From Trileptium ribeirensis (Eukaryota > Nematoda > Enoplea > Enoplida > Thoracostomopsidae), in contig JASANE010029459.1 of NCBI GenBank assembly GCA_030248225.1, positions 62,001-126,000 of the forward strand: DNA of 64,000 nt. Reading direction: 5' to 3'. Positions 1 to 64,000 of this stretch are shown one piece after another. The translations under genes were made by a program, and so were the position numbers. Position 1 is the first letter of the stretch, and the number at the start of each line of letters is the position of its first letter. A model generated the notes under the pieces. That model saw nothing but the letters and a program-made list of their open reading frames with translations. It did not search any database and was not told the DNA's origin.

Positions 1-3000
1 GTTTCAGTAAACGTGCCCCTGATCAAGATAATCGCAGCAGACTTCAGCGATGAAAGACACCGGCAACCGTCCGACCGACAAAGCTGTGTCAACAAGTCGC
101 TTGGCGGCGATGCGTTTTATTACTTTGTCGAGAGTGAGAAAATACTTTGTGCCCTCGCGTCACATCTGCGGAGAACTCCGTCCGAACGCGGTTAGAAATA
201 TTACTATTTCTCTTTGATATATTTTGAAATTTTAATTTTTTCGTACATTTCAAAATATTACATTATTCAAAACAGCGGACGCTAATCGTATAGTCACGTT
301 TCTCTAGACTGTGAGGCTAGTATGTACACGGCTACTAGCGAACCTTTTAACTCGTGATCGACTTGCAGCCGTTCACTGCTGCTGGGTTTGGCCAATGTAA
401 TATCGAATATTAATTAGTGGAAAATATGTTCAGTGTCTAGTCAAAAACCAACGATATCGACAGACATATTCGCTTCGTATCTTTTACTGTAGGAAAAGCT
501 GCACGTCACTCGAAGATAATAATCGATAAATTGCGATAGAAACCACTTTGAGTGAGAGATAGACACTATGCAAGTAACTCACAAAGTGAAGGGAAACGGA
601 GCGAGCTCTGGTTTTATTGATCATTTTGTCGTTCCATATTCAGGTCCCTAAACCCGGTTAAAGTCACATAATAGCAATTGTACAGTGGGCAATGATTTAT
701 CGACAACGCTACGGTCATTTTGGTCATATATCCAAATCAAAGGAACTCTATTTCTTCTTCCAACGACAAAAAAGACAAAAATTTCTAAATTTATAAAAAA
801 CAGAAATTTTTAGAAAAACCATAATTTGAAGATTGATTTTACGCAGTATTGGCCCCCTAAGAATTGCCTTGTTTGATACATACCACGAAAATACAATTGC
901 ATTTATCGTATTTAACCGAAATGTAAACCTATTGACACGTTCGATTGACCTGCATACATATATATTGGAAATTTGACTATTTTTGGATTCAAACTTTACC
1001 AGATTTTGCTCCGGCGCCGTCCCGCAGGGTGCCAATAATGCAGCCAAAATACAATGAAATAAACTTGTTTAACGCGTTAAATAACCCTATTATTCCATAG
1101 TTCACCACCATCAAACAAAACGCGTGCTTTGTTAAAATTTTCACTTTTTTGGGTATTTTTTAAAATATTGGCTCAGATCGAAAGCACGAGCCCTGAAAAA
1201 TACGGTGCTGCGAAGCTGCAGCTACCGATGCTAGGTTTTTCGTTGCTAAGCCTCTACCACAAGGTATAGGTCGCGAAAAATAGACACCCTGATGGTAAAA
1301 TTTCAAAATATGTGACCCTTTAAGGGATGCGTTTTGAGCCGGAAAACATGGTTTAGTGTGTAATCAAACGATTTTGATCGATTTGATCGAAACGATCAAT
1401 TGATCGAATTTGTGATCAAATAAAAAAATTTGAAAGTCCATCCATCTGATGATGGGTTTTGATCTCCATAGACGGAAAAAAAGTTATACCATTTTTGCCG
1501 CTACCTACCAATGCTGAAGGTGGAAGCTCCGGTAGCTCGGTTTCACAAATGTTCGTAGTCAGAAATAGCAATTTTTTCTGGTTCAAACCACTGCTAAGGC
1601 AGATGTGAGTTGGGTAAGAACAGAACTCTTAATTTACAGTATATTTGGTCTTGATGCTATATCTGAAAAATGGTTTTGGGCCACAGTTTGCTTATTGGCG
1701 GGAATACTGTTCTTGTCAGAAATAAAGGCATTCATTCAGAAAATGTCAAGTTTTGTTCAAGCAACTTGTTCAAAATTGATTGCTTGCACTATTTTTGAAT
1801 TTTGCCCGACAGCAGTTCGAAGTTTGTTCGGTCGAATATGTTGTTAATAATACTTATCTATCTGTAGGATTAAACCTATAAGCTCTTTGTTCACCTGCAA
1901 TAACCTAGATTCTCAGTCACTTTTAAGGTTTCATTTGTTTTTCACCGGAGCTTTTGACCGGATCGGCTCTACCATTTGTATCGTACGTAGCTCCAACGTA
2001 TTCGAGAACGATGCGTTTTAATTCTTCTTCATAGTTGCCAAACTGCTGCTGTGACAATAGAAAGTATTACATGCGCTTAGAAGTGTCTATTATTGGATAT
2101 GACGCCCGCGATAAGACATAAATTAAAATGTCGGATACGTTTGGCAAAGCCACAACGCTTCAATTTTATGCCCGTTTTATGAAACATGGATCACAAAATT
2201 ATGATTGGGCAAGCTCTGACACCGGTGCGGACGTTTTGGTTTTAGGATAGAAACTATGCATTACTACATACCGCTTAAATATGATATTAAAACGCGTATA
2301 GATTTACGATGTTATATATTTACTATCGCTGCTTCTTAGGCGTTCACCATATCATTTATAAAATTGAAAATAAGTTAAGTGGGTGCCCAGCTAATTCCCA
2401 ACATTAAATGTCAAAATATGCAATCTCGATTGGTAATAACTTGTTAGTAGTATACTAGTACCTCACAAAGCAAGCGGAAATGAGTCTGACTACTCTACAC
2501 TTAGTGATTATTTTGATGTTTCAAATTGAGCTACGTGAGCCCATTTGATAGTCTCCAGTAGACACATCTAATCATTCTTGTTTTGTTATGCAATACTGTA
2601 TATCTACGTGTTTACTATAGGTACATCGACACTTGTTGTGGGTTTTGTGGATTAGAACAGTTTTTGATTACAGCTTAGCCAGAACTGTATCCGATACAAT
2701 GTTTTCATAACGGTTTTTGGTACTGCTAATAGAATAATCAGAGTCTGACAATCTTGTCGTGAATGTAGCGTGTATAAAGCGGTCTATAGACGTTCTTTTG
2801 TGCGTTCATTTGTGAACCTGTGCCTAACGTATTATGAATATGAAACGGTTTAGCATGTTAACAGAACAGAGTCGCCTGGACGCTGTGATATTTACATTAA
2901 TATCTACGGCGTTCGTCCATTATTTGTCGCTGATTATTACCATATAATTTCTGTTTGCACAGACTTGACTACAAAACTACGTCGGTCAATGCTACTCGTT

Positions 3001-6000
3001 TTTATTTAGGTGCCAGTGTTTGGAGTCCCACGCTAAGTCGGGCACTGCAGAAAAAGCTGCTGACGTTATTGAGTCAAGGCGAGTGCTTTATATTTTCTTT
3101 CAAATTGTTAACATGTCTAGTTATTTGCTAAGTTATTGCTAATCGTGAAGGTCAAGTATGTGATAACATTACTACAGTTATTTTGAAAAGTATATCTGGC
3201 TTCTCCGAAACGGCGGACGATGCGGCGGTTGGCATTATTCCGTACCATTTGGCAAAAACATGTGCCCCGGTTGATCGCCTTGACAAACTTTTCTCTTCCC
3301 CGGGCAAACTACTGGTTGACATAAATATTTGATAATTTTTTTACAAAAATCCTTGTCTGAAAGTAAAAATTTGGTTAATTTCAGCAGAAAATTTTTCAGA
3401 AAAGTTGGTTCTAATATCAATAAAGATGTTTTTGCACCGTTTGAACAATTTTACGTTTTCGCTGAAAAGTACTGAATGTTGCAAATTATTAGATTTCGAC
3501 CACCAGTTCAAGGCACCTGGAAAATCCGGTACCCAACAGTTCCGAACTTTTCTGGGAATGGAGAAGCCATTATGATATTGCACAACATTTTAGCTCGAAA
3601 AATATTTTTTGGCGAAACTGATTATTGAAATGAAATATAATGGATAAGTAAAGTTTGTCAGGTTATGTACATTGTAGTTTATTCCCGATTACGGTTAGTT
3701 GATGCGCATGTTGCGCTGAAAATGCGATGCAGTTTTGCGTAACATCCACGACTTGCTTTTTAATCGTACTGATTTGAACCGTCGCTCGGCTTCTTGCAGG
3801 CGACACAATAATTATGGGCTTCAGATGTTGTTATAACGGCGATGGCTCTGTGAAACACCTGTTCATTGCTATCTGCTTCTACAACTAACAAAATATATAC
3901 CTAAAGACTAATCGCTTGTGGATTTCCTAGAATCGAAGAAAAGACGATAGCTGTATTAATGAGTGTTTATGGTTACCGCGCATGCAGCGTGGTGTCCGGA
4001 CACTGTCAAGTCGACAGCGCAACATATTACGTACCGCTCAACTGATAATACTTAAGTGAACCTGGATCAATATAATCATGGGAGACGCTGACTGGTTTAG
4101 CTTTGAAAATGCCCACATATTATTAATAGTCTACTAGTCGCGTTGCTGTAAAATAACACAAATATCGTTTCAATAATGTTTACTGCATATTAATTTTAGC
4201 ATTTTCTCACATGGGTTTGTACACTATAGTTTTTTTGCTGAAAACAGCTAATCGCACTCGGAAATTTCCACACGCTGAAACACGACTAACCATGTTTCAG
4301 CTGGCATGTACAACTTTCGGAACATTTGTCCTACATTTGTTTGAACAATACTTGTGTATTTAGGTCTAATCGGTGGCGACGAACCTAGGCTGCGGGCAGT
4401 GAGGGCTTGTCGTGCTGTTGGCGAACGATGTTTGTCGGAAATTTTGCTGATTCAGCAAAACCCGAATCATTTGACGGCAAATTTATGGGCCGCCGTGCGT
4501 GCTCGTGGATGTCAATTTTTAGGTCCTGGTGAGTGGTACCTGATTATCTATTTACCAGGGAATAACCGGAACCGTCCATTTAAACCGGATCCGGAGCCGG
4601 AATTCCGGTTACTCCCTGTTATTTACAATGGTATTCACATTGTTAGCTCATATTTGGCTTCTCGGTTTTCGCAGTTTTCACTAGTTTTACCGTTACTCAT
4701 GTAAAAGTAGCGAGTCATTGGATAAGCGTAATCTATCTGTCTAAATTAGGTCAGGTGCTGTAGTTATTATTAACAACAGTGGAAAATATTGTGGCTTCTC
4801 GTAGAAAAACCAGGAACACCTGGTTCGACGATCTTCCCGAGAAGATATATATAGTGCCGTATCTCTAATAAAGGTTTTCAAAGAGATTTTTTGGACTTAC
4901 CCAGTAAGTAGGTTTACATGGTGGATTTTGATATCAATCGATAGGTCTTGTGGAAAGCAGCCGAACGGTGCCTATTATGTAACCGCTGACCAGATGCCGT
5001 CACCGGTTCCTAATTTAAAAATTAGTCACTAAATTTCGCTTTTCTTCTCTTTTTTTAATCAAGCACTATCGTGTCAATGATATTGTCTGATAATGTTAAA
5101 TTTGATACTAATCGACGTGTCTCGAGACTTGGCCCGTTGACGAGAGTCAGACCAATTGACGTGTGGAAACTTGACAGATCTAAGATATCTTGCATCTGTC
5201 TGAATTTATATATGGCCAAAAAACCGGCCAAATTTGCCCATTTTTGGCAAAAAAAGATGGGACTAAGAATCTTTTGGAGGTGCACTAAAATATTTGTTTT
5301 TAAAACATTCATTTTCTGCTTGAACTAAAATCTTGCCAATCAAAAAATATTTTTGCTTGCTGCATGGGTACAGTGGATCAAATTCAAAATAATTTTTATT
5401 CTAACATTCAAAATGGTGAACTATACTCGTGCTGAATATGACCTTACGCGTTTTTTTTTTGTTACTTTGGTCCTTTTTCTCGATTTACGGATTTTGAGTG
5501 AATATATCTCGCGAATTAGGAAAAATTCAAAAATCCGATACTGAAAATTTTTCGTATTTGCCCATAGAGGACGTTAAAAAGTTTGACTGAGATATTTTCA
5601 AAATTGAGGGGCTAGATACATTTTGAAAATGGTATCTTTTGCAATTTCGGCAACACCCTAAAAATTATAATTCCAACATTCATAGCTAGGTGGTTGTTAT
5701 TTATGTGATTTGGGTATTTAGACGCAGTGTTCGCGGAATTAGAAAGTTTGTCCTTGTGTATCTTGGATTAGTCGCTTCAAAGCCAGGATTAGCTGAGCCA
5801 GAAGCTATTACACGCAGCGAGCTGTATACTAGCCTTGATCGGCTTGTTCAATGAAGTGTGAGCATTATGTTTTTTACATAATATTGTAATAGTTTACATA
5901 ATAGTTTGAAGTGGAGCATAAGATTTGATGTGTATTTTCAGCGATGCAGGAAGAAGTTTTGAAGCTTATACTGTTGACCCTCGCCGAGGGTGCACATATA

Positions 6001-9000
6001 TCACGGAAGAATTTGGTAATGTACGTTGTCCAAAACTTGGAAAAAGACTACCCGCAAGCGTCGAAAACGAGTGTCGGTCATGTGGTTCAACTGCTGTATC
6101 GTGCGTCGAGTTTCAATGTAAGTGATTTTGTCACTCTGTGACATGGATTACGTTATCAGCGCTGTGAGTGGTGCACCGGACCCGTTTACTATGGCCTGAT
6201 CAATAGGTTTACGTAGTCGTTTTGCTTGTTTTTAGTCCTGTATAATACGACGTAAAATATTTGTCGAGTTTCTTTTCGCAATCTTCTGGTTGTAGCACCA
6301 TAAATATTATTATAATAATGATGTTTTCTGTGAATATGTAATTTCTGGCTCATCATTGGATTGACGAATTTTCACAAGCTTGACGCAGCATAATTTTTGC
6401 GCCTTGCCATATGTTAAGTATTTGTGCTGGTCCAAAGTTTGTTGCCATAAATGTTGAAAATCGAGACTCACTGAATATTACGCGATCCTTGATATTTTGG
6501 GTACACCGACATTTTTGCTATTTTGGAGCATAAAAGTCTTTGAAACGTCAGATCATCACCAGAAATCCGAAATCCCTCACCAATTACAACGAATTAGCTG
6601 CCGAACACATTTAGTCGCTTTCAAGTTTCTCTCTAGTTTTCAAAAGTCAAAAAAGTTAAATATTTCAAATTTTGAAAAATCGAATTGCTTACTGCGGGTT
6701 TATAAACGGTTTTGATTTTTGATACAAAAATAACCCGATTGTGATATCCATAATTTAGTTAGTCATCCGTAGAGTGGTGAAATGTGGTATTTGTTTTCCT
6801 GCTGGCGAATGCAATGGAAAATTGCTGCTACAAAAATTCTAGTATTTTCATGGAAGGAAGGAAGTTGCGTACTGTAAATTTCGAAATTTACGCTCTTTTG
6901 GACACTGGTAAATGATCTTTCTCGTTTTCCCAGTAGGCACGCCAGATCCTCTTGAGCTTGTCCAAAGCTAGAATTTTTAAAGAATCTAAATAAACAGTCT
7001 TTTTAATCAAAGAAGATATGTTTTTATTGTAAGATTGTTCAATTTCGAAATATCGAATAAATAATTGACTACTTATTCCGAGAGATTAAAAACTGCCAAA
7101 TCTCGACCGCGATAACCTTTTTGACCTACTGTTGCGTCAGCAACATTTACTTCTATTTGACGGTTTATTCTGAAGGGTTAAAAAATTAGCTAATCTCAAC
7201 AACGGTAACCTTCTCTGACCTATACTGGATGCGTCAGTAACATTTACTTCTATTTGGCGGTTTATTCTGAAGGATTAAAAAATAGCCAATCTCGAACGCT
7301 ATAACCTTCTTTGAGCTATTGATTCGTCAGTAACATTTACTTCTATTTGACGGCTTATTCTGTATGATTAAAAAATTAGCTAATCTCCAACGCGATAACC
7401 TTCTCTGACCTATACTGGATGCATCAGTAACAATTACTTCTGTTTGGCGGCATTTTCTGAAGGATTAAAAAATAGCTAATCTCAAACGCAATAACCTTCT
7501 TTGAGCTATTGATTCGTCAGTAACATTTACTTCTATTCGGCGGCTTATTCTGAAGGATTAAAAAAATTAGTTAATCATCTCACACGCGATAACCTTGTCT
7601 GATCTAATGATGTGTGAGTTACATTTACGGCTATTTTTACAAATAGTTTCTTTTTTCAGTCGTGCAACTCGATCCTTTGTATGAATTTCAACCCAATTTT
7701 ATAGTTTCTTGGATTGAATCCTGCCAGCTCCCACATCAAGTTCGCCTACTGCTGTGATTTCATTATTTACTCTAGTTAAATTCTAGTGGAATGAGGGAGG
7801 CACGGGAGAACAATCCACTCGCGAGCGAAGCGAGCGAGCGGAACGAGAATTTTCAATTTTGGCTCTGGAGGGTGGGTTGAGGAGGTCCTGTCTGTATGTG
7901 TCGCACCTGGATATCGATAACGGTTGGGCGGCTTTTGATGCAAGATAGTTCATTCGAACCGCAATGGTCTATTTAGGAATAGTGACGAAGCCCGATTTTT
8001 GAATTTTTTCCCCGTGGGAAAAGTTATGGGGCAAAATGACGTCAGTTTGGCCCATTTTTCGGGCATCCCTTCTAGTTTTTGCGACTTTTCTAAATAAGTA
8101 AACGAGATATCCGCAAACTAATAGGCCTATTCCATGTAGCTTTACCAGGGCTTTCCAATGATATATAACAAGTTTTTCAACTACTTCCCAATCTGGAGTC
8201 TATAAGCTTATAGTTGGCGCTAAATTTCATATTTCGTGAAAAGTTGTTGGAAGTACACATAAATGTGTGTTTTTGTTGCTTTTAGTGTCGTATATGGGGT
8301 TTTCAGGGCAGATAAACTCATTGGCAGTATTAAAATATTGTTGGGCAAATATTTTTTACACCTCTGGTTCATACTTGGCATAAAAATGACGATTTCGAAA
8401 TTTTGGTGAGAAGTCGTGGGAAAAGCACCTGAATGTGTGTTTGTTGTTGGTTTTAGTGTCGGATATGGGGTTTTCTGGGCCGACAAGCTCATTGCGAGTG
8501 TCAAAAATATTGTGTGGCAAATATTTTTCACACTTCTGCTTCGGAGGATTGTTCTACCCACACGAATTCTGGCTCGCAAGCGAGCTTCACTAGTTTACAC
8601 TCACATAGTGGCACTGTGCAATGAAAAGTTTATCGACTCAAAGGATATGCAATCAATGTAGTCAATTAGCGTAGTGCGTTACACAAACGACAATGTAAAT
8701 GGTATGAATTTGTTATTGACCATGAAAGGCGTTTGTTTCCTCGTCTCCGTGTCATCAAGCAGTTCAGGTTGTATACTAATGACGGTTCGGACGGTCTGTG
8801 CTTTGTAACCGAAACCGCGTTTTGTCAACCCGGAAACTAGGACTTTTAGATCCAACCTACACGCGCAAGTCCACAAAGTGAGAAATATATTTTGTTTCTG
8901 ACGTTGTAACGAATAAATCTAGAATCCATCGTGAATATTCCATGTCTTTTCAATGGTTTTAGCGTTTCAATTAAACCCATTTCCAGAATATAGTCTTCAG

Positions 9001-12000
9001 TTGTTTAGTTACGTGTTGTGTACAAGGCATCCTCCAGAATAGTATATAGGTTTTCGGTAGGCTGAATACGATGATGTGGTTATCTGGAGACTAGTACGAA
9101 CGTTTTGGGCGTTTTCAGTTTTCGATGGGTATAGTCGACAAGTTTTTCGGGGTTTAATGGGTACAGGCATATAAATCAAACACAAAGCCTGTTACAAGTG
9201 ATTACAGAAAACGCCTGGTTGTTGAAGCCACACTCGCTCCGTTTCCCGTCGTTTTGCGAGTTACTTATGCATTTAGTTTATAAAGGATACCATTAATATG
9301 TGTCACACCTTAATGTCTTTGGGTCTTCTAATCGCTATAGTAGAGAGATTTCAGCTACTGGTAGTACATATTTAAATCTTTTTCTGCAGTTTATGGTAAC
9401 ATACGGAAAATGTACTTTGATTGTATATTAAATATGTATTTAGCTTGCTATAGTAAAAATTTTGTCAAATGTATATGTTTATATTTAATACTATCATTGC
9501 AATTAGTATTTCATTTAGACAAATTAACAAAGCATTCTCTTGAAGTATATTCAATAGTCGAACTTATATTAAAATTTTAACGCCAAGGAATAAAAAGCAA
9601 CGTTCGTAGCAGCTGCAATAGCATTTATGTTGGGTCAATGCGTATTTTGTTGGCATAATTAGCGAATTAGCAGTTGCCATGTACCGTAATGTGAATATTT
9701 GTTTTATAATGTTTGACAGGTTGTGAAACGTGACGGAGAGTCGTCGTTGATGCAGCTCAAAGAAGAGTTTCGGAACTATGAAGCGCTCCGCCGTGAACAC
9801 GACAGCCAGTTGGTGCAAATCGCTCAGGAAGCTGGACTCCGCATTTCGCAGGATCAGTGGTCGGCGCTGTTGTACGGAGATCAAGCCCATCGCTCGCATA
9901 TGCAGTCCATCATTGATAAGGTTCTCTTCATGTATAACATGTCGATAGCAGCGTTCTTTTAATGTTCTAGCTTTTCGTTGTACCCACTCTCGCGTACCCC
10001 AGATTTACTGGTTAGCTTGTGTCCATTAGCCCATCGCTCACATAAGCAGTCCATCATTGATAAGGTTCTCTTCATGTATAACATGTCGATAGCAGCGTTC
10101 TTTTAATGTTCGAGCTTTTCGTTGTACCCACTCTCGCGTACCCCTGATTTACTGCTTAGCTTGTGTCCGTTAGCCCTCGCGCAAAAGATGACTCTTACTC
10201 TGTTCCCAGCAATGGTGATGCTATAACTTCACCCGCTTTATTTTGTTTTATAAAATCTTTTGGCTGTTAAAAATTATGGACGAGAGTGAGTATTTTTCAT
10301 TAATCTCTGTCAATGATTATCGTGCTGTATCAATATTTAGTATCGTTAGTTTCACACCTTACGAAAATAGGAGGTAGATATTCACCTCACCAGTAACCGA
10401 ATCCTGTCAATGATTATCGTGCTGTATCAATATTTAGTATCGTTAGTTTCACACTTTACGAAAATAGATATTCACCTCACCAGTAACCGAATCCTGTCAA
10501 AACTTTAAAACTTAAACTTTAAACAGAACATGAACCAGAGCCTTTGCTTATAAATCTATATAGGGAAATAAAGATACTATGGCTTTGAAATTCATTCAAA
10601 ATGACCGTTACGTTCTTTATTTTGTCGTGTTGTGTCCTGGAGCACGGCAATAAATCTTTACCTATGCATATTTGCGAAATGTATGTCATTTTGAATGCAC
10701 ACACATGATATAGGCAGTTACTGGCAAATTTGTCCTCATTCCTGTGGCAGCAAGGTACTACACATACTGTTGTTACGTATGTTTTGTTTCTCCGGAATCT
10801 TGCTAATATTGGTTTGTTCTGTTTCTGAACAAAATGGCTCAATGCTCCTACAACCTGAACATAAGTGCTGTAGTTGAGACAAACTAAACTGTGATAATAC
10901 GCTGCACATGTAACAGTAAGCACTGTTTTTTACCAAGCATCTCTGCAACGCAGCCAAAGTTCCTGGCTGCGTTGCAGAGATGCTTCATGGTTCACTGCAG
11001 TATATACTGATTTACAAATATTACGTGCTGGCTGGCGCATGAAGCAATAAATTTATATTGCACACGGACTACCAGCATTATCTGGTAGAACAAGTTTAAT
11101 TTGAGAATACACTGTGAGTCAAACTGCGACAAGCATCCACCGAGAGCCGTGTTAACTTAAGGTAAAGATGAATAATTTATACTGGGTAAAGATGAAAACG
11201 CTTCCTCGAACCGTTCTACATACATTTTACAGGGTTGTGTTAAAATGTGTTTGGATTAGTTGTGGAAGGAAATTGGTCGCATGTGCTTATGATTGGTAGC
11301 TTGTCTCATCGCTAAGCTGACGAATTCGGAGTTTCAAATATGTAATTCCGAAACTACACTGCTGTATTGAGCATCAATTTACAAAATGAGCCGAATTTCA
11401 GCCATGTTGTTTGATTTGTTGAGAAAATATACACACTCATTGTGTACTCATATAATGTGCAAGTACTGGGCTCCCCATTCGCTGCAAATTTTTCCAGTGG
11501 CATGAACCGGCATCCTCTCCTTCTGTTCGGAACCAGGGTCGCCCAATTTTACCAGGGGGTATTTTGTCAAGATAAGAATCGTTAAAAATGGTATTCGAAA
11601 TGCTGCCGAAACGAGGAAAACAGCGATTTTGAAGCAGATTTTGAAAAAAATACGAAATTTTTGGCTTCGTGACGGCACAAATTTTGATCAAATTTTATGT
11701 CTTTGGGGTATTTTTACCGAGTGGAAACAAAAAATTTACCAAGAGGCGATAAACAGTGAGAGCCCAAAATTTTGTCCGAGGGCAATTGAAAATGCCAGCT
11801 TCAAATTTGAAGATCCCGGAAGTCCGTACAGGATGAGGTGCTCTAGACAGTAAGACTAATAACACCCAACACCTAGAGTGATCACGGAGATATTGTCATA
11901 TATGTGTATATTACGTTTAATGGGCCGTTTCAAAACTTAATTTTGAGCCAGACTGCAGCATGAAGGACAAATGAAACACACTATATGTAGCTATCTAGAG

Positions 12001-15000
12001 GGTGAATAGTTCTACGTAATGATGCCAAAAATATCCATATAGCTCTGGCGGTTGCTGATATATTGACGTGTTCCTGTATTTTGTGTCTCATGAGCCCATT
12101 TAAAAATCTTATGACCTAGATTTTACATCGTAGAAGAGCCATGTCGTAGAGAATTATATACAGTCTTTTACTCTTTTTGTCTACAAAATTAACCTAATTT
12201 GGCTAAGACATCCGCACCATTTGTGGAGATATAATCTGCTAAGATGTTCTGTCGGGTCGCTTTTGTCCGACCCAGGCCGATGCGGCTGACTTTTATGGCC
12301 GGAAGGAGTTAAAAATCTTTTTCGCGTCTAAGTAAAATTCACAAACAGAGATTTTCAGTTATCCAATGGGTTGTCTTGCGAGTCAATCAGCCCAGCCGAG
12401 TTGAGTTATGGGTATTATCCCTAAAACCTAGAAACGGATACCGTGGAAATGTACCGCTCTGGCCAGTGACAGCTCGTTCCACTCGCTACACTCATATTTC
12501 AAAAACTCTTGTTTCGGGCACAACTGAAGCAAAAATCAGGCTCTGGTATGGCTTTTCGTTTTTTCGTGGAGCCGTAAGTGTAACACAACTATTGTCGGGA
12601 TACGCATTGGAATAGCGTTTACTCCTTACAATTAAGCCGTATATGATTGCAGCTCGATTAACCCCGCTGTACTTTTAGCAAAGCAAACATGATCGTATCC
12701 CAAAGTTTAGTCGTTTGAGATTGCTCAAGCTATTTTTCAGCTCCAAACTCCAGCATCGTTTTCTCAAGCCATTCAGGAGCTGTTCGTTGTTCTACAACGC
12801 TGTGGCGATCCGGAACGTTTGTGTGATCAACGCCAACATTTTGAAAAGCTGGCTGCTATTGATTCTTCTACTGGTTCGTGCACACAGCATGCGATAAGTT
12901 ATTTAACCATTTTGGTCTTTAATGATACTGTGCCGTAACTACAATCACGCTCAAAATAAAATCAAAAGTTTCGGGAAGAACTAAGAGCTGTTCAATTGCT
13001 ATTCGCGAATTATTTGTGAACTGTTCACAGTTTGGACGTGCCCGCAGTTAGTAACTTATCTCAATTTTTCATACCTTAGCTCGGGTCAAATGGCATCATG
13101 TTCATCTTTTTTAATATTTAATTTTAGTAAGGTTACATAATTGTATAATGTGATTTCTTCAGTTCCATACTTTTTATTTCTGAGTGTCACACCTTGTTAT
13201 ATTCTAGGTAAAAATTTATTGCTTCCACATTTATAATTTGTCACAAGTTACCGGGTATTTTGTGAACATCTATAGTAAAAACAGGAATTATAAGAACTTG
13301 GGTATTTCTCATTAGTTGTTCCCGACACTGGGGTGTTCGGTGGGGGTACGAAAAGTAAAAATGCCTAATTTAAATATGAGCATAATTCATGTTGTACCGC
13401 ACACTATATGGCAGGTTTTATTGCTTACATACCTAGTCGTTGGGATCTCCTTTGAGCTTTTCAACTTTATTTTTGTGTTTTGTTTTCAAATGATATTAAC
13501 TTAAGTCTAGTTTTCACAGTAGTTGGGAATTCGTCGACCGAGCTGATTAGTATGCAATACTAGTTACTCGCAAGTGAAGGTGTGAGCGTGATTTAATTTT
13601 TAAGTTATTTTGTTTAATCACCTGTAACAGGCTGTGTTTAATGTATACAGCCACTAATACCTATTGAACCCTGAATCCATTGAAAATCCTAAAACCTCGT
13701 CGATTCTAAACCCATCGAAAACAACTGTAAACGAGCGAAGCACTCGTGCTAGTCTCTATATAACCAAATCATCGTATTCAGCCTACCGAAAAACCTATAT
13801 GGACTATTCTTGATGCCCTGTACGCAATACATAACCAAACAACTCAAGACATACTATATTCTGAAAATCTGGTTCACTGACCCGAAACCCATTGAAAACC
13901 CATGAAAAGGGTTGGAATATACATGCTGGCCTCTAGATGACCTACAGACGCGGCCAAAAATAAGTGTACTCGAAAAGGATCGAAATTCCATTCGATCGAA
14001 ATTTTGTTTAATCTCAATCGATCGAAATTTCTTTTAGTCGAGAATAATTGAAATTTTACAATTCTGAAATTTATCTAACTGTTTCAAAATAGAACATTCG
14101 TTTAATCGAATTCGATCGAATTTAGATCGATTTCCATCGGTTATTTTGCACTTAATTTTGGCCGTGACTGTAATCATGGTATTCAGCATACCGAAAAAAT
14201 CTCTATATAATCTATTTTTAATGCCATGTACCACACTACTGAAGACTTACTATTTTGTGGAAATTGGGTTCATTGATCATAAATCTGATGAAAATGTCTG
14301 AAAATTCATAACATACTCGAGCTAGACTTAAGATAATTAAACTATCGTATTCAGTATACCGGAAAACCTATATAGGCAATTCTTGATGACATGTGCGCAG
14401 TCTGCAACCAAATCACAAAGGAATGAGTATATTCTGGCAACCGGGTTCATTGACTCTAAATACATTAAAAACCCATGAAAAGGTATACTATTGTCACGTT
14501 GGACTTTAGATAGCACAACCATTGTATCCAGTGTGTCTGATAACCTAATAGGCACTAATTTGTATATTAAAATAAGCAATAACACGGCGAAATCTGAAAA
14601 AATTGCTATTTTTGGCAAAGGGTCGATGAATCATTTTCGGGCCCACATCGGCGCAGTGAGTGGTCCCACAAATAAGTCATAGCAACCAAAGTTGTAGATC
14701 TCGATGAGTTGATTGTGATTGGGGTCTCCATTTTTCGTTACGAAGCCTGCGTCGCGAGATATGCAAAAGAATGGTACCTGTATAACCCTTAAAATTCTTG
14801 TTTTTGCCATTTTGCCAATATGGTCTCGGAGCCGTTCGCGTTTAACTAAAGGGCCTCGTCACTTTTGCTATCGAATAAAAAATTTATCGAAAGCCATCCG
14901 TCCGAAGATGAGTTATTAATGACAGAATCAGACAAAAAATTTTCACGATTTTCCCCTGGCTCTCTCAGTGGAAACTCCGCTCGCTTCGCTCGCTCCGTTT

Positions 15001-18000
15001 CAGAAATTTTCAGTATATCAACCACCACAATACATAATTCATAAATGAACAGATTTTCGATAAGACGTTGGAACTTTAGCTTGTATACAACTAAAAATAA
15101 TCAAAGGCACAACGGGGACAACTATATCTTTGCTGGAGAATAGCATGTTGGTGACTTCAGAGTATTGAATCTCAAATGGAGAGAGGACAGTATAGTCTAT
15201 CTTTGTTTTCCCGAAAGCTGTGAATTCAATACAAAAATTGTGCGCTAAAGGCAAGGTTTTTTTGGGTATTTTACAGGGTATTTACCCAACGAAATTTAAA
15301 AATACCTAGTGTTTTACACATAGGTCTCGAAAAATAATACATTCTTAACTCAAGCAAAATGCTATTTACACGCCCTAAATCCGACGCCGCTGAGTACGAA
15401 ACGATTGTCAGACCAATAGACGTGTTTTTGTTTATTCCTATTTTAGTCACAAACTTATCCATATTCAATACAAAGACTATTAATTTGCTGTATAGCTCTT
15501 AACGTACGAATTGTAGTACTTAATAGTGAATTATTTTAAATGCATAAATCGCCATTAAATGCAATATTGCAAAAACATCCTATACTGACCTATAACTAAT
15601 GTAAAAAAATTTTACCCAACTTTAAATACCCAGATAAAATCGAAAATACCCAGCGAAATACCCAAATTCAAATTTGAAAAAAAAATCCCTGGCTAAAGGT
15701 CCAACGGTTTTTGGGATATGTTGTATAAGTCACAGTAGTGTCGAACAGTGTGGTATTATGGTGGTTGGTTCGTATTCGTTTGAACGATGTTGACTTGTTA
15801 TATGTGCCATGAATTGACATTAACAGATAATCAATCGACGCCATGCCCAAGTTGGTCAGAGCTGCTCGACACTCTTCGATCGGTTCAGATTGTTCTTGAA
15901 GCCCAAGTACGGTATTGCACGAGAAAATCATCTGCACGGTATGTTGATCAACTTCTTCGTGTTGTTGATAAATTGACGGCCGTTGATTTCATTCATTATC
16001 CTAAACGTATTCAGGCGCACTATGGAGGTAGCAATACTGTTGGCGACCACGTGTCTTTGTTTTCGACCACTGCTAAATTTGTATTTTTTCTTAAATTTAT
16101 TTTGACAAGTTTGTGGTTTTTATGTCGTTAACACTTTTTTAGTCTATATTAACTCTTTATCTATTTATGCATCATCAATCCTAATTTCGGGTAAAAATAA
16201 TTGTTGACCTTCGAACATGATTGACTCCAACATTGATACTACTATCCCCTTGGCTTCTAGATCACAGCTGACTCCAACTTTTTGACCTCAAGCAACTCTT
16301 GGAGGAGTTTCATAACCCAGGAAGATAGGCAGTTATTGCTAGGCCCGGAATAATTAATTGGGTATCAGAATTAGAAATATGCTGCGTAAAAGTTCGTTCA
16401 TTCGTGATAAGTGTGCCAAGTTACAGCTCAACTTAAATTATCACTCCTAGTTGCTGTATTTTTTATTACCAGACGAGCGTTTTCTTATGCTTTGACTAAG
16501 CACCCTATTTAAAAGTATTGACACAAGTTCTAAACCTTGATCTTGAAATTGAGCTAATCTTTGTGAAAACACACGGCTCTTGTCAACCTTGCTATATCAT
16601 TGTCCATGAAAAATTATTTATCGAGTCTTTTATTTCTTCTGTTTCAGCGATCCATTCTCGTCGGGGCGATTCAAAACTATCATGTGCCGTGATATTCAAG
16701 ACAATCGGTCGTGTCCTCGCGGAGACGCTTGTACGTTCGCTCATTCGGCCAAAGAGCTCGCCAGGTGAATTATTGTAATTTTCTATGTTGACAGGGATTT
16801 TAGAATTATGAGACCCTTGTAAAAAAATTAAAATTGGTTCTCTCAACTGGCTTTTCCAAGTAATGTGGAGAGGGACGGGGCATGTATTTTGACTGTCCTT
16901 ACAGATATTTTGGCGGAACATCCTCAAATTTCTCCCTGCGGGGTTGAAAATCCCAAAAATTTATCACTGTGTAGATACAATTACCTGCAGACCTGTCGAT
17001 TTGTGGCAATTGTGGCCACTGTTGCCGAATCCGACATGGAAACACTGTTTACCTTCCCAGCAACCTCATACCCATTTTACAGGGTACCATCCTGAAGCAA
17101 CAAGTTTTAATCTTGCCCAATAATATTATTCGCATAGGAGGACTCGAATATGGCATTTTTATGATCGTGACACCCACGCTCTAACCACTTCAGTACACAG
17201 CCACTATTGATATTAAGATGTGACAAATATTTTTTATGCACGTAGTGTGACGTAGTAGAAACCAATCCCGAACAACGTAAACTAGATTATTTTATGTTGG
17301 AATTGTTTATAGCTATCGATATCACGCCCGTTACGTGTACCAACGTCGCGATCAAAACTCTTATTACGGTGGAAGCGCCTCTAGTAGCAGGGGAATGTTT
17401 CCGAATGGTGACGGTGTAACTCCGACGGCATTTCATTCATCGCGTCGAGACTTTGCTTACAGTTCACCATCTCCTGATAATATGATGCGTGATCGGGGAA
17501 ATAGCGATGAAAACCTATCAAGCCCCGCAGAAGAGAATCAGTCGATGACCATCGGTAATGAACACGACCATTCAACTGTTGTTAGTTCCTGGCAGAGAAT
17601 GACCCAATGGAACATAGCCGGGAAGACAAGGTATTTTTCGATGTTAATTTATCGTTACTGTGATGTAATTGTGAGCACATCAGTTTTTGTTGAATATATT
17701 ACTAAGCTTTGTATTTATCAGAACGTTGTGTAACGCAGTGGAGATTGTGTGTTGCAGGGGTGAAAGCTTTTAAATTACGCCTGTGTGTGTGTGATTGGCC
17801 ATAACTCGGGAACTATATAGCCGATTTTCATGATCTTGGGCCCATTCGAATCCCGAGCGTTTTTTATTTAGGGTCTGATTCCTGGGTCAGAGGTCAAAAT
17901 GTGGGGGGTTTGCCCCATTTTAGTATCCTTCACGGAAGCAATGTAATTTTTATGTTAACTTTCGAATTTATTCTCGGGGTGGTTTTATGTCATAGTAAAA

Positions 18001-21000
18001 TGAAAAATGCCTATTCGAATCTTTTTGTTTTTCGATTAAGACTTCGGTTCTGGAGTTGGTGAGGTACGGGGGTATGGCGCCCCCGTGGTTCCTCGACCCA
18101 CAATTGAAATTTTTTCTGACGTCCTGGGTGGCTAAAAAGTTTCACTTGAGGGTTTTCGGGCATGGGAAACTCATTGCCGGTGTTGGTTTTGCTGTGTGAC
18201 ATGTGGTTCCGTGGGCCCATGGTTCGGGGTCAGAGGTCAAAATGAGGGTTGCTATCCCATTTTAGTACCCTTCACGGAAGCAAGGTTATTTTTATCTTAA
18301 CTTTCGAATTTTTTGTGATTGGTTTTATTTCATAGCAAAATGATACATGACTATGCCTATTTTTTGGTTTTCGATTAAGGCTCCGGTTCTGCGGGTATGG
18401 GGTTTGAGGTATGGTACCCTCGTGGTTCATGGATCCAAAATTTGAAAATATGTTCTAACGTCCTTGGCGGCAGAAAAGTCTAACATAGGGTTTTCGGGCA
18501 TGGGAAACTAATTTACCGGTATTAAGGAGTTTTATTCTAACTTGTAGGTTATATCCACATATAGCATATCGACATATGCTATCCAGAGGTGATTGGATGT
18601 GCACGCAAAAGGCATAGGTGTACCTATGCTTCACTGCGTTCTACGAATTCGATAGAGTTCCTAGTTGTTGTTGTGTACAACATTCACCATCAATTTATAG
18701 GGTAATAAAACTAGAAGGCTGAAATTTATGACTAAAAGTAGAATAACTTTGTACGTCCGTTCACGACTCAGATATTAAACTCAAATTTGAAATCTAGCAA
18801 CCTGAAATGAATCTATTCGAACCTAAGCATATTATAGTTGTTTTGTAATCAAAATTACAAAGTCTGAATACTATTCAAAGCTGCTGTAAAGCAATATTTT
18901 CTGGTAATCAAAGACTAATATACTTCGTAAAGTGCTACGTTTATCTGAGATCAAATTCTGTTTACAAAAGTACAAGGTGCCAAATCTGTTTGTTACTATG
19001 ATGCGATTTTTTTCATAAAATTTTGAAACAATATTTCAGTCATATTGCAAAACAGAGCGGTCAAATTTTGAAGTAGCGCGATTGATTAACCAAGTATTTA
19101 TAGTGAAACATGTGAACTCTGATGAATTAGCTTTTAGCTGCAAGTAACTAAAGTATACCTTACATTTATTTACCAAATAAAATCAACTAAATTTCTCTTC
19201 TGTCCAACGCAAACTTTCCCAAAATTAAAAGTCTCTGGGCTTAGCGAACGACCAAATTGTCTGGGTAATGAAAGCTAAATTTTATTGGTAGTACTATGTC
19301 CGTTCTTCCGCACATATTTATAAGATTATCTTGATTACCTGTTTCAAATGAAAATGCATAGATCATCATCACATGAACGCATCGAACAGATACGGTTCCG
19401 CATGGTATATAAATTTAAAAATTCTATATTTCATAAATGATTGGTACAAAGGGGAGATGCCGTTTGGAGCCACTAAGAATTTTTGTTATGAATATATGGT
19501 CGATATATACATTCATAACCATGTTGAGGAGAACGGCGAAAATTATCACTGTATGTTTAAAATTGTCGATTTCTGGTGTGGTGGAGAGCTGGTCTGCAAT
19601 AAAAATGCAAAATTTCAGCGGATGAAAGTCTGTGAGATTCGACACCAATTTTGTTTAACGTAATGTATAATATTACCAGCCGTAAAACACTAATTTAATA
19701 CCTGATTGATTACATCACTTTTTTGGCTTCATTTAATCTTTCGAAGTACGGTTGGTTTGCCAATTCAGAAGCATACTGTAAGTTTATTGAACGTAGTTCT
19801 AAATCCAACGAGTAATCTGTGCTACCTACAACAACAAATGCTCTTTTGGTTTATTGTAAAAATTCAAGGAGCCATTTCTGCAGTAAGGAACATTATGTCA
19901 TTATGCAAAGAGAACGTTTGTACAACAATGTCCCTGATATCGATATGCATTGTGGCCGTTCCAAAGGCCGAAATGTGGGGGACTTCTGTGCTCCAACCCC
20001 CACCCCCCATTTTCAATCTCGAGGGAAAGCGGTGTTACAAATCTCATGTTTTCACATGCTTTGAAATATTTTTTAAGTCCCTAATGGCCATACATTAATT
20101 TTGTCTTATCCGTATTGAGGGCCCAGCTGCTGTTCTGCGCTGCTTAAAATTTCTTCTCTAGCTAAAATTTTTCATGTTGATCTAAAAATCATTAATTTTT
20201 TCCCTAAGAAACAAAATAATTACAGACGGACAGATTTACGCTATGTGTACTTGATGTTCCTGCGGACAATTTTTGATTTTCGTTGACGTTTCCTTTTGAT
20301 GAATTGGGGAACCATTCGGCAGGTACGGTCAGTTGCCCCGCATCCCTCCTGGGGGACCGCCGGGTCATGCCTCCATACATACTTTTATATGCTTGGGGAA
20401 GCTAAGGGTGTTAAAATCACATCTTTTCACAGGTCCGATTTTGTAAGCATAATCACTCTGGCATCATTGCCTTCAAATGTTTGACTAATTGGTTGGGCCC
20501 TCATTGCAGTTCTAGCTTCGATGGCTATTTATAAATTGACCTAGATTGACTTGTTCTAACTGCTGGCGCTTTTGCTGGTGCGTGGGTTTTGCAAACACCA
20601 GTCTATGTTGCCGAACCCGAATTCGAAAAAGTAGTGAGTTTTCATTTGTTTGGTTATTTATTCGTTGAAGGGCGTCAAGAATGATCTTCATATCGTTTTT
20701 TTGGTTCCCTAAATACGTCGTTTCAATCGGTAGTGCTTCCGTGTCTAACTTATGGTTGTACTATGTGGTGGCACAGAACCAAATTGAAAACTTATTTGAG
20801 GAATCTTTTGAAGGTCCACAATCTGGCCTGTCGTATGATTAGAGGTGCACTCCGTGCTGGTCCTCTGCAGAGTGTTGAGGCCATTATGGAAATTAGACCT
20901 ATTGGTCTCATTATTGATTAAATAGCTGTTGAAGGCTACTACCACCTGGTCATTCCTGGGCTATGGCCTGCCCAGTGTGAGGGTAGTGGATATATTAGGG

Positions 21001-24000
21001 TTGCAAATATTCGCCCGAGGCATATGTGATACTATACTATAGTCATGCCAACGAACAGAATTTTAGGATTTTTCAGTTGGAATAGAAATGGTGTCTTAGA
21101 CATGAGGGAACCCAGTCAGATGGCCATCTTGTGTGCTATACTGAAGGTTCATTCATGGACATAGACGGTGGATTTAGAGTAGGGGCAGGCGCCGTTATTG
21201 ATAATACATATATATTGGACATATACTTTGCACTAGCGTTCAAGGCAACGATTTCCAGGCAGAAATTGTTGCAATTAGTAGATGTGCCTAATATCTCGTG
21301 GAACAAGGTACTAGGCGATGGCATGTTTGAATTTTCTGTGACAGCCTGGCTGGAATTAAGGCTCGGGTCTAACCGGTGGTATTGTAAGCCACTGTTCTTG
21401 AATGCCATAAGAAATTAAATGGATTAGGTGCTGAAAAATGTGCTCGGTTTGTCCTGGGTCAAGGGACACTTAGACATTAGGGGTAACGAAATTGCGGACA
21501 GCATTGCAAAGAAGGGGGCTTTACTGAAGGTGTTTGGGCGGGAACGCTGTATTCCAGTCTCCTCTTTCATTGTGAAGACCGCGCTGGTGCGGTCTTTGTC
21601 TGGACAACACGATAGACGACGGTGAGAGCGTAAACTACCACTAGGCCCGGAACCTATATTACCGGTTGCTAGGAAAGAGATAACCACAATGAATAAATCC
21701 TGGCTACACAGGAAATTCATTACAAGATGGAGACTTGAATCAGCATGTAAACAGACAAAAGTATTATAAGCACATCAAACAGCAATAACAGCAAATTTCT
21801 CATAGGGCTCACAAAGGATAAACTAAGACAATGCGTTCAAGCAATTACAGGACATAGCTGGCTTAATTATCACTTATATAAGATGAAAATCATAGATACT
21901 AAAGAGTGTAATGAATGTGGGGTAGACGAAACCTCTGAGCATTTTCTATGCAAATGCTCCAAGTATATAGACAGTAGAAGGGACATCTTTGGAGATGAAG
22001 ATATTAGGATACAAATCTTAAAAGACAGCAGTATCAAAGAACTATGTAAGTTTGTTATAAATACAGGTAGGCTCAAATGTCCGGATCAATGATCAAAAGA
22101 CGATTCACGCTTCACAGGTAGCCTTAAATCAGGTAAAGTCTTACTGTGTGTGTTAATGACTGGGTGATGTAATGGATACCATCTATTTATCACCACTCTC
22201 TGTTTGAGCGCAATGACTCTCTAAACTCTGTTTATACAAGTATTCTTCAAATCAATCTGATTTCTTAGTATTCATAGTAGATAACGCGCTGATGCAATGG
22301 ACATTTCTCTAGATGTCCCCGCATACTTTTCTAGCCCAGTAATATCTCTGTATCGTATGGTGATTTGGAGATCCCAGTAGAGTCGACGAGGTTTTAGGAT
22401 TACAGAAGTTTTAGTGTAGTAAATGCGTCAAACACAAAGCCTGTTACAAGTGATGACACAAAATTACCACTTAATGGAACCAGACTCGCTCCGTTTCACT
22501 TACACTTGCTAATTATTAGTATAATGGAACACTGTGGATAGTTTCGCAGCTGTTGAGGCTATAAAGACATTGCATCTGTGGGCTGATGCTGTTGCCTCAG
22601 AAGTAGCATTTGTTTGCCCTGCCCGCCTCCTGGGCACAACAAACATAATGTAACCTTCATAAAATGCTGACGGCGTGGTTTAGCTACTCTTAAATTATAC
22701 GGTATACTATATTTACGGACTTCTTTTGTTTATGCAGTATTTTACCGCTATTTTCAAGTAATATATATTTATTATTTTTAGTCACAGTGCATCTGATCCG
22801 GTCAGACGATCTGCAAGTCACTCGTTTCAATCTACGGATGGTCAGTCGTTGAACTCGAAGAAATCAATGAATTGTATGATTTTATCTATACTTTACTGGT
22901 CTCTCCACTGCATCTAAATTGTACATGGGGGCCTTGAGCTACACCAAGCTTTAACCTAGAAATACCACGAGCATGTCCCCCTAGCAACCTGGGGAAAACT
23001 GCCTCTCCCGTGCTAACTCAGAATTCTTATAATAGTACTTTATCGTGTATTTCATGCTTTTACACTATGTGTATCAATGTTTTTGTTGCATATGCATTAT
23101 TTACGTATTTGTGCATATCAGGCGTCATTTACCCAGGATTTTATGCAAATAAAGCAGCTGTATTAAGTTTTGTTGTAACGGTTTTTTTTGTTAAGACGAT
23201 CATATTTGATGCTACCTCAATAACCTGTGGGAAATCAACGTCTACATAGGTGGAACCATCAAAATTTGGGGAATCTCGAAGATCCTGTGTTCCCATTGGA
23301 GAAGCCTGCTTTAAACTTCTTGGAGAAACTGGTACAGCCAGCATTTGAACGAAACTATCATACGAAGGGTTTTTTCGGGGTGAATAGCCTGATATGCAAT
23401 ATCACTGTTCGCATGTATTTGAGTGCAAAAAGGGTCATTCAAACTGCTTAACGAAGGCAACTGCTTATTTGGAGATAGCGTTTCAAGTGCGGCTAGTCTA
23501 AGGGCAGTGAGTATTTGCAGATTCCAAATTGCACATCTCAAGCTCAGGACATTGTACCGAAAACTAAGGCGGCAATACACTAAGGCAACCCTGATTCTAC
23601 ATTCAAGAATATTGCAGATCAGTGAGCTTGTAGTGAATGTATGTCACGCAAATAGCATTGATTATATTGCTTTCTAGTACTTTACGCAAAATTAATTTGA
23701 AAAAATGCCAAAATTTGTCTGTCTTATACCAAAATTGAGCGACCCCTGCTGCTTTGCCAAAGGTCACCGAAATGTCCAATATTTACTATTTTTATGATAT
23801 CAATATGTTTATCAAATTAATAATAATCATATCGTACAAGCTCGTCGTTCAGCGAAAGCACTAGCGGGAAAAGATTATACATGGTGGATTCATTATTATT
23901 CATATTTGATATATCATTTAAATGATAAACAGTACAAACGTGTTGATACTCCATATTGCCAAAAATTGCACGTTGTCTAATAATTATTAACGTCTTTATG

Positions 24001-27000
24001 AGATTTGAGCCAGAAAGTCATAGGGACATCACAGATGGCCCGAAACGGATCTTTTCACTTATGATCATAATTTGAGGAAACTCGCTTCACTGCGCTGCCT
24101 CTGATTCAAGCAGTGTTTTGTCATCGATTAGTTTGCTAATGTCTTTTGATGGTGTGAATTTCTCCGAAATCATTGCTCACTCGATGAAAACACGAAATCG
24201 ATGCAAGAAAAACTATTCACATTATTATTTTGTTATGATTAGTTCCTCAGTTATCGATCCCGCTTAGTTTGTAGTGCCGCTTTTAATTGCGACAGTGTTC
24301 ATCTAACTGCAACTTTTGAGTGAGCATAAGCAGTCCTCGAGCGGTTATGACGATAGAATAATTATTTTTGGAAATTTTTAAGCTTCCCAGTCGACAGTCA
24401 CACTGGAAAACGACGTCAAATGTACACAAGATTGTAATGACAGCACAGACGGACATTCTTCAACTACAGGTCTGGCAACAATTGCTGTCGCTCATCAATT
24501 ATTTGCGCCCTTGCATCAATCAGCAACACAGGATCACTCCTCGTCTGGCTATCCGTCACTTTTTGGTTCAACAACACCTTATGTCCAACGTAGTATGCCG
24601 GCCTTGGTGACTGACTATCGTTCTGTACCAAGACAGCAGCCGCTGCCTCCACCAGGCGATCCGACTGTGGCTGTTAGGCCGGCCATTCACCAAGTGAGAT
24701 ATTAGTAACGCTGGCTCCACACGTTTATACGTTTTGTTCAAATTTTTAATCTTAAAATTTGAACAGATTTTGATCAAAATTTGAAGCATTGTTTTTATTT
24801 CCGGTGAAGTTGAACGTGAAAGCACTGTTCAAATCTTTCTAATATTTTGGTTTAGATAATCAGGGCAAAGCTGAAAATTGTTCAGTTCAAATTGAAGCAG
24901 GGTTGTTTGTTATATTTTTTCATTACGAATTACATTAAAATTTGAACTCAGATTTTGATGAAAAAGTTTGACGTGGGAACGCACATTAATGGAAATAGTG
25001 CATTATGTAAATCCATATAATAGTATCATGCTGTCGTACTTGTTTACTCAGCGATTTATGTTGCCGCCGATTTTAGGTTTACCGTCTCAGGATGTCTGCG
25101 GGGTGCCTCATTACGTAGGTAGATCTTGACTACCACGTTAGTTCATGTATTTAGGGCTGTAAGCCGAAAATCGACCACATTGTAATTAGTAAGTACACCC
25201 AGTTTTACACTTAATATTCAAACCATGATTTATGGTGATGTGCCTTTGCGGATAATATGGTGGCTTGCAAGTTGGGACTGGGGTGTGAACAGTTCTTAAA
25301 AACCAGGAAATTGTACCGAAATTTTTGATAAAACTTGATGGTTGATAAACCTCGAAGATGTGGGAGTGGCAAACATTTTTTGGGAGGGGAGGGAGGTGGG
25401 TGAAAGTCGGCACCCGTGTCCATTTCGCAATTTGGATAAGGCAGATGGATTTTTATTAATATTTTTTGCAAACGTAAAAAACTATACTGAAAAATGTAAA
25501 CAAATGTTACCTTCACTAATGCAGGTCTTTGTTTGTCACGAAAGCGTCGAACTTTTGAACTGGACACAAAATTAAATTTCTCGACCTACAAACTCTCACT
25601 CGACGCATAGTCACGGTATCATAGCGTATAAAATAATGCCGCAGGTATTTTCAGCACTGTTCGGAAGGGAACTGTGAGACCCTATCCTTCCACTAAAAGG
25701 GCTAAACCTGTTGATATGCAGCGATCACTGCTTTTCCGCAAAGCTGATTTTAGTGATATTCTGACTTCGGACACCCAATGGCATTAAAATAAGTATGCGT
25801 GAGCGATATACAGCAAAGTATAAGAAATGGGGAAAAGTATTAACTGAACTGTTTTACGACATTCATTCACTAAAGGCGTGTTCACACGCTCAAACTTTTT
25901 GCTCAAATTTTGATCAAAATTTGAAAGCAACTTTTTTGCATTTTTTGCAAGTTTGAACGTGTGAACACAGTTCAAACATTTCATGAATGTTCCTGTAGCC
26001 AATCATGGACGAGATGTATTACCTGAAAAAGTTTGAGCTCAAATTTTGATCTCAAATTTTGAAATATCGTAATTTTCATTTAAAAATCACCGTCAAATTT
26101 TGATCAAATTTTGAGCAAAAAGTTTGAGCGTGTGAACACGCCTTAACATTAGCAACGCAAGATGCTGATCGTAGCTCTCGCAACTACCTGTTTACTAATA
26201 TTGAAAAGAGTGTCGCTGATGAAGCGCTTGCGCGATGGGCTTGAATTTTCATACATTCTTTAAAAACCGGTAAATTAACCAAAAGACGGATACAAGCGTT
26301 TACATATGGTTAGAAGATTTCATTAGGAATGACGAGGTTTGCTAATTTAGCAGAACATAACCAAGTTTTCTTACACCTCATATACAAACCAGTGTTTTAT
26401 TTTAGCCAGTAACGCTACTAAATCCAAGCGGCAGTCACGTGATTCATGGAGCAGTTTGTAGTGCACCTCAGTACCGTGGAGCTGTGTCGTTTAGTGAACC
26501 CGTTTATCAACATGTGCCACCTCCGCACCTACTTTCGTCGCATGGTAGCACGGTCAGCCACGTTCAGCCGCGTGATCCAGGAGTTGGAGCAGCTCCTCCC
26601 GGGGGATATTATTGGGTTCAGCAATACTACCACGGCTCGTCAGTGGACTCCGAGAGGTTACTTTTGACTAAGATTTGTTAAGTTTTTTGAACCCAGCTTT
26701 ATACTTGTTGAACGGTCTCTCGATGAATAGCTACAATTTGGTCATTAGCGATTAAACTCAGAAATAACAGCAAGTTACAGCGCCTAGCAAATCTGAACCC
26801 TATAGCCTTTCCGGTATATCAGGTTGGACCGGTTCAATTCTAACATATACCGCAGATTTCTGAATGGTTAAGCTGCTACAAAGCATCGACCTAGCTTTGT
26901 TTTGTTAAATAACTCCTACCGCCAAATTCTTACTGAAATTCTGTCTTACTTACGTTTCACAGCTTCATTTGCTGAGTTAGTCTTTTCGTTTGTTTGGTTG

Positions 27001-30000
27001 TGTTGGAACTTGATCATTATGTATCAAGGCTTTTGGGGGTCCACAGCTGGGTCTGGACCCAAATATTTTTACGTGGACCCACGCTGGACCCAGGGCAGTT
27101 TCGGCTTTGGAGACATAGGGTCTGCTAATATATTCTATTACAAAGTGCATGCTTTGAGCCGTTTGTGCTTACATCTGTATATGGTTGCTGGTTTCACAGA
27201 TGGTCCTCATCGTTTATCCTGGCTTGGGACAGGTAGAGAATAATTTATATATTTGTAATAATGTCAAATTGCGTTTAGTAATTACGTTTCTTTACTGTGT
27301 AAAATTTCGTGAAATTCTCGAGATAAAATTGTAAGTCTGGACCCAATTTGGACCCAAGGTCTATTTTGTAATTAACCGTGGTGTATATATAACGTATGGT
27401 TGGACCACAAATGAAGCAAATAATGTGGACATTTAAACCGGAATTCCGGTTCTGATATGGGTTTTGCCTTTTGCCGGAACCACAACTGGACCACGATTTT
27501 CGCCGGAACCGGAATTCCCGGTTACTCCCAGCTACATTTGAATATGCCTCTGAGTTAGGCATAGCACAACACAGTTAGTTTTTATATCTTGTTTACGTTA
27601 TTTCACTATTGATACTATTGCCATAAACCTTAGATATAAAAACTAGTATCTTGTATTATGCTCTATGAAAACTCTCTGTGTTTAATGTAATTTAATAAGA
27701 CTTACACAGTTATATGGAATACCAGCTAGCGAAATGAGCAAATAACCATTCTGCATGAATATTTGATGACCTGTACTCGCTTACTTGAGTTTTGGGTCTC
27801 ATGGCCTCATTCAAAAGCCCATATTGAACCAACGTTACATCGTAAATAATAACAATTATATTACAACATTTCATACAGAGTGAATCGCGGTCTATAAAAC
27901 GAGGACAAATACTCCCAATATAGCGCAAGTGGTTGCGGAAATATTGCCGTTTTCATCTACTATCGGTCCGTAGGTCCGTTTTAACCCAAATCCTACATCC
28001 TAAAAGAGGCACACTGCAAGGCATAATAAAAGGAGTTTTATAGAGGCTTAGTTGCTGTAAAATAAATGCACTGAGATATCTTCACCGGTTGTCGACATAC
28101 AAAAATAACACGATTTTTGAAGGCCCCTTCGCGAACCGACCCGCGGTATTCAATTGAACTATTCATCCGCCCAAATGCGGAATCAAGCCGCCAGCCAAAG
28201 TTGAGCTATACTACGAACCCAATAACGGACGTGTCAAATTTCACCACTATTCGGCTAGTAGGAATTCGTCCCCTGTCTTGCTTTAATCACTACACTCACA
28301 ATTCAACTAATATTCCTGAGTGAGCCTATTTTTAATTATAATGTTGCCAATATAAGGTAACTTATTCTCAAAATGGTTAACGGATTTTGCACATAAAGAA
28401 ACAAACGATGTGTGCGCATTCAACGTGGCCTCGCACATAAGATTAAGTTTCAATTAATGTGAGATAAAACACATAACTAGTATAAATTGTTTCATGTGAG
28501 GTAACAATCTATATCGCACGGAGAGCCAGGAGTAGTTTGAATTATGGCCAGTTGCGCCTTCAGCTGCTCATAAGGGAAATACAAGAATCCTAGACATAGA
28601 AATCTTTGCCTGTTCTTCGCTTTTGCTCAACTACATATTTTTCGGTAGCAATTTTTCGACTTGTAATGTAACTAAGTCCAAAATTTAAATTATTGAAATG
28701 AGGCGTCATGGCACTTGTTGAAAGAGTTCGGTGCGGTCAGGTAGGCTCAAAAATCCTGAGTTAAATATTAAAAACAGTTATTTGTATTGATGTTATTTAA
28801 TCTATTGCCTCGTATAACACTATTTTCACCGATTGTTATATGTTTCATTTCAGTCGGTCTGTGTCATATACTTCACCGGAATTGCAGTACCAGTATTATC
28901 ACGTAGCTTTGCCCGGCCATGTCCACGCTTCTGCTCCTGCTGACTGTCAGTTGATGGACGATCGGCATCAGCAAAATTTACCGTTGCTTCTTAACGATAG
29001 AGTGGCGTTCGCACAGCCGCAGCAACTTGCACCGTCTGTTTGTTTCGGTTCCGGACAGCAAGTAGCTACGTTGCCGCCATCGGCTGTCAACTTTGGCGTT
29101 GCGACATTTCAACATCCAACACAGTCGGCAGTGACCGACGGTCTGAGTCAGACGCACAGCCAGCAACAGCAACTGGTTTTACCCAACAATGGTAGTTATG
29201 TTGGTGGCGATCGAAACCAAATGGTTGCCAGCAATTCGCCGCATCGTGTTCTAGTGAGACCTGCTAGCGTCTCAGCTACAGTTACCACCGTTTCCCAAGC
29301 CGTCGGCCCTCAAAATACAACTGGCTTTAATGCAAGGCCTGCGGTTGGCGAGTGGGATAAAAGCGAGGTGTCAACTAGTAGTTGTCCTAATGTTACGAAG
29401 CTTGGTATTGATAATGATTCATTGAAGCAGCCCCGAGTATCGAATGCCAGCTCCGATGCAGTGTTAATTGCTGCAGACCATGGCATCAAAAAGCCACAGG
29501 ACTCACTGGTCGCTGGTTCAGATGGAACTTCAGTCAGACGAGGCGACACCTTGTCGCAACACCAAAGTGATGCGATTGGCGTTAATCCGGCTACCGGCTC
29601 AGCATGGGTCCCTGCAACGACCGTCATCGTAAACGGTGCTACAGCTGCTAGCCACGAGGTGGTAATGTCATCAGCAACGGTAACCACTCGTCAATTGAAA
29701 AGCAGCGACGTCGATGATAAAACGAGCACTTTACATTTAACGGTGCAAAACAGTAACGTTTACATTGTTCAGGCAGCTCATTCGGCAGCAACAACAGCGG
29801 CAAGTTCCGGTCGATCGCCCACTGCGTCGTCTGTGTTGCAGGAGCAGCTCGATGGCGAGAACAAATACCTTGTTGCGTCCAAGTCAAGCGTTTCTGTTAG
29901 TAAAATTGCAAATGCGTCGGTATTTGCGGTACGTTCGTTTATATTAAATTAGGAAATATGTAGCTTAACATATTTAAATGAGTAGCGAATATGCGACCGT

Positions 30001-33000
30001 TGCGCGTTTAGCAATATAATAGTATGTGGGGAGCTATTCTGCGTTTAAGTGATATTACATTTTCTGTTTGAAGATTCGCAAGGGTTTCTATTGTAGTAAG
30101 TTATTTTGTTCAATTGCAGGAAAAACAAGCAAGTCTTCAACATCTGCACAAAAAGAAAAGCGATATATTGAAACGACTAACTGCTGTTCAAAAAGAAATT
30201 GGTTTGCCTAATGGTAAGTACTACGGGAATAGCCTAAGGCACAAAGATTTTCTCTAATTGTTGGGATGGTCATACAAATACCACCTGACATTACGCTACA
30301 CGAACGTAATAAAAAAATGCTAGTGTTACCGCTTCAGAGCTGGAAATGTCAAAGATTTTGAATGCATTTTTATTCGTTTTATGCGCCATCGGACCTACGT
30401 TTATGCCCATGCTGAAATGTTTCTGGCGTGTTTGTGAAATTGGTTCCGGGAGGTGGCCGTGTGTTGGCAGCTCAGTGCTTTCAAGCGCGTCTAATTGAAC
30501 GTCACATTTCCAACCTGAGTTTGGTATTCCTATAATTCGATGTTCATTGAAACTATGCTCATTCAAAACAACCTTCAAAAGGGATAATGCATAAAAAAGG
30601 GAAATTGAATAAAAGACCAATGGACCTCTAGGTATCTAGCTCAGTGGTACACCACTGCGCACAGTTTGGAGCCCCTTAATTTTTGTTGCAGAGACCTTAA
30701 TCTGCCACCGTCTAGGTTCTCTGAACGTTAGAAAAACTGCTATGGAAATTTGTATGTGCCATGCGCACGCTCATTGATAAATGCGCTCTGTGGTTACCCC
30801 GGGCAGGTTCCCGGAAAATTACATTTTGCTGTGGCATCTGTCATGATTGTAACGTGTTCAGGCTGTCCAGCAATGTTCGTGTAATACACTGTACTTTTAA
30901 ACTAATTTAATTCCATATTAAGTAACATTAGTGATTATCATGCAGCCTTACAATATCCCTGAAAATCGAAAACAATTGCTTCTTACTTGTATTTTTTTAG
31001 AAAACGAAACAATCATTTGTCAGCGGCGCCAACAATAGATAACAGATGTTTATTGTTTTGACTACAGATCCACAAAGCTATGCGAGGCAGAACAATTTGG
31101 CCAACGATGATGATAGCAGCTGTGCAACAAACGGCAATTGCGGCACCAGCTATGACGACTCGGAGCTGAGCGTTCGCGTTGCTACTTCGGTACTCGCATC
31201 GGATGAAGATGATATTAGCGATGTTTTGTTTGGCGCTGCGAAGATCTATCAACGAGCCCTCAAGCAACAACAACAGCGGTACCAAATCAGCGGTTTCGTT
31301 CACCAGAACCATCGATCGCCGTCGCGAATCGGCTCTCAAGATATGGCTGGCCTATCGGCCATGTACGTGGTTAGCTGTGTAATTTTTCAGATTTCAGTTT
31401 CCTTGCTTCTGGCACCGTGACCATGCAGGTCATAGGCGACTGGAAATGACCCCCACCTCGAGATAGGAATTGATGTTTTGTGTATGGATTCTCGAATAAG
31501 GTGTTCATCAAGGTTTTTCATCTAGAAGCTGGTTTCGATGTAACGTCAGTTCCGAGCAGTTTAAAAGTGTTCAGCAGTTTCGTTGGCGCTCCCATACAAA
31601 GGACAGTAGGCAGGATCAAATTGTGGGTCATTTATTGTGACGAAGTTCCTATAGCTATATAGCAGCAGAGATTTTCCGCCCGTTCGGAACTGGGATAGAA
31701 TACGTTACTGCTCGCGGGTGAGCCCCTTCTCTTTAGCGCTGGAATGTAGGTGGAGTAACTGTAATGCCGCTTTTACTGTGCTGCCCAGTTTTCCTTGTAT
31801 CGTGTCCTGATTGCTAACTTTGCCGATGCAAAGTCCACGGGTACACCCAGTTTTCGATTTGGTATCTATTACTTCATTTTCTTTGATATCACTGTGGCCT
31901 GGTACCAACTGGATGACTAAATTTGTCTTCTTTCCGCTGTTGATGTCGATAATGAAGTCCCAGACCTTCATAGGGATCTTCTCGTGCTGTTTATATGACC
32001 CATTTGCCAGTTTCTGTATAGATTATTTCGAGTCAGTGAAGATGATGTCACTTCATCATGAAAGTTGACCACATGTTTGTTTGTCCCTGGCCGTCGACAC
32101 GGCTGTGTGTATGGCGATTAATTAAGTTTTACAGCTGCCGGTTGCTTTTCCGGCGTCTGTACACCTCTCTTGTGGTCATCCTGTCATCGGAGTCGACCAT
32201 ACCACTACCCCTGTCACTTGTTCCAGGCTGTGCTGACCCGCACGTCCACTACTGCAGTTGTGCTATTGATACTGCCAACTTGGTTTTCTGGAAGACTTCT
32301 CTTAGTAGCCCCGAAGGTTTTTTTTCTTGACGGGCTCGATCATAGCTTCGTTGAAGGTAACGCAATGGTTACAGTCTGCGAAGGGTTTGAACTCTTCATG
32401 TCCATACTGGCCTGTCCTCAGTGGGAGGTGAGGGGCTTTTTCCAAATCCCCATGTTCGTGAGATTTCCCCCATGTCCGTCCCCCTCCCCACTCGGCCGAA
32501 ACCCCCATGTTCAAGAAAAATTTTTATGTCTAAAAATTTGTTTTTTGTTTACAAATTGTTTTTTCAACATTAATTACCGCCATTTCATTTATAATGCTAA
32601 AATATCTTTTTAGCTTGAAAATGCATTCACGGTAGTAAAATGCATGAAAATATAGAAATATTTAATATTTTTTGTTTTACAGTGTGAAAATCGCAAAACA
32701 TATCGGCATGGTCTGCTAAGAACTATAAACACAATTCTGGCTTCTCTGCAGGCCCGTAGCTAGCGATTCAACTACGGGGGGGCACTTCAATCGTTCGGTG
32801 GGGCACACTTTCCCCCGCGTTTTTAGTTATAATTTGAACAAAATTTGCAAAAGTATAACCGGGTTGTAAGTTCTGTCAATAACACCGCAATATTATTGAA
32901 ACTGTTATTCCAAAGAGTGAATAACCGAAACACACACCGTAGTTATTGTTTTTAGAAATACTGCATACGCCGATGATGAGTAACTAACCAGCAGGCGAGC

Positions 33001-36000
33001 TCGAACCAACCAAATAAAATAGTCTTATATAAACATATTGTTCAACGAATGCCCAAAGAAAATATAATACGAAGTGAAGTAAAACTAAATATGCGCAAAT
33101 TAACATCATTATAGTACATACAGAAGCGCCTCGTGCGGCGAGATCCGAACTACCGTGGGCGGGCACGATGTTTCAAAAACAAAATTTACTAAAGTTCCGA
33201 AATTAAACATTAAACTAAATGAAAAAGAATTAGCTATGTAGTTATTTGAAAAACTATAATTCTAAGAAAAAATCCAAAAATTCTCGGCCCTAAAACACGG
33301 TGAAGACGTGGTCTGAGAACTTTGACCCCAACCGGAGGGCACAACTAGAGATCAACAAGCATAGAATAAAAAAGAGCTTGTCAAAATCCATATGTCCGTT
33401 AATGAGTTATGCCGGTCACAAAAATTGACAATTTTCATACAAATTTCATAGAATTTCGAGCACTAAGGCCCAACGGAAGTTGGGAATTCAGTAGTTTGCA
33501 TTTTTATTTCACAGTTTCAGACAACCAGTTCGTCTGCAACGGCCAAGAATCAAAATTGACCATAAACCGACAACCGCAACGTAACTGCTGTCCAGCTAAA
33601 TGTTAAGAAGTCGCCGTTCCGACTTTCTGAACACTTTAAGAACTTCATCATTGCTGATAGTTTGCATTAGTTCTTTTTTTGCATTAGTTTTTGGACAGAA
33701 TATTCGAGCCAGCTAAGGGCTTCGTACCATTTCGGGTTGAATGACCTTTTTTTACTCCCAAATGACCGTGTAGGATATCTTGGTAGAACCGGTCGAGCCG
33801 GATTCTCATCTCCAAGATCCGTCGACGTGATCCTGCAATAATGGTTGCAATTTATGCCTTACGAGGGAACATAAACTTGGCGATCTACAAAGTATTGTTT
33901 ATAAAAGTACAGAAATGACTGTCACCTTTGGAGCGAGCCGCGATGGATTCGTCGCGAGTGATTAACGGTTATAACGGTTATAATTATATTTTGTTGCCAG
34001 CGAATCTAGATTGAGTCTCGAGTTGCGAGCAGAACAGTTCTGGCGCGTACTGAATGTCATATTGGTTAAACTTAAACCTCGATTTAAAATTAGAGCAAGG
34101 GAAAATCGAACAGGCGTCAAAGAACATGAACAAACGCTCAATAGTTTTAAAACTAAATACGTCAAGGCCGGTTTGGAAAAACTCTGTCAAAACAGTGTCC
34201 AGCAAGCGTCGAACACGGCTCACGTATACATTCAAGATTCAAGGAAACCTAAAACTAAACCGTTGTCTGGGTGTGGTTCGCCGAATAAATCGGGAGCGTA
34301 GTAAACAAATTTTAAGGTTTTATCCGCAAACTAACTTTATTGTCTGTCGAACGTAGAAATTAAACTTGTATCTACTAGCTTTGATTAGAATATACACTGT
34401 AACGATAAAATGGAACAGTAAAGTTTGAAAAGTGTACTAGATGCTTGCCAGAACCATTGGGTTTCCTTTCCAGAGTATTATTCACGCAAAATTTACTGCC
34501 AGTGTGTAGCTAGCTAATATTTGTTGGCGCGCTAAATATAAAATAAATAGAAAACTCGCATTTTAAAAAATATTTACACATGGAAAGTAAACACGACGTG
34601 TGTCATTGACTGACTGTCGTTCATTAGCCAGGAGTGGGATCTATAAATTCATCAAATCTCAGCTCAATCAATTGCGCATTCGCTGAAATAACCTCGAAGC
34701 CTCGCAGCAGCAGAGGACAAAATAATGCCGGGAATTACCTAGGGTAGAAACCCAACGGTTATAATCCAATATTTTTTCAGTTTGCCATTTATTTAATTAA
34801 TCTAAATATTTCACTATAACGAAAAGAATTAATTTCACTTAAAGAAAATGTAGCCGGTCATCATCACCCACTTCACCCCCCCCCCCGCCTAGGGTCGCAG
34901 TGCTACTAAACTACATCTTTCCTACATACAATCCACTATTTGTTATCGATTATTATGTCTTGTCAAAAGTGAAGCTTTCCTGATTAATTACCACTACTGT
35001 AATCACGATGAAGATAAGTCACTGCTGCCAGAACTAAAAGGTTATCGGTTTAAAGCTAGTTGTAATTTGACTTTGACTTACTTTTCACGGCTGCAGCTGG
35101 TATCGGAGGTGCTAGGTAACTCCATCAGAACGAAAACGCACAGTTAGACAACAATGGCGTGAACAAAATTTTATCTAGTGATCGCAACTCACATTAGTAA
35201 TAATAATAATAATGATACATAACATTCAATCCTATTGAAAAACAAAACTGATATAATTTTTCGAAAGAACATAATAGCAGGTTGGTGCAAACAACTTACA
35301 CAACTTATTTTTGTTTCCAGTATTGTTGATTCTCACGTTGTCTTGCATGGGGGGGCACGGTCCCCCCGTGCCCCCCCTTGGCTACGGGCCTGCTTCTCTG
35401 TTCAATGAAAATTTTGCATGGGGCATGAATGGACCTACAGTTCGGTATCAGATGGCCTCGAATTTTCGAGAAAGTTGTGAGCACCTCTGTTTGAAGCGGG
35501 GGCTTTGAAATCTAAAAATTTTCAAATTTCAATCTTTTAAAACGCTTAACTAATTAATAAATGGCTTCAGAAACACTGCAAAAAGGTATTCTTTGAGCCT
35601 AAAGACAAATTTATCGAATTGTTTACTTAATTTATCCGAATTTTTAACTTCATAAAGGCATTTTGTAAGATATTTTTTCAAGTTTTTATACCACCTGATG
35701 ATGTTACTACAGGGGACGAGGTGAAACATTTTGCAAGATTTTCACGAACCCTGTTAGCAACCGGTTTTTCATGGGACACCGAAAAACAGCAGAGCCCTCC
35801 CCTACCCCGCCGTAATTGGAGAAGCCAGCTATCCATCGGGAAAGCTTAGGCGTAATACCGTTTATCTTTATAATGCTGCTGATTTTATTAAAATTAGGTC
35901 TTGAGGTAAACGTAGGATTTGTTCCTACCAACTCGATATGAAATGGTTTTTGGAAATGTTTTAATAAAGGAAGATGAGATCGCATTTACTTCGATCATAT

Positions 36001-39000
36001 CTAGTACAAATTATAACTTTGGGACCTTGAAGTGCTGCGATTAAGGTTAACTCGATGTAAAAAAGCTTTTAATGTCTTAATAAAATAAGTTGGGATCACA
36101 TTTACTTCGAATAATATCTAGTACGAAGTTATCACGTTGGAAAACTGAGTTTTAGGTACAAATAATTTTATATTCAACCGCTATAATACGGAAACTGTTT
36201 TTCTCCACATTTTCTACGCTCACCACATTTTACCACCATTTTACTGATGTTTTAGCAGGAACAGTGCAGGTGATTCTATCTAAAGATTGGCAATAGTACG
36301 ATAGTAGCCATTACACAATTAATGTTTCAGTGGACTTCGGGCTCAATTCCCGGTTCCTGAAGTGACTACCAGCGCTTCGCATTTGGGGACTACGGAATGT
36401 AGCAGTGGGACGAACGCGTGGTCACCAAGTAACGAAACCGTCTGCTGGTGGCCGACACAGGCGTCGCCGCTATTTGCGTCGTATGGCACACCGTCGCCGA
36501 CTCCTCGTGTCGTGCCGTCGCCTGGACGTAAGTTGAAAAGTCATTATAGCGACAACTCTGGTCTGTTTACGTAGCAATGTGATATCGACCCTAGGCATGG
36601 TTCATTTTCGCCAGCTCGGTGGAACGTTGTTTTTCTGTTTTGTACAACACTTGGAGAATTGTATTTGCGAGCTCAGGCTCCAGATCAATTAATTGCAGCG
36701 TAATGTTAACTGTAGTTGCATCTGCGGTTCGTATTTGCACGTTACGGTAGCAACGATCCAATCTTTTGCGGCGTATAAATAGCTTATTGACGGAGGCAAG
36801 ACGAGCCACCGAAGGTGGTGAGTCGCAGCCGGAGGCGTACATTTAACTTTTTATATATCAATATACTAGACGCAAAATTTCAATTTTCTCTGTGACTTTT
36901 TTTTGTTTGTCACAGACAGGTCTGCAGGTTGAACGCCTGGGCCGATTTTAGAAATTTTTTTCTTCGTGTTGCATATTCTCTTGCGGAGTGCCCTTTCATT
37001 GAGCACTTTTTTCTACGAAAATTGCTTTGTACTCAAAATTAAGCAAATCTTGCTCAAACTTAGGGATTTTTGCCATTTTTTCAGCTTTTTCACCGCATCT
37101 CGACAACCGTTCGTGCTATTTTGGCGATTTTTTTACATAAAATGTATTTTCACGTTTTCTAAACAGCTGTATATAGCTGATTGACGTATTTCATCTCTTT
37201 CCTTAAAAATTAAGCAAATTCTCTTAAAATTGACTTAGGGAAACCTAAGTTCATCATATCTCGACAACCGTTCGTGCTATCTCGGTCATTTTTTGACATA
37301 ACATGTATCTTCACGTTTTCTAAAAGACTGTATACGAGTGATCTACTTACCTTTATAAATTCTCTTAAAATTAAGCAAAGTCTCTTAAAAATGAGTGAAA
37401 AATTATTAAGTGTGTTATAACTTTTGAATGACTCGGCCGATTTGGACTAAATTTCATTGATGGGTACAACTTGATAGATGTATTGTCATTCTACTGTATA
37501 AATAACTAGACGTTTTCATGTCTTCCTCTTATTATTGTTACCAAAAATGTTAGAAATTCCACAAGCTGTATGCACTATTCACGCCGTTGTTAACCACCAT
37601 GCCTCCGTCACCCACGTTTACGTGTTACTAGTTTACATCGTGTACCCTCGAGGATAAATTGAAATCCTTCTTTCAGTGACAAAACCTTGTCGAACTCTCG
37701 AATAAGTAGGACATTGTTACGTACCACAACGCTGAGAATGTACGACGTATGAATACGCACTGCAAGCATACACAAATAACTGCTAGCTAAATCGCTGCCT
37801 GTTCGATTTTGTTTCGTGAATTTTTATAGATATGCCTTTTTCGAACAATAGATCCAACGGCTTGTTAAACATCAGCAAGGAATGTGCCCGATATCTGTTT
37901 GACTGCCCGAGACATTGTTATATAGTTTTGCCACTTGGTGAACCGCTTAAATATAATGATGAAATAAGTGAAAGGAAACTGAGATTAACCAACTTTTAGA
38001 TTATTTAAGTTCTTGCTACCTCAAACGCCTGCAATCCAGCATAACCCCGCTGAAAAGCCTTCCCGCCCCGGGTTGGCGCCAGCAGGAATTTACAGCTTCG
38101 TTTTCACAAGGACCTCCAAGGAATTTTTGTTAGCTTCGAGCGTGTCCTGAATAATTATTGAAAAATGCCATTTTCGGTAGAACAACGACGCGTAACGAAA
38201 ACAGCAGACATTCGTACTCTCGGGTCCCATCTTTTAGAAACTGGAGAATCTGCTCCCTATTTCGCGGACAAGCAAACTCGCCGTGCATAGACTTTCATAT
38301 TTCTATGTATCTGCCGAACGGTCGGTGTCAGTCTTTATGGCTAGTCGTCCTACTAAGATTAGCGGTGTACAATATTCAGCTTTTTACAGTCATTTATAAA
38401 CGTATTTGTGCCATGAGATATTTTTCATTTGGATGCACTTATTAGCACTAAAACGATCTAGAAGCCATTGATAGCCATTTTAAGCGTTGCCAGCTGTTAA
38501 CTTGAAATATCTTCAAATGGTCCTGGGAGCCGTGGTCGGACTATTGTTTTAAATTACACTTCAGCGCAGTTACAGCGTAGCGAAACTAGTGTGTTTGTAG
38601 CTCATGTATAAAGAAAAAATTATTTCCGCGTCAATTTCCGGTGCATAAACTTCGACGTGCGCGGACATTGTTTCATCTATATACAGATCTGGTTTCTTTT
38701 TAAAGTACTTTATGCTATATTTGGATTCAGTTTCTGTTAGCGCTTGTTCGTTGAATACTGTTAGAATAAATTCCTCGGAAAAAATTAATCAAAAATGAAA
38801 TGAGCATCATATTTATACACAGGGGCGCTGAAAACCCTGGAATTTTTGTGGCTGTGTTCGCTCAAATCGCTAGATAGTGACTCAAGTTTCAGAGGGTAAG
38901 TTACACTGGACCTGCTTGTTTTAAAGCAAACTACAATTTTAGCTCAAATTGTTAGAATGCTACTAGCATGGTAGCTTAATGTATTAATATCACGTTCTGA

Positions 39001-42000
39001 GTCTTAAAAGCCATAATGGGTTGCAAAAGGACATTAGCTTGGTGAAAGGTCAAATGGCAGCAGATGGATAAGATCAAGAGTGCATTAGGGAAGAGTATGA
39101 CACTTTCCTGCACTCTAATATTAGCCCGTGTTTGATGATACGGGCGTTTTCGGCCTGACCCCCGCTCCCCAGTTTCTGGGGGAGGGTAGCTAGGTATTTT
39201 TTGGGGGGTGTAGGTTAGACCCTCTAATTTCTGGGGGGATGGGGTCGGTTGAACCAGCAGCTGCCTATACACCGACCCTCCCCCAGAAACATAACCCTGT
39301 TTCTGGGGGGGTCAGTGTATCTCGACCACACCCAGAAATTGGGGGTCAGGCCGAAAACTCTCGTACCATCAAACACGGGCTAGCATTAAAGTGCATGGAA
39401 GTGTTATACTCTTTCATAATGCACTCTTGATAATACTTATAGCTATTGTTTGCTACGATATAGTAAACAAAACAGTGTATTGATTTCAGGAGTAGGTTAT
39501 AGCTCTACGATATATTCGTCTGTGACAACAACCAACAGGAATTATTACAATTGGAATTCGAGTATCGATAGTTCGTCGGTCGGTGGTCAAATGACAGGTG
39601 CCCGGGCAAGCACTGTCTCCAACAACAGTGAGCCGTTTCGTCCGGACAACGGCCGAAATGATCCCGGCTCTCTCATTCCGCCCGAATACGCGTTGGACTT
39701 GAAATATTTGTCCAGCGACGTGCTTCAACGCGAACTCGAACAGTTGCCAATTTCTTCGAAACGTGCTTTTTATATCAAGTGAGCGCTAAAACAGAGTCGG
39801 AATGTTTAAGACTGGTTTTTTGGCACTGTGATTTAAAGTCAGTTATTGGGCTTCTGGAGAAAAGCAACTTATTCCTAGTTCGGTGGTGTGCCGAAAAAAC
39901 ACTAGAAATTAATGTGATGTATCTTTAATGAAGGCTTAAAAATAGCCCTAGTGGTCCAGTATGTTGTTTTAAATTTGTATTGCATGATATACGGTAAAAC
40001 GGACGAACGATCCATAATATAGGCAGCTAAACTCATCGGTTCCTTAGAAGTAGGAATTTGTTATCATGCGGTTTCAAAAATTGCTCAGTAGATTTTATTT
40101 TTTATTCTTTTTGCAGTCAACGCTATCTTGTCCTCAGTACTGACTCATCGTGTTCATGAATCAAAGCGTCTTGAGACGCTGATAGTGCCGAAAGTCGCCG
40201 GTTTGCTATATACCCAGGGTCTTCAAGTTATTAAAAAAACTCGGTCAAATTTGGCGAATGTGTAGCGAAAATTGTTGAAGCTTGAATTTTTTTTTATAGT
40301 TTTTGCTTAAATAAAAACTTGTTGTCGGATGCAACATTTTGCTTTTTTGCTTAGGCTTAGTATGTCAAATTATGTTTGATTTATGTCATGATATAATTTG
40401 TTATAATTTATGATATAATTTATTTATATATTATATATTTATTATTTTATTATATTATTTTATTATATTTATTATATTATTATTTATATATATATTATAT
40501 ATATATATTATTATAATTTATTATATTTATTGTATGATATAATTTATGTCATGTATTAAAAATGCCGAAAAACTTAAATTTTCACCAGTTTTGGGTAAGT
40601 TTTTTAAACGATGGACTTATATGCTTGTTTTTAATCAATTAAAAACATTTATCTCTTTGTTTTGTTATTGCTGAATACGACAAAGCGTAAAATATATGTT
40701 ATTATAACAAACAGAACTGGCGTGAAAATATTACGCTTCAAAGTGTAATGTTTCTTAAAAGTTGTGATTTATAAATTTCAAAATGTAAATATATAATTAT
40801 CGGACGATTTTGACTGTGTAAAAAAGTAGCCGTAGCGTTGCCATGAATGTATTACCTGTGTAATTTTTACCCTTTGACTTTAAAAGAGGCTTAGGCTGCT
40901 CATTTTGAAGCCTTGAAATATCCGCTAAGCGCACACGAGCAACAGTTGCTCCACTTGTCTTCAATACGCTAGGAGAGTATGATCAGATTGGTATTCGTCT
41001 AGTGGATTTGTTTACGAACTAAAAATAATTCTTGCCGATGCGGCAAGTTCAAACGGCTTGATTTAGAAGCTTGAATTAGCCACTGAACGCGTTTCAACAG
41101 CAGACGCTCCGCTTGCCCTTATTGTGCAAGGAACTAGCATAGAATATGTGTATGGTTCTGTCATCAAATTATGCATAGAAGTGGGTATTAAGTGATATGT
41201 TTATGAAGTGAAAATTCTTGCCGATACGATAAGCAATATATAACTGTCTTTTCTCGTATTTGGTATAAAACGATACAATTTATTGTTTCCAGTTTTTGTT
41301 AACGCGATATTTTTAAGGCTGGAAATTGAGCGGCGCGAAATGGACAGCTGGGAGATCGCTAGTAGTAACGATCCTATTGTGGTCGATGAACGACTGCCGT
41401 CGGTATCCGATTGCGACGGTAGCGATTCTTTAAAGGGTGACGCATCTGATTATCCATCGGCGAGTGGATTGGCTAATCCTAGTAGCGATACGGGCGATTA
41501 CGCGGCATCGTGGCCTGCATCAATAAGCTTTGCAAATGAGTCGCCGTGGTTTTTCCCATTGTCCAGCTGTTGGTCCGTAGGCCCTTCCGTGAGCACATCG
41601 CGCCCGGTGCAAGCAGTAGCGCTGCACCACGGGTCGAAGTCCACGTTATTGATGGACAGCATTCAGCCGCCACTTGCAGCCGTTGCAGTGCAGCCGCAAA
41701 AAAGTATGTTTGATTTGTCGACGAGTTATATTAAATACACAAAATATTCCAGATCCTAATATACTATATAGTGTTTTCCTTCCGAGGTGAAAAACTCTGA
41801 TGCGTAGTGAACTAGGAAATGATCGTTGGACGAAAACGTTTAACTTTGTTTCGCTCAAAATATGAATGTGTTGTTACGTCAGTAAGAGGTTCACGAACAA
41901 ATTTGAAAACTTCGACAGGAAATTTATGTAAGGTTTCCGAAAGAAATCGCATTATTTAACTTCTGTAGCCTTGGGCTAGCTGACATATATTAACCTCAAC

Positions 42001-45000
42001 GAACGCTTGCTTGCAACTGACACATTACGCCAGTTTTGCACAGGTGGTGCTGAACGCATTCGTACAAAGAATGATGTCAGGCGCGGTTGATTGGCAGCAG
42101 TCATTGCACCGTTTCTATGAATATGGGATGTTTCTTAAAAAGAGGCACACGTTCTTGGTGCTTCTTAAAGCAAGCTCATAGATTGAACACATACTTAAGA
42201 TTATTACACTTTTTATGGTTGTGTGATAATAAAACATGCTGGACTTAAACAGCTATATCGAATAAAGCGCTTGGATTCTTATATTATATTACACAAAAAT
42301 AACTGTAATAAATAATAGAAATCTGTTGAAAATAATGGAGGATCAACGTTACGCGTTAAACAGGCTTTATGTTTGATGTATATACTACACTAAAACCTCT
42401 ACAACCGTGAAACCATTGAAAATCCTAAAACCTCATGGGCCCCTAATTTTTGCTTATTGTTTTATTATGTTTTAAGTGGACGTACCTCGCCGCTTCCGAC
42501 GCGCTATTACGACACATATTCAGAACATTCGGTTACGTTTTAACACAGATTTCTAACACAGTTATTCACTAGAGATATTTTTCACAACTAAATATTATTT
42601 AAAAAGTTCTATTTTTGCAATGAATTTGGCCATCCCTGGCCGGGACTCATCGGTGCTAATTCGTCCTTTACATTGGGGCCAATACATTTTTTGGGCGGGG
42701 GGGGGGGGCCCTAGCTATTTTGATACACAGGTCGAATAGAGATGAATTTTTTTGCGAAAATATTGACAAGGGCAGGTCTTCATGCCCCCACACCCCGGGA
42801 TTTGGACCTATGCCGGGACTGTATTTCAGATACCGTTGTTACAGCAGAGTAATGTATGAAAAGATCCCAACCTTTGGCTGCGGCGCAATGTCTCGACTTG
42901 TTTTACTGATTAGATTGTTTTTTTGCTGTAGCTTATTCGTCATTGGCGCCATAAATCATTATAATTTATTTTTGAGTCTTGTATGGTCTTGAAATTGAAT
43001 CACAGTTTTCAACTAAACGCTGTCGGTTTGTTCGTGGAGAAGTCATTTATTATTATTTGTTCAGAACTGTCCTGTTTAAATCCGGTTTCTGTGTTTGGCG
43101 GTGCGGTTTTACTTCAGTTTTCGCATCATAAGGTGATAATCAAACTAATAAAGCTGCAATACATCACTTCTGTTCAATACAATACAACGTTTTAGAAAAT
43201 TGCTATTTTTGTCGATATGTTATAAATGCGCTTGTAGCAGTTTTCTATGTCCATTAACAGACGAGTTTTCAGTTTGCTTTTGAATCAGTCATCTGTTAGC
43301 GATACCGAACGTAATGAGACGGACAGGCAGGGCATTCCATAGAAGGAATTATTGCATCGGTTTGTAGATAGACGTAGATTGCCATTTGCCATCGGTCTGG
43401 GTAGATTTTATATGTTCATTTATTGTTTTATCTGTTTCCGTAAAAACGATTAGCCAAACGCTACTTCGGATTTGTGTTTTATGAAATCTTAGTTTGAAGT
43501 GATTCTGTTTCATTCTTAAAATTTGTTAAAAAGAAGCTAGTGGCTGTTGCATTACTGTTACTGGTGGGGTTCAAACGATGATATAACTATGTTTCTCTCC
43601 AAATTCGTAAGTATTGCCAGTGAAATTTGGAAGACTAATATTGGATATTAAGGGCTGCAGTGGTTTGGTGTGCGGTAAAAAGTCTATACATACATCATCT
43701 TTCATCTTTATGTGCATTTTAGCTTAATTTCTAGAACTTTTTGCCTGAGCACGGAGAAGTATTCAGTGACTCATTTGTAAATTTAATACTTCAGAGTCCA
43801 ACATTATTAGCAGGACAAAAGCTGCTACATGACCGATGTATTCACGATTCTGCGCCTAGTTATGTTATAAGTATGGACCATTCTGCGACCTGACAAAGAA
43901 GGCTTCTCTTTCACAGTATTACATTGACGTAACTTTGCCACAATTCAGATGATTTTGGTAGTTCCACATCTCGATTTTAGTTATCCGCAGTGTAATTTTG
44001 CAGAACATAAATGGTACTAATAAATTGTATTAAATTGTGCCACTTAAAGGTTAAAATATTTTTGTGATCAGTGGTGAGTGATTGAATTGTCAGTTGCACA
44101 GAATTTCACCTTTGTTTTAGATGTTGAAATCAGTCGTGAGCGTGTCGAGCCAAGCAATATTATTCAAGAAATTCCTGCGGTATTTCGTATGAGTGGCGAT
44201 CTGTCTTCGCTTAGCACCACTGGTGGTGTATGCGGCATTTTAAGCGCCCCAGCGCGCGTTACCAGCGGAACAAGCGGACCCGAAAGTTTTATCGGATCGA
44301 GAGCTGACGAAAAGATTGAACTTAAATTGGATCAAAAGTTTCAAATTCAAGATCGTTTGGACTTGCATCCGTCGTCATCGTATCTAGGCGAGTGTTCTGC
44401 GGTCGAAAAGCAGCAGTTACGAATGGAACTTCATGCGATTGATTGCGAAATTTCGGTGAATTTGTGTCTTGTATTCAGTTTTCAATTTTCCCAACTGCGT
44501 GGATTTCGTTATGTAACTTGATATTCTAGAATTTCCAATGAACTAATACGGCTAAAGTATTGTGTTTCTCTGTCATCTTAAAAACCAAAACACGATGGTT
44601 TTAAACGGTTTAAACTTGCAAACGCGCAAGGCCGTGTTCGATCCAACCCGACGGTAAACATTTCTTTGTAGTTCAAAGTGTTTTGTGATCTGCCCACCTA
44701 ATACAATGCATGGAAATGGTTTTCACTGTTCTAAAACATGAATATAATATTGCGAAATGTTTCAATAATAGTGTAATTTGTGATAGTTTTTTTAGAAAAT
44801 CAAGTCTGTGTCCAGACTGTCTATAAATTTCACTGTTTCTGATAAGACATTTTTGGGTCTGGGATAGCGAAAATGTGTGCTTATATTCCCAAATATTAGT
44901 GATAACAATAATTACAAGTTTAGACATACTGTTGACAATAAATTGATTATTTTTTATGTTTATAATGGTCAGAGTTTAGTATAAAAAGTTTATATTGACA

Positions 45001-47394
45001 GAAAATTTTTTAACAATTTGCGAATTCTATTAAAATTACGTCAATATCTTTCTAGGCCCTGCTGGGGTCCGGTTAGAAAATTTTGTAGACTCGGTCCGCT
45101 TGTGAGGTTAAAACGTCAATATCTTTCTAGGCCCTGCTGGGGTCCGGTTAGAAAATTTTGTAGACTCGGTCCGCTTGTGAGGTTAAAACGTCAATATCTT
45201 TCTAGGCCCTGCTGGGGTCCGGTTAGAAAATTTTGTAGACTCGGTCCGCTTGTGAGGTTAAAACGTCAATATCTTTCTAGGCCCTGCTGGGGTCCGGTTA
45301 GAAAATTTTGTAGACTCGGTCCGCTTGTGAGGTTAAAACGTCAATATCTTTCTAGGCCCTGCTGGGGTCCGGTTAGAAAATTTTGTAGACTCGGTCCGCT
45401 TGTGAGGTTAAAAAAGTCCTGAGTTGTGCTATTTAGTGCTGGTTTGAAGGTGAAGCGAACATATAACCGCGCAGTAGCATCAGCGCGATCAGGGAACATT
45501 AGCGGCGGGTAGATTCCTGAAATTTTGGGCTTGATAGTGAGGAGGCAAACCAGACTCGATTTATAAATTTGCTGTTGTTATTCTATTATCATTGGTGAAG
45601 TTATTGTAGCTAAAGTTATTGCAACGAGTTGATAAGCAGACTGTAAATTTTGTTATGTGTCTATAGTCGTTGTAGCATTATTTGTTTCAGTTTTTCTTTG
45701 TAATGTACTGGGTTTTTCCTTACTTTGTGCTTGCAAGATACTGCTTTTGTTCATTAATAGGCCTAAACGTTATGTGTTCTGTTAAAGGCAACGACGGCAT
45801 TGAAGTTATTGAATTGCCTAAAAGTTAGGATTTAGAGGTGTAGTAATTATTGTTCGCTTGCGTAGAGAGTGGTATTATGTAGCTCCATGTTTCTTACACA
45901 ACTATGCTGTGCAAGTTTTTCATTAGATATAGTAGCTTCTTTGCAGTATAATCCCTTCGAGCGTCGCTATATTCAAGTCATGATGTCTGCGCACCTCGAC
46001 TTTTCAAGCACACACTAGCGTTATTGCACTTCGAAACATCTGTGCGACGGCCGCCTGCGTGTTTTGTCTTAGCATCATTCGTTCCGCATTGTTGTTCCCT
46101 CCCCCATGGTCTGGCCGTGTACAGTGCTTAGTTGTCACAATCTTTTTTAGCGTTTACTTATGGAAGGTTACCGTATAGCCTCCAATCGCAAAGTGGCAAT
46201 AAGTAGTTGCTTTCAATCGATTGCTTAGGCTGTATACAAATTCTAGGTCGTCTTAAAATTATCGGACGCCTAAGCGGCTATATCGCATGACATCTGGAAG
46301 TTCCTGGACTTTACGTGAAATCGTATCACAATCGTCATTAAAAGCGTATATTATAACTAAGTGAGCACAACACTGATCATTGCTGAATAAAAGCGGTTCC
46401 CGGAATAAATTGTGGGTCATGCAACAGATTAATAATAATTGTGCCACAAATTAAAATACATTTTAGGCATTCAGGTCACATGTTACAAGCTATGTTCGGC
46501 GACGTTCCGACTATCTTGATATAATCGCTTGATGTCACTGTCTGATAAGCAAATTCTCGTTGAATAAGGAATTCTTACTTTTCATGATGTATAATTTGAG
46601 GCTCGTATTTTTTCTTGTCCCTTCTATAACTCAAATCTCTTACGTTTGATCTTTTATGCGATAGCTCAGACCAAAGCTTGAAATGTCTATTGGGTACAAA
46701 TTCTCCCTTAAAGTGGGCTGGAAAGGATTGGGTCTCGTCAAAGAACTGGCCGACAAAACCAGTTCCTTGCAGTATTTCGGCCACCGGTTCTGATATTTTG
46801 ATCAAGTCACATTGATATTATAAAACAGTTAGGGCACTATAATGCTAGTATATATGCCAAGCAATATGTATAAAATGTTTTTAATTTATGCAATAGCAAA
46901 TCGTTATGAGGAACGTTGTTCAATTTATCACTGGATCCGAACGCAAAACATAATATATAATTGAAAGATTGTACAATTATTTTGACGAAACGGTGAATTT
47001 TGAATAAAATTATTGTTACATTGTGCCATGTTGACAGTAATGTGAACGAGAACCAGTATAAGCATAGCGACACTCCGCGACAAGCGTAAATGTTAAACGC
47101 TGTCTAAGACTGAAACTAAGTTGCCGCTTCTATAGCACAGTTTGGTACACATTGATTTGTTATTTGTAGAAAGTCGGCAAAGAAGCAGAAGAGGAATATC
47201 TGCTCAAAGAACTGGAAATCATTCGCCACAGCATCGCTCAGCTGGAAACTTCCCAGTCGCTGGAATCGTGTCCTTCCGATGATCGTCGGTACGCTTCAAT
47301 CACGACGCGGCCAGCCTCGATTGACAATGTTATGTCCGATAATACGGCGTATTCGTTCAGCGACGGTGATGAGTTCGATTTTCGATGTCCGTAA
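1..47394 (+). CDS. RC3H1/RC3H2 orthologue: Roquin-family RNA-binding RING/CCCH protein (20 exons in window, 5' end missing)
   Basis: Roquin proteins bind stem-loops in mRNA 3' UTRs through the ROQ domain, recruit the CCR4-NOT deadenylase, and carry an N-terminal RING ubiquitin-ligase domain. C. elegans RLE-1 is the nematode member. Exons, placed by similarity and matched splice phases: 8-190, 3010-3078, 4364-4528, 5942-6117, 9720-9920, 12741-12873, 15827-15938, 16648-16764, 17313-17630, 22782-22873, 24383-24693, 26406-26656, 28854-29928, 30120-30213, 31068-31362, 36331-36527, 39490-39778, 41318-41703, 44121-44455, 47170-47394. The chain starts in frame at base 1, every junction phase agrees, and no internal stop occurs. 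The RING lies upstream of the window. The ROQ core ([26 protein letters not shown]) and CCCH finger are unmistakable. Roughly 1,675 residues are encoded here, much longer than vertebrate Roquins (about 1,130). Most of the extra length is Ser/Thr/Gln-rich and lies after the zinc finger. Confidence 0.95.
8..190 (+). CDS. Roquin exon A: segment after the RING finger
   Basis: The window opens with GTTTCAG, which reads as a splice acceptor, so the exon probably begins at base 8 in phase 1. The translation contains VNVPLIKII and [17 protein letters not shown] and ends SERG, matching the helical segment that follows the RING in Roquin (VNSALLQLV ... HYEEAKKCVEELALYL ... SARG). The donor GTTAGA follows at 191 after one base of a Gly codon, which the next exon completes. 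Confidence 0.8.
191..3009 (+). other. Intron A-B, no recognised feature
   Basis: A 2.8 kb intron. I see only AT-rich unique-looking sequence and short non-coding open frames. No protein similarity, clear terminal repeats or tandem array was recognised. Confidence 0.6.
3010..3078 (+). CDS. Roquin exon B (small), with GC splice donor
   Basis: A 69-base exon after the acceptor TTTATTTAG. It encodes [20 protein letters not shown], matching the Roquin stretch with SVLSRPMQRKLVTLV. No GT donor gives the phase the next exon needs. CAAG|GCGAGT at 3079 does, so this is best read as a GC-AG intron. The joined protein then continues into [14 protein letters not shown] with a single-residue length difference from the family. 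Confidence 0.8.
4364..4528 (+). CDS. Roquin exon C: N-terminal ROQ region
   Basis: Encodes [20 protein letters not shown] and [16 protein letters not shown]. The second motif is nearly invariant in Roquin proteins and belongs to the HEPN-like part of the extended ROQ domain. Acceptor TATTTAG, donor G|GTGAGT, phase 1 at the end. Confidence 0.93.
4548..4618. repeat. Short CCGG-rich foldback, family A
   Basis: CAGGGAATAACCGGAACCG at the left pairs with CCGGAATTCCGGTTACTCCC at the right, about 70 bases overall. It starts 20 bases after the exon C donor. A related but rearranged block (TTTAAACCGGAATTCCGG and CCGGTTACTCCC) occurs at 27434-27530, so this is a dispersed foldback family. Confidence 0.6.
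5942..6117 (+). CDS. Roquin exon D: ROQ winged-helix RNA-binding core
   Basis: Begins [14 protein letters not shown] and contains [20 protein letters not shown]. This is the winged helix that contacts the decay-element stem-loop in mammalian Roquin, and the SKT and LYRAS motifs containing RNA-contact residues are preserved. Acceptor TTTTCAG, donor AAT|GTAAGT, phase 0. Confidence 0.95.
7080..7640. repeat. About 92-bp minisatellite with alternating unit types
   Basis: Six diverged units built around GTCAGTAACATTTACTTCTA and TTCTGAAGGATTAAAAAAT. In the middle four, the segment before GTCAG alternates between GACCTATACTGGATGC and GAGCTATTGATTC, giving a higher-order period of about 185 bases. 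Lies in the intron between exons D and E. Confidence 0.8.
8222..8560. repeat. Tandem duplication, about 175-180 bp unit
   Basis: Two diverged copies share AATGTGTGTTT.TTGTTG, TTTTAGTGTCG, ATATGGGGTTTTC.GGGC and GCAAATATTTTT.CAC. No coding potential beyond chance open frames. Confidence 0.75.
8985..9210 (+). repeat. Dispersed repeat family B, copy 1
   Basis: The sequence with GGTTTTCGGTAGGCTGAATA and ACACAAAGCCTGTTACAAGT matches the reverse complement of 13617-13900 over more than 200 bases, and in part 22340-22475 (same strand) and 42355-42440 (reverse). The family type is unknown. No ORF. Confidence 0.75.
9720..9920 (+). CDS. Roquin exon E: ROQ domain, second half
   Basis: Encodes [37 protein letters not shown] and SHMQSIIDK, close to identical with animal Roquins. 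The donor is AAG|GTTCTC at 9921. The last 36 coding bases and the donor are duplicated 144 bases downstream (see the 9885-10172 repeat), so a decoy exon end follows immediately. Confidence 0.95.
9885..10172. repeat. 144-bp tandem duplication covering the end of exon E and its splice donor
   Basis: Copy 1 (9885-10028) and copy 2 (10029-10172) differ at only a few positions. Copy 1 includes the last 36 coding bases of exon E and the donor AAG|GTTCTC. Copy 2 repeats these with ATG changed to AAG, plus a few further changes, leaving a second intact donor at 10065. A partial third start (TTAGCCC) follows. Confidence 0.9.
10304..10503. repeat. Tandem duplication, 105/95 bp
   Basis: Two near-identical copies beginning CTGTCAATGATTATCGTGCT and ending CAGTAACCGAATC. 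The second lacks about 10 bases (the GGAGGTAGAT region). Intronic. Confidence 0.88.
10935..10985. repeat. Perfect 22-bp inverted repeat with 7-base loop
   Basis: Arms 10935-10956 and 10964-10985 are exact reverse complements (left arm starts AAGCATCTCTGC). The loop is AAGTTCC. The pairing stops sharply at both ends. It lies inside the exon E-F intron and would fold strongly in either strand's RNA. It is too short for a usual animal miRNA precursor. Confidence 0.92.
12741..12873 (+). CDS. Roquin exon F: end of extended ROQ region
   Basis: Encodes [20 protein letters not shown], then CGDPERL and HFEKLAAID, matching the Roquin helices after the winged helix (LQTPASFAQSVQEL, GDPANL, LELLANIDP). 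Acceptor TATTTTTCAG. Donor G|GTTCGT leaves one base of an Asp codon. Confidence 0.93.
13617..14560 (-). repeat. Dispersed repeat family B, tandem copies on the minus strand
   Basis: Motif CGTATTCAG..TACCG recurs near 13770, 14178, 14346 and, degenerate, 14523. Neighbouring units are about 170 bases apart once a 226-base MITE is subtracted from the first interval. The first unit is the reverse complement of 8985-9210. Confidence 0.7.
13945..14170. mobile_element. Tc1/mariner-type MITE (226 bp) inserted in family B repeat
   Basis: Terminal inverted repeats: left CAGACGCGGCCAAAAATAAG, right end the reverse complement of CAGTCACGGCCAAAATTAAG. Both are flanked by TA, the Tc1/mariner target duplication. 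The inside consists of diverged TCGATCGAAATTTC-like blocks. No transposase. Related internal blocks form the satellite at 61040-61610. Confidence 0.85.
15827..15938 (+). CDS. Roquin exon G: linker before the zinc finger
   Basis: After the acceptor ATTAACAG the exon reads [20 protein letters not shown], the counterpart of the PTWEQLENGLVAVRTVV helix in vertebrate Roquin. I end it at the strong donor CG|GTATGT because that gives phase 2, which the CCCH exon requires. The reading frame stays open beyond this to 16131, but the later GTAGCA donor at 16028 has the wrong phase. Confidence 0.85.
16648..16764 (+). CDS. Roquin exon H: CCCH zinc finger
   Basis: Encodes [20 protein letters not shown] followed by [11 protein letters not shown]. 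The finger is C-x8-C-x5-C-x3-H: Cys of MCRD, Cys of SCPRG, Cys of ACTF and His of FAH. It is the RNA-binding CCCH finger typical of Roquin (MCRDMKQ..CPRG..CTFAHS). Acceptor GTTTCAG, donor AG|GTGAAT. Confidence 0.95.
17134..17203 (-). repeat. tRNA-derived SINE-like head
   Basis: On the minus strand an A-box-like GAAGTGGTTAGAGCG (about 17179-17193) and a B-box TATTCGAGTCC (17140-17150) are spaced as in a tRNA. The would-be acceptor stem does not pair, so this looks like a SINE head or a decayed tRNA rather than a working gene. It lies 110 bases before exon I. Confidence 0.5.
17313..17630 (+). CDS. Roquin exon I: segment after the zinc finger
   Basis: Starts [20 protein letters not shown], matching Roquin FRKMNKRLVPRRP after the CCCH finger. 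The rest is Ser/Asn/Gly-rich and presumably disordered. Acceptor TTTATAG, donor AG|GTATTT, phase 2 on both sides of the junction. Confidence 0.9.
17845..18530. repeat. 344-bp tandem duplication
   Basis: Two diverged copies share GGTCAGAGGTCAAAATG (17885 and 18229), CCTTCACGGAAGCAA and GGGTTTTCGGGCATGGGAAA. No ORF spans it. Confidence 0.8.
20733..22092 (+). pseudogene. LINE fragment (I/Jockey-like): RT end, RNase H and C-terminal zinc knuckle
   Basis: Broken remnants of one LINE reading frame. 20733-20921 gives [20 protein letters not shown] and a [17 protein letters not shown] stretch typical of the end of LINE RT. 21131-21250 gives CYTEGS, the RNase H entry motif with Glu for Asp. 21428-21625 gives [20 protein letters not shown], the RNase H C-terminal motif. 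21883-22092 gives [17 protein letters not shown], the terminal CCHC-type motif. Stops and frame changes separate the pieces, so it is dead. It lies in the 5.15 kb intron between exons I and J. Confidence 0.85.
22340..22475 (+). repeat. Dispersed repeat family B, copy 3
   Basis: Contains GTCGACGAGGTTTTAGGATT and ACACAAAGCCTGTTACAAGT, shared with the reverse complement of 13617-13710 and partly with 9100-9200. Confidence 0.65.
22782..22873 (+). CDS. Roquin exon J: short Ser-rich exon
   Basis: A 92-base exon between acceptor ATTTTTAG and donor T|GTATGA, encoding [20 protein letters not shown] and a Lys/Ser-rich tail. It has no family match of its own. Its support is the exact phase fit on both sides (2 in, 1 out) and the coding-like polar composition. 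An alternative internal donor, CCG|GTCAGA, would be phase 0 and would pair with a CAG acceptor at 24390, so the 3' limit is not certain. Confidence 0.65.
24383..24693 (+). CDS. Roquin exon K: Pro/Ser/Thr-rich segment
   Basis: Open frame of 103 codons with [18 protein letters not shown] and [20 protein letters not shown], resembling the Pro-rich middle of Roquins. With exon J as drawn, the acceptor is TTTTTAAG at 24382, an AAG acceptor that recurs at exon R. Donor CAA|GTGAGA, phase 0. Confidence 0.75.
24712..24995. mobile_element. Probable diverged relative of the 25874 MITE
   Basis: Has the same GTTCAAATTTT / AAAATTTGAAC blocks, and ends of the form CTCCACACGTTTATACG and AAAGTTTGACGTGGGAACG that are roughly inverted. 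No clear target duplication. A lower-confidence member of the same family. Confidence 0.45.
25874..26143. mobile_element. MITE with about 50-bp TIRs and TAA target duplication
   Basis: 270 bases. The left TIR begins AGGCGTGTTCACACGCTC and the right end is its reverse complement over about 50 bases with one or two mismatches. TAA flanks both ends (25871-25873, 26144-26146), as in PIF/Harbinger-type elements. No coding capacity. Confidence 0.85.
26406..26656 (+). CDS. Roquin exon L: Pro/Gly/Tyr-rich segment
   Basis: Reads [17 protein letters not shown], then [11 protein letters not shown], and [15 protein letters not shown] near the end, a style like the PPP/QQYY-rich middle of vertebrate Roquin. 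Acceptor ATTTTAG, donor AG|GTTACT. Other open frames over the same bases are shadows: only this frame joins the neighbouring exons in phase. Confidence 0.8.
27036..27535. repeat. Composite repeat with GGACCC and CCGG blocks
   Basis: Several GTCTGGACCCAA and TGGACCACA motifs (27050-27090, 27335-27420) are followed by CCGG-rich foldback sequence related to 4548-4618 (CCGGAATTCCCGGTTACTCC at the right end). I could not define terminal repeats. Probably a non-autonomous element or two nested ones. Confidence 0.45.
28854..29928 (+). CDS. Roquin exon M: large low-complexity exon
   Basis: The largest exon, 1,075 bases, open throughout. It begins [20 protein letters not shown] and is rich in Gln, Ser, Thr, Ala and Val ([22 protein letters not shown]). 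No folded domain is visible. It accounts for much of the protein's excess length over vertebrate Roquins. Acceptor ATTTCAG, donor GCG|GTACGT, phase 0. Confidence 0.9.
30120..30213 (+). CDS. Roquin exon N: coiled-coil exon
   Basis: Encodes [20 protein letters not shown], which lines up with the LDELHRRRKEIMAQLEERK coiled coil of vertebrate Roquin. This is a good anchor in the otherwise diverged C-terminal half. It is separated from exon M by the shortest intron (191 bases). Acceptor ATTGCAG, donor G|GTAAGT. Confidence 0.9.
30632..30730 (+). repeat. Possible tRNA-derived SINE head
   Basis: TCTAGCTCAGTGGTACACCACTG resembles a tRNA A-box region, and GGTTCTCTGAAC about 70 bases later is a poor B-box. 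Suggestive only. It could be chance. Confidence 0.3.
31068..31362 (+). CDS. Roquin exon O: acidic and Gln-rich segment
   Basis: Starts [18 protein letters not shown] and contains the acidic stretch [18 protein letters not shown] followed by [10 protein letters not shown]. The acidic-to-FG motif resembles the SDDDLIPFGD region of vertebrate Roquin, a weak match. Acceptor GACTACAG, donor AT|GTACGT, phases fit on both sides. Confidence 0.8.
31690..32340 (-). pseudogene. LINE RNase H fragment, minus strand
   Basis: On the minus strand, IIFTDSK (the TDS catalytic motif region, around 32030-32050), then [20 protein letters not shown] and [14 protein letters not shown] (31890-31970) read as a decayed LINE-type RNase H with the VPGHSDI.GNE motif. 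Stops occur upstream, and GNE has become KENE. No intact RT is present. Confidence 0.6.
32749..35392. mobile_element. hAT-like DNA transposon, 2.6 kb, with perfect 8-bp target duplication
   Basis: The left end CAGGCCCGTAGC and right end GCTACGGGCCTG are inverted repeats. CTTCTCTG flanks both ends exactly (32741-32748 and 35393-35400), and 8 bp is the hAT target-site length. Subterminal G-runs (CTACGGGGGGGCAC left, CATGGGGGGGCACGG right) also match in inverted orientation. The longest internal frames (about 100 codons near 34010-34356) have no recognisable transposase, so it is non-autonomous or decayed. It sits in the exon O-P intron. Confidence 0.85.
36331..36527 (+). CDS. Roquin exon P: Ser/Thr/Trp-containing segment
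   Basis: Reads [19 protein letters not shown], then [18 protein letters not shown] and ends [10 protein letters not shown]. It follows a 4.97 kb intron carrying LINE and hAT-like DNA. Acceptor ATGTTTCAG, donor C|GTAAGT, phase 1. Confidence 0.8.
37030..37395. repeat. 160-bp tandem duplication
   Basis: ATCTCGACAACCGTTCGTGC occurs near 37097 and 37257. The copies share TTCACGTTTTCTAAA.. and repeated AAAATTAAGCAAA.TCT blocks. Intronic, no ORF. Confidence 0.75.
39072..39431. mobile_element. Foldback element with about 90-bp inverted arms
   Basis: The left arm 39072-39163 (ATCAAGAGTGCATTAGG ... CGGCCTGACCCCC) pairs with the right arm 39341-39431. Only scattered mismatches occur. The centre is made of further CCCCAGAAA / TTTCTGGGG inversions. 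No coding capacity. The right end is about 60 bases before exon Q, so an RNA hairpin here would sit beside the exon Q acceptor. Confidence 0.85.
39490..39778 (+). CDS. Roquin exon Q
   Basis: Begins [18 protein letters not shown], resembling the RFGAISRTSKTIYQ motif of vertebrate Roquin. It ends with the helix-like [20 protein letters not shown]. Acceptor TGATTTCAG lies about 60 bases downstream of a foldback element. Donor AA|GTGAGC, phase 2. Confidence 0.85.
40390..40560. repeat. AT-only low-complexity tract
   Basis: Runs of TATATT, TTATTATA and ATATATAT with almost no G or C. Bracketed by related TATGATATAATTTATGTCATG copies at 40380 and 40535. Confidence 0.85.
40895..41232. repeat. Diverged duplication, about 170 bp unit
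   Basis: The two halves share GC-containing anchors (GCAACAGTTGCTCCACTTG versus CAGACGCTCCGCTTGCCC; AATTCTTGCCGATGCGGCAAG versus ATTCTTGCCGATACGATAAG). Lies just upstream of exon R. Confidence 0.5.
41318..41703 (+). CDS. Roquin exon R
   Basis: Begins [20 protein letters not shown]. The phase needed from exon Q is satisfied only by the acceptor TTTTTAAG at 41317. The upstream TTTCCAG at 41292 is the wrong phase. The middle is Ser/Pro-rich and the exon ends AVAVQPQK. Donor A|GTATGT, phase 1. Confidence 0.78.
42355..42440 (-). repeat. Dispersed repeat family B, copy 4
   Basis: AACAGGCTTTATGTTTGA and CATTGAAAATCCTAAAACCT match the reverse complement of the 22340-22475 copy and the 13617-13700 region. 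Truncated. Confidence 0.6.
44121..44455 (+). CDS. Roquin exon S: C-terminal helical segment
   Basis: Contains [20 protein letters not shown], which matches the PSAEREQLRLELQQLNHQIS helix of vertebrate Roquin. Upstream is a Gly/Ser/Thr-rich stretch ([20 protein letters not shown]). Acceptor GTTTTAG, donor TCG|GTGAAT, phase 0. Confidence 0.9.
45039..45413. repeat. 75-bp perfect tandem repeat, 5 copies
   Basis: Five identical units starting CGTCAATATCTTTCTAGGCC. Because 75 is a multiple of three and one frame has no stop, the array yields a 134-codon open frame of a repeated 25-residue unit. It lies in the exon S-T intron and has no splice or family support as coding sequence. Perfect identity implies recent expansion. 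Confidence 0.95.
47170..47394 (+). CDS. Roquin exon T: last coding exon and stop
   Basis: Encodes [20 protein letters not shown], matching the LSLELHQVEREIGKRTREL coiled coil near the C-terminus of vertebrate Roquin. It ends [12 protein letters not shown] and TAA at 47392-47394. The Pro codon and stop form the start of the first unit of a six-copy tandem array in the 3' UTR. Acceptor ATTTGTAG. Confidence 0.92.
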   Translation, partial: KVGKEAEEEYLLKELEIIRHSIAQLETSQSLESCPSDDRRYASITTRPASIDNVMSDNTAYSFSDGDEFDFRCP

Positions 47395-48321
47395 ATAAGA
47401 ATAAAATGCCCTGCGAATGATTATGGAGCATTTTTGTTTTGCTCTAAATTATCTATTTAGTATTCGCTAAAACTAACAACAAACACAACACAATCATCGG
47501 AGTTTGTTTTACTTATATTAATTTGGTTGACGTCATACAGCAACTACCGTAAATTAGAATAAAATGCCCTGCGAATGATTTTGGAGCATTTTTGTTTTGC
47601 TCTAAATTATCTATTAGTATTCGCTAAAACTAACAACAAACACAACACAATCAATGGAGTTTGTTTTACTTATATTAATTTGGTTGACGTCATACAGCAA
47701 CTACCGTAAATTAGAATAAAATGCCCTGCGAATGATTTTGGAGCATTTTTATTTTGCTCTAAATTATCTATTAGTATTCGCTAAAACTAACAACAAACAC
47801 AATAACGGAGTTTGTTTTACTTATATTAATTTGGTTGATGTCGTACAGCAACTACCGTAAATAAGAATAAAATGCCCTGCGAATGATTTTGGAGCATTTT
47901 TGTTTTGCTCTAAATTATCTATTAGTATTCGCTAAAACTAACAACAAACACAACACAATCAATGGAGTTTGTTTTACTTATATTAATTTGGTTGACGTCA
48001 TACAGCAACTACCGTAAATTAGAATAAAATGCCCTGCGAATGATTTTGGAGCATTTTTATTTTGCTCTAAATTATCTATTAGTATTCGCTAAAACTAACA
48101 ACAAACACAATAACGGAGTTTGTTTTACTTATATTAATTTGGTTGATGTCGTACAGCAACTACCGTAAATAAGAATAAAATGCCCTGCGAATGATTTTGG
48201 AGCATTTTTGTTTTGCTCTAAATTATCTATTAGTATTCGCTAAAACTAACAACAAACACAACACAATCAACGGAGTTTGTTTTACTTATATTAATTTGGT
48301 TGACGTCATACAGCAACTACC
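47389..48321. repeat. Six-copy tandem array beginning at the Roquin stop codon (3' UTR)
   Basis: Units start at about 47391, 47549, 47706, 47857, 48014 and 48165, each 151-158 bases, opening with CCGTAAAT.AGAATAAAATG. The first unit contains the real stop codon. Each unit has an AATAAA signal, a hairpin GAGCA / TGCTC with a U-rich loop (TTTTTGTTT), and a TGACGTCATA or TGATGTCGTA end. Units 3-4 and 5-6 repeat as a dimer (units 3 and 5 share the same short deletion and GATGTCG variant). Confidence 0.93.
47398..47405 (+). terminator. First Roquin poly(A) signal
   Basis: AATAAA at 47400-47405, a few bases after the stop, repeated in each of the five later units. Which copy is used cannot be seen. 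The first is so close to the stop that a later one is likelier. Confidence 0.45.
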
Positions 48322-48772
48322 GTAACATGTATACAACCGTGACTTGAATTCATTTCCAATTTATATTATAATATTAGAGATTGGTCTACTCTACAAACAG
48401 CTTTCAGTAGAACTGATTCTGCTAAATTAGAATTTATTAAACCTAAAAATTTAGCAAAATCAATCGTAAATGTTTGCTAGAATAAAATATTATCCGAAAT
48501 ACAACTAATAAGGGTCATTTCACGATACGATGACCTTTTAGTCGGGGGGGGAGGGAAAATTTGGTAGTTTGGGGCAGAGGAGCGGGGAGGGGGGGGAAAT
48601 GGTAAAAATGTTAGTTAGGGAGTAGTTTAGTAAAAAAAAAAAAAACTCGGCCCCCGCCAAGGCAGGCGCACCCACACCACAAAAAGCCCAAAACGAAAAA
48701 AATATTAATAACTTTCTCTTCCTCTTTTTTTTGTTCTTCGTTCCGTTGGGCATATCCCTTTTTTCATGGAAC

Positions 48773-48998
48773 TGTCGTGCACAGCACGATATTGAGGCCG
48801 TCTCTTATTTTTGGACTTCTGATTTGCATACGAAGGCAATTAGCTATATAGGGACGATGCACTTTTGTATATATAAATGAAGCGAATATGTGATTTTTCG
48901 CTCCGATTCAATAGACCTGTTTTCGTTTACCGTTTCTTGGTTTTGTGTTCAATAAGTCCTGAAAGTTTTGTTAGTATACGTTGTGAAGCGTCACAACA
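48773..48998 (+). repeat. 5' LTR (226 bp)
   Basis: Begins TGTCGTGCACAGCACGA and ends GCGTCACAACA (TG...CA). The first bases form a small hairpin (TCGTGC-ACA-GCACGA). TATATAAA at about 48870 is a plausible TATA box for the element's RNA. Identical to 56383-56608. Confidence 0.95.
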
Positions 48999-49000
48999 TT

Positions 49001-49018
49001 TGGTGCCGCAACAATTCG
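49001..49018 (+). promoter_or_regulatory. Probable tRNA primer-binding site
   Basis: TGGTGCCGCAACAATTCG starts two bases after the 5' LTR and has the TGG start expected for pairing with a tRNA CCA end. The tRNA species was not identified. Confidence 0.6.
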
Positions 49019-49204
49019 TCGAACAGTGCTACGATTTCAGCGAGTTCAACTCCAAGTCTTGACTGTAGAGTTCAGTTAAGATTATTCCGACGGCGACGGT
49101 CTCATCGCAGCTCCTGTATCTACAACTCTTGATCAAACAGTTTGATTAAGATCGCCGATATCCATCACAATCCAGTGCAATCAAAGTCAGGGAACGGAAC
49201 TATC

Positions 49205-49212
49205 ACGTAAGC
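49205..49212 (+). promoter_or_regulatory. Candidate splice donor in the retrotransposon leader
   Basis: CAC|GTAAGC with GT at 49207, upstream of the gag ATG. Joined to the acceptor at 54807 it would remove gag-pol and give a subgenomic RNA for ORF3. This is inference from consensus only. Confidence 0.45.
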
Positions 49213-49266
49213 GTTGGGCTTCGATATACTCAACTTTAAATTTTGTTGACTATCAAAGTATCAAAT

Positions 49267-50646
49267 ATGTCTAAACCTTTGAAAGTTTTGGTTCAACAGC
49301 GGAAAGGTTTTCGACTTAACGCTAACAAACAATTAGCTCTTTTTAAAACATTGCGTACTGATTTTGAAGCAGCCGATTTTGTTGAAAAATTACAAATTTT
49401 TGTTGAAAAAGTGCAATATTATCATACTCAAATCGAAGAGTTAGACGCAGAAATTTTAACTCAACTAGAAGACGAAGATCAAATTGCACAAGAGGTCGAG
49501 TCTACCAGTTCGCTGCGGGAGTTGATGATCGATGCTATTAAGACAGCGTCCGTTGCGATCAACAACTCTAGGCAGTCTGCCGCTTCCCCACCACCCGGTG
49601 AAGATCTTGATGAGACATCCACGCAGCGAGCGAGAACAACCGTTAAACTGCCGCAGCTAGTTATCGATAACTACGACGGGGATCCACTGTCTTGGCAAGA
49701 GTTCTGGGACAGTTATGATTCCACCATTCATAGCAATCCCGATCTTTCGGACATCGATAAGTACAAATACCTGCGCAGCTACTTGCGTGGGGATGCTCTG
49801 AATGTTATTGAAGGATACCGCTTGACTTCATCCAACTACTCCACCGTGGTCGAGGTCCTTAAAGAACGATTTGGCAATGCCGAGTTAGCTATTTTTGCCC
49901 ACTTCGAAAAGCTCCTGGCAATGCAGTCCACCAATGATTCAGCCAAACTGCAGCGTGTCTATGACGAATGTGAAAAGCACATTCGTAGTTTGGTTGCCCT
50001 TGGACTCAATGAAGATACATTTGGTCAGGTCTTCACTCCAATAATTTTATCAAAGCTCCCTCGGGCATCCCGAATCATTATCCATCGGCGAAACGGATCC
50101 ACACCATGGAAGTTAGTCACGTTGCGTTCGATGCTCAAAGACGAAATCAAAGCCCACGAAATGAGCGATTGCTATACTTCCACCTTGTCTTCATCTTCCA
50201 ATACACCTGCGCAACAGCAGAGTTCTGTTACGCATAAGAAGTCTCCGCGACCGCTTCCACCGTCGCAATCCACCTTGTCGAATCACTCCACGCGCTCTGT
50301 TTCGTGTTGTTTTTGTCGTGGGAATCACTACGCAGATAAGTGCACTAAATTTGCAACGGTTGCGAAGCGCAAAGGTGCACTCGCTGGTAGGTGCTTCAAT
50401 TGCCTTGGGGAGGGTCATGACGCCCGACGATGTACACGGAACCGAACATGCTTTTATTGCAAAAGAGCAGGACATCACAGCAGCCTGTGCTTCGAGAAAT
50501 TCGGTGGAGATGGCCGATCTGAACAGGATGCAGCGAGTAAGCCCACCAAGGGTGCGAAAACGGGGCCCTCCAGTGCTGCTCAAACGTCAAAGGACACAAC
50601 ATTGATGATTGGGGGTCGCAGGTGCAAATGCAACTTGCCACAGTGA
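49267..50646 (+). CDS. gag: BEL/Pao Gag with three zinc knuckles
   Basis: 459 residues from the ATG at 49267 (the frame opens earlier at a TTG, but ATG is the better start). A coiled-coil-prone N-terminus comes first. The BEL-type capsid core (DUF1759-like) spans about residues 127-290, with LPQLVIDNYDGDPLSWQEFW and YKYLRSYLRGDAL. Three zinc knuckles follow: CX2CX3HX4C at about 347-359 and two CX2CX4HX4C at about 376-389 and 395-408. Gag packages the element RNA. The frame stops at 50644, overlapping the pol frame by 25 bases. Pol is in the -1 frame, and a run of five G lies in the overlap approach (50611-50615). Confidence 0.93.
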   Translation: MSKPLKVLVQQRKGFRLNANKQLALFKTLRTDFEAADFVEKLQIFVEKVQYYHTQIEELDAEILTQLEDEDQIAQEVESTSSLRELMIDAIKTASVAINNSRQSAASPPPGEDLDETSTQRARTTVKLPQLVIDNYDGDPLSWQEFWDSYDSTIHSNPDLSDIDKYKYLRSYLRGDALNVIEGYRLTSSNYSTVVEVLKERFGNAELAIFAHFEKLLAMQSTNDSAKLQRVYDECEKHIRSLVALGLNEDTFGQVFTPIILSKLPRASRIIIHRRNGSTPWKLVTLRSMLKDEIKAHEMSDCYTSTLSSSSNTPAQQQSSVTHKKSPRPLPPSQSTLSNHSTRSVSCCFCRGNHYADKCTKFATVAKRKGALAGRCFNCLGEGHDARRCTRNRTCFYCKRAGHHSSLCFEKFGGDGRSEQDAASKPTKGAKTGPSSAAQTSKDTTLMIGGRRCKCNLPQ

Positions 50647-53600
50647 AACTTACTGGTATAGCTGGCGATGTTGTTGCCCGTGTTTTCTTTGATACAGGAA
50701 GCACGCGCAGCTACATGACAACTTCTCTTTTCAAACGGCTGGGGCTTCCAAACATGGGAGAAGAAGTGATGTCTATTGCGAAATTTGCAAATAGTCGTCG
50801 ATCAACTGAACGCTTCAAGATTGCTGAACTAAAGATTCCAACGATCGACAAACAATCAATCACCGTGTCAACATTAGTGACTGACGTTATATCCTGCCCG
50901 ATCCAGAAATATCCAATATCTATCAAGAACAATCCAATCTTGTCTCAAATTCGCATGGCGGATCCACCATCTCCTACATCTGAACAAGTCAGCATTGACG
51001 TGTTGATCGGAGTTGATTATTATTACGAATTCATCGGGAGCGAGCGCATCGAATTGTCAAACGGCAGCTATTTAATTGAGTCACGATTAGGCTATATCGT
51101 TGCCGGAAAAGTTCCGTGCAACGACGCCATGCAAGCATCAGCCGTTACACTAGTTTGTCATGATTTCCCAACCCGAAACTTTGACATAGAACGATTCTGG
51201 CATCTTGACGAAGTCGGAGTCAAAGACAGTCCATACCAGGCTGATGACGAAAGAGCAATTGAAGACTTTAACAAGTCAGTGCGTGTTGTCGATGGTCGAT
51301 ATGAAGTAACATTTCCTTGGAAAGGCGGTCCTGACGTTGATCCCGAGCTCCCAACCAACGAGCGATTGGCTGTGGGGCGTTTAACATCGCTGATGAAGCG
51401 GCTGAAAGACAAGCCATCAGTAATTGAACAATATGACAACATCATCCAAGATCAACTTCAGAAAGGCGTCATAGAGCGTGTAGATCTCAAGTCACCCGCT
51501 GATTCCCCTCGAATCCATTACATTCCACATCACTGTGTTATTCGCGAAAACAAGTCAACCACGAAGATCCGTATAGTTTACGATGCCTCCGCTAAGGCAA
51601 GTCGACAACACCCTAGCCTCAATGACTGTCTCCTTCGTGGACCAGTTATACTACAAGACCTCTGCGGAATGTTACTGCGATTTCGGCTGCCAAACGTCGC
51701 TATGGTAAGCGATGTTGAGAAAGCGTTCCTGCAAGTCGGATTGCAACGTCAGGAACGCGATGTCACTCGTTTCTTCTGGTTGAAGGATCCGTGTAAACCA
51801 CCGACGACTGAAAATCTAGTGGTTTTCCGGTTTACACGAGTGCCGTTCGGATTCGTACCCAGTCCGTTTCTTCTTGGTGCTGCTATCAAGCACCACCTGA
51901 GTCGGCAAAGAACGAAGGTTGCCTGCGATATTTCCGACAACCTTTACGTGGACAATATATTGGCAGGACGAGCCAATGTTGCAGATGCAGTAGAATTTTA
52001 CAAAGAGACGAAACAGATATTCACGGATATATCCATGAATGTTCGTGAATGGTATTCAAATTCGAATGACTTTTGTCAACAACTTCCAGTCTGTGACAGA
52101 GGAAGCGATGACAATCCGAAGGTTCTGGGACTCAAGTGGAATACAAAGGAAGACACATTGTCGTGTACCGGGCCAGAGTGTGTCGACAATCAATTGACGA
52201 AGCGGCGACTGCTTCAGTGCATCTCCCAAATCTATGATCCATGCGGTCTACTATCACCACTGACCATCGGTGGTAAAGTGATCGTGCAAAACGCGTGGCG
52301 GCAAAAATTGTCCTGGGACGACACACTTCCTTCAAATCTTCTCGAGAATATTGACTCACTTACCGACACGATCACTCGAATCGGTGAAATTGTAATCCCA
52401 AGACAAGCCACCCCAGTGTATAGCATGCCTAACATCAAGTACGAGATCCACGGATTCTGCGACGCCTCAGCAAAAGCTTATGCTGCTGCGATATATCTGA
52501 GGTCAATTGATTCAAACGAAATTCCTTTCACAAGACTCGTCTACAGCAAAGCGCGGCTAGCTCCCATCAAACCAGTTTCGATTCCCCGTCTCGAACTCAT
52601 GGCGGCAGTAGTTGGATGCCGCTTGATCCAATTTGTGTCAACCGAATTGCGAATTCCAATCGAACGCAAATTTCTTTGGAGCGATTCAAAGTGCGTGCTA
52701 CTCTGGATCAAGTCCACAAAATTGTTGCCGGTATTTGTCCAAAACCGAGTCAAAGAAATAGCAGCCCATCAGGATATTGCTTGCCGATACGTGCCGACAA
52801 CATGCAATCCAGCTGATCTTCCAACCCGCGGTACGGATATCGAAACGCTGCAGATTAGCACTATGTGGTGGCACGGTCCACAGTTTTTGCAGGTATCACA
52901 AAATCTGTGGCCTGAGCAAGACATTAATCTAACAGATCGCGAAGAAGACATATCCCTCATTGATGACAATCGCATCATTAAAAAGGTCAATAGACCTACG
53001 GGCCTGACATGCGCAGCCGAGCGGCTACCTGGGATCGGCGCTATCATCGATGTTACAAAGTATTCTCGATTACTTCATCTGCTGCGTGTCACTGCCCTCG
53101 TTCTGCGGTTTGTGGAACGCTGTCAACAAAGATGTCGTTCCATTAGCGATTCAAATAGTGATGGTCTACTCGTCAATCCTGCAGATATGGCAGCAGCTGA
53201 AGAACATTGGATTCGATACATACAATCAACAATGTTGCCGGACGGTCTGAAGAGCAAGGAATCCAGCAACTTGGTGCGTCATCTGGGTTTGTTCCTGGAT
53301 GACCGTGGTGTAGTTCGATGTAAGGGTCGCCTTGAGCTGTCGGATTTGTCCGAAAGCTCAAAGTACCCAAAATTGCTGCCCAAAAATCATTATTTCACCA
53401 ACTTACTGATATCCCATTGCCACGAACGGTTGTTTCACTCTGGTGTCCGACAAACCCTCGCTCAACTCAGACTCCAGTACTGGGTCCCAAATGGTCCTTC
53501 ACAAGTCGGTAAACTTTTGAAACATTGCCTTGTTTGTCGACGCGCTCAAGCCGGCCCATATCAAGTACCCGATAGCCCGCCCTTGCCCTGGTTCCGAGTT

Positions 53601-54680
53601 TCGGTTAGCCATCCGTTTCAAAATGTGGGTATCGACTACCTTGGACCGCTGTTTATCAAAGGTTCCACAGCTGCTAAAGCATGGGTATGCTTATTTACCT
53701 GTGCAGCAACCCGCGCAATCCATTTGGAAGTGGTCACAGATGCCACTACGGAGCAATTTCTGATGAGCTTGCGGCGATTTTGTGCAGTTTACGGAGCTCC
53801 GTCGATGATCGTATCCGATAACGCAAAACACTTCAAGTCGGCGCAGACGGTGCTAAAGCGAATCTCCATAGAACCCAATATCCAGCGCTATTCAACGTCC
53901 GAAGGGATTCAGTGGAAATTTCTGACCCAGCTAGCGCCATGGATGGGGGGTTTTTATGAGCGCTTAGTGGGATCTGTGAAACGAGCTCTACGCAAGACAC
54001 TGGGGAAGAATTGTCTAACACTGGTCGAGCTTCAAACAGTTGTTGTAGAAGTTGCAGCAATTGTTAATTCACGTCCGTTAATTCCAGCCAATCCAGAAGT
54101 TGGTGAGCCACTTTTGACGCCGGGCCATTTCTTGTCGCGGCGAGGTCGTGCCGGCCTTCCATCGTTCCAAACAGGCAGTGAGGAAGCATATGAAGAACGT
54201 CCCACAACAGCCAGCAAGCTGTTGGACAAGTGGTCACAAGGTCAGAAAGCGCTCGATGCCTTCTGGAAGATATGGCAAAACGAATACTTAGCTAGTTTGA
54301 GAGAACGTCCACCACCTAACCTGAATGACCGTAATTCGACGCGCTTAGAACCGACCGTTGGTGACGTGGTATTAATCAAAGAGCCACTCCCACGATGCCA
54401 ATGGAAGCTGGGGAAAGTGGATTCTGTACATGTTGGTCGTGACAAAAACTGCCGATCAGCCACGGTGATCACTCCCAAAGGGAAACGGTTGACTCGCTCT
54501 CTTAAACACCTTGTCCCAATAGAAATAAACTGTTTCAAAAAGACTGTGGCCGAGCAAAGGGCTCGTGAATCTGCTGGTGAGATCAAGGGTGGCATGCGGC
54601 CGCCCAGAGAGGCAGCTCGCAAAGCTAAAGAAGCAATCCGGCACGATGCGAACCTTTTGGCTTCCAGTGACGAGGAATAA
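50622..54680 (+). CDS. pol: BEL/Pao Pol: protease, reverse transcriptase, RNase H, integrase
   Basis: 1,352 residues with no internal stop. Aspartic protease: FFDTGS at residues 22-27. RT: VSDVEKAF (Asp364) and the catalytic tetrad YVDN at 442-445, with Asn where many RTs have the second Asp. RNase H: FCDAS (Asp614), RLELM (Glu658), WSDSK (Asp688), ADLPTRG (Asp732). Integrase: H934/H939/C969/C972 zinc motif, then GIDYLG (Asp1005), SDNAK (Asp1066) and YERLV (Glu1113). C-terminal DUF5641-like GDVVLIKE..P...WKLGKV. All catalytic positions are present, so the enzyme looks intact. It is most likely made by frameshift or readthrough from gag, since it has no ATG of its own near the start of the domain. 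Confidence 0.95.
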   Translation: MQMQLATVKLTGIAGDVVARVFFDTGSTRSYMTTSLFKRLGLPNMGEEVMSIAKFANSRRSTERFKIAELKIPTIDKQSITVSTLVTDVISCPIQKYPISIKNNPILSQIRMADPPSPTSEQVSIDVLIGVDYYYEFIGSERIELSNGSYLIESRLGYIVAGKVPCNDAMQASAVTLVCHDFPTRNFDIERFWHLDEVGVKDSPYQADDERAIEDFNKSVRVVDGRYEVTFPWKGGPDVDPELPTNERLAVGRLTSLMKRLKDKPSVIEQYDNIIQDQLQKGVIERVDLKSPADSPRIHYIPHHCVIRENKSTTKIRIVYDASAKASRQHPSLNDCLLRGPVILQDLCGMLLRFRLPNVAMVSDVEKAFLQVGLQRQERDVTRFFWLKDPCKPPTTENLVVFRFTRVPFGFVPSPFLLGAAIKHHLSRQRTKVACDISDNLYVDNILAGRANVADAVEFYKETKQIFTDISMNVREWYSNSNDFCQQLPVCDRGSDDNPKVLGLKWNTKEDTLSCTGPECVDNQLTKRRLLQCISQIYDPCGLLSPLTIGGKVIVQNAWRQKLSWDDTLPSNLLENIDSLTDTITRIGEIVIPRQATPVYSMPNIKYEIHGFCDASAKAYAAAIYLRSIDSNEIPFTRLVYSKARLAPIKPVSIPRLELMAAVVGCRLIQFVSTELRIPIERKFLWSDSKCVLLWIKSTKLLPVFVQNRVKEIAAHQDIACRYVPTTCNPADLPTRGTDIETLQISTMWWHGPQFLQVSQNLWPEQDINLTDREEDISLIDDNRIIKKVNRPTGLTCAAERLPGIGAIIDVTKYSRLLHLLRVTALVLRFVERCQQRCRSISDSNSDGLLVNPADMAAAEEHWIRYIQSTMLPDGLKSKESSNLVRHLGLFLDDRGVVRCKGRLELSDLSESSKYPKLLPKNHYFTNLLISHCHERLFHSGVRQTLAQLRLQYWVPNGPSQVGKLLKHCLVCRRAQAGPYQVPDSPPLPWFRVSVSHPFQNVGIDYLGPLFIKGSTAAKAWVCLFTCAATRAIHLEVVTDATTEQFLMSLRRFCAVYGAPSMIVSDNAKHFKSAQTVLKRISIEPNIQRYSTSEGIQWKFLTQLAPWMGGFYERLVGSVKRALRKTLGKNCLTLVELQTVVVEVAAIVNSRPLIPANPEVGEPLLTPGHFLSRRGRAGLPSFQTGSEEAYEERPTTASKLLDKWSQGQKALDAFWKIWQNEYLASLRERPPPNLNDRNSTRLEPTVGDVVLIKEPLPRCQWKLGKVDSVHVGRDKNCRSATVITPKGKRLTRSLKHLVPIEINCFKKTVAEQRARESAGEIKGGMRPPREAARKAKEAIRHDANLLASSDEE

Positions 54681-54799
54681 TTAAAATTTTAATCGAATTC
54701 AAAATAGACATACTAATTGCTGTATTTAGAATAATTCATGTTTATTTAGTGAGTTCTTCGTGTTTGTTTGTCCATATGTACTCTTCATGTGCATTCGCG

Positions 54800-54808
54800 T
54801 TTTTCAGT
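54800..54808 (+). promoter_or_regulatory. Candidate splice acceptor for ORF3
   Basis: GTTTTTCAG with AG at 54806-54807, one base before the ATG of ORF3 at 54809. It is as strong as the acceptors of the neighbouring Roquin gene. Its placement suggests a spliced env-style subgenomic transcript. Confidence 0.5.
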
Positions 54809-56233
54809 ATGCTCAAGCTTGTCAACTCTGACAGCCCCTTGTCACGACTCCATGTCTTTGGTCGGCCCATTCCAGTACACAACTCTACGGCCACATCAAT
54901 CGAAATGTTGTATGGATGTGCCCTACTCATTCAACATGGTCAAATTGCGGATGCTGACGATTTTTTGCGCAACGACGCGTTACGACGTGATCCTTCCAGT
55001 ATCAGCGGTTGGCTACGCCGCACTCTTCGTAATCAAAGTCCCAACACCATCATGTTTGCGGACGATATTTACTATGCCGTGATGCTACATCTCCTAGAAG
55101 ATTCTGACAATGATTTTTGCCGGGAAATTCATTACCTGGCAGGGGATGTTGACAGCGATTCAATAGAGGATCAAGATCATCTTGAATTTGTATGTGTTGG
55201 TGAAAACCAAGTATGGTGCTGCGGCGTTGCAGGGTCAATCGTCCGTCGGAACGACTTCGACAAGGACCGCTGTTCCGGTTTCAATCGGTATGGTCGACTG
55301 CTGACGAAATTTCTAGAGCAGCTCCGTCAACGCCATATCTTCGTACAATGGGAGTTGTCGATATTGACGGATGAGCACCAACCAGTCAATTCGTTTCTGA
55401 TGTCGGCGAATTACTCAAAGACAGTACTGATCTTGTCTGACAGTCTGGCAAGACAGGTAAAGTGGGTGGCCGGTGGTGCAGTGGTAACCGTCAGAGGTGC
55501 CAAATACAAGGACCTTGCACGGGAGATCAAAAGACGCAATATTCGATTACATAATTATATGGTTGTGATCATCATATGCGGCGTCAACGATTGTCAGCGG
55601 CCTCTAGCAGAATGGCAATCGTCTTGGAATGAGTTGCAGCAGCAGTTAATAGTCTTAAAAGATCATCCAGATACATCGATTATCATGCACAGCCCCGTTA
55701 GTATTCCGCCACCACAGGGTGACGCTCGACACCCCACATGGATGAAGGAACAGTTCAACGCAGCCTTTCCCGAAAGCCACTACTTCTACGTCGATTGGTC
55801 GTGTCCTTTTGATAATCCGTTTCTTCATACCAGCGGAGAAATTAATCGGCGACACTTCACTGATCGTGTCCATGTTCAGCATCAAGGATTCCGTCAATTA
55901 TGGAAAGCAGGCTGTCAACGGATCCCACAACTGGAAATGATATCATTCAAATTGTCAGCCAATCGACGGTTTGCCTCGGGGATCCAGCGTCTGCCTACTT
56001 CTCGATCGTCACATCCTCTACGTCCGATTGCTGTTTCAGCAAATTGGCCGTCCACATCACGGGAACATCGTTTATTCAAATCGCATCGCGTGCAACCATC
56101 ATCATCTGCACAACCAGTGCGACAACATAGTGCAAGTCGAAAGCGATCCGGCAAAGCAGCAAGATGCGATATCTTCACTACGAGAGCATTTCCCCATCTC
56201 CAGTGGTCTCCCAAAATCCCTATGCTCCACTGA
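54809..56233 (+). CDS. Retrotransposon ORF3 with SGNH/GDSL-hydrolase motifs (env position)
   Basis: 474 residues from ATG 54809 (open from a GTG at 54749; another ATG at 54776). In numbering from 54749, all four SGNH blocks are in order and at normal spacing: TVLILSDSLA (Ser232, block I, SDS for GDS), VTVRGAKYKDL (Gly250, block II), VIIICGVND (Asn280, block III GxND) and DRVHVQHQGF (Asp372, His375, block V). SGNH enzymes hydrolyse esters, as lipases, esterases or deacylases. The first 200 residues match nothing I know. The last 90 are Ser/Arg-rich and basic. No signal peptide, fusion peptide or convincing membrane anchor is visible, so it does not look like an envelope glycoprotein. SGNH domains are known in other retroelements (CR1/L2 LINE ORF1, Ngaro-type DIRS elements), but I do not recall one in BEL/Pao. 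Hydrolase activity is inferred from motifs only. Confidence 0.8.
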   Translation: MLKLVNSDSPLSRLHVFGRPIPVHNSTATSIEMLYGCALLIQHGQIADADDFLRNDALRRDPSSISGWLRRTLRNQSPNTIMFADDIYYAVMLHLLEDSDNDFCREIHYLAGDVDSDSIEDQDHLEFVCVGENQVWCCGVAGSIVRRNDFDKDRCSGFNRYGRLLTKFLEQLRQRHIFVQWELSILTDEHQPVNSFLMSANYSKTVLILSDSLARQVKWVAGGAVVTVRGAKYKDLAREIKRRNIRLHNYMVVIIICGVNDCQRPLAEWQSSWNELQQQLIVLKDHPDTSIIMHSPVSIPPPQGDARHPTWMKEQFNAAFPESHYFYVDWSCPFDNPFLHTSGEINRRHFTDRVHVQHQGFRQLWKAGCQRIPQLEMISFKLSANRRFASGIQRLPTSRSSHPLRPIAVSANWPSTSREHRLFKSHRVQPSSSAQPVRQHSASRKRSGKAARCDIFTTRAFPHLQWSPKIPMLH

Positions 56234-56382
56234 TCAATGTCTAATGGTGTCGCGGCTGTGATGTGTTTATTGGTGCATCAATGTTTTGTCGAACAATCAT
56301 GATGTGAGTAAAGTTCTCATATCATTTTTTGGAGTTTCCATTTTTTGGGTTGCCGTGGCCAGTCATAACTTTGGGGTCGGAG
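56234..56382 (+). other. 3' untranslated segment and weak polypurine tract
   Basis: 150 bases between ORF3 and the 3' LTR. TTTGGGGTCGGAG just before the LTR is the only purine-rich stretch and is a poor polypurine tract. Confidence 0.45.
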
Positions 56383-56608
56383 TGTCGTGCACAGCACGAT
56401 ATTGAGGCCGTCTCTTATTTTTGGACTTCTGATTTGCATACGAAGGCAATTAGCTATATAGGGACGATGCACTTTTGTATATATAAATGAAGCGAATATG
56501 TGATTTTTCGCTCCGATTCAATAGACCTGTTTTCGTTTACCGTTTCTTGGTTTTGTGTTCAATAAGTCCTGAAAGTTTTGTTAGTATACGTTGTGAAGCG
56601 TCACAACA
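56383..56608 (+). repeat. 3' LTR (226 bp)
   Basis: Identical to the 5' LTR at all 226 positions by eye. Ends CACAACA, followed by GGTATAAAATT. Confidence 0.95.
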
Positions 56609-56925
56609 GGTATAAAATTTTATGAGATTGATTATATATGAGAGGTGATAGATTCCCCCCCAAATTTTTGTAAGAGACAAAATAACGCGGGAAAAAATAT
56701 AACAGCTATACACCGGAGAGATGATGATAAACCCCCCCACTAAAAAAATATATAAAATTTTATTAAAAGAAACGACAATTGCACATTACACCCACCGACC
56801 ACACACCCACCCCAACACAAAAAAAAAAAAATTAAAAAATAAATAAAATTAAAATTAAAACCCCACAAATAAAAAAAAAAAAAACACACCCCACCCCCCC
56901 CATGTTTTGAATTTTTTTGCATAAC
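56609..56925. other. Homopolymer-rich flank of the retrotransposon
   Basis: Long A runs (up to about 14), C7 and C8 runs and CCCCACA-like stretches, with no coding sense. The other flank, 48538-48772, is alike (G8, G-rich, A13). Either low-complexity DNA or poor consensus or gap filling around a repeat. Confidence 0.6.
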
Positions 56926-57381
56926 ACTTCTCCCAGGCTAAACTATCGATATAAATAGCTACCGTGTATGGCCGCTTCGTTTTCATTTAATAACCGGTAT
57001 AAATCGGCACCCCCGTGTTTTAAAAGTGTTAAATTTGACCCAAGAATAGGCATAAAAAGCTTAATTTTTGATATACGGAGTTCCGCATAACGTCATTTTG
57101 ACCGCGCTGACGGGCTGCACGAGATACGATCACAAAATCGAGGCTAGATGCAACCTGGAGCATACCAGAGGCCATTTTATGGTACCTTGCGGAGCAGCAG
57201 GGGGTGGTATTTGGGAAGCCATAGCATAAAAACGGTTAAAAAATTTACTATAACGACCTCAAATTACGGATCCTTGATGTTTTTTGGTCATAGGGTGTAA
57301 AAATGAAGATAATCGGAGCCAAAAAGTCATTAGTCATTTTTTCTGGGGCAAAACGTCATCGTAGCGTGAAATGACCCATAA

Positions 57382-58349
57382 TTCTGGTACCGAGAAAAAT
57401 AATTTTGCTATAATATAAACTATTATAAAAATTCGTAGCATTGATTCGATATAAATGTTGATTTTGATTCTATCCAATTAAAAATATAATAATCTGAATC
57501 GGGATCACCCTGTGTTACAAGGTGATATGATTCTACTTGATTTGGTTATCGACTTAAATTTTGGTTTAAATCGACTCGTCGATCTTGCTATATTTAGTTG
57601 TGTTAGAATATATTCTATTAAAATGAATTGTAGAATAAAATATTGTTTAGTTCCAGTAACAGGCCTTAGGCTGCGGTCACATTGCAGCCGAACCGATACG
57701 ACTAAACTGTTTCTCAACCGTATACGTGTATATGTATTTATTTTAGGATCATATTCTATGTGTATATATTACACATTATATGCATGTAATATATACATAT
57801 CTAATCTACATACATTATAAGATTTGTGCATGTATGTAACTGATTTATGATATCTTCTAAACTTTTAAGTATTCAGAAGTAATTATTATATAATTATATT
57901 CGTAAGAGTCCTGTTGTTGAATGAAGAACTAAATTTTAAAATGACGTTACAATAGTTTTAAAATTTATAACAGTTATGAAACAAATACGTTTTATAATAA
58001 TTAGCGATTGTGTAGCAAAACTTACGAAGAAAAACAATGTTTACAACCAAAAAATTTGTAGCGTGTTCAACAGAAACTGGGATATCCTTTCATTAAATTA
58101 TTTACACTGTACATAAAACTTCCGCCGGGTTTCGTAATTTTTGAAGCTGTAGTTATTTTGCGTTGCATGTCACAAATCATCTGCTGCGAAGTCGTATTTT
58201 GGTAAAAAAATTAAGGATTTTTGAAGCGCACTGGCACGCTATGCATTAGGAATTTGGTGAACTAAACAGTATAACTATTGTAGTGAATCGACATTGCGCG
58301 TCTCGGCGTTCAGTGAAGTAACTAAGAAAACCATGCTAAATCGGTTCTT
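57382..58349. other. Gene-free stretch
   Basis: AT-rich DNA. The open frames are short (a 102-codon frame at 57512-57820 is hydrophobic by base composition, with no family match). Nothing supportable. Confidence 0.6.
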
Positions 58350-59187
58350 GTAGCTCACGACGAGATTGAACCTCTGACTGAAGGATTGGCGCCCACATTA
58401 GCGGTATAGGGAGCGCATCCATACTGACACTCATGGAATAGAGTGTCAACAGGTGTTTTCGACAAGTATTCGAAACCGAGATGCATATTGCCTCGTATCA
58501 GCAATATTTAATTTAGCTCGCGACGAAGCTGAGCCGCCGACTGAAGGATTGGCGCCCACATTAGCGGTATAGGGAGCGCACCCATACTGACACTGATGGA
58601 ATAGAGTGTCAACAGGTGTTTTCGACAAATATTCGAAACCGAGATGCATATTGCCTCGTATCAGCAATATTTAATCTAGCTCGCGACGAAGCGGAGCCGC
58701 CGACTGAAGGATTGGCGCCCACATTCGCGGTATAGGGAGCACATCCATACTGACACTGATGGAATAGAGTGTCAACAGGTGTTTTCGACAAGTATTCGAA
58801 ACCGAGATGCATATTGCCTCGTATCAGCAATATTTAATTTAGCTCGCGACGAAGCTGAGCCGCCGACTGAAGGATTGGCGCCCACATTAGCGGTATAGGG
58901 AGCGCACCCATACTGACACTGATGGAATAGAGTGTCAACAGGTGTTTTCGACAAGTATTCGAAACCGAGATGCATATTGCCTCGTATCAGCAATATTTAA
59001 TTTAGCTCGCGACGAAGCTGAGCCGCCGACTGAAGGATTGGCGCCCACATTAGCGGTATAGGGAGCGCACCCATACTGACACTGATGGAATAGAGTGTCA
59101 ACAGGTGTTTTCGACAAGTATTCGAAACCGAGATGCATATTGCCTCGTATCAGCAATATTTAATTTAGCTCGCGACGAAGCTGAGCA
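58350..59187. repeat. 163-bp satellite, 5 copies plus partial
   Basis: Units contain GAAGGATTGGCGCCCACATT at 58380, 58543, 58706, 58869 and 59032. The later copies are nearly identical and the first is more diverged. Because 163 is not a multiple of 3, each unit gives its own short minus-strand frame of 73 codons in a shifted register, an artefact of repetition. Confidence 0.95.
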
Positions 59188-60190
59188 ATACTGTTCATTA
59201 ATTGTCGATCGATTAAATATTGATTGAGAAAGTAGTGAGCAGTCGCGGAAAGAAATAGCTGTTGACGAGAGCTCGAAATTTCGAACGATTTCAGCTGCAC
59301 TTATTTCTTGTGGTCCACTGTATTTCGACCAGTCTTGCGTACATTATCTGATATATACAACATATTTTGTTGAAATATTTTCATTGTATGTTGCAACGCT
59401 ATTTAAATCTAGTTTTTTGTAAAAAATAATGTTCAGGTGAAGTTGTTTAATGCGATGTACAATAGGTGAATTTTGTAGCATTTCTTTTTACGTTTGGCAT
59501 ATCGTGGAGCTGGGGCAAAACGTATCGCCTGACTCGATTCTCAAATGAGTGATTTGGCTTTACTTCTAACTTGAATTTGTACGTCTCAATCGGTGCTCCT
59601 GCGAATAATCGCTTTCTCGCAGTCTATGCCCAGTCCAAGTATTTTTGCCTATAAATTTGCCGCGCTAAACATAATGCTTATTTGTCCAAAAACACGTTGT
59701 TCTTAACATAAAAATATGAACTGCGGCACTGCAATTTCGCCCATTGCTTTAGTAAAGCAGTTTGTTTCATTGATAAATTGAGCCAATTATGCAATCTACC
59801 AAGTATTTAGCATCGTTAGTTGGGTAGGTAGTATGCCTTGTGCAAATTTACTAATGACCATTTGAGGCTTACGGAATGCTTATTGAGACACTGACGTTAT
59901 TTCTGATGGGAAGATCTTGTACTGATCCTTCCTCCAATTGACTCCAATCCTAGCACTGCTTCGACCGCTCTCGATTTCAAACAAATTTATTCCAATTATT
60001 TGGCTTTTCGACACTTTTGATCACTACTGTCTGGTTGCCGTAAGAGCTATGTAAATCTAATTTTGTAATTGTACATAGATACGGTTTTGAGGCATATTGT
60101 CACTGATATTTTGGTAAATTACCATGTTTATACAATGCGCATACAACGCTTTAGTGTGTTTTTAATAAATCTAAAATCTATAGGTATATA

Positions 60191-60334
60191 CAACATGCGC
60201 CAGAAATGATTCAGATCGCTCGTTCGACGTTCGCTCTCAGATTGTACTATCTCATATGTATGTGGCACTGCTCGCTCACTATTCACACTCTGTGTGCTTA
60301 CCCGATAGCCGACAGCCATTTCTGGCGCATACTG
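60191..60334. mobile_element. 144-bp TA-flanked MITE
   Basis: The left end CAACATGCGCCAGAAATG and right end (inverse of CAGTATGCGCCAGAAATG) are inverted repeats with TA on both sides, Tc1/mariner style. No ORF of its own. Confidence 0.8.
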
Positions 60335-61039
60335 TATGTATAGCTGATAATAACCATTGTTTTGAAAGCCCTAGATCACACCAAACATTAATTCACTCGG
60401 CGCTGCTGGGTTAGTTTGCAATGTTTGACAGAAGCGCCATAATTACGTATACAAAATTAGCTCCAAGTATTTTTTTATTTTATTGTTATATTTTTCCAAC
60501 TAAACAGCAATTTTTAATCCAACGTTCACAGCGTAGCATCTACTAATTGATAGGAAATGCATTGAGCTTTCAAACATAGCTGTGCAATTATTGTTTGCAC
60601 AGCGTTTTAAATGCTCCGCGAACACCGTCCTGGGTCAACATTATTTGTTTTATACATATCGTTGGCCGGTTTTAGAGAGAAACTAATAAAGATTGCTTAA
60701 TCAAGTCTTCCCAGTGCAAATCATAGCAACGATTCAAATACACTTTACTCTTGGTAGAAGATCCTATGTGTAATAGTAAATTACGTTGACATGGCGATTA
60801 ATTTATCGTGTTCAACAATGCATTAATATATATCTCATCGCCTAATTAGTTCACGTAGGATAAACGTGCAAAGATGCAGGTCAATGTAAAGGCATTGAAT
60901 TGCATTAACTGCAAATATGGACTGTTGATTTGGTATAGGAGCCATCGTAATACAATTTGTATTTCAGTCGTATATGTAGTTGCAACCTTGTAATAAAATG
61001 TTTAGTGTGTAACAAAAACAGGCTAAAGTGCAATCGATT

Positions 61040-61612
61040 TCGGAATCCATCGAAACTTCGTTTAATTGAATTCGAGAATTTTACAAATTTAAAATTTTTT
61101 TAATTGCTCTGAAAGCCGAAACCTAGCAAAGTAGAAAATGATCGAAATTTCGTTTAATCGAAATCTATCGAAATTTTACAAATTTGAAATTTTTTAATTG
61201 GTCTAAAAGACGAAATCGAGCAAAATAGAAATGGATCGAAATTTAGTTCAACCGAAATCGATTGGAATTTTACAAATTTGAAATTTTTTTAATTGCTCTA
61301 AAAGTCGAAACAGAGTAAAATAGAAATTGATCGAAATTTCGTTTAGTCGAAATCGATCGAAATTTTACAAATTTGAAATTTTTTTAATTGCTCCAAAACT
61401 CGAAATCGAGCAAAATAGAAATTGATGGAAATTTTGCTTATTCGAAATCGATTGAAATTTTACAAATTTGAATTTTTTAATTACTCTAAAAGTCGAGACC
61501 GAGCCAAATAGAAATTGATCGAAATTTAGTTTAATCGAAACCAATCGAAATTTCATTTAATAATCGATTTCGATCGCATATTTTGCACTTATTTCTGTCC
61601 GGGACTGTGTTT
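61040..61612. repeat. About 95-bp satellite inside a MITE-like end
   Basis: At least five units with TCGAAATTTTACAAATTTG and TAGAAATTGATCGAAATTT, spaced 94-96 bases. The right end TTTTGCACTTATTTCTGTCC GGGACTGTG matches the TIR side of the 13945 MITE (TTTTGCACTTAATTTTGGCC GTGACTGTA). The left end is degraded. So this is an expanded relative of that MITE. Confidence 0.75.
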
Positions 61613-61916
61613 TGATTGTGAACGGTATGTCTAATGCTATTAGCATTTTCAAAACCAGACCTCTCTGTCTTACTTGATTCTACTCGCGGCTATAAAAACA
61701 ATCACTGTATTAGTTTTGAACCAGCGTCTGCATATAGCTACTTCCTGGGGTAAACCCGACCATCAACAAATTTAGTGGTTCCACACAATGTGTATTTTAT
61801 ATTTTGAGACATAATGTCGGATTAAGTATTGTTTTATTTGCTCTTTCGGGTATTTTCATTCTATGATGTAAAATATATACATATATTTATGTACAGGAAC
61901 GCTGCAGCCAGCAACA

Positions 61917-62280
61917 AGACTGGCGCCGCCTCTCTGTTTGAGATTGTCACATGAGAACATATGGTACCAGACTGGCGCCGCCTCTCTGTTTGAGATTGTC
62001 ACATGAGAACATATGGTACCAGACTGGCGCCGCCTCTCTGTTTGAGATTGTCACATGAGAACATATGGTACCAGACTGGCGCCGCCTCTCTGTTTGAGAT
62101 TGTCACATGAGAACATATGGTACCAGACTGGCGCCGCCTCTCTGTTTGAGATTGTCACATGAGAACATATGGTACCAGACTGGCGCCGCCTCTCTGTTTG
62201 AGATTGTCACATGAGAACATATGGTACCAGACTGGCGCCGCCTCTCTGTTTGAGATTGTCACATGAGAACATATGGTACA
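61917..62280. repeat. 52-bp perfect tandem repeat, 7 copies
   Basis: Seven units starting AGACTGGCGCCGCCTCTCTG and ending CATATGGTACC, identical until the last base pair of the array. The unit contains the palindromes GGCGCC, CATATG and GGTACC. No spacers, so not a CRISPR array. Confidence 0.95.
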
Positions 62281-64000
62281 ATATAATACGGTGTCGGATT
62301 TATAATGATGGCTCCGCCAGCTCTGATAAGTTATTGTGGTACCAAATGTCCTCACAATGGTGTATTTGCAGATATTTTGTTTCCCAATGCGGTTTTTTGT
62401 ATCAATAAAATGCATAGCCTTAATGTCAATGACGGATTTTAAATCTGTACTTGAAACGTAGTTGTTTTGAAGCACATCTAAACGGCACAATATGCTAAAT
62501 CTTTAGCATATCTTAAATACAAATTTAGCCCATAAAGTTCTATTCGGTACACGTGTAACCACAATTTATTTAGCGTTTCTCTAACCTTGATAAACCCGGT
62601 TCAACGCCTAATCTAAAACTATTGTACAATCGAGACGAAGAACTATAAAAATGCAATTTTATTGTAGTCATTTGCTTTATGAATTAGAAGATTGCCTTAT
62701 ATCGAAACATCCACACAATAAATAGCAAATGTAACAATTTATGGGAAAAATCGACAAATTTCGGTGTAAAATTGCACTGAAATAAAGCTGCTACTAGATT
62801 AAAAATTTCGGACTGTTTTCGATATTCCAGCCGGCAACACTTGTGCCTCTATTGAGAAAGTTAGTTTGGTACAAACTGGTGTGGTAATGTTTGACGTGTC
62901 AAATATGAAATGAAAGTTCGATTACTGTCGTGAACAATCTGATTCTTTCCGAAATGCGCTTCTGTATGTATGTATTTCTCTATGTACTATGCTATCGACT
63001 GATACATATAGTATATAACTTTTTAGCTTTGTGATGTAAATCGCGTTGTGCTTTATTCGAGTTTCGAAAGTCATCAATTATGTCATCACTGTGCCAATTT
63101 TAGAGGTGTAAAATTCATTATTTTAGGACAACTTTAATGTCCTAAATTCATATTTAACCATTTTGCGGTCCACCGAGACCGTATTATACCGTGATCATCA
63201 ACCGGCACCTATGTGGCTTTTATGTCACGTTTACGGGCCATGTTTCATATCGAGATATATGAAAAATGACAGCTTGGTATAGCGCCTCTAATCGGACGTA
63301 GACTAAGTATTGTATGAAATATAAGTATCTTAGATTTGGTGTATAGAGAACGGGTTAGCATTTCACTTAGACCTATAAACGTTACACTGGCGGACAACGC
63401 AATGATCATGTATTAATATATTTTTGAGGTGATAGAATAATCTTGTCGCTTATCTGTTATGGCAGTAAAGTACGCTTTGTATTCATAGCCCAGCTGAGCT
63501 TAACATTTGTGTTCATTTTTGCATTCCGCCTATCTTTATGATGTTAATATGCTGTCCTAAAGACCAATATTGGAAAGTGCGTTTCTGTGCCTGTTTTTAC
63601 TGTTAACAAATTGATGGAACTAGATGAGTAGTTAGATTAAAATTGTAACGCAAACGACGTCCTTAGATTTATAGATGACAAAAAAAATGGAAAATGTCAT
63701 ACTCTTGAAAACAGCAGTGTGCATGGATTGGGTTTTTTTTGTATATTTTGAAATATATTAAATCCAAACTTTTTGAGCCACTGTTCTATGCAAATTTCTT
63801 GCGATTAGTCAGTTAATACGGTATAATATTAAAATTTTGTGGAGCGATTTACAACAGATAGCCTACACTTTAACAAGTATTCGAGAATTGCATCAAATTG
63901 TGGTAAACTGAAAAAGAAGAAAAAATAGACAAGGTAATGTCTATTGAAATAACATGATTATCATACTTACAATTCTTGCAGAAAGACATGCGTTAAAGCT
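62281..64000. other. Gene-free stretch to the window end
   Basis: No protein similarity, array or terminal repeats recognised. TTCTTGCAG at 63975-63983 could be a splice acceptor of a gene continuing beyond the window, but 17 bases are not enough to tell. Confidence 0.5.

What the first reader, a model, noticed from the sequence alone, without database searches (positions are those of the whole stretch)
54809..56233. BEL/Pao retrotransposon carrying an SGNH-hydrolase-like ORF in the env position
Seen: an intact 474-codon ORF after pol and before the 3' LTR with SDS, RGA, GVND and D-x-x-H blocks in SGNH order and spacing. Known: SGNH/esterase domains were acquired by CR1/L2 LINEs and Ngaro-type elements; third ORFs in BEL/Pao elements are usually virus-like envelope genes. 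Inference: an independent capture of an SGNH enzyme by a BEL/Pao element, possibly acting on membranes or lipids, or as an RNP chaperone as proposed for LINE ORF1 esterases. The unusual SDS for GDS and the unmatched 200-residue N-terminus add interest.
Basis: partly seen in the sequence, partly recalled or inferred. Interest (0 to 1): 0.88.

Follow-up and report, generated by a model that had tools for sequence, protein, structure and literature searches.

The report
Retrotransposon gene for two-domain hydrolase
A jumping element of the BEL/Pao class, and many of its relatives in the same genome, carry an extra gene for an SGNH-type hydrolase fused to a domain related to ADP-ribose-processing (NADAR) proteins, and some virus-like DNA elements in that genome carry the same gene, so it looks like a shared accessory enzyme more than an envelope gene.

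Summary
Confirmed: a BEL/Pao element (48773-56608, LTRs 226/226 identical) holds an open third ORF (54809-56233) with a complete SGNH tetrad (S212, G230, N260, D352/H355), related by profile to SGNH structures including the zebrafish L2 ORF1 esterase. New here: (1) not a lone capture: of 29 open copies studied in the 687 Mb host genome 23 follow BEL pol, and at least 66 of the 150 best BEL pol ends have an ORF3 downstream, a lower bound. (2) The 'unmatched' N-terminus is a diverged NADAR-like domain (E 3.6e-8 over 156 columns; best of 300 shuffles under half the score); catalytic Glu in 28 of 29, essential Lys in 0 of 29. (3) Four of the 29 sit in Polinton-like elements. (4) dN/dS is 0.08-0.38 in usable pairs; four loci share one frame with pol. 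Best reading: a soluble accessory hydrolase acting with the particle, not an envelope. Substrate unknown; an ADP-ribose-linked ester is the boldest testable idea. SGNH ORF3s in rotifer LTR elements and NADAR in other retrotransposons are published; this fusion was not found in the searches made.

The parts
48773..48998 (+). 5' LTR (TG...CA, 226 nt)
   Evidence: direct repeat 100% identical to 56383-56608
49001..49018 (+). candidate primer-binding site (begins TGG)
   Evidence: by reading, just after the 5' LTR; same in sister copy C6820; pairing tRNA not tested
49267..50646 (+). gag (DUF1759; zinc knuckles by reading), first ATG by reading
50622..54680 (+). pol: protease (DUF1758), RT, Peptidase_A17, integrase (H2C2), DUF5641; overlaps gag in another frame
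54809..56233 (+). ORF3, 474 aa, NADAR-like + SGNH protein (a start at about 54776 is also possible)
54809..55348 (+). N-terminal NADAR-like domain (residues about 1-180); conserved Glu is residue 32, codon 54902-54904
   Evidence: profile-profile match; catalytic columns
55406..55933 (+). SGNH domain (residues about 200-375): S212 codon 55442-55444, G230 55496-55498, N260 55586-55588, D352 55862-55864, H355 55871-55873
55979..56230 (+). variable C-terminal tail (residues 391-474), weakly constrained
   Evidence: dN/dS 0.48 in the tail against 0.095 for residues 1-390, window versus C13123 copy
56370..56382 (+). candidate polypurine tract (interrupted)
   Evidence: by reading, before the 3' LTR; same in C6820 copy
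56383..56608 (+). 3' LTR (226 nt)

Best explanation
ORF3 is a widespread accessory gene of the BEL/Pao elements of this genome. It encodes a two-domain protein: a diverged NADAR-like domain followed by an SGNH hydrolase with an intact catalytic site. It is made alongside Gag and Pol (in some families as the C-terminal part of one frame with pol), so it most likely acts inside or with the particle or RNP, around reverse transcription or nuclear entry, and not as an envelope glycoprotein. The SGNH site is expected to cleave an ester; the NADAR-like domain, which keeps the catalytic glutamate but lacks the essential lysine, more likely binds a nucleotide-type or ADP-ribose-type group than removes ADP-ribose from guanine. 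Shown by sequence: anatomy, homology, linkage, conservation, selection. Inferred: that it is enzymatically active, that it travels with the particle, and the substrate class.
For: SGNH: profile E=3.7e-5 to 4c1b_A (zebrafish L2 ORF1 esterase, nearly its whole length) and 1.1e-5 to the designed protein 9hi6_A; catalytic residues in 28-29 of 29. NADAR: hhalign Prob 95, E=3.6e-8, 156 columns; three ORF3 subclades each alone match over 146-150 columns (E 3.9e-9, 1.6e-5, 6.4e-5); best shuffles score 20.3 of 100 and 23.4 of 300 against 55.2. Linkage: 23 of 29 open copies have BEL pol just upstream; at least 66 of the 150 best DUF5641 places (752 candidates) have an ORF3 within 1.6 kb downstream on the same strand. 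Of 12 such places without a listed ORF3 drawn at random, 6 proved to have one (3 fetched; 3 listed); the other 6 were not examined. Same frame as pol: C18102 (2232 aa; LTRs 1 of 204 different), C15634 (1100), C3363 (2325), C14602 (1676, no integrase seen). Selection: dN/dS 0.095, 0.092, 0.079, 0.22, 0.38 over residues 1-390 in the five pairs with usable dS, the first two not independent. No membrane helix in the 474-aa window protein (highest 19-residue hydropathy 1.27).
Against: No structure: the single-sequence AlphaFold2 model has mean pLDDT 33.8. NADAR is not seen by Pfam in the window protein, only 1 of 25 members reaches E=0.24, there is no PDB match to the N-domain profile, and bacterial NADARs alone score only 21.6, within the range of shuffles (15.5): the link rests on the host genome's own NADARs as bridge. 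In the window family ORF3 is a separate ORF, so packaging with the particle is not shown for it. An upstream ATG gives the window copy, C6820, C9134 and C9778 a possible hydrophobic leader; 18 of 23 copies looked at have no upstream Met. One near-identical pair (C10160/C10599) has 5 nonsynonymous and 0 synonymous changes, and the whole-length ratio of window and C6820 is 0.81 because the C6820 tail is in another frame. 3 of 29 have one hydrophobic stretch above 1.6, inside the domains.
Confidence: 0.68

Rival explanations
1. Lipid or membrane role like that proposed for the LINE ORF1 esterase: the SGNH domain binds and trims phospholipids, helping RNP or particle assembly, exit or transfer across membranes.
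For: The best natural solved relative by profile is the zebrafish L2 esterase 4c1b_A, which binds acidic phospholipids and is an active esterase (PMC3905857, abstract and passages).
Against: The LINE-specific His of ZfL2-1 (H191) is absent in 29 of 29; no membrane segment in the 474-aa window protein; the NADAR-like partner has no obvious lipid role. Coiled coils were not tested.
Confidence: 0.3
2. Envelope-like or secreted function: ORF3 replaces env and helps particles leave or enter cells.
For: Position after pol and before the 3' LTR. An upstream start would give the window family an 11-residue hydrophobic leader; leaders with 12-residue hydropathy of 1.6 or more also occur in C9134 and C9778. 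The rotifer authors kept an env-like role as a formal possibility (PMC5408684, passage).
Against: No TM helix in the window protein, 0-7 glycosylation sequons per copy; no upstream Met in 18 of 23 copies; in one frame with pol in four loci; also carried by Polinton-like DNA elements. The rotifer GDSL ORF3s lack TM and coiled-coil parts (PMC5408684, passage).
Confidence: 0.06
3. Hitchhiking passenger without function for the element.
For: The rotifer GDSL and other ORF3s showed no significant departure from neutrality within the genome (PMC5408684, passage); many copies here are broken.
Against: dN/dS 0.08-0.38 in usable pairs; catalytic residues fixed across copies, most of them 24-35% identical to the window protein; frequent presence behind BEL pol.
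Confidence: 0.04
4. The N-terminal domain is a separate fold that only resembles NADAR through shared short motifs.
For: No Pfam or PDB hit for the window protein; the bacterial-only comparison is weak.
Against: Collinear match over 146-156 columns, also in three subclades taken alone; reversed and shuffled controls fail.
Confidence: 0.13

Closest known systems
GDSL ORF3 of bdelloid rotifer Vesta LTR retrotransposons (and GDSL ORFs of Athena/Terminon elements), PMC5408684 (abstract, passages, sections 3.1 and 3.3 seen)
   Same: SGNH/GDSL hydrolase as third ORF after pol in an LTR element, catalytic residues intact, shared between element classes
   Different: Host elements are dUTPase-carrying retrovirus-like families; the whole word BEL does not occur in the paper; no NADAR partner in the parts seen. 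The sequences were not compared here.
ORF1 esterase of CR1/L2 LINEs (ZfL2-1, 4c1b), PMC3905857 (abstract and passages seen)
   Same: SGNH by profile, S-G-N-D-H order; G to N spacing 30 in both
   Different: Gag-like position with coiled coil; S to G spacing 22 against 18; LINE-specific His absent here
NADAR domains in retrotransposons: Ectocarpus Gypsy Pol and oyster Tx1 ORF1, PMC12477816 (passages seen)
   Same: NADAR domain carried by a retrotransposon
   Different: There a recognisable YbiA-family NADAR, no SGNH partner in the passages seen; here strongly diverged, Lys lost, fused to SGNH, in BEL/Pao
NADAR proteins of viruses and DarT antitoxins, PMC9503650, PMC11543638, PMC11125620 (passages seen)
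   Same: Same domain superfamily by profile; catalytic Glu kept
   Different: Essential Lys and the last-strand charged residue not kept; activity cannot be assumed
Polinton/Maverick elements (recalled definition)
   Same: One ORF3 clade lies in elements of which C6954 has an rve+chromo integrase and an A32-like ATPase
   Different: Search 78 (Polinton with NADAR) found no paper; the 11 papers of one search (Polinton with esterase) were seen as a listing only

Membership tests
BEL/Pao LTR retrotransposon (window element) | Pao-type domains (Peptidase_A17, DUF1759, DUF1758, DUF5641) in one element | tested here: met
BEL/Pao LTR retrotransposon (window element) | Two LTRs with TG...CA ends | tested here: met
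   226/226 identical
BEL/Pao LTR retrotransposon (window element) | Target-site duplication | tested here: not met
   window copy GGAAC/GGTAT; sister copy C6820 has ATGCC/ATGCC; none seen for C18102 either. Taken as a loss in this copy or an assembly join, not a family failure
SGNH hydrolase | Ser, Gly, Asn, His (and Asp) in blocks I, II, III, V in order | tested here: met
   28-29 of 29 copies
SGNH hydrolase | Profile similarity to SGNH structures | tested here: met
   single-protein Pfam match below cut-off, single-protein PDB search empty
SGNH hydrolase | Flavodoxin-like fold | tested here: inconclusive
   model pLDDT 33.8, not usable
SGNH hydrolase | Hydrolase activity | not testable with these tools
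   needs purified protein
NADAR | Full-length profile similarity | tested here: met
   fails with bacterial YbiA-like proteins alone
NADAR | Conserved catalytic Glu | tested here: met
   E32 in 28 of 29; in the other (L035) the start taken lies beyond it
NADAR | Essential Lys seven residues later | tested here: not met
   0 of 29 have Lys; essential per PMC11543638 passages
NADAR | Glu, Asp or His in the last strand | tested here: not met
   no conserved such residue there. Filed as NADAR-like, not as an active NADAR
LINE CR1/L2 ORF1 esterase | Transposon-specific His four residues before block-III Asn | tested here: not met
   0 of 29
Viral envelope glycoprotein | Transmembrane anchor | tested here: not met
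   window protein, highest 19-residue hydropathy 1.27
Viral envelope glycoprotein | Signal peptide | tested here: inconclusive
   not in the 474-aa form; an upstream ATG would add a hydrophobic leader; 18 of 23 copies have no upstream Met
Polinton/Maverick (for the C6954 element carrying the same gene) | Retrovirus-like integrase and packaging ATPase | tested here: met
   rve E=3.4e-9 with chromo; A32 E=1.9e-7
Polinton/Maverick (for the C6954 element carrying the same gene) | Protein-primed family B DNA polymerase | tested here: inconclusive
   motifs A, B, C read by eye; no polymerase family or structure matched
Polinton/Maverick (for the C6954 element carrying the same gene) | Terminal inverted repeats and capsid genes | not tested
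   ends of the element not determined; a 462-aa ORF beside the ATPase has no Pfam or PHROGs match

The most novel reading that the evidence does not exclude
ORF3 is an ADP-ribose-directed esterase: the NADAR-like domain recognises ADP-ribose (on nucleic acid, protein or a free signal) and the SGNH domain removes an ester-linked group, undoing a host ADP-ribosylation defence. Retrotransposons and Polinton-like elements of one genome share this gene as a common counter-defence module.
Probability: 0.2. Interest if true: 0.9.

Novelty: new variant of a known kind. Interest (0 to 1): 0.62.

Why it matters
It shows that what sits in the env slot of a retroelement lineage can be an enzyme kept by selection over many element families, and that one gene can be shared by reverse-transcribing elements and virus-like DNA elements. 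If the NADAR-like/SGNH pair acts on ADP-ribose, it would point to ADP-ribosylation as a defence against transposons, which can be tested with a purified protein.

Tried and rejected
Led nowhere: searches of 5.8 billion proteins found no ORF3 relative with the single protein (E<=1e-3) or the 25-member alignment (E<=0.01); viral contigs none with two single proteins (the alignment was not usable); PDB none with the single protein (E<=1), the N-domain profile (E<=10) or the polymerase profile (E<=10). NCBIfam's best among 25 members was an unrelated lyase at 2.3e-4 in one member, PADLOC's one model at 0.0039 in one member, neither in the window protein. Rfam: none in the window. The structure model is not usable and was not put to a fold search. 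L052 (C9162), sister to the Polinton-like clade with weak support (82/70), shows no match to the element proteins used as queries in 1.0 kb upstream and 5.1 kb downstream; its other ORFs were not put to a family search. The host species was not identified; COX1 matches are broken.

Considered and rejected: env function as the main reading; neutral passenger; a polymerase-bearing element having merely inserted beside BEL remnants (DNA similarity between copies is found in the polymerase, in ORF3 and downstream of it). The direction of transfer between BEL and Polinton-like elements is not claimed: the tree is unrooted.

Limits of counts: the genome search scores only the best candidates (90 of 769; 105 of 768; 107 of 827; 150 of 752), and some copies are split over two rows, so rows are not copies and absence from a list means little. 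The figure 66 of 150 is 48 plus 20 less two places counted in both (C6135, C10811); for the three fetched places the coordinates typed are rounded. Copies with stops in the hit were left out of the 29-member set (listed); one locus held twice was used once, but near-identical copies at different loci were kept (window/L010, L029/L030, L042/L036, L055/L057). L010 and L059 have their ends in another frame. In one search a nested clean-up step failed, so all-gap columns stayed in the subclade alignments. Of 16 pairs, five had usable dS.

Full report
Observation. The ORF at 54809-56233 is real: 474 codons, no stop, starting 129 nt after the pol stop and before the 3' LTR. The element runs 48773-56608. 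Its LTRs are 226 nt, TG...CA, identical. Gag has DUF1759; pol has DUF1758, RT, Peptidase_A17 (E=2.6e-49), H2C2 and DUF5641, so it is a BEL/Pao element. No target-site duplication flanks this copy, whereas the sister copy on C6820 has one and its two LTRs differ at 4 of 226 positions. The LTR matches 6 places in the 687 Mb genome, four of them the LTRs of these two copies, so the family looks small and young.

SGNH domain. Pfam sees Lipase_GDSL_2 in the window protein at E=1.3e-5, below cut-off, and in 20 of 25 relatives at E<=10, best 9.9e-11. A family profile of the C-terminal half finds SGNH structures in the PDB: the designed protein 9hi6_A at 1.1e-5 and 4c1b_A, the zebrafish L2 ORF1 esterase, at 3.7e-5 over nearly its whole length. 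Over 29 open copies Ser212, Gly230, Gly258 and His355 are invariant, Asn260 and Asp352 are kept in 28. Spacing: Ser to Gly 18-19 in 29 of 29, Gly to Asn 30 in 28, Asn to Asp 86-99, Asp to His 3 in 26. In ZfL2-1 the same residues are S143, G165, N195, D279, H282 (PMC3905857, passages). The His that marks the LINE type (H191) is absent in 29 of 29, so this is not a LINE ORF1 esterase.

N-terminal domain. The family alignment A2 (21 sequences) has invariant S30, E32, G139, G157, N159, G162. Compared by hhalign with a NADAR alignment (17 bacterial YbiA-like proteins and 13 NADARs of this genome) it gives Prob 95, E=3.6e-8, score 55.2 over 156 columns, end to end; reversed 13.1; best of 100 shuffles 20.3, best of 300 other shuffles 23.4. 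Three subclades alone give E 3.9e-9, 1.6e-5 and 6.4e-5. As controls, the SGNH half against NADAR scores 10.6, and A2 against the polymerase or the SGNH half 20.7 and 17.9 over short stretches. Results against: bacterial NADARs alone score 21.6 or 15.5, Pfam finds NADAR in 1 of 25 members at 0.24, the PDB search finds none. The link therefore rests on the genome's own NADARs, against which alone the score is 67.6 (E=2.5e-10). NADAR enzymes use a Glu and an essential Lys seven residues later (E88 and K95 of E. coli C7 NADAR; PMC11543638, passages; E48 and K55 in YbiA). ORF3 keeps the Glu in 28 of 29 and has the Lys in 0 of 29, and shows no conserved Glu, Asp or His in the last strand. I call it NADAR-like and do not claim guanine de-ADP-ribosylation.

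Not one capture. In the host genome ORF3 gives 91 match rows from the 90 best of 769 candidates (some copies are split over two rows). Of 29 open copies examined, 23 follow BEL pol, 4 follow a polymerase-like gene of another kind and 2 are unassigned: L008, whose contig begins about 300 nt before it and which is 90% identical to the C19757 copy over 2.5 kb, and L052. From the other side, 48 of the 150 best DUF5641 places (752 candidates) have a listed ORF3 within 1.6 kb downstream on the same strand, 44 of them at 154-455 nt; with the list and three fetched places the count is at least 66 of 150 (less two places counted twice). Of 12 places without a listed ORF3 drawn at random, three were fetched and all three have one, three more appear with one, and six were not examined. 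ORF3 is thus widespread, possibly near-universal, among BEL/Pao elements of this genome; the exact share was not measured.

Polinton-like carriers. Copies on C6954, C10326, C19757, C8312 and C9064 lie about 395-750 nt behind a polymerase-like gene with C2H2 fingers (the C9064 copy has a stop and is not among the 29). I read family B motifs in it; no profile confirmed this. On C6954 the neighbouring genes upstream encode an integrase (rve 3.4e-9, chromo 4.8e-7), an A32-like ATPase (1.9e-7), a NADAR (2e-36), a YqaJ exonuclease (4.9e-8) and a TBP-like protein (7.2e-21). This gene content was looked at on C6954 only. DNA similarity between copies is found in the polymerase, in ORF3 and downstream of it, so ORF3 appears to be inside the element. 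More distant polymerase copies on C17304 and C1958 show no ORF3 in the 1.5 kb behind them. In a tree of 29 the four copies plus L008 are one clade (100/100), among BEL copies. The tree is unrooted and no direction is claimed.

Selection. Sixteen pairs were examined. In the five with usable dS, dN/dS over residues 1-390 is 0.095 (window and C13123; dS 1.8, near saturation), 0.092 (C6820 and C13123, not independent of the first), 0.079 (Polinton-like clade and L008; dS 1.4), 0.22 and 0.38. The other eleven are saturated or nearly identical; one near-identical pair has 5 nonsynonymous and 0 synonymous changes. The window's C-terminal tail is looser (0.48).

How it works. Shown: a protein without a membrane helix in its 474-aa form (highest hydropathy 1.27), with an intact SGNH site, kept by selection. 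A start at an upstream ATG would add a hydrophobic leader in the window copy, C6820, C9134 and C9778; 18 of 23 copies looked at have no upstream Met. In C18102, C15634, C3363 and C14602 ORF3 shares one frame with pol; C14602 lacks a recognisable integrase but keeps ORF3. The C6820 copy keeps gag residues 1-238, pol 1008-1352 and ORF3 1-426 in frame. Inferred: it is made with the particle proteins and acts with the RNP or particle. The pairing with a nucleotide-type binding domain makes an ADP-ribose-linked ester an attractive substrate, a guess I put at 0.2; a lipid role like that proposed for the LINE esterase is the main rival.

What is known. Bdelloid rotifer LTR elements carry GDSL ORF3s, and GDSL ORFs also occur in Penelope-like elements there (PMC5408684: abstract, passages, sections 3.1 and 3.3). 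NADAR domains occur in Ectocarpus Gypsy Pol and oyster Tx1 ORF1 (PMC12477816, passages). Viral NADARs are treated in PMC9503650 (passages; the word starts retroelement, retrotranspos, polinton, maverick and SGNH do not occur in its main text). A preprint on gene transfer among animal viruses has none of NADAR, YbiA, SGNH, GDSL or esterase (PMC11071296, word search). Searches of the held open-access library: BEL Pao with SGNH or with GDSL, 0 papers; Polinton with NADAR, 0; LTR retrotransposon with GDSL and BEL, 1, a lentil transcriptome seen as a listing; Polinton with esterase, 11, listing only; retrotransposon with SGNH and Bel, 2, one checked, SGNH only in its references; NADAR with retrotransposon, 7, one followed. 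So the enzyme kind in this slot is known; the BEL/Pao host, the NADAR-like/SGNH fusion and the sharing with Polinton-like elements were not found in these searches. Subscription papers and Repbase were not searchable.

Noticed in passing
whole genome; e.g. L066-L068, L079:1474-2082: NADAR genes are heavily multiplied in this genome: 150 scored of 2317 candidates, all 150 over the cut-off. Three looked at lie beside ORFs that read like A32-type ATPases, and in eight contigs one lies 7.5-7.8 kb from the polymerase-like gene on the other strand. Polinton with NADAR: no paper in one search.
   Followed up: partly
L079:5190-5744 (-): A TATA-binding-protein-like gene (PF00352 E=7.2e-21) among the genes of a Polinton-like element.
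   Followed up: no
L003-L007: Another SGNH context: a 230-aa SGNH ORF in at least five copies 98-99% alike over 1.4-2.1 kb, divergent to a 460-aa ORF that by eye looks transposase-like (no family search of it).
   Followed up: partly
L043 (C6820): Sister copy of the window element with a large gag-pol deletion; 51 nt identical to part of ORF3 lie at the junction.
   Followed up: no
L039 (C14602): gag, protease, RT and ORF3 in one 1676-aa frame without a recognisable integrase.
   Followed up: partly
window 47389-48325 and 58351-59186; 45038-45413; 61917-62279: Tandem arrays of 157 and 163 nt lie on either side of the element; two further arrays (75 nt x5, 52 nt x7) are 100% uniform.
   Followed up: no
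window 48768-48772 / 56609-56613: No target-site duplication although the LTRs are identical: recombination between copies or an assembly join.
   Followed up: partly
L052/L080 (C9162): An open ORF3 relative with no match to gag, pol or the polymerase-like gene in about 7 kb.
   Followed up: partly
window 54776-54808: Open in-frame stretch with an ATG before ORF3 that would add an 11-residue hydrophobic leader; longer hydrophobic leaders are possible in C9134 and C9778.
   Followed up: partly
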